IMG/VR virus record: IMGVR_UViG_3300030331_000519
Span: 1 to 35,062 of that record
DNA length: 35,062 nucleotides
Source of the DNA: a virus
Strand: one strand, 5' to 3'
The stretch's first letter is position 1. The number at the start of each line of letters is the position of its first letter. Of this stretch, positions 1 to 35,062 are shown piece after piece. The translations under genes were made by a program, and so were the position numbers. The notes below the pieces were generated by a model. It did not search any database. It was not told where the DNA came from and saw only the letters and a list, made by a program, of their open reading frames with translations.

Positions 1-237
1 TATACCTTTTACTCCGTCATACAGTTCACCTGTTACTGAATTAAAAATCATTCCAGGTTCTGCACCCTCAACATACTTACCATCACGTTTATTAACTTCT
101 GGTGAAAGTTGTCCTAGGATTTTAAGAAAAGGAAGGGCTAGATCTTCTTGACCTATTGCACCCAAACCTTTTGCTGCATCATCTTCAAATATATTTGTTG
201 GAAGTGGTGCAGACTTTTTCTCTGTTACTTGGTTCAT
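1..237 (-). CDS. Conserved marine-phage protein, 5' part only (79 codons visible)
   Basis: The gene starts with ATG at 237 and runs off the left edge, so only the first 79 residues are visible. AAGGAG lies 9 nt before the ATG, and the stop of the upstream gene is only 2 nt away, so the two share a transcript. The visible part has a polar N-terminus, then LALPFLKILGQLSPEVN, KYVEGAEPG and NSVTGELYDG. I recognise this pattern from conserved proteins of uncultured marine phages, usually found near replication genes. I know of no proven function and assign none. The missing C-terminus would be needed for domain assignment. Confidence 0.8.
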   Translation of the reverse strand, partial: MNQVTEKKSAPLPTNIFEDDAAKGLGAIGQEDLALPFLKILGQLSPEVNKRDGKYVEGAEPGMIFNSVTGELYDGVKGI

Positions 238-239
238 GT

Positions 240-788
240 TTATTTGCTCCTTGTTACTTTGGTTCTGTTTCCTGAGAACACGTTAAAAAGATCAGAGGGC
301 ATTTCTTGTCCAGACTCGAGACGCTCTCTGACCAATGCTTTAAGTGTCATGGGTTCAACCTTTAGTTTCTGGACAGGTTCATACCCTTGACCTTGCGCAA
401 GGATCGCATATTGCGATGCCTTGTTATCTTCGTTACGACCAAAAGAAACTGTAATCTCATTTTTAATAAGATCACCAAGGCCGTTTTCCCGAAGCCATGT
501 ATAGGCTGCCTCTTTATTCGCTGCCGAAATAGAAGCACCATAAACTGGTTTTACTTCAACTGAAGATCCATCTGCTAGTTTCAATGTAGAGATGTTCATC
601 TCTTGCATCATGGTAGGTATGACCTCTCCTGATACTAAATCAATGTGCCTCTTCAGTTCTTTTAATTCTTTTTCTTTTTGTTCTAAGTCGTCCTCTAATT
701 GTTTTAGTTTAACAACTTGATCAGACAAGGATTTTGCATCATTAACATTATTCAAATCTTGTCTTTGGTCTTCTTCAAAGTTAATCAT
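240..788 (-). CDS. Conserved phage protein with N-terminal coiled coil (182 aa)
   Basis: Residues about 18-55 are a charged heptad-like helix (VKLKQLEDDLEQKEKELKEL), so a coiled coil and oligomer are likely. The rest is a compact alpha/beta region with KLADGSSVEVKPVYGASIS, YTWLRENGLGDLIKNEITVSF and VEPMTLKALVRERLESG, a pattern common in marine and cyanobacterial phages. The ATG at 788 overlaps the upstream stop by 8 nt (ATGATTAA), which implies translational coupling. The function is unknown. Its place next to the partial gene at 1-237 suggests an early or DNA-metabolism role, but that is only inference. Confidence 0.8.
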   Translation of the reverse strand: MINFEEDQRQDLNNVNDAKSLSDQVVKLKQLEDDLEQKEKELKELKRHIDLVSGEVIPTMMQEMNISTLKLADGSSVEVKPVYGASISAANKEAAYTWLRENGLGDLIKNEITVSFGRNEDNKASQYAILAQGQGYEPVQKLKVEPMTLKALVRERLESGQEMPSDLFNVFSGNRTKVTRSK

Positions 789-1137
789 CTATTTCTCCTT
801 TCTCGTATAGATTAATTTTAATAGGATAATATTTTCTTTCTTGTTTATCCCATTTCAATAGATTGTATTTACCGTTAGTCATATCAGAAACAATAGAGCA
901 TGCAACACCTATGATAGCAGGATCACCTGTTAACAACAAATAATCATCAGGTTGAAAATCTTTTAAAAGTTTTCTTAATTTAAAAATTAATGGACCCGGT
1001 GAAAAAATTATTTGTGAAAGTTCTGGTAACAATGAAATAACTTTTCCGTAATCTGTAGCACCTACAATATTTATTTTAGGTGTTCCAGCTTTTGTACCAG
1101 GCACGTCTTGTATTAAATACACTATTCTTTCTTTCAT
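781..1137 (-). CDS. Conserved phage protein (118 aa), first gene of the leftward set
   Basis: I take the ATG at 1137 as the start. A TTG six bases upstream is in frame but poorer. The protein opens with KERIVYLIQDVPGT and contains FQPDDYLLLTGDPAIIGVA and LLKWDKQERKYYPIKI, a conserved small phage protein of unknown function. There is no Shine-Dalgarno sequence before the ATG. A promoter-like TTGACA-16-TATATT on the minus strand would place the transcript start almost at the ATG, so the mRNA may be leaderless. It diverges from the helicase gene and overlaps the next gene by 8 nt. Confidence 0.8.
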   Translation of the reverse strand: MKERIVYLIQDVPGTKAGTPKINIVGATDYGKVISLLPELSQIIFSPGPLIFKLRKLLKDFQPDDYLLLTGDPAIIGVACSIVSDMTNGKYNLLKWDKQERKYYPIKINLYEKGEIDD

Positions 1138-1165
1138 TGACAAACAATATAAAGATGTTTATATG
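1137..1165 (+). promoter_or_regulatory. Sigma70-like promoter for the SNF2 helicase
   Basis: A perfect TTGACA lies at 1137-1142, followed by a 17-nt spacer and TATATG at 1160-1165. The predicted transcript start is near 1172, about 20 nt before the helicase ATG at 1194. The -35 box overlaps the start codon of the divergent gene. Spacing and the -35 box are ideal; the -10 box matches four of six bases. Confidence 0.6.
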
Positions 1166-1173
1166 GATGTCAA
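1146..1173 (-). promoter_or_regulatory. Facing minus-strand promoter and inverted repeat
   Basis: On the minus strand TTGACA lies at 1173-1168 and TATATT at 1151-1146, with a 16-nt spacer. This faces and overlaps the plus-strand promoter. Both share an inverted repeat, ATATAAA-GATG-TTTATAT, at 1147-1164, with seven-base arms. The arrangement suits one regulator or polymerase choosing between two directions. The minus promoter would start close to the ATG at 1137. Confidence 0.5.
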
Positions 1174-1193
1174 TACAGAAAGAAGAAAAAGTT

Positions 1194-2627
1194 ATGAATT
1201 ATAAATTTAAAACGAAGCCATACGAGCATCAACTCGAGGCATTAAAAATGTCATGGGATAAACCCTACTTTGCATACTTTATGGAGATGGGTACGGGTAA
1301 GTCAAAAGTATTAATAGATAATATATCTATGCTTTATGATAATGGTAAAATCAATGGTGTCCTAATTGTGGCGCCCAAAGGTGTAGTAAAAAACTGGTAT
1401 GAAAACGAAATACCTACTCACCTTGTAGACCATATAGAACATAAAACTGTTTTATGGCAATCGTTAATTACTAAATCACAAACTAAAAAATTAGATACAC
1501 TGTTTGAAACAGGAGAAGATCTGCACATATTAATTATGAATGTAGAAGCATTGTCTACCAAAAAAGGTTATGACTTTGCACAAAAATTTTTATTCTCTCA
1601 TAGATCCATGATGGCAATTGATGAGTCTACTACAATAAAAAACCCAGAAGCAAAACGCACTAAAAACATATGTCAACTAGGTTTAGCGACTAAATACAAT
1701 AGGATTCTTACAGGATCTCCTGTAACCAAATCACCATTAGATTTGTATAAACAATGTGATTTTTTAATGCCAGAATTATTGGGTCATTCTTCTTATTATT
1801 CTTTTAGAACTAGATATGCTGTAATGAGAACAGCTCATTTTGGTGGTCGATCAGTACAAATAGTTGTAGGTTATAGAAATTTAGAAGAGCTGTCAGAAAA
1901 ATTAAAAGAATTCTCTTATAGAGTATTAAAAGATGAGTGTTTAGATTTACCTAAAAAAACATTTATGAAGCGTATTATTAATTTAACTCCTGATCAATTA
2001 AAAGCATACAAACAAATGAAAGAAATTGCTCATGCAAGTTTTAAAGGCAAGACAATGACCACAGCCACAGTGTTGACTCAATTAATGAGACTTCAACAAA
2101 TAACTTGTGGTAATTTTACTGCTGATGATGGGACTCTAGTTGACCTAGATACCAATAGACTACCAGAATTAATGAATGTGTTGCATGAAGTAGAGGGTAA
2201 AGTAGTTATATGGGCCCACTTTCAAAGAGATGTTCATAGAATAATCGAAGCTATTCGTAAAGAGTTTGGAGATAACACTTTTGTTGATTATTATGGTTTG
2301 ACTCCACAAGAAGATAGACAGAAAAATATTAAAAAATTTCAAGATAAAAAATCTTCTTACAGATTCTTTGTGGGGACAACCCAAACAGGTGGGTATGGAA
2401 TTACATTAACTGCTGCATCAACTATGGTTTATTATTCTAATGGTTATGACTTAGAAAAAAGACAACAATCAGAAGCTAGAATAGATCGTATAGGTCAAGA
2501 ACAACCCATGACATACGTAGATATTATTTGTGAAGATACAGTTGATGATAAAATTGTAAGAGCTTTACGAAAAAAAGTAGACATAGCAACACAGATAATG
2601 GGAGAGGAGCTAAAAGAATGGATTTAA
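1194..2627 (+). CDS. SNF2-type superfamily 2 helicase/ATPase (477 aa)
   Basis: This is an ATP-dependent DNA translocase or helicase. Motif I is MGTGKS (residues 32-37), motif II is DEST (143-146) in place of DEAH, and motif III is LTGSP (172-176). The C-terminal domain has KVVIWAHF, TGGYGITLTAAS and motif VI EARIDRIGQ (427-435) with both arginines, so the enzyme looks complete. I choose the ATG at 1194 because the Q-motif-like region KPYEHQLEAL follows at once; 38 upstream codons are open but would overlap the divergent gene. It is the only large plus-strand gene. Known phage relatives act in replication, recombination or repair; the exact role here is unknown. Confidence 0.9.
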   Translation: MNYKFKTKPYEHQLEALKMSWDKPYFAYFMEMGTGKSKVLIDNISMLYDNGKINGVLIVAPKGVVKNWYENEIPTHLVDHIEHKTVLWQSLITKSQTKKLDTLFETGEDLHILIMNVEALSTKKGYDFAQKFLFSHRSMMAIDESTTIKNPEAKRTKNICQLGLATKYNRILTGSPVTKSPLDLYKQCDFLMPELLGHSSYYSFRTRYAVMRTAHFGGRSVQIVVGYRNLEELSEKLKEFSYRVLKDECLDLPKKTFMKRIINLTPDQLKAYKQMKEIAHASFKGKTMTTATVLTQLMRLQQITCGNFTADDGTLVDLDTNRLPELMNVLHEVEGKVVIWAHFQRDVHRIIEAIRKEFGDNTFVDYYGLTPQEDRQKNIKKFQDKKSSYRFFVGTTQTGGYGITLTAASTMVYYSNGYDLEKRQQSEARIDRIGQEQPMTYVDIICEDTVDDKIVRALRKKVDIATQIMGEELKEWI

Positions 2628-2698
2628 GACCTGGTGTAGTTATAAGAATGGGGCTCTGGATTAGTCTTGTTATGTGTATTTTGTGGGTGTTAAACTAA
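2618..2698 (+). CDS. 26-aa single-span membrane peptide coupled to the helicase
   Basis: The ATG at 2618 lies inside the last codons of the helicase gene (10-nt overlap). It is preceded by a strong GAGGAG at 8-nt spacing, the best Shine-Dalgarno near this region. The product starts MDLRPGVVIRM and continues with a hydrophobic span GLWISLVMCILWVLN that ends the protein, so it is one short transmembrane helix with a basic N-terminus. Its stop overlaps the end of the convergent M15 peptidase gene by 9 nt. Size and topology would fit a holin, antiholin or regulatory micropeptide, but no homology is recognised. Confidence 0.6.
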   Translation: MDLRPGVVIRMGLWISLVMCILWVLN

Positions 2699-3166
2699 AT
2701 CTCTAGCAGATCCAATTACAGGTTTATATTTGGTTTTACCTTCTGATTTGTACGCGTGTAAGAATTGTTTTCTAGGTTGATCAGACGTGTAACTGCAGTG
2801 TATCCAGCCGCTGTTTGGTTCTCCAGGTGTGTAGAACTCAAGTATAAGCTGATCATAGTCTAGGTTCTTATTGATCCAGTCAGCTAGCTCCGCATTGTCT
2901 GTACCCATACATTCGAAATCGGCCGCCTCGGCCTTGGCATGTTGACTGTTTATCGAGCTACCTATCTTTAGGCACAGCTGCTCTGAACGGAATCCTGACG
3001 TTACCTTTACTCTGCCGAAGTGGTCACGCACTGGCTGTAAAATATTTTCACACAATGCTTTTAGTTTTTCTATCTGACCTGAGTTAGGATTATTATTGAT
3101 GTCCAACCTGATAGCAGTGTCGGATTTAATTAATTCTTGAAGAGTAAAATTACGTGAAAGATCCAT
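2690..3166 (-). CDS. Peptidase M15-type endolysin (158 aa)
   Basis: This is a probable zinc peptidase that cuts peptidoglycan cross-links at lysis. The M15 signature is intact: SQHAKAEAADFE supplies His76 and Asp83, and GWIHCSY supplies His123. FTLQELIKS near the N-terminus and VTSGFRS at 55-61 are typical of the M15_3 group. There is no signal peptide, so it needs a holin to reach the wall; the XhlA-like gene directly upstream fits. The length is normal for a single-domain phage M15 enzyme. It could also act from the virion at entry, since the internal virion genes are immediately upstream. Confidence 0.9.
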   Translation of the reverse strand: MDLSRNFTLQELIKSDTAIRLDINNNPNSGQIEKLKALCENILQPVRDHFGRVKVTSGFRSEQLCLKIGSSINSQHAKAEAADFECMGTDNAELADWINKNLDYDQLILEFYTPGEPNSGWIHCSYTSDQPRKQFLHAYKSEGKTKYKPVIGSARDLV

Positions 3167-3167
3167 T

Positions 3168-3356
3168 TTATTTTGTAATTAAAGTAAATATAACGTATGC
3201 CATTCCTGTTATCAAGGCTCCAGTTGATACCAATAGTATACTTTCCACCCTGTTTATTTGGTGTTCAAGCTTATGTATTTTATCATGAGTCTGCTTTTGC
3301 ATTATTCTGCAAAGCTTTTCATGTTCTTCAATTTTTTGTAATGCGTTTTTAGCCAT
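3168..3356 (-). CDS. XhlA-like holin or lysis accessory protein (62 aa)
   Basis: The ATG at 3356 (MAKNALQKIEEHEKL) overlaps the end of the 1323-aa gene by 8 nt (ATGGCTAA). The reading frame is open further upstream, but that part would lie inside the larger gene. Residues about 5-38 are a charged amphipathic helix, and residues about 39-60 (SILLVSTGALITGMAYVIF) form one membrane span with a lysine end. This is the XhlA/hemolysin layout. One nucleotide separates it from the M15 peptidase, making a compact holin-endolysin pair. The call is by architecture, not close sequence identity. Confidence 0.7.
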   Translation of the reverse strand: MAKNALQKIEEHEKLCRIMQKQTHDKIHKLEHQINRVESILLVSTGALITGMAYVIFTLITK

Positions 3357-6300
3357 TTGGAAATAGTGTAGCAAACCGTTGTGCGTTTGTCGAGTCTGTT
3401 TGTTGTACTTGTGAAGATAAAATATTAGCATCTATTGGAGCTGTGTTAACACCTGTTGGTAAAGATGCTGCATCAGCACCACCTGGTTTAGGTAATAAAG
3501 GATTTTCTATAAATGGAAAATCATCAGTTAATGTTAAATTTAAAAGATCTCTTTGAATCTGTTGAATTACAGGTATTGTTTTAATAAACGGATTGTCTAC
3601 TTTTCTGTTTAATCTTTCAGATAATTTTTCTGCATTAGTTTTAAATTTTAATTGTACACCTTCTGATATTTTTAAAGGTCTAAATAACTCTCTTTTCAAA
3701 CCAGCTAAATCACTTCTTGTTAATCTTCCTTTAACAGCTTTTTCAAAATCTATTCCTCTTAGTCCTAACAACTCAGCAGCATCTATATCTTTTTTCATTT
3801 CTTTTCTAACATTAAACAATGATCTGTTTGCATCTATAAATGCATCAATAATTTCATACGGTTCAACTGGTCCACCTTTTAAAACTTTTGACGTAAATAA
3901 TTTTCTAGAGTTTCTAACTCCATCTTGATAATCTGCTATTTTAAAAGCTATACTTCTTTCAGGTTCTAGTTCTACTGCTCTAAATCCAAACAATCCTGCA
4001 AACTCTGGACCAAAATCATATGTTTGACCGTACTCACTGACAACGTCATCTCCTCCAATAAGTTTTTTAACTCCAGGGAATTTAGTAATTACATCTACCG
4101 ATTTTATTGATCTATCTATTCTTGCTAATTGATTTAATGAAAATGGCATTTGAGCTTCAACTAAATGTTTAAATATGTTTGAAGCTTTTTCACCTGGTTG
4201 CATCTCATCGTTGTATACTTCTTTTCCAGACTTTGTGATGCCACCTCTTCCAAGTAAAGGAGATACATCTAACACAGCTTCTGTCCAAATAGATTCACTG
4301 ATAAATGGCTCACCCAACTCTTTCATTGCAAGCATTCCACCATAAATAAAATCATCAATTATACCGTCGTTATCTTGTTCACCTGCAGCAACGGCATTTA
4401 TTACAGTTTGTATTGGTCTTACTAGTGTGTCGTAAGCATTTGCATGACTAAAATCCATGTATTTAAATTTACCTGTTATTTTGTCTTTAATAGGTACAAT
4501 TGTTGAATTTTTAGACCAGTCAGCAACATATCTTTTTATTGCTTGTAATTCTTCATTTGAAACATCGTAAAGTGTTTTACCTATTTCTGTAGCAGCATAT
4601 GGCACAGCTGCAACTGTAGCTCCAAAACCAAATAATCGTGTAAAACCTGTGGCCATGAACGGTCTAATCTTAGTTCCATCTGCTTTTGTTATCGTGCCAG
4701 TTATTTCATCTAAAGCTGTTCTAACTATGTTTGTACCTGTTCTCATTATTTCTGCAGGGAAAGACATAAAGTTTCCAATCGGATATTTTCTTAAACCCTG
4801 TATGAATTCAGAAACATAGTCATAGTTTGGTATATTATTTTTAACAATATCAGCTGCTTCTTCTTTTAAATATCTTTCATAAATTTTATTGTTTGGTCTA
4901 AATACTCTTTTGACTCCTTTTCTATCTATGAACACTTCTCCTTCTTTTAAATTTCTAGCAAGAGATGCTGCAAGTCTATCTTTTTCAACAGCAAAAGAAT
5001 ATATTTTCCAAAAATCGTCCTCCGCTGTATATAAATCTTGTGATATAGATTTTAATTTTGACAGAGGTTTTAACAAAGCTCTCATACCTCTATCGGTTGT
5101 CATTGTTGCACCAAAGTTTACGTCTTCTAATAGTCTCGAAAGATCTCCAAGTCTTACATTTGAGTTTACAACACCAAGCTCAAGCAATTCTTCATATAAC
5201 TCATTTTGTTTTCTTGTACCTATTAAACCTGTTTGTAAAGATTGATATGCATTTTTAATTGCTTTTGCTTTTAAAGGGTTCAACGGAAGTATACCATTTG
5301 CTGCTGCAAACGCACCCGCACTTACAAAATTACGTAAGTGTGTTACAGGAGATAAAATTGTTTTTGCAATTTGTGATGTGGCTTTAGGGTACAAAACTAA
5401 GTTGTTATACACCTGCATACCAAAGCTAGGATCTTTTGTTACCGTAGATGTTTGTTCTAATGCATCAGCTACACCTTTTAATGCGTATTTACCATTTAAT
5501 GGATTTGTAACACCAGCCTCTAGTTTTCTACCAAGGTCTATTTTAATTTGTTTTATATCCGTGCCTAACGCATCAACAGCCTCATCGTAAGTATCATATA
5601 TCATACCTCGTTTACCATTAGCTTTTAGTGCATCTGATTCTTTTAAGATGTCGTCAAAGAAAACATTTCTTCTTGATAGAACAGATAGCTTAGATGTTCC
5701 AGCTAATATAGTTTGCATTGGATTTTTATTCTTACCTAACAATTGTTCAAATACTTCTCTATCCGCTTGTTTAGTTATGTTAGTAATATTGATTGTGCCA
5801 TTAAAATCTGCAACATCTTTCATTGCAGTTTTACCAACAAAGAAAGTTGGTATTTTAAAAAATGGATCGTTAGGTTTATCCATTTTAAAACCACCAGGTA
5901 ATTTAGCAGTATCAACAATTTGTTTAACATAACTTTGTGCTTGTTCTTGACTTATGGGTTTACCTTGTTGTCTAGCTGTCGCCATAAATAATTTTTCTGC
6001 TGCTTCAACAGCTTCTCTTGTAGGTGTGTAAGATAAAAACGGAAGTATAGATTTGTTTTGAAATACATCGTAGGTAGAACCAAGATAGTTTTTAAATTTT
6101 GTGCCAAATAATTTTTTGAACTCACCTAGTTCTTTGTCATCAAGTCTTTTACCTAATGAAGAAAACAAGTCCTGCCATCTATTTCTAATTGCATTTATAT
6201 TTGCAAACAATTCTGTCTCTACTGCTGTTGCTTTTTTGCCATCTAAATGTTTTCTAATAGTTTCTGATACTTTAAATTTTTTCTTACTAGGGTCTAAAAA

Positions 6301-7320
6301 CTCAAATTGTATTTTACCACTTTTACTTACAGTAGGTTTACCACTTAACAATAATTCATTTACTTCTTCTAAAAATGCATTTCTATTTTTTGCAGATTGT
6401 GCATTAGCGACTGTTCTCCACGCAGGAAATACAGCATCTATTAACTTGTCTGTGTCTCTAGAAATATTCTTTGCAAGAACTGTATCTGTTGATCTTAAAC
6501 CTTTTTGAGTTCTTTCTAATTTAAAAAACTCCTCCGTTTTCTTACCTCTGGCTCTTAATGCACCACCAATTTTGTCATAAAATTTATCTAATAAATCATT
6601 GCTGTATTGTAATTCGTTCCCTCTTTTTGCAAGATTTTTTATTATTGCACCTGTACCTCCAAGCACACCAGTAAACAATGCTCCTTCAGTTCCAAATTTA
6701 ACTCTGTTTATAATATCTCTTAATGCTGCTTCAGAACCTTCTAAACCTTCTTCTCTATCTATTTCTGTTGGACCACCTAACGCATCACCTAACGTACCAG
6801 CATTTTGTACGTCACCAATAAATACTCCTTCGGCAATACCACCGGCTGTTGTGCCTGCAAAAAACTTTGCAGCTTTACCTTTTTTATTTAACTCTTGTGC
6901 AACGTCTGCACCTTTCTTTAATTTTTTACCAGCTTCTCCTGTAATTTTAAAATAATTACCGGCTTTCTTTGCTCTTACTGCAGCGTTGGCTAAACTAGAT
7001 CCAATTTTAAAACCCACACCACCTGGTACACCAACGTTAACTAAAAGTTCTGCGATCTTACCTGCAGTAGTGGCTTCTGCCATTTCATCTAGTTCTGTTA
7101 GATCGTCAAAATATTTTTCTATTTCTGCGGCTTTGTTTGTATCGTTTAACAAATCGTATACACTTGCACCAAGAGACATTACACCTTTTGGTAGCTGTAT
7201 AAATCCTGAACCTATTCCTGCAAAAATAGATTGTAATGTACCAATGTCAGAATATTTTTCTGCTTCTGGTTGAAGATCTCTGTCCTCTTCAACAGTAAGA
7301 ATTTCTCCTCGAGTCTTCAT
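3349..7320 (-). CDS. Very large internal virion / DNA-ejection protein (1323 aa)
   Basis: This is the largest gene of the window. It starts at ATG 7320 with GGGGG a few bases upstream and follows the 431-aa gene after 8 nt. The protein is mostly helical, with several Gly/Ala-rich hydrophobic stretches such as SIFAGIGSGFIQLPKG near residue 30, KFFAGTTAGGIAEGVFIG near 150, and LFGFGATVAAVPYAATEIG near 920. These could insert into membrane. Large proteins at this place in podoviruses, between tail and lysis genes, are packaged in the head and ejected with DNA. I see no lytic transglycosylase motif. Function is inferred from position, size and composition. Confidence 0.65.
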   Translation of the reverse strand: MKTRGEILTVEEDRDLQPEAEKYSDIGTLQSIFAGIGSGFIQLPKGVMSLGASVYDLLNDTNKAAEIEKYFDDLTELDEMAEATTAGKIAELLVNVGVPGGVGFKIGSSLANAAVRAKKAGNYFKITGEAGKKLKKGADVAQELNKKGKAAKFFAGTTAGGIAEGVFIGDVQNAGTLGDALGGPTEIDREEGLEGSEAALRDIINRVKFGTEGALFTGVLGGTGAIIKNLAKRGNELQYSNDLLDKFYDKIGGALRARGKKTEEFFKLERTQKGLRSTDTVLAKNISRDTDKLIDAVFPAWRTVANAQSAKNRNAFLEEVNELLLSGKPTVSKSGKIQFEFLDPSKKKFKVSETIRKHLDGKKATAVETELFANINAIRNRWQDLFSSLGKRLDDKELGEFKKLFGTKFKNYLGSTYDVFQNKSILPFLSYTPTREAVEAAEKLFMATARQQGKPISQEQAQSYVKQIVDTAKLPGGFKMDKPNDPFFKIPTFFVGKTAMKDVADFNGTINITNITKQADREVFEQLLGKNKNPMQTILAGTSKLSVLSRRNVFFDDILKESDALKANGKRGMIYDTYDEAVDALGTDIKQIKIDLGRKLEAGVTNPLNGKYALKGVADALEQTSTVTKDPSFGMQVYNNLVLYPKATSQIAKTILSPVTHLRNFVSAGAFAAANGILPLNPLKAKAIKNAYQSLQTGLIGTRKQNELYEELLELGVVNSNVRLGDLSRLLEDVNFGATMTTDRGMRALLKPLSKLKSISQDLYTAEDDFWKIYSFAVEKDRLAASLARNLKEGEVFIDRKGVKRVFRPNNKIYERYLKEEAADIVKNNIPNYDYVSEFIQGLRKYPIGNFMSFPAEIMRTGTNIVRTALDEITGTITKADGTKIRPFMATGFTRLFGFGATVAAVPYAATEIGKTLYDVSNEELQAIKRYVADWSKNSTIVPIKDKITGKFKYMDFSHANAYDTLVRPIQTVINAVAAGEQDNDGIIDDFIYGGMLAMKELGEPFISESIWTEAVLDVSPLLGRGGITKSGKEVYNDEMQPGEKASNIFKHLVEAQMPFSLNQLARIDRSIKSVDVITKFPGVKKLIGGDDVVSEYGQTYDFGPEFAGLFGFRAVELEPERSIAFKIADYQDGVRNSRKLFTSKVLKGGPVEPYEIIDAFIDANRSLFNVRKEMKKDIDAAELLGLRGIDFEKAVKGRLTRSDLAGLKRELFRPLKISEGVQLKFKTNAEKLSERLNRKVDNPFIKTIPVIQQIQRDLLNLTLTDDFPFIENPLLPKPGGADAASLPTGVNTAPIDANILSSQVQQTDSTNAQRFATLFPNG

Positions 7321-7328
7321 CTAGCCCC

Positions 7329-8624
7329 CTATGTGCCACTGCCATAATCTGCTTGGAAGACCAGCTCTGGTTCTCCGGCTGCGTTTTGACCTACAACATA
7401 AAGTGTTGTTCCTTCAATAACATAATTTCCTACTGGGAAGTCTTGAGGTATGTCTGCTCTAGTTCCAAACCTAGGATCTTTGTCTATATTTATAACTTTA
7501 CCTGCTCCTATTGAAGCAGCGACAGCAGAGAATAAAGCTACGTTATCTAAAGTTCCGTATGTGCTTTTACTTAAAGCAGTTAAAATATTTTCATCAATTG
7601 TTTTTGCACCTCTTGTAAAGATATCCAAGTCATTACCTGTTAAACCTATTTTCTTACCAAACTCGTTTCTTTTTTCTTCGATAGATTTACCAGTTCTGTC
7701 AGTGCCATATTGTTTTTTAATTTTTGCTTGATACTCAGCAAGTTTCATTGAATCAGACAACGCTCGTTTTCTCTTAGTTTCATCGTCTTCCATAGCTGTT
7801 TCTCTTTCATATTCTTTTAACGCAGCAATTTGTTTTATTTTATCTGCATCGTCATAAGCTGTAGCACCTGAAGCAAAAGCTGCATCTAATGCACCTTGTA
7901 CTCCACCCTCTGTTAATCCTCTTCTAATAGCTTCTATGAGTTGGTAATTACCTCTTTTAACAGCTCTATCGTATCCTAATATTTCTCTAAGTTTTTTTCT
8001 ATCAGTTAATTTTTTTTCATCTGGATCTTCTACTATTTTTCTTTTTTCATCAGGCACATACGATCCAGGTATGTTAGATGTATCTTCAGGTAATTCTCCT
8101 TTTGTATAGTATTCATCATCAACTACATCTTCTTCTGTTATAGTATCAACATCAGCGAAAGCAGCACCCCCTCCTTTTGCTGGTTCCATTTTTGGTAGTT
8201 TACTTAGAATATCTTCTTTTAAAGCTGTAGAAAAAGCTATTTTATTTTTTGTTCTAGGTGATACAAACTTAGGTAATTTTGCATATTCTTCTCCTGGAAT
8301 ACCGGATGAAGAAAGTCTAAATATACTGTCATCAAATATAGATCTACCTTCTTTAAATAAATCATCGTATCTATATCCAAACTGAGGTTTGTCTGTTCTT
8401 TGATTAAAAAACATATTTGTTCTGTCTAGACCAGGTATTGTAGTTTCACTTGGTGGTGGAGTAACAAATACTCTTTTTAAAAAATCGTCATAATCCTCTT
8501 TAGTGTATGCGCTAGTTCCAAAAGCACCTTGATTGTATTTTCTTCTTGGTTCTTGAATACCATCCATGATCCCTTCTTTAATAGGACCACCCATTCTAAA
8601 CATTGGTCTGTTTAATGGTTTCAT
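7329..8624 (-). CDS. Putative internal virion protein with MGGPIKEGIM leader (431 aa)
   Basis: The start overlaps the upstream stop as TAATG at 8624. The N-terminus, NRPMFRMGGPIKEGIMDG, is a short pattern I recognise at the start of structural proteins from uncultured marine phages. The middle is acidic (TITEEDVVDDEYY) and helical (DADKIKQIAALKEYERET). The C-terminus is predicted beta-rich, with VGNYVIEGTTLYVVGQN. There is no enzyme motif. It belongs to the block of four to five genes between nozzle and lysis genes that I interpret as ejection proteins. Confidence 0.6.
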   Translation of the reverse strand: MKPLNRPMFRMGGPIKEGIMDGIQEPRRKYNQGAFGTSAYTKEDYDDFLKRVFVTPPPSETTIPGLDRTNMFFNQRTDKPQFGYRYDDLFKEGRSIFDDSIFRLSSSGIPGEEYAKLPKFVSPRTKNKIAFSTALKEDILSKLPKMEPAKGGGAAFADVDTITEEDVVDDEYYTKGELPEDTSNIPGSYVPDEKRKIVEDPDEKKLTDRKKLREILGYDRAVKRGNYQLIEAIRRGLTEGGVQGALDAAFASGATAYDDADKIKQIAALKEYERETAMEDDETKRKRALSDSMKLAEYQAKIKKQYGTDRTGKSIEEKRNEFGKKIGLTGNDLDIFTRGAKTIDENILTALSKSTYGTLDNVALFSAVAASIGAGKVINIDKDPRFGTRADIPQDFPVGNYVIEGTTLYVVGQNAAGEPELVFQADYGSGT

Positions 8625-9514
8625 TAAGCCCCCTTCATTGCGCCATAAACATTGGCAAACAAGTTACCAATACCAAGAGCGTTAGATAGGGCTGTGCTAA
8701 AAGGATTTGGTGTTGTCTGTGGCATTGCAGGAGTTGCAACTCCTCCAGATAATCCAGTTAACGCTGTACCAAATCTCTCTAATCTTCCGTATGGTTCCAT
8801 TGCGCTTGCTTGTTCTGCTTGTTGTGTTGCTGTTAATCTTGATTGATCTAATCCTTGTCTTAACGCTCCAAGGCCTCCTAACGCAGAAATGTCTTGTCCT
8901 AAACCTTGTCTCATAAAGTTAGACAAACCAAATTGTTGACCAGCTAAACCTGCTCTAGCTCCTGCCATTGCTTGTTGTTGTTGAAATGCATTTGCTCTTC
9001 TTGCTGCTGCATCTTGGAATCCTTGTTGCAATAGACCAGCTCTTAAACCTGCTCTACCTGTTAAAGAATCAGCATCGTATTGTCCTAACAATGCCCCTTC
9101 TCTACCGCCACCAAAAGCTCCGGCTGCTACTGCTGCATCTTGAATTGTTTGTCTACCACCAACTCTTGATTCATCAAACGCTCTTAATGTTTCATCGATG
9201 ACTGCTTGTTGATACGGTGATTGAAAATCTTGTATTGATCCAGGCCCGGTCCCTGCTCCCGTGCCCGCGAACTGACCGAGTCCGGCAACGTCTTGACCGG
9301 CCTGTGATATTGCTTGTTGTGCTGATGCTAAAAATGGTGCGTAGCTACCAACACCTGCTTGAGCTAATCCTATTGCTTGTGTTTGTAAAGGATCAAGTCC
9401 AGCAATAAACTGTGGACCCATAAATGTTTTTGGATCTAATGCTGCACTATAAGTTGCTTTAGCCTGTCTTGCAAAGTCTGTTGTAAAATCTTGTAAATAA
9501 TCTGGTACTGCCAT
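8624..9514 (-). CDS. Ala/Gln/Gly-rich internal virion protein (296 aa)
   Basis: Composition is dominated by Ala, Gln and Gly, in a long helical region with QAISQAGQDVAGLGQF, a glycine hinge AGTGAGTGPG, then PYQQAVIDETLRAFDES and AAVAAGAFGGGREGAL. This is a widespread virion protein type in marine podoviruses; the helix-glycine alternation recalls ejection proteins that form a tube across the envelope. TAATG overlaps on both sides couple it to its neighbours. A 30-base patch near 9240-9270 is clearly richer in GC than its surroundings. The exact place in the virion is not known to me. Confidence 0.65.
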   Translation of the reverse strand: MAVPDYLQDFTTDFARQAKATYSAALDPKTFMGPQFIAGLDPLQTQAIGLAQAGVGSYAPFLASAQQAISQAGQDVAGLGQFAGTGAGTGPGSIQDFQSPYQQAVIDETLRAFDESRVGGRQTIQDAAVAAGAFGGGREGALLGQYDADSLTGRAGLRAGLLQQGFQDAAARRANAFQQQQAMAGARAGLAGQQFGLSNFMRQGLGQDISALGGLGALRQGLDQSRLTATQQAEQASAMEPYGRLERFGTALTGLSGGVATPAMPQTTPNPFSTALSNALGIGNLFANVYGAMKGA

Positions 9515-10980
9515 TATACTACTCTACTTTCGAGCTCCTTCATTGTGTTATACATTTTTTGCGCGCCACGTTCTATGCTTCCGCCGCCCGCACCTCTGAC
9601 AGCATCAGCTGTCATTACAAATTCGTTCTTACTTAATCTTGCAGGTACATCATCTGCTTTTTCTCTTGCTCCAATTGGAACAAAACCGCCATTAGCCCTG
9701 AAGTCCATTTCTAATCCATTTAGATTCATAAGTCCACCTTCTTTAGCTTCTGTAACACCTTTCATTATATTAAACTCATCTCTTAACATTTCCATTTCAT
9801 CTGCATTTAATTCTCTTAATGTTTTTCCAAACATATCCATAGCCATTTTATTTAATCTTTCTGATTTAAATCCTTCTCCTAAAGCTAATAAATCACCGCC
9901 TTTATTTAATTTTGCTCTTCCTCCGTCCGCAGCTGTAAAAGTTCCTGTTTGTGTGATATTACCTTTTTTTAATTCTTCAAATTCATAAGGAGTTATTTTG
10001 CTGCTTGGATTAACTGACTTGTAGGTATCGTAATCCATCATTTGTGTCATTGGTTCTTTAGCTCTTTTTAAATCTATATCTGTTACTTCTGTTCGAAGGT
10101 TACTACCAGGAAGAGTCTGATCTCCCGTTTCTAATATTAAATCTTGGTCATTAACATTACCTTTTTTAAACAGTATCAAATCAAGAATAGTTTTCGCTTT
10201 TCCTACACCTGACCTTGGATCTATAAATGGAGAAACAATTCCATAAGCATTTTTTAGTAATGAAGGAATTTGATTACGATTATCATCGCCACCGCCACCA
10301 GTTGGTGGTGGACTGAAATCATCTTTGGATGCATCCGCTCCTCCGCCTCTAGGTGTTGTGTTTGATCCTTGTTGATCATACTCTCTACCTGATGCACCTC
10401 CGACTCTGTATCCGGGTCTTAAATCAGCTATACCACCTTCAGCAGCATAAAAATTTGGTAGAACATATTCTTTTCTAGCCATGAAGTCTAAGTTCCCACC
10501 GCCACCAGTTCTGTAATAATCTTTTGCTTGATTAACAATGGCTGCGATTCCCTCAGGTTGAACAGTGTAATCTATCGCTTCTACGTCTTCTTCTTTTGGT
10601 GCTAGTAATTTAGGAGCAACAAAAGGTAATAGAAACCCTGCTGCACCAGCAGTAATACCTAAATTCTTCATGCTAAAATTTTTACCAAAAGGATTTAATG
10701 TTGAAAAAAAACTAGGACCTGTTGTTGTTCCAGGTAATGTAGTGCCTGGAGTTAATGAACCTAGACCTAATCTAGAAAGCATTCTTGCTTTACTAAAACC
10801 ACCTGGTCCTACTGCCCCCAATCCATAACCAGCGGCAGCCAATAAGGCCATTTTTCCTATAGGACTTTTGGCAATTTTGCTTACACCTTTAACAGCTTTT
10901 TTGATCGGTCTAGTTATTTTTCTAACTAAACTCCCTAATCCGTACAGCTGTCGTGGTTCTTGCATTCTAGAAATTGCCAT
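9514..10980 (-). CDS. Putative ejection protein with cationic amphipathic N-terminus (488 aa)
   Basis: Residues 10-45 read RQLYGLGSLVRKITRPIKK, then KAVKGVSKIAKSPIGK and a hydrophobic LLAAAGYGLGAVG: a cationic amphipathic segment leading into a membrane-like helix. A second hydrophobic stretch lies at about 107-123 (LGITAGAAGFLLPFVAP). The centre is glycine-rich and disordered. The C-terminus carries DDVPARLSKNEFVMTADAV, a conserved short domain that I know from phage tail and internal proteins. Short GG-x-x-x-L modules (EGGIADLRPGYRVGG near 181) recur in neighbouring proteins. It probably interacts with membrane during DNA entry; this is inference. Confidence 0.6.
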   Translation of the reverse strand: MAISRMQEPRQLYGLGSLVRKITRPIKKAVKGVSKIAKSPIGKMALLAAAGYGLGAVGPGGFSKARMLSRLGLGSLTPGTTLPGTTTGPSFFSTLNPFGKNFSMKNLGITAGAAGFLLPFVAPKLLAPKEEDVEAIDYTVQPEGIAAIVNQAKDYYRTGGGGNLDFMARKEYVLPNFYAAEGGIADLRPGYRVGGASGREYDQQGSNTTPRGGGADASKDDFSPPPTGGGGDDNRNQIPSLLKNAYGIVSPFIDPRSGVGKAKTILDLILFKKGNVNDQDLILETGDQTLPGSNLRTEVTDIDLKRAKEPMTQMMDYDTYKSVNPSSKITPYEFEELKKGNITQTGTFTAADGGRAKLNKGGDLLALGEGFKSERLNKMAMDMFGKTLRELNADEMEMLRDEFNIMKGVTEAKEGGLMNLNGLEMDFRANGGFVPIGAREKADDVPARLSKNEFVMTADAVRGAGGGSIERGAQKMYNTMKELESRVV

Positions 10981-11002
10981 ATTTTTACCTCAATATTTCG
11001 TT

Positions 11003-11203
11003 TTACTTCGTTTTTCCAAACAAATCAAGCCTCGGCATGACGACGTTTACGTCTCTTCTAATGTCAGTTTCTGGTATATTTTTGACTTTCCATTCTTCTT
11101 CTGAGGCATACACCTCTCCTGTTTTAATATTACTAATTTTTGTGGTAACTTTTGCTGGTTCAATTACCGGAACCTCTTTACCATTTACGATTGTTGTTTT
11201 CAT
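11003..11203 (-). CDS. Small conserved phage protein (66 aa)
   Basis: The ATG at 11203 overlaps the previous stop as TAATG. The protein has a beta-rich N-terminal half (TTIVNGKEVPVIEPAKVTTK), then TGEVYASEEEWK and the C-terminal DIRRDVNVVMPRLDLFGKT. The ending IRRDV...P.LDLFG recalls a family of short marine-phage proteins beside internal virion genes. The length fits that family. No function is known to me. Confidence 0.7.
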   Translation of the reverse strand: MKTTIVNGKEVPVIEPAKVTTKISNIKTGEVYASEEEWKVKNIPETDIRRDVNVVMPRLDLFGKTK

Positions 11204-11556
11204 TAGTCTATTGTCTCCTTGTTTATGTTCATATAACTAATACCTATAGTTACAGAGTCTGTAGAACTCATCGTAACTTTTAATGCTGTGCTTCCCTCTA
11301 CTACTAAAGGTAATGATAATATCTCTGTGCTTGCGTTTGCAGATAATGTTTGAGTATTTATAATATTAAAATCGTTATTCTTAATAGTTATAGTTGGTGT
11401 GTTACCTGTATTATTTGTAACTCTTAACGATTTCACTATGTATGTTTGATTTATAGTAGGTAGTTGGTTACCAGAAGAGTCCGTGCCAAACATAGCTGTT
11501 TCTGCAGTTGTAGCTAAATTTACTCCAAAGAATTTAAACTGATTTACTGTAGCCAT
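11203..11556 (-). CDS. Small beta-sandwich virion-type protein (117 aa)
   Basis: The protein consists of alternating hydrophobic beta strands: TYIVKSLRVTNNTGNTPTI, STEILSLPLVVEGSTALKV and STDSVTIGISYMNI. It has no signal peptide and many Asn/Thr, as in Ig-like or tail-attached domains. It sits in a chain of TAATG overlaps with a 55-aa gene before and a 66-aa gene after. A minor tail or virion surface component is plausible by context; no specific homolog is recognised. Confidence 0.65.
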   Translation of the reverse strand: MATVNQFKFFGVNLATTAETAMFGTDSSGNQLPTINQTYIVKSLRVTNNTGNTPTITIKNNDFNIINTQTLSANASTEILSLPLVVEGSTALKVTMSSTDSVTIGISYMNINKETID

Positions 11557-11723
11557 TATGAATCTAAAAAGAAACTTCTTGCTTCTATTTCTTGTTTTAA
11601 TTCATCCTGAAAAGATGAGTTTAATTTTGTTATTACACCATCTAAGTCTCTAACTAAAGATTGAAAAGTTTTTTCTTCGTACTCTTCACTTGCTCTTGTT
11701 AATGATTGTACAATTTTTGCCAT
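11556..11723 (-). CDS. 55-aa helical protein
   Basis: The ATG at 11723 has AGGA 8 nt upstream, and the stop at 11556-11558 overlaps the next start as TAATG. This fits the coupled chain exactly and leaves no gap. The product starts MAKIVQSLTRASEEYEEK and ends KQEIEARSFFLDS. It is nearly all helix, with spacing that suits a short coiled coil (FQSLVRDLDGVITKLNSSF). I recall similar short proteins ending in RTFFLG at this locus in pelagiphages, so I consider it real. Its role is unknown, perhaps assembly of the adjacent virion proteins. Confidence 0.75.
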   Translation of the reverse strand: MAKIVQSLTRASEEYEEKTFQSLVRDLDGVITKLNSSFQDELKQEIEARSFFLDS

Positions 11724-11725
11724 AA

Positions 11726-12919
11726 TTATAATCCTAGTATTCTAGCTAGTCCTCCTTCTTTTAAACCAGAAAAGGCACCACCGGATGTATAACCTTGCTC
11801 ATTGGTTGTTGAACCAGCTCCTCCTCCCATATCAGCGCCTCCGCCATATCCTCCCGTGGCTGTATTTTCTGATCCTGCTCTACTAGTGGTTATACCACCA
11901 CTTGTTGTAAAACCTCTGTCATCTAGAGCATCACGTCGTGATCTTTCTTTTTGTTTAATTCTATTTATATTAGCTTCTGCAACTTCATTATATCCAGTGT
12001 CTTCTTTTATTTGTTCAAGTTCTTTTATACCTTTTTGATCGTAATTATATCGTATTAAGTTTAATTTATTCATACGATTTGCAGCGTCTACCAAAGACTT
12101 ATTTGGACCTTTAAATACATATTGACCAGTCTCTTCATCAAATTCTAATGTAGTATCTTTACCATATCTTTTATCAAATAAATCAGACTCAAAATATTTA
12201 TCTAATTTTGCAATATCCTTTTTCTGTTTTTCTATATAGTTACCAAAACCAGAAACAACATTTCTACCAAAAATATCTTTGTTGCCACCTGTAGTATTTT
12301 CTCCAAATATAGTTGGACCAGTGTAACCCATTTTAGTTTGTGTGTAGATCTGCTCTGGCACAGTCATTTTATCATAGTAACTACTTGGCAGAACTCTATT
12401 TAAAATGTTTGTTAAGGTAGGAATACCAAATTGAAATCTTACATCTCTAGGATCTTCTGCAGGATAATTTCCAACACTTGTTTCATCAGCCATGTATTCT
12501 TTTATTGCTGCTATTCTTTCATCAGGATTCATGTTTTGAAATATAGGCATTTGTCTAGTGTCTCCAGCTAGCTTTGCCATATTAAAAGCAGTAGCATCTC
12601 TTTTCATTTGATCGACAGATCTTTGTTGTGGAAGACCAAAATTATAAAGCATTGACGCAAGTCCGTCAGGATTAGTTAATTTGTTTTGTCTATTAGTAGT
12701 CGCTCTACTAAAATCTTCTAGTAATGTTGTTGCTGGTGAAACAGATGAAATTCCACCGCCTCCAGTAATATTTTTTGTTGGAATGCCGGCATTAACAATT
12801 AAATTTTCTACCTCATTATTATCTTCTTTGTCTTCTTCAGTAGGAGGATTCAATAAGTACTTGATTCGAGGCATAAAATCTAAACCTTGATCTGTATAAA
12901 AACTGTCGTCTATAGCCAT
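11726..12919 (-). CDS. Putative internal virion protein with Gly-rich C-terminus (397 aa)
   Basis: ATG at 12919 overlaps the nozzle-like gene stop as TAATG. The N-terminal two thirds are polar and helical (MKRDATAFNMAKLAGD, RIAAIKEYMADETSVG). Residues about 345-380 are Gly/Thr-rich and probably disordered (GGYGGGADMGGGAGST). The last residues, SGLKEGGLARILGL, match the GG-L-A-x-L pattern in the 488-aa protein. No catalytic motif was found. Position between the nozzle and other internal proteins suggests a virion component. Confidence 0.6.
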   Translation of the reverse strand: MAIDDSFYTDQGLDFMPRIKYLLNPPTEEDKEDNNEVENLIVNAGIPTKNITGGGGISSVSPATTLLEDFSRATTNRQNKLTNPDGLASMLYNFGLPQQRSVDQMKRDATAFNMAKLAGDTRQMPIFQNMNPDERIAAIKEYMADETSVGNYPAEDPRDVRFQFGIPTLTNILNRVLPSSYYDKMTVPEQIYTQTKMGYTGPTIFGENTTGGNKDIFGRNVVSGFGNYIEKQKKDIAKLDKYFESDLFDKRYGKDTTLEFDEETGQYVFKGPNKSLVDAANRMNKLNLIRYNYDQKGIKELEQIKEDTGYNEVAEANINRIKQKERSRRDALDDRGFTTSGGITTSRAGSENTATGGYGGGADMGGGAGSTTNEQGYTSGGAFSGLKEGGLARILGL

Positions 12920-15099
12920 TATCTTCTCCCATCCGGTTGTATGTCTAGTCTAAAAGTTCCTAACTTCCAGTCTTGTGACGTGCTTGTATTCTTCACGGTC
13001 AGAGCAATAGATCTTGCACGAACGCGAGTATCTACTTTAGTCGTTGCTGACGTCGTTGTAAAGGATTGTGTTTTAGCAGCGCTATTAGGAAAATCTCTAG
13101 TTGTAAAGTCTATTGTTGTGGTCCCCACTTGTGAAATAAAGTCAGGTAAAAATCTACGTATTTTCATTATAAATTCACCATCACCTCTAAGGTCTGGCAT
13201 ACCTACTGTTTGTCCTCTTGCTCTTCTTTGAGTAATATCAAAATCACCAGAAGTTATAGTTCCAAGTATAGCAGTCGTTGCTCCTCCAGCTAAAACTTGA
13301 TCGGTCCCTGTTTCGTGTTCATAGTATATTGTGCAACCATCAGTATTCCCTGTAACATCATAAGAGTTTTGACTGTCAGGGTCATATTCTGTTGCGTGTG
13401 GTTTACCGAATACAGCAGAGTCTGCCCATGCAGCTCTTGCTAAAGATCCAGTAGTCCAAATAGGTCTTTTACTGGTTGAATCTAAATAATTATATGTCAC
13501 CGATCTATCAACTATGTCAGATCCATTGGTGCAATAAAACCATGTCACTTCACCAAACAAATTATTTAATCCTGCATTAACAAGATCTCTTGCTGTGGTA
13601 TTTATATCGTCATAAACAAAATCTTCTACCAAGCATGGTATAGATTTTAACTGACCATCATAAGTAAAGAATCCATTTTCTGACATCCAGTATGCAGAAC
13701 CATCAACCTCTACGGCAGCATTTTTACCAAGCAAACCGCAGTTAGTTCCTACCTGTTCAAATGCAAATGTAAATGGTTGACCTACGAATCTCATGAGAAA
13801 GAGTGCAGTGTCAGTCCAAACATAGATAGCATCCCTACCTCTAATAGCTCCCATAATCATGGAGCCATCTGCAAGTCTTTGAGTTCCTGCTGTGTTAGTT
13901 GCAGTTACAGTGTATGCGTTTGTACCGCTAATATTTTCTTGATCTGAGAATCTTATAAACATATCATCTTGAGTATCTGTATTGCCTACAGTTGTTTCAG
14001 TTCCAAAAAATACTAAGTGTCTATCTGGTGTAGATACCATTACATGACGAGACGCTGTTGGTGCGTTTGCTATTATGGTAGCTCTGATTGCTGTTGCATT
14101 GGTAGGAGCAGAATCCCATTCAAAACATGCACCATTGTAAATTAGTGCAATAAGTTTAGTTCCAAAATTATCTAATACCCAAAGACCTGGATCAAGAGTA
14201 ACATCGTCAGAAGATGACTCACCCCAAGCAACAAAAGCTGAGATGTTTGTTACTGTAGCTCCAGCTGAGTGAGTAGTTTTAGTGGTTCCGTTTACACCTC
14301 TGTTTCCTCCACTCAAGGTCCCTGTTGCCGTGTTATTGTTTGTATAGGATATATCTTCAGTTCCTATTCTAATTTCTCCTGATGCTGGAAACTGTGTAGA
14401 GTCAGCGATAACTATAGTCGTGTCAGTGGTGTTAGTTAGAGCTGTGCTTAAAGTAGTTGTAGATGGTCCTGAAACAGTTCCTGACCATTGTCCAGTACCC
14501 CATCCAAAACCTCCAACTTGTTTAGAAGGTCCAACACGATAGTACAATAAGGCGTCTGCACTACCTACGTTGGTCATTGGACTAGCTCCTTCATTACCAC
14601 CCATTGTAACAGTTATGGTAGTTGCTGATGGTGCAGAAGCAACCATGTATTTTAAATTATTAAAGTTACCATCTGCAAATGCAGAACCAGAACCAGATAT
14701 ACCACTTACATTTTCAAACAAAAGAATATCATCATCTTGTAAGTTATGTGGACTTGGAAAAGTTATTGTTACTGTTGGTGAGCCAGTTTGACTAGAAAAA
14801 TTAACTCCGCTAATTGTAGCTCTAATAGGGTGTATGTCATAGAACTGACCCCCAGAGTAAACGTATAAAATTTTGTTTGTGCCTATAGCAGCGTATTTAA
14901 TACCTGCATTATTGTCAAATTGATGAAGAGCCCTAGCAGCACCTGTCAGCTTATCACTTCCTAACTGCTGCCAACCACCTATTTTTTCAGGTGATCCATA
15001 TCTAAAACGCACATTATCGCCATCAAACCACTGGCCTTCGGCCCCAGTTTCGGTGACTTGTTTGTTAAATCCGGGTAAAAATCCTAGTTTTTGTAGCAT
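12919..15099 (-). CDS. Tail nozzle / DNA-stabilisation-type protein (726 aa)
   Basis: The start, LGFLPGFNKQ followed by GQWFDGDNVRFRYGSPEKIGG, matches the common opening of podoviral tail hub, nozzle or packaged-DNA-stabilisation proteins (T7 gp12 or P22 gp10 class), which close the tail after packaging. The body is beta-rich with repeated Trp/Tyr motifs such as WVLDNFGTKLIALIYNG and DAIYVWTDTALFLMRF, as in a beta-propeller. Residues 215-286 form an inserted beta module shared with the 276-aa protein at 25863-26693. The C-terminus, KNTSTSQDWKLGTFRLDIQP, is typical of this class. The class is fairly sure; the exact family is not. Confidence 0.6.
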   Translation of the reverse strand: MLQKLGFLPGFNKQVTETGAEGQWFDGDNVRFRYGSPEKIGGWQQLGSDKLTGAARALHQFDNNAGIKYAAIGTNKILYVYSGGQFYDIHPIRATISGVNFSSQTGSPTVTITFPSPHNLQDDDILLFENVSGISGSGSAFADGNFNNLKYMVASAPSATTITVTMGGNEGASPMTNVGSADALLYYRVGPSKQVGGFGWGTGQWSGTVSGPSTTTLSTALTNTTDTTIVIADSTQFPASGEIRIGTEDISYTNNNTATGTLSGGNRGVNGTTKTTHSAGATVTNISAFVAWGESSSDDVTLDPGLWVLDNFGTKLIALIYNGACFEWDSAPTNATAIRATIIANAPTASRHVMVSTPDRHLVFFGTETTVGNTDTQDDMFIRFSDQENISGTNAYTVTATNTAGTQRLADGSMIMGAIRGRDAIYVWTDTALFLMRFVGQPFTFAFEQVGTNCGLLGKNAAVEVDGSAYWMSENGFFTYDGQLKSIPCLVEDFVYDDINTTARDLVNAGLNNLFGEVTWFYCTNGSDIVDRSVTYNYLDSTSKRPIWTTGSLARAAWADSAVFGKPHATEYDPDSQNSYDVTGNTDGCTIYYEHETGTDQVLAGGATTAILGTITSGDFDITQRRARGQTVGMPDLRGDGEFIMKIRRFLPDFISQVGTTTIDFTTRDFPNSAAKTQSFTTTSATTKVDTRVRARSIALTVKNTSTSQDWKLGTFRLDIQPDGRR
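14242..14457 (-). repeat. Beta module shared with the 276-aa connector protein
   Basis: Residues about 215-286 of the nozzle-like protein contain TTIVIADSTQFPASGEIRI, then a Y-T-N stretch, GNRGVNGTT and THSAGATV. The 276-aa protein has the same order: TTITLTDATNFPTSGFIVI, QYTGKSGNDLTGCTRGT and THNSGAKV. The similarity is in protein, not in nucleotide sequence. Confidence 0.6.
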
Positions 15100-15103
15100 A
15101 AAT

Positions 15104-15119
15104 CCTTATACTATTAAGG
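15104..15119 (-). promoter_or_regulatory. Small hairpin over the nozzle Shine-Dalgarno
   Basis: CCTTA at 15104-15108 pairs with TAAGG at 15115-15119 around a 6-nt loop. On the minus strand the AAGGA before the ATG at 15099 is part of the stem, so it could limit translation of the nozzle-like gene. The stem is only five weak pairs. Otherwise the gap 15100-15149 is AT-rich without a clear promoter. Confidence 0.3.
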
Positions 15120-15149
15120 CTTAATTTTATCAATCAATAGTTTAAAAGC

Positions 15150-15629
15150 TTAAAAAGCCTCGTAAACTACATTCAATACTAATCTAAAGTCTTGGTCAGT
15201 GCAGGTAGTTCCTGAGTGAAACGTGGCACTTGGAAATGTAAGCAAGGTATTTTCCTCCGACTTTACATTTTGATCTTTAAATCTCGTATATCCATTATTA
15301 GTATTAAGATATAGGATAGAAGTCAATGCATTAGAGGACTCAGTATCCTGGTGATAATCGTGCTCTATGATCTCAGGTGTCTTGGTCAACAGGTTTAATT
15401 TAACCCTTATTAAACGTTTAATATTTAACTTGTCTAGCAAAGGCCTGATAATTGTAAAATGGTAGCTTGATGGCTTATCGTTTTTATAAAATATATGCAC
15501 AAATTGTCGATGGGTATCGTTATCGTCATACACACCTTGAATAAACCATTCAAATAAATTGCTTAATGCTAGATCATTTAATTTTTTTATATCTTGTTTT
15601 TTTAAAAAATCTTTCTTTATATCTATCAT
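15150..15629 (-). CDS. 2OG-Fe(II) oxygenase-like protein 1 (159 aa)
   Basis: Last gene of the nine-gene oxygenase-like run. The double-stranded beta-helix core shows an iron site: His93-Gln-Asp95 in IEHDYHQDTES and distal His138 in TFPSATFHSGT, with Arg149 in FRLVLNVVY placed to bind the 2-oxoglutarate carboxylate. A strand SILYLNTNNGYTRF follows the HxD, as expected. At 159 aa it is a minimal catalytic domain. ATG at 15629 overlaps the upstream stop by 4 nt (ATGA). The expected reaction is hydroxylation using O2 and 2-oxoglutarate; the substrate is unknown. Confidence 0.75.
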   Translation of the reverse strand: MIDIKKDFLKKQDIKKLNDLALSNLFEWFIQGVYDDNDTHRQFVHIFYKNDKPSSYHFTIIRPLLDKLNIKRLIRVKLNLLTKTPEIIEHDYHQDTESSNALTSILYLNTNNGYTRFKDQNVKSEENTLLTFPSATFHSGTTCTDQDFRLVLNVVYEAF

Positions 15630-16123
15630 GATGTAAATCCTTCAAACGAAGAATTAAATACTATCACACTTTTACGTTTGTTCGAATTATTAATTGGTGA
15701 CCTATGGTAGAGATGTGATGAAAAAGTAAGAATGTCTCCTTCTTTTATATTTACTTTAGACCCATCTTCAAATTCTGTTGCTATCTTAGGGTCAGGTAAT
15801 TCTAAAAAATACACATTAGAAAATTGACAACCTGAATGATTATGCCAGACCTGAAAATTTTGTTTACGATATTGTTGATACCAAGCTTTGTGTATGATGT
15901 AATATTGACTTTTTAAAGAAGCAGCCATGTTTAATAAAAATTTTTCTAAGTGAGGAAAGAAGTAGTCCCAATATTCTCTAGTGTCATTTGGTTTTAAATA
16001 GAAGTCTGTTTTTGTTAAAGACTCTGTATGATCCTTAATAGACACGTCCGGCATCTTTTTAATTAAGTTTAAGACTTTCTTTTTATGTAGTAAGTGATCT
16101 TTAAAAGGACTTACGTTTATCAC
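15626..16123 (-). CDS. 2OG-Fe(II) oxygenase-like protein 2 (165 aa)
   Basis: Uses GTG at 16123, overlapping the previous stop as GTGA. The helical N-terminal half leads into WYQQYRKQNFQVWHNHSG, with His94-Asn-His96, then FSNVYFLELP, EGDILTFSSHLYHRSP with His140, and KRKSVIVFNSSF. The HxH...H form with a FSNVYFL strand is that of the marine-phage putative 2OG-Fe(II) oxygenase group (PF13759-like). Lys/Arg at 149-151 could bind the co-substrate. The fold call is solid; activity and substrate are unproven. Confidence 0.7.
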   Translation of the reverse strand: MINVSPFKDHLLHKKKVLNLIKKMPDVSIKDHTESLTKTDFYLKPNDTREYWDYFFPHLEKFLLNMAASLKSQYYIIHKAWYQQYRKQNFQVWHNHSGCQFSNVYFLELPDPKIATEFEDGSKVNIKEGDILTFSSHLYHRSPINNSNKRKSVIVFNSSFEGFTS

Positions 16124-16725
16124 TCTATTACACCTTTAGAAAGACTAAGATCAGTTGTAAAATTAGCGGCTACAGAAATTCTCTCACCTCTGCTTTTAAA
16201 AGGAATAACATAATGAAGAAGATTAAAAGGAAAGATGAATAGGTCCCCAGGTTTAGGTAAATGTGCGTGTTCTGTTATGTTATGTAATCTTTGTTCTCCA
16301 TATCTAAAAATAATAGCACCAGGCCCTGAAGAAGAACCTAGGTAGTCTTTATTTTCTTTTATAAGATCAGGGGGATTATCTAAATATAAAACACTAGAAA
16401 AGTGACAACTGCTATGTGTATGTGGGGGATTAGATTCTCCAGCTACCATGTAGTTAACCCACGCAGATTTACATTCTAATGGTCCAAGAGTATTGTTGTG
16501 AAACTTTTCATAGCCATGTCTATAACAATCTAAATATTCTTTTATAATTTTTTCAAACTTTTTTATATCAATAGAGTATTCGTCATCAATTACTCCAGCT
16601 AATTTTTTTCTAAAATCACGTTTCTTTGATTTAACACATAATTTTTTTACAGCAGCTAACTCCTCACTGGTTATCTTAGTCTGCATTAAAAAAGGTCCGA
16701 AGAAAGGGTGATAGTATTCAATCAT
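16120..16725 (-). CDS. 2OG-Fe(II) oxygenase-like protein 3 (201 aa)
   Basis: The motif NPPHTHSSCHFSSVLYLDNP gives His102-Thr-His104 followed by the family strand. KPGDLFIFPFNLLHYVIPF gives His171, and Arg182 lies in ERISVAANF. This is the clearest PF13759-type pattern after gene 7. The N-terminal 70 residues are helical and charged. The ATG at 16725 overlaps the upstream stop as ATGA. It differs enough from its neighbours that the cluster cannot be a very recent tandem duplication. Confidence 0.75.
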   Translation of the reverse strand: MIEYYHPFFGPFLMQTKITSEELAAVKKLCVKSKKRDFRKKLAGVIDDEYSIDIKKFEKIIKEYLDCYRHGYEKFHNNTLGPLECKSAWVNYMVAGESNPPHTHSSCHFSSVLYLDNPPDLIKENKDYLGSSSGPGAIIFRYGEQRLHNITEHAHLPKPGDLFIFPFNLLHYVIPFKSRGERISVAANFTTDLSLSKGVIE

Positions 16726-17252
16726 TTAAAAACAGTGTTGGTTGCAATAACCCATCTAGGTTTATTATTCTTAATTTCTTTTGGTCTATGTCCTAATTGA
16801 GATGGCCATATATACCAATGGTCCAACACAGGTACAGTTTCAGTTTTAAAAAAATCATTTGCAAACTCTGTCCCATGATCTGTTTTAGTTAAATAACAAA
16901 TTCCTGATACCTGTATTTTAGATTTATGTTCTTCTTGAAAATGATTGTGCCACACTGCTGGATTCTTTGTTCCTGGTTTTACATAGAGAGCCCATGACAG
17001 TGTTTGATCTACTTCATTATTTGGAAATACTGATTTTAAAATTTTGTAATAACTTTGATTTAATTTAATAATTTCAGAATGAGGTATGTCTAAAGCGTTA
17101 GCAGCCGATTGTTCTTTAGGGTGTGGACAATTGGGATATTCCATACAACATTTACAACCATCTAGATATTCTTTAAAAGCAGCTATTAACTTTTTATTAT
17201 CTAACTTATCAAACTTATAAACTCTTATTGGTATGTCAGCAAAATCTATCAT
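16722..17252 (-). CDS. 2OG-Fe(II) oxygenase-like protein 4 with Cys cluster (176 aa)
   Basis: AVWHNHFQEEH supplies His102-Asn-His104, VSGICYLT the following strand, WYIWPSQLGHRP the distal His155, and PRWVIATNTVF Arg166. Before the core lies a cysteine cluster, GCKCCMEYPNCPHP (Cys33, 35, 36, 42), which the neighbours lack. It could bind a metal or form disulfides. The ATG at 17252 overlaps the upstream stop as ATGA. Substrate unknown. Confidence 0.7.
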   Translation of the reverse strand: MIDFADIPIRVYKFDKLDNKKLIAAFKEYLDGCKCCMEYPNCPHPKEQSAANALDIPHSEIIKLNQSYYKILKSVFPNNEVDQTLSWALYVKPGTKNPAVWHNHFQEEHKSKIQVSGICYLTKTDHGTEFANDFFKTETVPVLDHWYIWPSQLGHRPKEIKNNKPRWVIATNTVFK

Positions 17253-17839
17253 ATTTTAAAAGGTATAAAATGATTTCCGTATAATCTATTTGGTACAGAT
17301 TTTATAGGAATTATATCAAATGCTATTGTAATACGTGGTCGTTTAGATTCTTTCCATACTGAACTACTGTGTTCATCACCATCACTTTTACCAATGACTA
17401 TCAATCCTTCCTTACTTACTACTTTGACGGTCTTTTCAATATTGGGTATCCTATATTCTGTAAAACTATTACCAACTTGTGCACAATAAAAACCATGCCA
17501 AACTTTATGTTCTGGTTGCCAGTGTGGGTGCCAATCTATTTTTTCACCCTTTCTAAATACGTTTAACCAACTTTTTATAACGTAAATCTTATCTTCTAAT
17601 AAAGGTGTGATATTTTTTACCAGCTCCGCGTACAGTCTATTTAAATCAGCACCAGGAAATGTAAGAAGATTATATTTGTGATTATGAGCTGCAGGCACAT
17701 TGCCATGCCATTTAGGATCAATTAAAGCAAAATTACTTATTAAAGTTTGCTCTATTTCTAAACAATGTTTTACTAATTCTTCGTTGTTTATAGAATTTGT
17801 TTGAAAGCCATACAAATAATTATCGCTATATGTAATCAT
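17249..17839 (-). CDS. 2OG-Fe(II) oxygenase-like protein 5 (196 aa)
   Basis: ATG at 17839 is chosen because it forms a TAATG overlap with the upstream stop; an in-frame TTG two codons earlier would also be possible. The core shows KIDWHPHWQPEH (His104-Pro-His106), WHGFYCAQ, EGLIVIGKSDGDEHSSS (His157) and RPRITIAFDIIPI with arginines at 167 and 169. KSWLNVFRKG before the HxH is typical of the group. It ends with an extra basic tail. Function beyond a probable oxygenase fold is unknown. Confidence 0.7.
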   Translation of the reverse strand: MITYSDNYLYGFQTNSINNEELVKHCLEIEQTLISNFALIDPKWHGNVPAAHNHKYNLLTFPGADLNRLYAELVKNITPLLEDKIYVIKSWLNVFRKGEKIDWHPHWQPEHKVWHGFYCAQVGNSFTEYRIPNIEKTVKVVSKEGLIVIGKSDGDEHSSSVWKESKRPRITIAFDIIPIKSVPNRLYGNHFIPFKI

Positions 17840-18474
17840 TAACAATAACTCTTTCTTTTAAACCATGCAGGCAAACCTGGATGTGGTCGTGTATCGTATA
17901 AATTATTCTCAGCACCCTCGGTGTCTTCACTGTTATAGTGTAGAAAAACTTGTGCACATTTTTCTCCAGTGAAAGGTTCTCTCCAATGTTCTAAATCCTC
18001 TCCTCTGTAAATCAACATATCACCTGGTTTTAAATTTATTTTAACTCCTTTTAAACCGTGTCTACCAGACGGCTCTAGATAAATAGGCCACGGGTCTCCA
18101 CCTAAATTTAATGTAGTGGATATCTCACAACTAAACCTATCTTTGTGTCTTTTTAAAATATCTCCTTTTTTATAAACCCTGACATAAGAATAATTTTCAA
18201 ACAGATTCATTCCTGTTTTCTTTTCCATAAGTGGGTGTAGTTTTAACAATAATGTTTCCATTGCTATGTCAGAATAATGAGCATAAGTGTTAGGAACTTG
18301 TTGAGTAGTTTTTTCCCAAACTCCAAAAGCTTCTTCGAATGGAGATATATACTTGTTTTTAAACATAGTGTCAGCCACATCTCTTTTTAATAATATATAA
18401 TTATAACAGAACTGAGCTAGCTCAGGACTAATAGCTTGTTTAATTACTTCGTATTTCTTTTTCTTAAAACTCAT
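17839..18474 (-). CDS. 2OG-Fe(II) oxygenase, prolyl-hydroxylase-like (211 aa)
   Basis: A canonical HxD enzyme: YVRVYKKGDILKRHKDR gives His110-Lys-Asp112, CEISTTLNLGGDPWPIYLEP the strands after it, and KPGDMLIYRGEDLEHWREPF the distal His163, followed by CAQVFLHYN. This form is frequent in cyanophages and pelagiphages. The expected reaction is 2OG- and O2-dependent hydroxylation of a protein or small-molecule substrate. Coupled by ATGA to gene 7 and by TAATG to gene 5. One of the safest enzyme calls of the cluster. Confidence 0.85.
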   Translation of the reverse strand: MSFKKKKYEVIKQAISPELAQFCYNYILLKRDVADTMFKNKYISPFEEAFGVWEKTTQQVPNTYAHYSDIAMETLLLKLHPLMEKKTGMNLFENYSYVRVYKKGDILKRHKDRFSCEISTTLNLGGDPWPIYLEPSGRHGLKGVKINLKPGDMLIYRGEDLEHWREPFTGEKCAQVFLHYNSEDTEGAENNLYDTRPHPGLPAWFKRKSYC

Positions 18475-19124
18475 ATTGTTGGTGCCGTTCCCTGTATTAA
18501 ATCTCTGTGTATTGCTTGAATATTAAAATGAATAAATCTAAAAGGTTCTTTACCTTTATCAACTGTAAAAGCATGTGGCAGATAGCTATTAAAAATCATC
18601 AAAGCACCTGGGTTACATTGATGAGAAACCTGTATGTTGGACGAGTTTATATCTTTATTTAATTTAACTGGTAGCTTTGCCATTGCAGCTGAAGGCCTTG
18701 GATCAAAGAAAACAGGTTGTGCAGTTGCAGCTGAAGATTTTAAAAAATAAAAACCTGATACATGACTATTAGGATGAACATGTGTATGTTGATGAGCTCC
18801 ACCATTTTTAGAAAATTCTTGTAACCAAAAGTCTGTTACTACCGGAACATAGTTTTCTATGTTGTATCCTTGACTATCTAAAAAATGCCAGCTTTTATCT
18901 ACAACGTAATCTAACAAAGTTTTAAAATTAGGATCTGATTGTAATTCATCAGAATGATGAATAAGTCCGAAGTCTTTTGTATTTTTAATCAAATCTTTAT
19001 TTTTTGCTCTTGCATTTTTAACATGGACATTGCCAGCTTTGTTTAAAGTGTCAACCCACTCAGGTCTATAATCTAGCCACACAGGTGATGCAAAATAACT
19101 TTCTACTCTCATATTGTCTTTCAT
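18471..19124 (-). CDS. PF13759-type 2OG-Fe(II) oxygenase (217 aa)
   Basis: NGGAHQHTHVHPNSHVSGFY is the textbook motif of this putative oxygenase family (His115-Val-His117 before SGFYFL), followed by VFFDPRPSA, NPGALMIFNSYLPHAFTV with His184, and EPFRFIHFNIQA with Arg196. Length is normal. Two ATGs are possible (19124 or 19112); neither has a good Shine-Dalgarno, and 12 nt separate it from gene 8. Acts in the cytoplasm; substrate unknown. Confidence 0.85.
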   Translation of the reverse strand: MKDNMRVESYFASPVWLDYRPEWVDTLNKAGNVHVKNARAKNKDLIKNTKDFGLIHHSDELQSDPNFKTLLDYVVDKSWHFLDSQGYNIENYVPVVTDFWLQEFSKNGGAHQHTHVHPNSHVSGFYFLKSSAATAQPVFFDPRPSAAMAKLPVKLNKDINSSNIQVSHQCNPGALMIFNSYLPHAFTVDKGKEPFRFIHFNIQAIHRDLIQGTAPTI

Positions 19125-19136
19125 AATGTATATATA

Positions 19137-19763
19137 TCAATAATATGGTTTTCCACAAGTCCAAATAACCAAACTATATCTAGTTCCTTTCGTAACTTTT
19201 TTTACTCTGTGCCAAACAAAAGATGGAAATACTACAATAGAACCTCTAGGCAATATTTCTGAACACGCGGTTGTTTCAATCTTTTTTCCTGGCTCATTAT
19301 TATTTTTAGCAAACTCTAGTTCTCCTCCTTCATAATCTTCTGGATGAGATAGACTACATGTAACAGATAGCTTTCTTATCTTTCCATGTGATGGATCATT
19401 TGGTCTATCGTAAGGGATATCCCATGAATCACAATGCCAACCATAATACTGATTTAATCTATATTTAGTAAATTGACAAGATTCAGATATGTCCCATTGA
19501 AAGTTCCAACCTGCATTTTCGTTAGCCGTTTTTACGTAAGGTAAAATTTCTTTATATATCCACTGATCATTTAACCATGCAACATTAGAGTCTCTTTTCT
19601 TTTTTAAATCTTTAAGATCCTCACCAACCAACTCTCCTTTGTCTTTAAACTTACCTGTAACAGCTGTCTGTTCTTTTTGCATATTGCCATATTCAATAAG
19701 TTCATCACAAAACTTAGGTGATAAAGCACTTTGAAAATACCAATACGTGTTTTTTAAATTCAT
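19137..19763 (-). CDS. 2OG-Fe(II) oxygenase, prolyl-4-hydroxylase/PKHD type (208 aa)
   Basis: All elements of a P4H-like dioxygenase are present: ALSPKFCDELIEYG at the start, TKYRLNQYYGWHCDSWD with His110-Cys-Asp112, RKLSVTCSLSHPEDYEGGEL as the central strands, RGSIVVFPSFVWHRVKKV with His185, and GTRYSLVIWTCG with Arg195. This class often hydroxylates prolyl, lysyl or asparaginyl side chains, or small molecules. It is the member with the clearest protein-hydroxylase ancestry, and lies about 1 kb downstream of the X-Pro-Gly-rich adhesin. Confidence 0.9.
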   Translation of the reverse strand: MNLKNTYWYFQSALSPKFCDELIEYGNMQKEQTAVTGKFKDKGELVGEDLKDLKKKRDSNVAWLNDQWIYKEILPYVKTANENAGWNFQWDISESCQFTKYRLNQYYGWHCDSWDIPYDRPNDPSHGKIRKLSVTCSLSHPEDYEGGELEFAKNNNEPGKKIETTACSEILPRGSIVVFPSFVWHRVKKVTKGTRYSLVIWTCGKPYY

Positions 19764-19766
19764 TAA

Positions 19767-20309
19767 TTAACAATGAGGTGTTATTTCTTCATACGTAACC
19801 CTTAAAACTATTCTTTGATCATCTAGTTTATTGGGTAAAAGATAATATTCTAGATTAGAATTAAAAATTACATACTTGTTACTTTCTATCGGCATGTTCC
19901 AATATACTCCTTTCTTACGGTTGTTATCATACTCTATTATCATGTCATTGTCATCACTATCTATAAAATAAAGCATAACAATATCCGGACTGTTTTTTAA
20001 ATCAGCATAATTTAAATGATGTCGTTTTGTAGTTCCTTCGTTTTTCCAATGAACCATAACATCATGAGTTTTTCTTCTTAACGTCTTGCCTGTTTTTAAT
20101 TGATATTTTGCTTCAGCGTAATCTAATATCCAAATAATATCCTGTGATAAAGGTACGTGAACGTCTTTAAATCTATTTAATTTTCGTTCATGTAAATCTT
20201 GAATGTTCCAACTTATAAAGTCATAAACGTTTTCAAAATTAACTTTAGATAATGATAAAGGTAGTTTTCCGTGTAAGATAAATTGTTTAGATAGCTCTAC
20301 TTCTTTCAT
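19767..20309 (-). CDS. Degenerate oxygenase-fold protein (180 aa)
   Basis: The layout resembles the neighbours: HDVMVHWKNEGTTKRHHLNY, a strand IVMLYFIDSDDNDMIIEYD, KYVIFNSNLEYYLLPN, and QRIVLRVTYEEI with Arg166 and Arg170. But there is no HxD or HxH at His97-His98, and the distal histidine is missing, with LEYYL in its place. I read it as a double-stranded beta-helix protein that has lost iron binding, perhaps a partner or regulator of the active enzymes. It is the first gene of the run, 13 nt after the 155-aa gene. An unrelated fold remains possible. Confidence 0.55.
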   Translation of the reverse strand: MKEVELSKQFILHGKLPLSLSKVNFENVYDFISWNIQDLHERKLNRFKDVHVPLSQDIIWILDYAEAKYQLKTGKTLRRKTHDVMVHWKNEGTTKRHHLNYADLKNSPDIVMLYFIDSDDNDMIIEYDNNRKKGVYWNMPIESNKYVIFNSNLEYYLLPNKLDDQRIVLRVTYEEITPHC

Positions 20310-20322
20310 AGGAATTTAAATA

Positions 20323-20790
20323 CTACATTCCTTCTCGCCAAATAACCTCTTTGTCCCACGATTGAGTTCCTTCATTCCAATGGTACAAATCATCTACACC
20401 ATTAGTTTGGGTTGAAGGTTCTGGAGTTGGTGCTTCCCAATCCATCGTAGTTTCGTTTATTGTCCAACTATTAAATACTACCCCGTCGTCATTTTCGGGT
20501 CTAGGTAATATAAATGCATCTCTTGTTGGATCATACGTAGCTCCAGGAGTTGCATAATTATATCTCAACATTTTACTTTGATTAGATGCAACTGATCCAT
20601 CGTTGTTTAAATATCTTCCTCTTCTTGTGTGGTATGAAGTTTGTTTCCAATGTTCCCAACCATGTACGTTTCTTAAAAAGTTAATACCAACTTCTTCGTT
20701 TTCTATTCCGTTTTTCATAAGGTGTTCATCACCTACTGAGTGAACAGAAAGTACAACGTTGTTTTCATCTAATTTTGCAAAGTGTGCCAT
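20323..20790 (-). CDS. Conserved tail-region phage protein (155 aa)
   Basis: MAHFAKLDENNVVLSVHSVG opens a well-known conserved phage protein type; WEHWKQTSYHTRRGRYL, YATPGATYDPTRDAFILPRP and NSWTINETTMDWEAP complete the pattern. Such proteins accompany tail-fibre genes in cyanophages and pelagiphages. The C-terminal third has Trp/Pro/Thr repeats (PTPEPSTQTNG). No enzyme motif is visible; a small tail-associated or fibre-assembly role is inferred from position. Confidence 0.75.
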   Translation of the reverse strand: MAHFAKLDENNVVLSVHSVGDEHLMKNGIENEEVGINFLRNVHGWEHWKQTSYHTRRGRYLNNDGSVASNQSKMLRYNYATPGATYDPTRDAFILPRPENDDGVVFNSWTINETTMDWEAPTPEPSTQTNGVDDLYHWNEGTQSWDKEVIWREGM

Positions 20791-20794
20791 AATA

Positions 20795-21700
20795 TTATTG
20801 GAACTTGTATCTAATCGCTACAAATCCTGATCCTCCTAATCCTGGTGAGCAACAACCTGCGCCAGTGTTTCCACCTCCGCCACCGCCTCCAGAATTAGCT
20901 GGAGAAGGACTGTTTGTTTGGCCTCCGCCTCCATATCCTCCTGATCCTGGTGAGCCTGGAGAATAAGTTCCTCCTGCGCCACCGCCAGAAAAATATCTGC
21001 TAGAACCTGATGGTCCCGGTGTTCCATAACTTGGTGCTGTTGGTCCAAAGAATGATGTTGAAATACCTGATCCGTTTCCACCACTTCCTGCTGGTGTAGT
21101 AAATCCAGGTGATCCGTTAGTTCCTGGGCTATTAGCTCCGCCTCCGCCACCTGCTCCTGGCGAACACCCACCCGTAGATGTTCCCCCTGGGTTTCCTTCT
21201 GGTGGAGAGAATCCACCTGCGTTTCCGGACCCTGATGTAGATGTTCCGTTATTTCCGCCACCCGATCCTCCAGGTTGGTTCTGTCCTCCACCTCTTGTAG
21301 AAGTGATTGTACTAAAAATTGAAGGTGTCGCTGCTGAATATCTAGGTGAAGGCGATGATCCACCCCCTGCACCAACTTGTACAGGATATGATTGAAATGC
21401 TATTGCAAGACCGCCTGTAGCTGGACTTGGATAATTTGTTCTCCAGCCTCCGCCACCTGCGCCTGCTCCACGGTATTTTCCACCACCTGGGCCTCCGCCT
21501 GCAACAACAAAATATTCTACTGAGTTTGATCCTGCAGGTGTTCCCTCATTAGCAACAGCTAAAGTACCGTCACCTGTGAAAACGTGAATTTTATAATTAC
21601 CGTCTGTGATTGTAGTATTACCGCCGGTTGCGTTAACGTATGGAGTTATGGTTCTTCCTCCGGCTCCGAAACCTAATACTCTATATCCAAAGTTTGACAC
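20795..21700 (-). CDS. Glycine-rich tail adhesin with X-Pro-Gly motifs (301 aa)
   Basis: Starts at GTG 21700 with AGGAGG upstream. The N-terminal 75 residues are a beta domain (TDGNYKIHVFTGDGTLAVA, EYFVVAGGG). The rest is extreme Gly/Ser/Pro-rich sequence ending GLGGSGFVAIRYKF, the common ending of phage glycine-rich domains. Such domains pack as polyglycine-II helices in T4-type gp38 adhesins and bind host receptors at the fibre tip. About ten X-Pro-Gly tripeptides (for example SPGSPGSGG, NPGG, GTPGP, CSPG) are present. Receptor unknown. Glycine-rich genes of this type evolve fast. Confidence 0.75.
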   Translation of the reverse strand: MSNFGYRVLGFGAGGRTITPYVNATGGNTTITDGNYKIHVFTGDGTLAVANEGTPAGSNSVEYFVVAGGGPGGGKYRGAGAGGGGWRTNYPSPATGGLAIAFQSYPVQVGAGGGSSPSPRYSAATPSIFSTITSTRGGGQNQPGGSGGGNNGTSTSGSGNAGGFSPPEGNPGGTSTGGCSPGAGGGGGANSPGTNGSPGFTTPAGSGGNGSGISTSFFGPTAPSYGTPGPSGSSRYFSGGGAGGTYSPGSPGSGGYGGGGQTNSPSPANSGGGGGGGNTGAGCCSPGLGGSGFVAIRYKFQ

Positions 21701-21712
21701 TACGTCCTCCTA

Positions 21713-22930
21713 TTATGCGTCGTTAGGCAGATTAGTAGCAAAGAATATTTTGATCCCTAGTAGTTTAGCGTCACCTGTAAACGTATCAGAACCGTTGTCT
21801 GCGTCTCTTGAAATGTTAAAAAACACATCTTCATCAGCTGCCGGTGATCCAGCTATAGTTACTGAACCACTTTGAGCAGTAACATTTAGGTCATTAGCTG
21901 TTCCGCTATGAGCATCAGTTATCGCTACCGCAGTTCCAAATGCTGTATCAATCGCATCATTATCTGCTATTCCTACGCCTTTTAAATTCCAAATACAGTC
22001 ACCTGTATTTGTTGAGTTAGCTGTCCAGAAAACTTGATACATTATAAGTTGTGATGGATCCCACGCTTTAGGGAATGCAATAGTAAATTGTGCATTCTCA
22101 TCAGAAGAAGGATCAAAATCTAATGTTTTAAGTTCTGGCTGACCAGCTGTTAATTCTGTTTGATCGATGTCCGCACATCCGTTTGTAGTCGTTGCATACA
22201 TCGCTGTAGCAGGAACCCAAATAGTTTGTTTACCTGTAACAGCTAGTGCTGATCCGTTTGATTGAACAACTCCAGTTCCTTTTGCAACTAAATTTAAATC
22301 TATGTTTGTGTCACCACCTGTTGCAGATATTGCAGGATCTCCTGAAGCTGCTGCATTTGTTACAGTAATTTCATTGATTGCTGAACCTGTAGCAGTAAAT
22401 TTGATAGACTCGTTTCCATTTGTATCAAATAAACCAGTATCTATTTTTGGTGATGATAAAGTTTTGTTTGTTAATGTTTCAGTTCCAGTGATTTGAGAAA
22501 AACCAACATCTACGATGTTAGGATTAGTTCCATCATCTGCTTTTGCATAAAGTAATTTTGTTCCTTTATCTGTAGCAGACCAAGTAACACTAGTACCTGA
22601 ACCACTTGTGTATTGAAATTCTACTGAGTAAGCTCCTGAAGTTGAGTTTTTAATAAGATATAATTGTTGTGCATCTAAAGGAATTGATACAGTAATATTT
22701 CCTGTAATAGTTCCAGTTAATTCAATGACTCTGTGAGCCATTGTTGCTCCAGTAGCTCCATCAGAAACAGCTAAAGCTGTATCTCCTGTTCCACTGACTG
22801 CTTGTGATGCGTATCCACCGGCAAGTTGCTCGATAATTTCTAAATTGGTATTTGTTTTTGTTCCCCATGTACCGGCATTTTCACCGGTTGCCATTTTCTC
22901 TATACCGAGAGGTGTATATGTTGATGCCAT
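21713..22930 (-). CDS. Tail fibre protein (405 aa)
   Basis: The N-terminus, GIEKMATGENAGTWGTKTN, then NLEIIEQLAGGY, is the standard start of a marine-phage tail fibre family that attaches to the tail. Middle repeats include VGFSQITGTETLTNKTLSSP and a 'VVQSNGSALAV' strand. The C-terminal domain KQTIWVPATAMYATTTNGC to the end is a conserved jelly-roll-like fibre domain also known from pelagiphages. The gene precedes the glycine-rich adhesin by 12 nt, suggesting fibre shaft and tip. Confidence 0.8.
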   Translation of the reverse strand: MASTYTPLGIEKMATGENAGTWGTKTNTNLEIIEQLAGGYASQAVSGTGDTALAVSDGATGATMAHRVIELTGTITGNITVSIPLDAQQLYLIKNSTSGAYSVEFQYTSGSGTSVTWSATDKGTKLLYAKADDGTNPNIVDVGFSQITGTETLTNKTLSSPKIDTGLFDTNGNESIKFTATGSAINEITVTNAAASGDPAISATGGDTNIDLNLVAKGTGVVQSNGSALAVTGKQTIWVPATAMYATTTNGCADIDQTELTAGQPELKTLDFDPSSDENAQFTIAFPKAWDPSQLIMYQVFWTANSTNTGDCIWNLKGVGIADNDAIDTAFGTAVAITDAHSGTANDLNVTAQSGSVTIAGSPAADEDVFFNISRDADNGSDTFTGDAKLLGIKIFFATNLPNDA

Positions 22931-22943
22931 AAAAAACTCCTAT

Positions 22944-24650
22944 TTACGCTGCATGCGTTATGTCTGTATACGATGTCGTAGCTGTTATGTCAATGTCTTT
23001 ATACGCCAACGCACCAAACCCTACAGTTCCTAAATTACTAGTTAAATCGATTCCTGTCAAGCCTACTGTAATATCATCAACAGTTGTTGATCCTACAGCA
23101 GAACCCGCTGTAACACCGGTTAATCCTACTCTCATTTGATCTACTGTTGTAGATCCAACCGCGGATCCTATAGTAACTCCACTAGGATTTACAATTAAAG
23201 TGTCATCAACTTGTGGACTGCCAAGGGCAGATCCCATTGAGTTTCCGTCAATTTCATAAGTTTGTTGATTGCCAAGAGAACCTACAGCCGATCCTATTGT
23301 TACACTACCTAAACCTTGTTGATGATCTGCACCATCATTTATACTTAAAGTCCCTAATGCAACTCCTGAAGAAACTCCAGTGACCCCAAAGACCATGTCA
23401 AATTCTTGTGTGGTGCTTCCTTGTGCCGACGTAATTGATTGACCAGAAACTCCAACAACACTTTCAGGTGATATAACTAATTCACCACCCCATTGATTAT
23501 CTCCCCATGCAGACTCGCCCCATCCTTCTGGACCTTGAGACATATTCATTTCAAGACCAGTTAATATTGCGCCAGATGAGTCAGTTCCCCATTGGTTAGA
23601 TCCCCAACTATCTCTTCCCCAACCGTTTTCAGATTGAGCATAAGGTAAAGTACCTAAGACAGCCGACATGTTTGTTAATGTTGGAAGAGTAACAATAGGG
23701 TCAAAACTATCTCCCCATGGTTCTTCACCCCAAGCATCTCTACCCCAACCATTTTCAGAAAAAGCCGAAAGATCTGATAAAGCTGAAGCAATAGTCAAGC
23801 TGCTTGGTAAAACATCTACATGGTTCTGAGATCCATATTGGTTCTCACCCCATGACAGTGCACCCCATGTATTTTGAGTAAGATCAATCGCTCCACCCAT
23901 TCCAATACCATGGAAATAACAATAAAAATGAAAATCTGTAGAAGATGCAGGTGTTATTTCTACGTATCTTTCTGTGGCTGCATTAAAAGTCGATGCATTG
24001 GTATAGCTAGATTGATCACTTATACCATCTAAATAATAATTAACTCCGTTTGTAATAGTATTACCACTAGGATCGCTGGTGCTGGTAGTAAATAATAAAG
24101 GGTGACCATCGTTTGATGCATCGCTTTGATTAAAACGAAGAGTTCCTTCTTCAACCCACTTAACATCCATGTTACGTGCGCCATCAAGGTAGTATACATT
24201 ACCAGTTCCTCCTGTAACATATAAAGTTCCAGATGCAACTGTCACCGTATATGTTCGGTCAGAATTTTTTAACATTCTTCCACCCATGCCGATTCCATGA
24301 ACCCAACATAGGTAGTAAAAATTAGATTGAGTGGATAAATCTATTTCGATGTATCTTTCTGAAGCGGCGTTAAATGTTGTTGTGTTGGTGTACGCAGCTT
24401 GATTGCTTGCGCCATCTAAATAATACGTAACACCCGATGAAATAATTCCACCCGTGCTTGTGCTCGTAGAAAAAATTAATGGGTGACCATCGTTTGTCGA
24501 GTCACTTTGATCAAACCTTAAAACAGTATCTGCATTCCAATTAAAAGTACCGGGACCAGAAGAATTTCTTACATCATCGATATAAAAAACATTTCCCGTT
24601 CCACCACCATAGAGACTGCCACTCGCAACCGTGATGTTGTAAGTTGCCAT
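22944..24650 (-). CDS. Tail protein with two cupredoxin-like domains and WG repeats (568 aa)
   Basis: Residues 1-128 and 134-256 are tandem copies of one domain. Each has NDGHPL (His56, His183) and a C-x-x-H-x-x-x-M loop: CWVHGIGMGG (Cys115, His118, Met122) and CYFHGIGMGG (Cys244, His247, Met251). These are the four ligands of a type-1 copper site in cupredoxins. Residues 262-388 carry four WGxxxWG-type repeats. Residues 449-541 hold repeats of about 21 residues around GSAVGS. I infer a repetitive fibre or surface protein. Copper binding is unproven; similar domains occur in other marine phages. Confidence 0.7.
   Translation of the reverse strand: MATYNITVASGSLYGGGTGNVFYIDDVRNSSGPGTFNWNADTVLRFDQSDSTNDGHPLIFSTSTSTGGIISSGVTYYLDGASNQAAYTNTTTFNAASERYIEIDLSTQSNFYYLCWVHGIGMGGRMLKNSDRTYTVTVASGTLYVTGGTGNVYYLDGARNMDVKWVEEGTLRFNQSDASNDGHPLLFTTSTSDPSGNTITNGVNYYLDGISDQSSYTNASTFNAATERYVEITPASSTDFHFYCYFHGIGMGGAIDLTQNTWGALSWGENQYGSQNHVDVLPSSLTIASALSDLSAFSENGWGRDAWGEEPWGDSFDPIVTLPTLTNMSAVLGTLPYAQSENGWGRDSWGSNQWGTDSSGAILTGLEMNMSQGPEGWGESAWGDNQWGGELVISPESVVGVSGQSITSAQGSTTQEFDMVFGVTGVSSGVALGTLSINDGADHQQGLGSVTIGSAVGSLGNQQTYEIDGNSMGSALGSPQVDDTLIVNPSGVTIGSAVGSTTVDQMRVGLTGVTAGSAVGSTTVDDITVGLTGIDLTSNLGTVGFGALAYKDIDITATTSYTDITHAA
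23031..23303 (-). repeat. GSAVGS protein repeats of about 21 residues
   Basis: Four units begin near residues 453, 473, 495 and 516 of the tail protein (GSAVGS, GSALGS, GSAVGS, GSAVGS). The last two are nearly identical (GSAVGSTTVDQMRVGLTGV and GSAVGSTTVDDITVGLTGI). Regular length suggests a beta-solenoid or repeated small sheet in a fibre. Confidence 0.7.
23487..23867 (-). repeat. Four Trp-Gly motif repeats
   Basis: Motifs lie at residues 262 (WGALSWGENQYG), 302 (WGRDAWGEEPWG), 344 (WGRDSWGSNQWG) and 377 (WGESAWGDNQWG). The two middle ones are separated by a 30-residue linker containing SAVLGTLP, which resembles the GSAVGS unit further on. The pattern is known from other marine-phage tail proteins. 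Confidence 0.8.
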
Positions 24651-24664
24651 AAGGATTTACCTCC

Positions 24665-25114
24665 TTACGTCAGTCTGATGATAGCTGAACTAGAATCGTT
24701 TGTTGGAAACTGAATTGTAAAAGTTCCTGAAGAAACTGTTTTGTCTCCTCCGAAAGCTATTACACACACCGCATTTGTAGTACCAGATCCTCCAGCTGTA
24801 GTCGTGTTGTAAATTAAACAACCGTTAGCTGTGAATGAAGCACTAGTAAAACTTATGTCAGAAAAATCTGTGAACGCAGTAGTAGAAGTTAAACCAACTC
24901 CTGTGTTAGTTAGAGTGGCTCCTCCCGCAGAATAACCAGATCCAGATATTTCGTTTCCTGTTGCGTAAGCAGTTGTAGTAGCGTCTAAAGATGCAGAGCT
25001 AGTATACATTGCAAGTTTAAATGTGTCCCCTCCGTTTCCAGAAGTATCTAAACTGTGCTTACCTTGTAAAAGCTCTTGTTTAAAGCTTGAACATATTGCT
25101 GATGATATCGCCAT
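24665..25114 (-). CDS. Small beta-rich virion protein (149 aa)
   Basis: AICSSFKQELLQGKHSLD, then GDTFKLAMYTSSASLDATT, GYSAGGATLTN and TFTIQFP at the end form a pattern I recognise in many uncultured marine phages near adaptor and fibre genes. It is rich in Ser/Thr and beta strands with no membrane span. It probably is a minor tail or connector component. A Shine-Dalgarno GGAG precedes the ATG at 25114. Confidence 0.7.
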   Translation of the reverse strand: MAISSAICSSFKQELLQGKHSLDTSGNGGDTFKLAMYTSSASLDATTTAYATGNEISGSGYSAGGATLTNTGVGLTSTTAFTDFSDISFTSASFTANGCLIYNTTTAGGSGTTNAVCVIAFGGDKTVSSGTFTIQFPTNDSSSAIIRLT

Positions 25115-25129
25115 AGTATTTTCTCCTTA

Positions 25130-25861
25130 TTACGGAGACGGAGATTTGACTGGTATTCTGACTGTTCCATCAGTGTAGTCGTCTCTTCTTCGTCTACCAA
25201 TTTGCGCTCCCGCAAACTTCTGTACCTCTTGTTTATATTTATTTTCATATAATGTCAACATATCCATTGGACCTTTTAAAAATCCAAATGTTTCTACTAG
25301 ACATGCATATAAAAGCCCCTGTGGAAAATACTGGCTAACATAGTTAGTTTGATTACCAGACTCTAAAGTATTAGGCATTTTGTTATAATATATATTAAAT
25401 AAGTAATTAGCATCTGGTGTAGGTGCCACGTAGATACCTCCAGAAGTAGTTGAACTCAGCCCTGTAGCTCCACCAAACATAGCGTAATACTTAGGCAAAC
25501 CAGTAACGTCTTGACCTGTTTGAGATCCTTCTGGTCCTGTTAATTTTCCTACATACTCTGAGATATATGTCTGATCTTTTTTCTCTAACCATTGACCAGC
25601 TCCATTTGTGTTAGCAGTAGAATTAAATACTTCAATACCTCTTATAAAAAATGCTCCTGCAGGAACATTAATAGTATTATCATCTGCAACAAACGTACCT
25701 TGTGATGCATGCCTGTCAGAGTCCATCGGAATATCTAAAAATATTCTTTGCTGAGCATTTAAAATTATATTCTCTAACACAGCAGTTGTTAAAACAGTGT
25801 CATCTACTTCTGTGTAGTTTCTAATATTTGTAACTAAATCTGAATAACTTATTCCTGACAT
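25130..25861 (-). CDS. Phage adaptor / head-completion protein (243 aa)
   Basis: ISYSDLVTNIRNYTEVDD, LENIILNAQQRIFLDIP, NVPAGAFFIRGIEVF and LPKYYAMFGG match the helical-plus-beta layout of adaptor proteins that join portal and tail in SU10-like and related podoviruses. YLFNIYYNKMPNTLESGN and FPQGLLYACLVETFGFLKGP complete the pattern. The C-terminus is basic (GRRRRDDYTD). The neighbour at 26693-27427 is a second connector protein, so the two may form successive rings. Confidence 0.75.
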   Translation of the reverse strand: MSGISYSDLVTNIRNYTEVDDTVLTTAVLENIILNAQQRIFLDIPMDSDRHASQGTFVADDNTINVPAGAFFIRGIEVFNSTANTNGAGQWLEKKDQTYISEYVGKLTGPEGSQTGQDVTGLPKYYAMFGGATGLSSTTSGGIYVAPTPDANYLFNIYYNKMPNTLESGNQTNYVSQYFPQGLLYACLVETFGFLKGPMDMLTLYENKYKQEVQKFAGAQIGRRRRDDYTDGTVRIPVKSPSP

Positions 25862-25862
25862 G

Positions 25863-26693
25863 TTATGCTCTTTGGTTTACAGGTCCTGCAAACACAAAAA
25901 ATCCTCCTCCGGTTTCCGCACTCGATGCAGTTGCAGCTAAATCAAAAGTAAAACTATTGCTATAGTTTTGTGATGAGCCAGCATCATTCGTAGCGCTCTT
26001 AACAACTCGTGTTATTGTATACGATCCAAAAACTTTTGCACCTGAATTGTGAGTGGTCGCAACAGTTTTTTTGTAAGTTTTGCCATATGTTGGTGCTGAT
26101 GTACCTCGTGTACACCCTGTTAAATCGTTTCCTGATTTACCCGTGTATTGAATTGTTTCATCTTGATACTCTCCAAAAGTTGCAGAAGTAGAATCTTCAT
26201 TAGTTTTTTCTATTACAATAAAACCACTAGTTGGAAAATTAGTTGCATCTGTCAAAGTTATAGTAGTGGCAGACGCAGAAATATCTCCATTTAAAGTAGT
26301 TTCCATTTGAAACCTGTCTACAGACACACCTCCAACTGGAGATTTAACTTCATAAAACCTTATCGCATCATTTGTTTTAAATGGATTTGTGTCATCAAGT
26401 GGTATGTCATCCGATGTTAATACAGTAACTGAAGTAGATGCAGATGTAGTTGTAAAAGGATTTGTTCTTAAAGCAGCAGGAGTTGGTAATGCTTCTCTTG
26501 CTGGTCTTGCATGTTGCAAAGCCTGTGGATCTGCTGTTGTTGGTCTTGGTTGAAGTTGAGGCTGTTTTTTTTCAAACTCTGAAATATGAACCCATGCTCC
26601 ATTCCATTCTTGAACCATTTCTGTATATGGAAATCTCATCCCAGATCTATCTGAGATCATATATGCATGTTTACCTGAAGCAAAATTACCCAT
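25863..26693 (-). CDS. Head-tail connector region protein (276 aa)
   Basis: The N-terminus, GKHAYMISDRSGMRFPYTEM and VQEWNGAWVHISEFE, is a conserved start of a connector-region phage protein. It is followed by a Pro/Arg-rich linker (QPRPTTADPQAL) and a Thr/Ser-rich beta region. Residues 133-222 are the beta module shared with the nozzle-like protein. It starts as TAATG on the upstream gp4-like gene and ends 1 nt before the next adaptor gene. Probably a structural protein of the neck. Confidence 0.7.
   Translation of the reverse strand: MGNFASGKHAYMISDRSGMRFPYTEMVQEWNGAWVHISEFEKKQPQLQPRPTTADPQALQHARPAREALPTPAALRTNPFTTTSASTSVTVLTSDDIPLDDTNPFKTNDAIRFYEVKSPVGGVSVDRFQMETTLNGDISASATTITLTDATNFPTSGFIVIEKTNEDSTSATFGEYQDETIQYTGKSGNDLTGCTRGTSAPTYGKTYKKTVATTHNSGAKVFGSYTITRVVKSATNDAGSSQNYSNSFTFDLAATASSAETGGGFFVFAGPVNQRA
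26028..26297 (-). repeat. Second copy of the shared beta module
   Basis: Residues about 133-222 of the 276-aa protein correspond to residues 215-286 of the nozzle-like protein. TTITLTDATNFPTSGFIVI, the Y-T-G turn, TRGTS and THNSGAKV align in order. Divergence is high at DNA level, so this is an old shared domain rather than a recent copy. Confidence 0.55.
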
Positions 26694-27427
26694 TAACCAA
26701 TCTCCGGATAATATACTTTAGGACTTATGTAAGTGCTTACTGGAGAACCATCCTCTGATAATGCTCTTTGTAACTCATCTTCATATAATAATTTTAATTC
26801 TTGAACTCTTTGTGGTGCATATTTAATAGCTAAGTAATATGCTAAACCAGAAGCCATACAAGGAACAAATCTATATGGTACATCTGTAGCGTTTGTGTAA
26901 GCATCTCCAACATCTTGGATTCTTCTTACATAATAATAATTTATAGTGTCGCCTGCTTGAGACGAACCTGGTGTTAGATACAATGTTATTGTTGTTTTAT
27001 CTATGAATCTTTGAACCCAATATTGAGTTGGAGTTCCTTTATCAGTCTTATTTGAAAAAGCAGAATATTGTGATCTGCTTATTTTTGTTAATGGTGAATC
27101 TACATTAGAAGAGTTTCTATAATTGGCTTCTAAAACATCATCAACACCATAAACAGCAGTGGCATCTGAAGTACCATCACTTTCTGATCGGAACATGGTA
27201 TATTCAGATTGGCCATCTACTAAAGTTATTGAATTATTTGCTACTTCCCAATAGTGCAGTCCTCGATTACCCCATTCTTGAAACATGATATTCAAAGATC
27301 TTCTGGCTGTTCTTAATTGATAGCCAGCCACTCCTTGCATACCTATTCTCTCATAGGCTTCTTCGATTATTTCATCTATCTGAAAGTTCTTATCGAAAAC
27401 ATAAGAACCCGAAGTAGTGTTCGCCAT
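26693..27427 (-). CDS. P22 gp4-like head-to-tail adaptor (244 aa)
   Basis: IDEIIEEAYERIGMQGVAG, LRTARRSLNIMFQEWGNRG and LHYWEVANNSITL are the family signature of podoviral head-completion (tail accessory) proteins, which assemble below the portal. DSPLTKISRSQYSAFSNK, GTPTQYWVQRF and INYYYVRRIQDVGDAY follow in usual order. MASGLAYYLAIKYAPQRV forms the C-terminal helix. Some P22 relatives also have lytic activity; no catalytic site is evident here. Confidence 0.85.
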   Translation of the reverse strand: MANTTSGSYVFDKNFQIDEIIEEAYERIGMQGVAGYQLRTARRSLNIMFQEWGNRGLHYWEVANNSITLVDGQSEYTMFRSESDGTSDATAVYGVDDVLEANYRNSSNVDSPLTKISRSQYSAFSNKTDKGTPTQYWVQRFIDKTTITLYLTPGSSQAGDTINYYYVRRIQDVGDAYTNATDVPYRFVPCMASGLAYYLAIKYAPQRVQELKLLYEDELQRALSEDGSPVSTYISPKVYYPEIG

Positions 27428-27428
27428 G

Positions 27429-27758
27429 TTACGCTCCTGTGATAGTTAGTGTAACGCTTCCGTCAGTTCCGCCTGTTTGTGTTAATGTTGCACAAACTCC
27501 ATCTTTAAACAAGATTCCAGAACCTGGAATGTACACTGATAATCCTTCAGTGTCGTATTTGTATGTCGCTTTTAAATTACCAGCTCCAGCTCCACTTGTT
27601 GTAGCTGAATCATGTAATAGTAAAACTGAACCTGCTTCACCTCTACCTTGGATAGAAGTGACTCTTGTTCTAGCCGCTCTCAATACTGAGATTGCACCGG
27701 TATCTTTTTGTAATGTTGTTTGGTCACTTGTAAAAGTGCCACCGCCACCTATTCCCAT
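27429..27758 (-). CDS. Small beta-rich virion protein (109 aa)
   Basis: Starts MGIGGGGTFTSDQTTLQK and contains ISVLRAARTRVTSIQGRG, VLLLHDSATTSGAGAGNL and YIPGSGILFKDGVCATL, a beta-rich domain of the size of a decoration or connector protein. It follows a strong hairpin terminator at 27775-27798 and precedes the gp4-like gene by 1 nt. Function unknown; virion association is inferred from place. Confidence 0.65.
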   Translation of the reverse strand: MGIGGGGTFTSDQTTLQKDTGAISVLRAARTRVTSIQGRGEAGSVLLLHDSATTSGAGAGNLKATYKYDTEGLSVYIPGSGILFKDGVCATLTQTGGTDGSVTLTITGA

Positions 27759-27774
27759 AATGTTTCTCCTTATA

Positions 27775-27798
27775 AAAGTGCTCCCGAAGGAGCACTTT
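27775..27798 (-). terminator. Hairpin terminator with UUCG loop
   Basis: A perfect ten-pair stem, AAAGTGCTCC with GGAGCACTTT, closes a TTCG loop on the minus strand and is followed by TTTTATAA. It lies just after the 272-aa gene and fits an intrinsic terminator or a stable 3' end for an abundant transcript. Confidence 0.8.
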
Positions 27799-27809
27799 AA
27801 TTATTTGTA

Positions 27810-28628
27810 TTATGCGCTTACGCCTGTTCCAGCCACTCTAGATTGGAACGTGTTAAAGTAGTCAACAACTAAGTGATTAGCGTTTGTACCTTTGTGTGCA
27901 CCCATAATATTCATTTCTAATGCAATATCATCAGGCACAGTCGTAGCTGCTTGTACTCCAACAGGATTTCCGTTTAAGTACAATTTAAATTGATTCGCAG
28001 TAACACCAACTTCACTTCCAGCAGGTTGATAAACAAAACCTAATCTAACTGAGTTATTTGGAATTGCTTGAACTGTAGCTGTTTGTGTTGGAACAGATGA
28101 ATCTTCTAAAGTAAAAGTTGATCCGCCTGCTGAACTCAACATATCAAAAGATACACCAGCTCCGTTTTTTCTAGAAACGAATTGAATTGTAGTTGTATCT
28201 TGTAAGTGTGAGAACCCAATACCATCAGTTGGTAAAGTGTCAGAATCTGCATAACCATCTTGAGCAAATCCTACCCAAGTGTTTAAATCACTTACATCAG
28301 TGACTGCCATGCTAGTTTCAAACCACCATTTTTGGTTTGCGTTGAATTGCCAAACTTCTGGTCCAGCAATACCTTGAATCTCACCAGCGGCAGGAGCATT
28401 ATCTCCTTGTCTTAACCATCCACCAGCATATTCTGCTAGTTGAAAGTCAGAACCACCTGTTGATGTGACTGACCAATCTGATGCATTGTAGATTGAAAAG
28501 TCATTTTGATACGCTTGTTCTTGTTCGTATCCTCCTGTTATAAGAGGTTGTTTAATACCACTAAATACGGAACTTGCTCCGTCTTTTCCTCTTACGTTTG
28601 TTACTCCATTTGAAAAGTGTGTTGTCAT
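27810..28628 (-). CDS. Lectin-like decoration or fibre protein (272 aa)
   Basis: The protein is a beta-rich jelly-roll type. YNASDWSVTSTGGSDFQLAE, WQFNANQKWWFETSMAVTD, NTWVGFAQDGYADSD and FKLYLNGNPVGVQAAT resemble phage capsid-decoration or lectin-type domains of pelagiphages. The gene is set apart by its own untranslated leader, promoter-like sequence and a strong terminator, which suits high expression. I cannot tell whether it sits on the head or the tail. Confidence 0.65.
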   Translation of the reverse strand: MTTHFSNGVTNVRGKDGASSVFSGIKQPLITGGYEQEQAYQNDFSIYNASDWSVTSTGGSDFQLAEYAGGWLRQGDNAPAAGEIQGIAGPEVWQFNANQKWWFETSMAVTDVSDLNTWVGFAQDGYADSDTLPTDGIGFSHLQDTTTIQFVSRKNGAGVSFDMLSSAGGSTFTLEDSSVPTQTATVQAIPNNSVRLGFVYQPAGSEVGVTANQFKLYLNGNPVGVQAATTVPDDIALEMNIMGAHKGTNANHLVVDYFNTFQSRVAGTGVSA

Positions 28629-28635
28629 ATAATCA

Positions 28636-28649
28636 GCGCCTCCTCGCGC
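28636..28649 (-). promoter_or_regulatory. Shine-Dalgarno displayed in a GCGC hairpin loop
   Basis: On the minus strand GCGC-GAGGAG-GCGC lies 7 nt before the ATG at 28628. Four G/C pairs would hold the GAGGAG in a six-base loop. A second hairpin, TATTCTT with AAGAATA, lies upstream at 28654-28675. Together they make a structured leader for the 272-aa protein. Confidence 0.45.
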
Positions 28650-28708
28650 CAGCTATTCTTACTAAGAAAAGAATAACCAATTTATGTCTTAATAATCTTA
28701 GTGTGTTT

Positions 28709-28737
28709 TTTATACAACAGTTTTGATTAGAGCGCAA
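28709..28737 (-). promoter_or_regulatory. Possible promoter for the 272-aa protein
   Basis: On the minus strand TTGCGC at 28737-28732, a 17-nt spacer and TATAAA at 28714-28709 give a start near 28702 and a leader of about 75 nt. The -10 box is good and the -35 box poor. The 28629-28784 gap is one of the few longer gaps in the head-gene region and holds no gene I can see. Confidence 0.3.
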
Positions 28738-28784
28738 GAGAGCCTGTAATGTGGATCGGAATTTTCCAACGATGTAGCTTTTTA

Positions 28785-28907
28785 TTAAGTAGCTACTGAA
28801 ACTTGTGGAGCTGCATCCTCAACTTTATTTTCCAAGTGAGCTTTTTTAGCTTCTGCTGCTCTTATATGGGTAAGAACTTCTTTGACTTTTCTGTCAATCT
28901 TAACCAT
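28785..28907 (-). CDS. Short helical protein (40 aa)
   Basis: The frame is open for 80 codons, but before 28907 it overlaps the 95-aa gene and uses G/C-ending codons unlike the genome. I therefore choose ATG 28907, giving MVKIDRKVKEVLTHIRAAEA and a charged helix to QVSVAT. An AAGGAGG lies 17 nt upstream; a hairpin AGGGTA-TACC-TACCCT between them could bring it closer. The longer form (80 aa, start 29027) cannot be excluded, because its extra helix looks plausible. Function unknown. Confidence 0.5.
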   Translation of the reverse strand: MVKIDRKVKEVLTHIRAAEAKKAHLENKVEDAAPQVSVAT

Positions 28908-28920
28908 ATTAAGGGTATAC

Positions 28921-29208
28921 CTACCCTCCTTGAGATGCTCCTGCTCCCATTCTAGGTCCAGACCCTTTTTCTTCGTGTAAAGGTCCTGTAGATGTAACAT
29001 CATCTCCTCCATCAATAACCTCCTCATAGGTTATTCTATTTATCTTGGGATCATTCATTTCTCCAAGATACTCCCATTTTGTATCATTTTTTCCTAATTT
29101 GTCAATGATAGCATTTTCTATGTCTAATGGGCCATCGAGGCTTTCTATAGCAAATTCTGTACCATATTGATACGCATATATTTTTACGAGGAATTTTTTA
29201 GGGTGCAT
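28921..29208 (-). CDS. Hypothetical protein downstream of the capsid gene (95 aa)
   Basis: Starts MHPKKFLVKIYAYQYGTEFA with a helical IENAIIDKLGKNDTKWEYLG and an acidic/glycine-rich C-terminus (GPRMGAGASQGG). Codons in the part overlapping the other frame are A-ending (GGA, GCA, AGA), as in the rest of the genome, so this frame is the coding one. No family recognised. It follows the capsid gene after a hairpin. Confidence 0.65.
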   Translation of the reverse strand: MHPKKFLVKIYAYQYGTEFAIESLDGPLDIENAIIDKLGKNDTKWEYLGEMNDPKINRITYEEVIDGGDDVTSTGPLHEEKGSGPRMGAGASQGG

Positions 29209-29230
29209 TTTTCCTTTCTATTTAAACAAT

Positions 29231-29253
29231 GAGGCGGGATTGTGTCCCGCCTC
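29231..29253 (-). terminator. Hairpin after the major capsid gene
   Basis: GAGGCGGGA pairs with TCCCGCCTC (nine pairs, five-base loop). On the minus strand ATTGTTTAAA follows, a weak U tract. It lies 12 nt after the capsid stop, so terminator or 3' stabiliser are both possible. Confidence 0.65.
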
Positions 29254-29264
29254 AAAATTATTTG

Positions 29265-30173
29265 TTAAGCACCTGGTGATGCAAAAACACCTCTAGGATC
29301 AGAAACGCCGAAGACGTATCTTTCTCTAGCTTTGTATCTTACATTTCCAGTATCGAAATCACCTTCCATTTTTGTAGTCAATGGAGCTCTTTCGAAATGC
29401 TTCATACCATTAGGCACATCTGTGATTAGATAGAACGCATCTGTGTCTGTTAAGTAGTGGTTCACTGAATATCCTCCAGGAATCATACCCATAGATCTTA
29501 ACGCGTTGATATCATTATCAGCAGTACCAACTCTACCAGCAGAAGCCATAAGTCTTTCAGCTGTGAATTGTAGTGCAGATGGAATGATCATTCTTTGAGC
29601 TTTAGCAGCGATTTTTAAACCTCTTTCATCAGTGAAAGCGTTGATATCGATCATTGCTTGTTCTAATGAAGTTTCGTTTAAATCCGCAGCAGTAGCTAAA
29701 GTATTGCTGAAAGATCCAGCAATAGTTGTGTGCGCAGTGTTAAATAAAGTTACACCGTCACCTGAATTGAAAGTTCCTCCAGGTAAACCATTGTTAAATG
29801 GCGCAGCTGCTTTAACTTGTTTAGTTTGAGCCATAGATCTTGCTAAAGCTTTTGTATATCTAGAAGCAAGTCTGTCATACAAGTTATCCTCAATAGCTTC
29901 CTCAGTGATAGCAAACGCTAACGCAATTGTTTCGTTAGTGTATCTAGCTGTGAAAGTTTCTTGAGCCTTGTCATAAACAACACCTGAACCTTCTGGTTTT
30001 ACTTGTGCTTGAGCGAAACCTGACAACATAACTTCCTCTTCGAAAGCTCTGTCAGATGACTCTGTTGTGTATATCGCAGCATGTTCTTGTTCATACTGTT
30101 TATACTCCAGGCCGAATAGGGCATTCAAACCTGGCTCTAGTTCTTTGACTAGTTGATTACGTGATATAGCCAT
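29265..30173 (-). CDS. Major capsid protein (302 aa)
   Basis: The sequence is the classic Mu gpT-like/HK97-fold capsid type: ELEPGLNALFGLEYKQYEQE, SSDRAFEEEVMLSGFAQA, YTNETIALAFAITEEAIEDN, YTKALARSMAQTKQVKAA, LNETSLEQAMIDINAF and LKIAAKAQRMIIPSALQF. It assembles the icosahedral shell with the scaffold at 31344. Length is normal. AGGAG lies 10 nt before the ATG at 30173. No sign of a cleaved propeptide. Confidence 0.95.
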   Translation of the reverse strand: MAISRNQLVKELEPGLNALFGLEYKQYEQEHAAIYTTESSDRAFEEEVMLSGFAQAQVKPEGSGVVYDKAQETFTARYTNETIALAFAITEEAIEDNLYDRLASRYTKALARSMAQTKQVKAAAPFNNGLPGGTFNSGDGVTLFNTAHTTIAGSFSNTLATAADLNETSLEQAMIDINAFTDERGLKIAAKAQRMIIPSALQFTAERLMASAGRVGTADNDINALRSMGMIPGGYSVNHYLTDTDAFYLITDVPNGMKHFERAPLTTKMEGDFDTGNVRYKARERYVFGVSDPRGVFASPGA

Positions 30174-30189
30174 AATTTAATTACTCCTA

Positions 30190-30765
30190 TTATACCCCAT
30201 CAGAGTCTAAAAAGAACGACTGATTAATAACAACTCTCCATACTACATTTGCAGATGTTAAGTCATTATTTTCAGGGTCTCTCGAGACACCGATTACTTT
30301 TAGTTGTTGAGCTGAAGTTCCTAACGTACTATCGTCAAGTGTAGCACCAGATATATAATTTGGTGTTCCACCAGCTGAGTACGCTATGTCAGCAGTATTT
30401 CCAACGTCAGTTTGAGCAGAAGCACCAGTGTTGTTACTTCTGATTTCATACTGTTGAATCGGACTATCGTTAACTAATGCAACGATGTCTGATGCAGTAT
30501 TACTACCTTGTAGGTAGTTCTGAAACGTTGGCTTTTCTGTAGTAGCATCAGTATAGAAAACTCCGTTAAGTGAGCCGATAATATCTTCAGTACCAGCTAT
30601 ACCTACTATTACAAATCCACTCGCTGCCTGACAAACCAAATCTTGGTTGTAGATAGCGTCAGAGGATGCTGCAACAGGGTATTCACCTAAACCCATGTTT
30701 TCATAACCATTGCCATACATCTTAATTGGTCTCAATCCGAAACCAGTTGATGAACTATTAGCCAT
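30190..30765 (-). CDS. Head decoration-like protein (191 aa)
   Basis: SSSTGFGLRPIKMYGNGYEN at the N-terminus and the beta-rich remainder (SGFVIVGIAGTEDIIGSLNG, PIQQYEIRSNN, IGVSRDPENNDL) match a common protein encoded directly before the capsid gene in marine and other phages, thought to sit on the capsid surface or act as a capsid-stabilising protein. AAGGAG is present before the ATG at 30765, and a structured leader precedes it. Confidence 0.7.
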   Translation of the reverse strand: MANSSSTGFGLRPIKMYGNGYENMGLGEYPVAASSDAIYNQDLVCQAASGFVIVGIAGTEDIIGSLNGVFYTDATTEKPTFQNYLQGSNTASDIVALVNDSPIQQYEIRSNNTGASAQTDVGNTADIAYSAGGTPNYISGATLDDSTLGTSAQQLKVIGVSRDPENNDLTSANVVWRVVINQSFFLDSDGV

Positions 30766-30782
30766 AGTTGTTTCTCCTTAGT

Positions 30783-30809
30783 GTACCTGCCCTTGCGGGC
30801 CTCCAGTAC
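30783..30809 (-). promoter_or_regulatory. Leader hairpin with GCAA tetraloop
   Basis: On the minus strand, GCCC-GCAA-GGGC is nested within flanking GTAC...GTAC. It lies 18 nt before the ATG of the 191-aa gene. There is no U run, so I read it as a leader or processing structure rather than a terminator. A GNRA loop is unusually stable. Confidence 0.55.
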
Positions 30810-30844
30810 GGTTTATTTATTCGCTGGTTTGAATTGTTAAAAAA

Positions 30845-31339
30845 TTAACTTTTCTTGCCACCGAAGGTTACACGAGAATCCCTATCTATTTCGATTGGCA
30901 TTCCCTTACGCTGTTCCTTCAGTAGATCGTTATCGATTGCCGTCATTTGATCCTGCGCCTGAGTCATATAATAATCAGTACGCTGTTTCGCGATCTCTTC
31001 TGGTACCCTTGTCAGCACAAGGCCTCCGTGCCCGATCACCCCTGCGTATTTGCCGTCTTGAACTATGGGAAAGTCCTGTTCGGGATATTCATCTGCTCTA
31101 ACAAGTTCATAGCCAGATCTTAATCTACCTTGAACATTTTTAGTGTCGACGAACCCTAATATTTCTATCCTGACCCATCTGTGTCTATAGCCATTCGGCG
31201 CGTTGGGCGTATCTAAGTACGATGGTGGAGCCCAAACTTTAGGTTTAACTTTAGGTTTAACCTTCTTAGCTTTTGCTTCAACTTTCGTTGAATCGCTTTT
31301 TTTAGTTTGACTCGCACGAGTTGGTTGTTCTTTTTTCAT
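30845..31339 (-). CDS. Conserved head-region protein (164 aa)
   Basis: A basic, disordered N-terminus (KKVKPKVKPKVWAPPSY) precedes a domain with NGYRHRWVRIEILGFVD, NVQGRLRSGYELVRADEYP and AGVIGHGGLVLTRVPEEIA. I recognise the domain from cyanophages and pelagiphages, always near scaffold and capsid genes. YYMTQAQDQMTAIDNDLL is a helical end. Role in assembly is likely but unspecified. Confidence 0.75.
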   Translation of the reverse strand: MKKEQPTRASQTKKSDSTKVEAKAKKVKPKVKPKVWAPPSYLDTPNAPNGYRHRWVRIEILGFVDTKNVQGRLRSGYELVRADEYPEQDFPIVQDGKYAGVIGHGGLVLTRVPEEIAKQRTDYYMTQAQDQMTAIDNDLLKEQRKGMPIEIDRDSRVTFGGKKS

Positions 31340-31343
31340 ATGC

Positions 31344-32345
31344 CTATACCTCCTTCGTGTTCATAAGTTGTTTCGCATACTCTTCTAATGGCACACCTAA
31401 TTTTTTAGCAATTGCTACTTGAGAAGATGTGAGTCTCACGCTTTTAGTGTTGCGACCTTGTTTGGCACTACGCGTCGCAGATGCAACGTTTTGTGTAGGC
31501 TTACTGGTCGTTCCTACTTGTTTATCAAATTTATGCGGAAATTCAAGTCTCATTCTTTTATCAATTTCAGCATAATATTCATCTGACTTAGGATCCATAC
31601 CCTCTTCTTCAGTAAGTTTCCTATGTAAATCAAATGCTGTGTATGTCATTGCATTATCTGTACCAAACCAGTCATTCTTTTCTGCCCACGACTCAGCTTT
31701 AGGGTCTGGAGCAGGTCTTGTTTGTTGTCGAGGTTGCAATGTAGGTTTTTGATCAGCTGCTTTGTCTTCCACTGCTTGTGCAGATTTAAGTTCAGCTAAT
31801 TTACCTTGTTCATAACCCAACTGAGAAATAGCAGTAAGAGCCTCTACTTCCGCTTTTGAATCTTGTGATTCTCTAGCCGCAGCTAATTTAGCCTGAGCAG
31901 CTGCGAGAGAAGAACTAATCCTACTCTCCATTTCAGTAGTGTAATCTTTATCTAAAGATGACGCTTGGGTTTTAAATTTATCTCGTTCTCTTTTAACACT
32001 GTCAGCATAACGTAAAGCTTCTTCTTTTTGTCTTTCAGCTTCACGCATTTTTTTAGTTAGCTTAGCTATTCTTTTTTTGACTCCCTCAGAATATTCTTCA
32101 ACTGCTTTAGTGTTATCTTGTTGTTGATCACCTTCAGCTTTGTCAGCTTCCTGTGTAACCTCACCGCCCTCGTTCTTTTGATCTCGAACATCAGACTGCT
32201 CATTAGATTCCTTAGATGTGTCAACGGTGATAGTATTGTCTTCATTACTTTCATATGTTTTGTCCTCTTGTTTTTGTTCTGGCAGTTTAACATCTACTTC
32301 TGGACCGGAAGTATCGATATCAACTGTTTTGTCTTCATCTGGCAT
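31344..32345 (-). CDS. Capsid scaffolding protein (333 aa)
   Basis: Typical scaffold composition: residues 1-85 are very acidic and disordered, residues about 90-200 a long coiled coil (KRIAKLTKKMREAERQKEEA, SLAAAQAKLAAARES), then a Pro/Gln-rich linker and a conserved helical C-terminus (SSQVAIAKKLGVPLEEYAK), where capsid binding is expected. It lies two genes before the capsid gene, in the usual order. It would be removed from the head before DNA packaging. No protease motif is seen. Confidence 0.85.
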   Translation of the reverse strand: MPDEDKTVDIDTSGPEVDVKLPEQKQEDKTYESNEDNTITVDTSKESNEQSDVRDQKNEGGEVTQEADKAEGDQQQDNTKAVEEYSEGVKKRIAKLTKKMREAERQKEEALRYADSVKRERDKFKTQASSLDKDYTTEMESRISSSLAAAQAKLAAARESQDSKAEVEALTAISQLGYEQGKLAELKSAQAVEDKAADQKPTLQPRQQTRPAPDPKAESWAEKNDWFGTDNAMTYTAFDLHRKLTEEEGMDPKSDEYYAEIDKRMRLEFPHKFDKQVGTTSKPTQNVASATRSAKQGRNTKSVRLTSSQVAIAKKLGVPLEEYAKQLMNTKEV

Positions 32346-32363
32346 AGTTTTTCTCCTCTATGA

Positions 32364-32777
32364 TTAAAATTCGTGGAATATATCTTCAGGGTTTTCCACG
32401 GTCGCTAAAACTTCATCATCATTGAGAAGTCTTATCTCACCCCCATCTATTTTAATTCGTGATCCTGCATATCTTGCAAAGATAATCCAATCACCTTTTT
32501 TACACCATGGACCTTCTGGGTATCTTTCTTTGTCATAGCAATGTGGTCCCATGCTTAAAACTAAACCACAAGTTGATGCTACTTGTGATCGTTCTACTGT
32601 TTCATCTGCTAATAATAAACCACCTTTAGTTTTTTCTTTTTGTTTAAAAGGTAAAACTAAAATTCTCCAACCTGTTGGCACTGGAAGTTTTGATGATTCG
32701 TCTATTTCTTTTTTAACACCTACTAATTCTTTATTTGGTAGAATTACCTTTGATGTTGACGACTGTTGTTCCTTCAT
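32364..32777 (-). CDS. GroES-like co-chaperonin (137 aa)
   Basis: After a 33-residue extension comes a Cpn10 fold: VPTGWRILVLPFKQKEKTKG, GLLLADETVERSQVA as the mobile-loop region, CGLVLSMGPHCYDK, KGDWIIFARYAGSRIKIDG and IRLLNDDEVLATVENPEDI. It should cap the host GroEL during folding of the capsid protein, as T4 gp31 does. ATG at 32777 has AAGGAG 10 nt upstream and lies within the previous gene (47-nt overlap). Two cysteines flank the loop end. Confidence 0.85.
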   Translation of the reverse strand: MKEQQSSTSKVILPNKELVGVKKEIDESSKLPVPTGWRILVLPFKQKEKTKGGLLLADETVERSQVASTCGLVLSMGPHCYDKERYPEGPWCKKGDWIIFARYAGSRIKIDGGEIRLLNDDEVLATVENPEDIFHEF

Positions 32778-32970
32778 TTTCTTTTTGCTCCTTTTTATTT
32801 AGCAGGCTAGATATCTCCTGATTTAAATATTGGTACGTTCGTACCTGTCCTAACATATACTGGTATTTTTCCATATTGTCAACGGCACCAGAAACCATTG
32901 CAGCCACGACATCGTCGTGTCTCATTTTGATTATCTTTTGAACTTTAGTTATAAAAGTTAGATCATCCAT
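32731..32970 (-). CDS. Small conserved phage protein (79 aa)
   Basis: MDDLTFITKVQKIIKMRHDD and KYQYMLGQVRTYQYLNQEIS, then SLLNKKEQ, form a helical protein that is common just before scaffold/GroES genes in marine phages. Its start overlaps the previous stop by 8 nt. The last 15 codons overlap the GroES-like gene in another frame. Function unknown. Confidence 0.75.
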   Translation of the reverse strand: MDDLTFITKVQKIIKMRHDDVVAAMVSGAVDNMEKYQYMLGQVRTYQYLNQEISSLLNKKEQKENEGTTVVNIKGNSTK

Positions 32971-33247
32971 CTTTTTTCTCCTTCTTTCTTATCGAGTTTT
33001 TCCCTCGTTTAAAAATTGCAGCGACTTGTGTCTTACCCATAACCTTGGCTCGCTGTTCTCCAACGGTTAAAATTTGAATTTTTCTCGCAAAAGGTTTACG
33101 AACTTTTTTAACCTTAGCCACCGTTTTGCGCGCGTCCGACGGCGTAGCAAATTTAATCGATACGGTGTCTTTCGGATTCTCATCTGTGTATAGTCTCCTA
33201 CCTGAGCCTTTAGGTTTTTTACCTGTTCCCTTTTTTGGATCTGCCAC
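32963..33247 (-). CDS. Basic conserved phage protein (94 aa)
   Basis: Starts at GTG 33247 with AAAGGAG 6 nt before. ADPKKGTGKKPKGSGRRLYT, DENPKDTVSIKFATPSDARK and FARKIQILTVGEQRAKVMGK are a well-conserved marine-phage sequence. The protein is strongly basic, with a disordered first third; it could bind DNA or RNA. It overlaps the 42-aa gene before it by 29 nt. Position next to head genes suggests assembly or packaging, without proof. Confidence 0.75.
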   Translation of the reverse strand: MADPKKGTGKKPKGSGRRLYTDENPKDTVSIKFATPSDARKTVAKVKKVRKPFARKIQILTVGEQRAKVMGKTQVAAIFKRGKNSIRKKEKKDG

Positions 33248-33347
33248 CTATGACTCCTTTTAAAGTTTTAGCCTGACCAGCATGTAACTTAGATGCTTTC
33301 TTCAAACCTTTAATAACTTTTTTTATTTTTGCTTTTGCTTTTTTCAT
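33219..33347 (-). CDS. Lys-rich 42-aa protein
   Basis: ATG at 33347 has AGGAG at 8 nt, and overlaps the previous stop as ATGA. The product begins MKKAKAKIKKVIKGLKKASK, then LHAGQAKTLKGVIGGRS. The motif KASKxHAxQAKTL is one I recall from short proteins of other marine phages. It has no membrane span and is extremely basic. Confidence 0.7.
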   Translation of the reverse strand: MKKAKAKIKKVIKGLKKASKLHAGQAKTLKGVIGGRSKKGNR

Positions 33348-33547
33348 ATTTCAAACTCCTTTAATATTTGTAGTTTATCCTCTGCTTCAGCTATTTGTCC
33401 AATTAATTTATCTACTTCATCAATGTGTTGTGGATGTTCTCCGATCCCAACAGAATTTTCTAAATAGATTTTAATAGTTGCATCTGCTTCTGATATTTGT
33501 GCTTGGTATTTATCTTCTAACGCTTGTAGTATTGCTTTTTTTAACAT
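33344..33547 (-). CDS. Conserved 67-aa protein (VGIGEHPQH family)
   Basis: MLKKAILQALEDKYQAQISE, then ADATIKIYLENSVGIGEHPQ and HIDEVDKLIGQIAEAEDKL. This short helical protein is conserved in cyanophages and many marine phages. ATG 33547 is preferred to the GTG two codons before it, and overlaps the upstream stop by 7 nt. It is acidic, unlike its neighbours. No known function. Confidence 0.8.
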   Translation of the reverse strand: MLKKAILQALEDKYQAQISEADATIKIYLENSVGIGEHPQHIDEVDKLIGQIAEAEDKLQILKEFEI

Positions 33548-33822
33548 TTCCACCTTCTTCTAGCCTGACGTAGTCTAGAATTAGGATCTCTTGCAGCTTT
33601 AGGAAATTTTTTCATTTGACCTGCACTTCTTGCGCAGTATGATTTTCGCCTTTTAGCGGCAGCGGACCCTTTCTTAACCTTACCAGTCACAGCTGTTTTT
33701 AGTTTTGAACCGGGATTTTTTCTTCTATAGGCAGCGACACCGGCTCGTGTCATACCTGCGCCCTTCTCTGTAGGACGAAAGTTTTTCTTATTTCTCTTTG
33801 GCATGTTGTCTTGTTTTCTCAT
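33541..33822 (-). CDS. Arg/Lys-rich protein with paired Cys (93 aa)
   Basis: The ATG at 33822 forms TAATG with the previous stop and has GGAGGT 8 nt upstream. KGAGMTRAGVAAYRRKNPGS, KRRKSYCARSAGQMKKFPKA and DPNSRLRQARRRWKC mark a conserved phage domain of unknown function (DUF6321-like). Basic residues suggest nucleic-acid binding. Confidence 0.75.
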   Translation of the reverse strand: MRKQDNMPKRNKKNFRPTEKGAGMTRAGVAAYRRKNPGSKLKTAVTGKVKKGSAAAKRRKSYCARSAGQMKKFPKAARDPNSRLRQARRRWKC

Positions 33823-34097
33823 TACGCAAGACCTCCCATGCTCATACTTTTTCTTTTTGTAAATGTTGCAACGTTAGTTGGTTTGCCCCCTGGATTCCCC
33901 GCGGCTCTCTTTCGTCTGACAGCAGAGGCCTTTTCGCCTTTTGTCATCCGTGTGGCTTTTGCAAGTGGGACGCATTTTGGATACTTCCTCTTGCTCCCTT
34001 TCGATCTCCCGCACGGTTGATACTTCCCGTCCTTCTTCGGAGCTCCAATGTCCACCCATTTTTCTTTTACCCATTCTCTGAGTCCTTTTTTAGCCAT
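33822..34097 (-). CDS. Basic Cys-containing protein, DUF5872-like (91 aa)
   Basis: KGLREWVKEKWVDIGAPKKD, YQPCGRSKGSKRKYPKCVPL and MTKGEKASAVRRKRAAGNPG are the marks of a small conserved family seen in marine phages. It has a C-x(13)-C pair in a basic segment. Coupled by TAATG at both ends. Function unknown. Confidence 0.75.
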   Translation of the reverse strand: MAKKGLREWVKEKWVDIGAPKKDGKYQPCGRSKGSKRKYPKCVPLAKATRMTKGEKASAVRRKRAAGNPGGKPTNVATFTKRKSMSMGGLA

Positions 34098-34300
34098 TAG
34101 ATTTTTATGTCGATAATTGTCGACATATCTTCGACACCGACTAAACCTCCACCAGCTTTTTTAGTTCTTTTCTTTTTCTTACCGCCAGGTGTAACTTTAC
34201 CAGAACAAACAGCTGATGCATACATGTTCGCGTACGCCGAAGGGTAAACTTTGAATTTACGCTTCGCTGCTGCTTTACCTCTTGGACATAGTTTTGCCAT
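34097..34300 (-). CDS. Basic Cys-containing protein, KVYPSAYANMYAS type (67 aa)
   Basis: LCPRGKAAAKRKFKVYPSAY followed by ANMYASAVCSGKVTPGGKKK is a sharply conserved short sequence of marine phages. The two cysteines bracket the conserved part. The C-terminus (GGGLVGVEDMSTIIDIKI) is more hydrophobic. The function is unknown; TAATG couples both ends. Confidence 0.75.
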   Translation of the reverse strand: MAKLCPRGKAAAKRKFKVYPSAYANMYASAVCSGKVTPGGKKKKRTKKAGGGLVGVEDMSTIIDIKI

Positions 34301-34437
34301 TACTTTTTTCTCGCTCTTCCACCTTTTTTAGCAACCATTCTTTTTGGATTGTATCCAAATTTTTTTGCTAACTCAGGTTTCTTTTTTGCTAGCTTAGCTA
34401 AGCCAGGGTTTTTACTTTTACTTATTGGTTTTCCCAT
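34300..34437 (-). CDS. Lys-rich 45-aa protein
   Basis: ATG at 34437, AGGA 7 nt upstream, stop overlapping the next ATG as TAATG. The product, MGKPISKSKNPGLAKLAKKK, then PELAKKFGYNPKRMVAKKGG, is very basic. The frame fills the space between its neighbours exactly. Confidence 0.7.
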   Translation of the reverse strand: MGKPISKSKNPGLAKLAKKKPELAKKFGYNPKRMVAKKGGRARKK

Positions 34438-34583
34438 TATTTTTTCCTTTTTATTCCGGCTTGAGAAAGTGCGATTGCAATTGCTTGCTTTCTATTTTTC
34501 ACTTTTTTATTCGAGCCGCCAATGTTGAGTTTACCTTTTTTAAACTCACGCATTACCTTTTTAACTTTTTTCTGACCCTTCAC
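34437..34583 (-). CDS. DUF6496-like 48-aa protein
   Basis: GTG start at 34583 overlapping the upstream TAG as TAGTG, and stop overlapping the next ATG. KVKKVMREFKKGKLNIGGSN and KVKNRKQAIAIALSQAG match the short family with KVMxEFKxG and SRKQAIAIALSEAG that is common in phages and bacteria. The protein is basic and of unknown function. Confidence 0.75.
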   Translation of the reverse strand: MKGQKKVKKVMREFKKGKLNIGGSNKKVKNRKQAIAIALSQAGIKRKK

Positions 34584-34918
34584 TATCTATTTATCTTCCC
34601 AGATTTTTTAGCTTTAGATCCGAATTTACCATAAGACTCATCTCTAGAAGCTTTTAATTGCTTCTTAGTTCTTTTCTTTTTGATTCTCATAGCGATAGAT
34701 TCATCTTTTCTAGCTTTGTAGCCTTGTTTCTTCTTACCAACTTTGCCGCCTTTTTTCATAGCGCCTCTGTCCATAAGTTCTGTTGGCACTCTTCTAGATC
34801 TCATGTTTTCACCTTGACCACGTGAATACATCATGTCTCCAGTTCTGCCACCCATACCGCCGCCTTTCAAAGCTTTTCTCGGTTGAGCAACTTGTGTGTT
34901 ATAGTTTCTATTTGCCAT
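34583..34918 (-). CDS. Basic conserved phage protein (111 aa)
   Basis: A Gly/Arg-rich start (KALKGGGMGGRTGDMMYSRG) is followed by KKGGKVGKKKQGYKARKDES and IAMRIKKKRTKKQLKASRDE, a conserved marine-phage stretch. It is nearly free of hydrophobic core, so probably disordered until bound to a partner. First of the basic set after the 43-aa membrane protein. Confidence 0.7.
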   Translation of the reverse strand: MANRNYNTQVAQPRKALKGGGMGGRTGDMMYSRGQGENMRSRRVPTELMDRGAMKKGGKVGKKKQGYKARKDESIAMRIKKKRTKKQLKASRDESYGKFGSKAKKSGKINR

Positions 34919-34929
34919 TTTTTATCTCC

Positions 34930-35061
34930 TTATTTTTTTCCATTACGGAAAATTTGTGTTCCCTTTATACCATATATACTCGCAACGACAAGGATCCAAA
35001 GATTTGTGAACCATGACGGGAGCTGCGAGAACATCTCGAAGAACAATTTTACTTTGTCCAT
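34930..35061 (-). CDS. 43-aa single-span membrane protein at the window edge
   Basis: The reading frame runs from an ATG at 35061 (one base from the edge, so an earlier start is possible) to 34930. MDKVKLFFEMFSQLPSWFTN leads into LWILVVASIYGIKGTQIF and a basic end. One membrane span with short charged tail resembles small holin-type proteins of marine phages. Function unproven. Confidence 0.6.
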   Translation of the reverse strand: MDKVKLFFEMFSQLPSWFTNLWILVVASIYGIKGTQIFRNGKK

Positions 35062-35062
35062 C

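Follow-up and report, generated by a model that had tools for sequence, protein, structure and literature searches.

Nine adjacent oxygenase-fold genes

What does a phage gain from nine oxygenase-fold genes in a row, and is such a row a new kind of arrangement? The question is raised by a viral DNA fragment of 35,062 nucleotides (IMGVR_UViG_3300030331_000519, here the window), in which nine adjacent open reading frames, ox1 to ox9, run on the minus strand from an end at position 20309 (ox1) to one at 15150 (ox9). By sequence comparison, the source appears to be a fragment of a marine phage related to HTVC023P-type pelagiphages (viruses of SAR11, a bacterium abundant in the ocean): the tail gene is ~44.5% identical over 78-100% to those of HTVC023P, HTVC027P and 023Pt_psg01, and for one unannotated gene the identity is 39-54%.

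Three genes of the block belong to the HxD type. ox2 (19137-19763) is a PKHD/P4H-type 2OG-Fe(II) oxygenase with an HCD...H...R motif (PF13640, 1.9e-16; phrog_61, 8e-38) and also matches PiuC 9ghl (3e-6). ox4 (17839-18474) is a P4H-fold HxD...H protein of the 'ferrochelatase' family phrog_2954 (6.5e-50). ox9 (15150-15629; HQD...H...R) falls into phrog_274, named 'DNA endonuclease V' (9e-42), has a PF13640 match under the cut-off (8.7e-5) and a profile link to other block oxygenases, and its relatives retain HxD/H. Five genes carry HxH...H: ox3 (18471-19124; HVH...H...R), which is PF13759/TIGR02466-like (2.7e-13 and 4.8e-13, the latter under the curated cut-off of TIGR02466) and has an invariant HxH in its alignment (A3); ox5 (17249-17845; HPH...H...R; phrog_81, 1e-6), linked by profile to ox8 and ox3; ox6 (16722-17252; HNH...H...R; phrog_81, 7e-6), whose ligands most relatives retain; ox7 (16120-16725; HTH...H...R; PF13759, 3.5e-16), with invariant H102, H104 and H171; and ox8 (15626-16123; HNH...H...R/K; PF13759, 1.9e-8; phrog_81, 1.4e-24). 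The first gene, ox1 (19767-20309), encodes a 2OG-oxygenase-fold protein without iron ligands.

The flanking genes lie on the same strand. Upstream are a phrog_7759 protein (20323-20790; 6e-33), a frequent neighbour of the island with no assigned function, and immediately beyond it a Gly-rich (31% Gly) adhesin-like or tail-fibre-region protein (20795-21700; PF21722, phrog_2295). The downstream border is formed by a phrog_3287 virion structural protein (12919-15099; 4.7e-94), relatives of which occur in 142 loci.

Five junctions in the block are 4-nt overlaps (four ATGA, one GTGA), and at two others the genes are separated by just 3 and 12 nt. The remaining junction, TAATG, is a sixth overlap provided that ox5 begins at the in-frame ATG at 17839, which is probably its true start; on this basis, the six translational overlaps counted in the sequence-only reading are correct. 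Promoters and terminators within the block show no excess over shuffled sequence.

Assignment to the 2OG-Fe(II) oxygenase superfamily

The profile search proposed in the sequence-only reading places all nine genes with 2OG-Fe(II) oxygenases by Pfam or PHROG, weakly for ox1 (phrog_81, 4e-5), and two of the nine bear misleading PHROG names (ox4 and ox9). The Pfam cut-off is exceeded by ox2, ox3, ox7 and ox8; ox5 and ox6 are assigned by PHROG, ox9 by its sub-cut-off Pfam match together with PHROG and mutual profiles, and ox4 solely by fold. Profiles built from relatives interlink eight of the nine genes, the exception being ox4, which forms its own family. The oxygenase profiles match none of the other window ORFs of at least 90 aa at E<1, nor the heme oxygenase, PcyA, neck and Gly-rich genes of Mosig and S-RIM44, and chance or profile drift is therefore rejected.

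Pairwise identities among the nine are low (best blastp E = 5e-5), so that a recent tandem duplication is excluded, as had been argued from their divergence. The proposed mixture of subfamilies is likewise borne out by PF13759-type and PF13640/PKHD-type matches within one block. For each gene dN/dS is well below 1: purifying selection acts on all nine, which supports the earlier suggestion that they are retained by selection. With Pfam and PHROG profiles and the fold of ox4 combined, the description as nine consecutive oxygenase-fold genes stands, and the block is almost certainly a 2OG-Fe(II) oxygenase island.

Iron ligands and the ligand-less first gene

Eight genes had been described as carrying HxD or HxH with a distal His and a ninth as sharing the layout without ligands, and the motifs are as claimed; iron ligands are thus predicted in eight of nine. 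The three His of HxH...H are invariant in 34 aligned sequences, iron binding being predicted from the motif. The same HxH motif, in corresponding positions and on the same fold, is found in 2rg4 and 3bvc, PF13759/TIGR02466-like structures from structural genomics, which, unlike the block members, are single bacterial proteins without assigned function. Among 615 distinct island proteins, nearly all retain the ligand motif, and those without it are concentrated in the ox1 family. At the sequence level, an Arg (or Lys) lies at about H+10 to H+12 in ox2, ox3 and ox5-ox9.

In ox1, HxD/HxH...H is absent and a Tyr replaces the distal His, as in close relatives. Its AF2 model (pLDDT 80.5) fits 2rg4 and 3bvc best in the PDB (Z 15), in agreement with the proposed oxygenase layout; AlkB is also among its structural neighbours. 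With dN/dS of 0.08-0.25, ox1 is conserved as an oxygenase-fold protein and is not counted as an oxygenase.

The 'ferrochelatase' of marine phages

A PDB sequence search with ox4, as a single sequence or as a profile, gives nothing reliable, so a fold search is needed. The two modelled proteins are ox1 and ox4, and for ox4 the double-stranded beta-helix anticipated earlier is obtained (pLDDT 94.8), prolyl-hydroxylase-like and with SnoN, P. putida P4H and PHD2 as best structural matches (Z ~16); the other catalytic-type genes are placed by sequence homology. Over its full length this confident model resembles prolyl hydroxylases and further 2OG oxygenases, with no ferrochelatase among the matches listed. 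H110, D112 and H163 are invariant across phage and bacterial relatives, and a relative from ACG-2014f matches PF13640. Ferrochelatase family profiles from Pfam or NCBIfam do not match ox4 at E<=1, and the Pfam profile matches none of ten relatives at E<=10, six of which carry the ferrochelatase label. Profile searches give no support to the ferrochelatase identity conveyed by phrog_2954, and the marine phage 'ferrochelatase' appears, from its modelled fold, to be another oxygenase. Its use of 2OG is uncertain, because the Arg that normally binds 2OG is missing; an invariant Gln175 lies nearby.

In the papers that we searched, the phage 'ferrochelatase' is nowhere identified as an oxygenase. 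Doubt about the label is nevertheless not new, since one GenBank record is doubly named 'ferrochelatase / Fe(II) dependent oxygenate' and further records are annotated as 2OG oxygenase.

A gain-and-loss island in the structural operon

Surveying related phage contigs, as had been proposed, reveals the same site with runs of 1 to 11 oxygenases. At least one oxygenase is present in 132 of the 142 retrieved loci that contain the adjoining tail gene, counts over these related loci being non-independent, and the remaining ten are truncated just upstream; in many loci the island lies upstream of the phrog_3287 gene. The order ligand-less gene (ox1), PKHD-type (ox2), HxH (ox3) and 'ferrochelatase' (ox4) is strongly conserved: ox2, an HxH gene and ox4 stand side by side in 55 of the 96 runs left after dereplication, against 10 expected and a maximum of 21 in 5000 shuffles, and an ox1-family gene leads the run in 30 of 35. 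Accessory oxygenases are gained and lost between relatives with high turnover, and ox2 is shortened in one of them (L002). The block is one version of a gain-and-loss oxygenase island in the structural operon, and its conserved core order and ligand-less first gene fit the proposed substrate sets or multi-enzyme assembly.

Nine in a row is not unique, in view of the runs of up to 11 at this site and of the oxygenase sets of known phages. Eight non-orthologous 2OG oxygenase types are reported for HTVC023P-type phages (Wittmers et al. 2022, PMC9599517); this related group has several of them near a 'ferrochelatase', yet the available portion of that paper describes them as nearby, not adjacent, and does not mention runs of 9-11, the core order, the ligand-less first gene or the 'ferrochelatase' as an oxygenase. 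In the pelagimyophages HTVC008M and Mosig EXVC030M, five and six oxygenases stand in a row, the ox4 family among them, close to Gly-rich genes of phrog_2295; these phages differ in having a T4-like backbone, fewer genes, a run placed before the neck genes and mixed annotation names. Cyanophage S-SCSM1 carries 24 2OG oxygenase genes (PMC9602691), a set that is likewise large and divergent (top identity 44%) and includes both PF13640 and PF13759 proteins; its ORF numbers are scattered over the genome, no row being reported in the portion available. Since multiple phage oxygenases are known, the nine-gene row represents an extreme form of a kind already known.

Candidate substrates of the island

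The explanation that we favour, at a probability of about 0.4, is an island with an ox1-ox4 core that hydroxylates phage adhesin or tail-fibre proteins. The core would comprise ox1, the PKHD-type ox2, the HxH-type ox3 and ox4, with accessory oxygenases added and lost. The enzymes would be made jointly with the adjacent structural proteins and would use 2OG, O2 and Fe(II) to hydroxylate phage-coded adhesins or tail fibres or, alternatively, the surface structure that these meet; ox1 may be a subunit without catalytic function or may hold the substrate. Adhesin hydroxylation is the best guess because several phage backbones have the island beside a gene for a Gly-rich adhesin-like protein. Of 56 informative loci, 46 have the end of such a gene no more than 2.5 kb upstream, compared with 35% of random windows from the same loci, and the other ten lack one nearby. 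In HTVC033P and in two myophages, HTVC008M and Mosig, a member of the phrog_2295 Gly-rich family flanks an oxygenase run; phrog_7759 is likewise found next to the Gly-rich gene and to oxygenases in the first two of these phages, and in DSL-LC04 an oxygenase adjoins a lectin-like gene. Taken by itself, the identification of an adhesin or tail protein as the substrate is tentative.

Covariation of oxygenase repertoire and adhesin was dropped as support: a positive Pearson signal, driven by a few very similar pairs in a sample mixing loci found by two genes, does not survive rank testing on the unbiased set, whose loci were found through the tail gene and show a nil correlation. Island size shows no link with adhesin Pro, Gly, Asn or Asp content; differences between adhesin types probably confound the links seen with A, Y and K content and with length.

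Hydroxylation of host proteins (translation factors, envelope) or of surface lipids and glycans, for cell takeover or a superinfection block, is unlikely. The nearest solved relatives of ox4 do include protein hydroxylases of the PHD type and P. putida P4H, whose structure was solved with EF-Tu bound, ox2 resembles PKHD enzymes, and many divergent enzymes would suit many host targets; fold likeness, however, names no substrate, and the island has structural genes on both sides and does not group with likely takeover genes. Location also weighs against nucleic-acid chemistry, in which phage DNA or RNA would be repaired or modified in the manner of AlkB or TET. Repair has been proposed for cyanophage 2OG genes (PMC2984593), AlkB resembles the ox1 model, and in the cyanophages Syn30 and P-SSM7 the ox4 relative lies between a DNA methylase and gp62, away from tail fibres, a placement that also speaks against the adhesin explanation; structural genes surround the island here, and the best sequence matches are to PF13759 and PF13640/PKHD, not to AlkB or Tet/JBP, which leaves this role improbable.

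A metabolic role, in which small-molecule action or lowering of 2-oxoglutarate steers host nitrogen or energy metabolism as suggested for cyanophages, is proposed in PMC3037559 and repeated in PMC9602691, and iron-transport genes are up during HTVC027P infection (PMC12753301). For 2OG drawdown, one active enzyme would suffice, whereas here nine divergent genes are under selection with a conserved core order, and one conserved member lacks an iron site; we consider this role hardly probable. The rapid turnover of accessory members, the range of 1-11 genes per locus and the shortened ox2 would suit selfish or hitchhiking accumulation at a permissive site without joint function. Against this stand purifying selection on every member, conserved ligands and a core order kept across phage backbones, and the idea is already disfavoured as very improbable.

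Adhesin or tail-fibre hydroxylation may be extended, speculatively and with little likelihood, to a multi-oxygenase assembly with a dedicated ligand-less partner that hydroxylates the phage's own Gly-rich receptor-binding protein, accessory turnover then altering adhesin chemistry and host recognition. For expression studies and mass spectrometry of virions, the island, its core order and the ligand-less family offer defined targets. Should ox4 prove to be an oxygenase, the pelagiphage 'ferrochelatase partner' (PMC9599517) would be a further oxygenase and no evidence of haem metabolism; the season-enriched viral 'ferrochelatases' (PMC11561400, assigned by phrog2954) would be oxygenases and equally no such evidence, and the cyanophage ferrochelatase-domain cluster T4-GC 615 (PMC3037559, P-SSM7) would likewise represent an oxygenase rather than haem metabolism.

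Organization of the oxygenase block

The nine oxygenase-fold genes lie consecutively on the minus strand at 15150-20309 of the window, a viral record of 35,062 bases classed as linear and perhaps a fragment, and are numbered ox1 to ox9 as they are transcribed, from 20309 down to 15150. Their junctions comprise five 4-nt overlaps, one TAATG and gaps of 3 and 12 nt. Upstream of the block are a phrog_7759 gene, a Gly-rich adhesin-like gene (PF21722, phrog_2295) and more structural-type genes; 50 nt downstream is the tail gene, a virion structural gene (phrog_3287, 12919..15099). Beyond it, at 8624-12919, several genes diverge more than the oxygenases, often with 50-70% identity to close relatives. 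Farther along, a 1,323-aa protein (3349-7320), encoded close to a gene that matches a family of DNA ejection proteins, has no PHROG or Pfam match, and a SNF2-type helicase gene (1080-2627) lies on the plus strand, with the surrounding structural genes oriented oppositely.

Family assignment and the predicted iron site

ox2 (PF13640) and ox3, ox7 and ox8 (PF13759) each exceed the Pfam cut-off, the PF13640 match of ox9 falls below it, and ox5, ox6 and, weakly, ox1 have oxygenase matches through PHROGs. The PHROG matched by ox9 bears the name DNA endonuclease V, and that matched by ox4 the name ferrochelatase. Within the window the nine proteins are barely similar to one another; profiles grown from viral-contig relatives interlink all but ox4 and match none of the remaining window ORFs. 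Across an alignment of the HxH members (ox3, ox5-ox8) with 29 further sequences, the H-x-H and the distal His are the only three invariant residues. These align with the corresponding residues of two bacterial structures matched by the HxH profile, 3bvc (E 2e-27) and 2rg4 (E 9e-25); a putative three-histidine site is suggested for these members.

The HxD, HxH and distal His are all absent from ox1. Its model has a pLDDT of 80.5 and is nearest to 2rg4/3bvc (Z 15), with catalytic relatives in the input alignment that may help the fold. When 615 distinct island proteins were classified by motif, 41 had none, and 36 of these belong to the ox1 family. Of 32 ligand-less copies, 27 stand at the head of their run.

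The 'ferrochelatase' gene

None of the tests made identifies ox4 as a ferrochelatase. It matches no ferrochelatase family in Pfam or NCBIfam, nor do ten relatives searched against Pfam, six of which carry the ferrochelatase label in their database entries. The ACG-2014f entry is a fusion protein, with PF13640 making up its second half. Pelagiphage, cyanophage and bacterial sequences all share H110, D112 and H163 without exception, and likewise the arginines at 99, 113 and 165. The ox4 model (mean pLDDT 94.8; best Foldseek E 2e-9) resembles SnoN, the P. putida prolyl hydroxylase and PHD2 (Z about 16). The co-substrate is less certain because the usual 2OG-binding Arg is absent; Gln175 lies near that position. 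As far as the literature consulted shows, the evidence that this 'ferrochelatase' is one of the oxygenases is new. The ox4 relatives of Syn30 (L208:2917-3516) and P-SSM7 (L210:2989-3561) sit between a DNA methylase and the clamp-loader gp62, unlike the structural island.

Conservation and turnover of the island

The survey covers 80 loci found via the tail gene, 79 more via ox4 (hence biased toward its presence), the window itself and a small number of isolates. Some of the contigs entered the set twice, and many loci are cut. At least one oxygenase is present in 132 of 142 loci having the tail gene, and the other ten retain at most 1.06 kb upstream of it. The longest runs hold 11 (L003, L163). 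Close relatives vary by single genes, L008 having one extra oxygenase and L003 two, and ox2 is shortened in L002 (3023-3430; 135 versus 208 aa), an indication that individual members can be lost. Against five relatives, none of the nine genes exceeds a dN/dS of 0.25. Among 96 dereplicated runs, whose loci are not independent, ox2-HxH-ox4 is adjacent in 55 (shuffle mean 10) and in order in 79 (18 in shuffles); an ox1-family gene, likewise, stands first in 30/35.

Among isolates, HTVC023P carries ox1-ox2-HxH-ox4 consecutively, HTVC033P ox2-HxH-ox4, HTVC027P three oxygenase-like genes and HTVC008M five oxygenases. Mosig EXVC030M (L213:6135-11220) has six in a row, two of them named ferrochelatase and DNA endonuclease V, followed by an annotated heme oxygenase and phycocyanobilin:ferredoxin oxidoreductase (bilin reductase). 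In more distant relatives, the position upstream of this tail gene is occupied by other genes, for instance those for a holin, a peptidase or a chitinase. Runs on contigs of two Pelagibacteraceae-labelled assemblies (L169, L170) begin with ox1 and finish with ox4, in keeping with a SAR11 host. Close to the oxygenase runs of HTVC008M (L083:16844-18238) and cyanophage S-RIM44 (L212:4634-7745) are genes annotated as tryptophan halogenase.

Multiple 2OG oxygenases per phage are already well documented. Published counts are up to five for most cultured T4-like cyanophages and 24 for S-SCSM1 (PMC3037559, PMC9602691), and eight types, with an adjacent 'ferrochelatase', for HTVC023P-type phages (PMC9599517). 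As far as this literature shows, rows of 9-11, the conserved core and the ligand-less family heading the row are new.

Possible substrates

A purely tail-related role is disfavoured because the ox4 relatives of Syn30 and P-SSM7 are located in the replication region. Covariation between oxygenase repertoire and adhesin is not robust, and no clear link to adhesin composition was found. In 46 of the 56 informative loci a Gly-rich gene ends no more than 2.5 kb upstream, compared with 35% for windows placed at random, and phrog_2295 genes adjoin oxygenase runs across the different backbones of HTVC033P, HTVC008M and Mosig. By this association, hydroxylation of the adhesin or tail protein is tentatively placed first, with a probability of about 0.3; roles involving host proteins, metabolism or nucleic acids rank below it.
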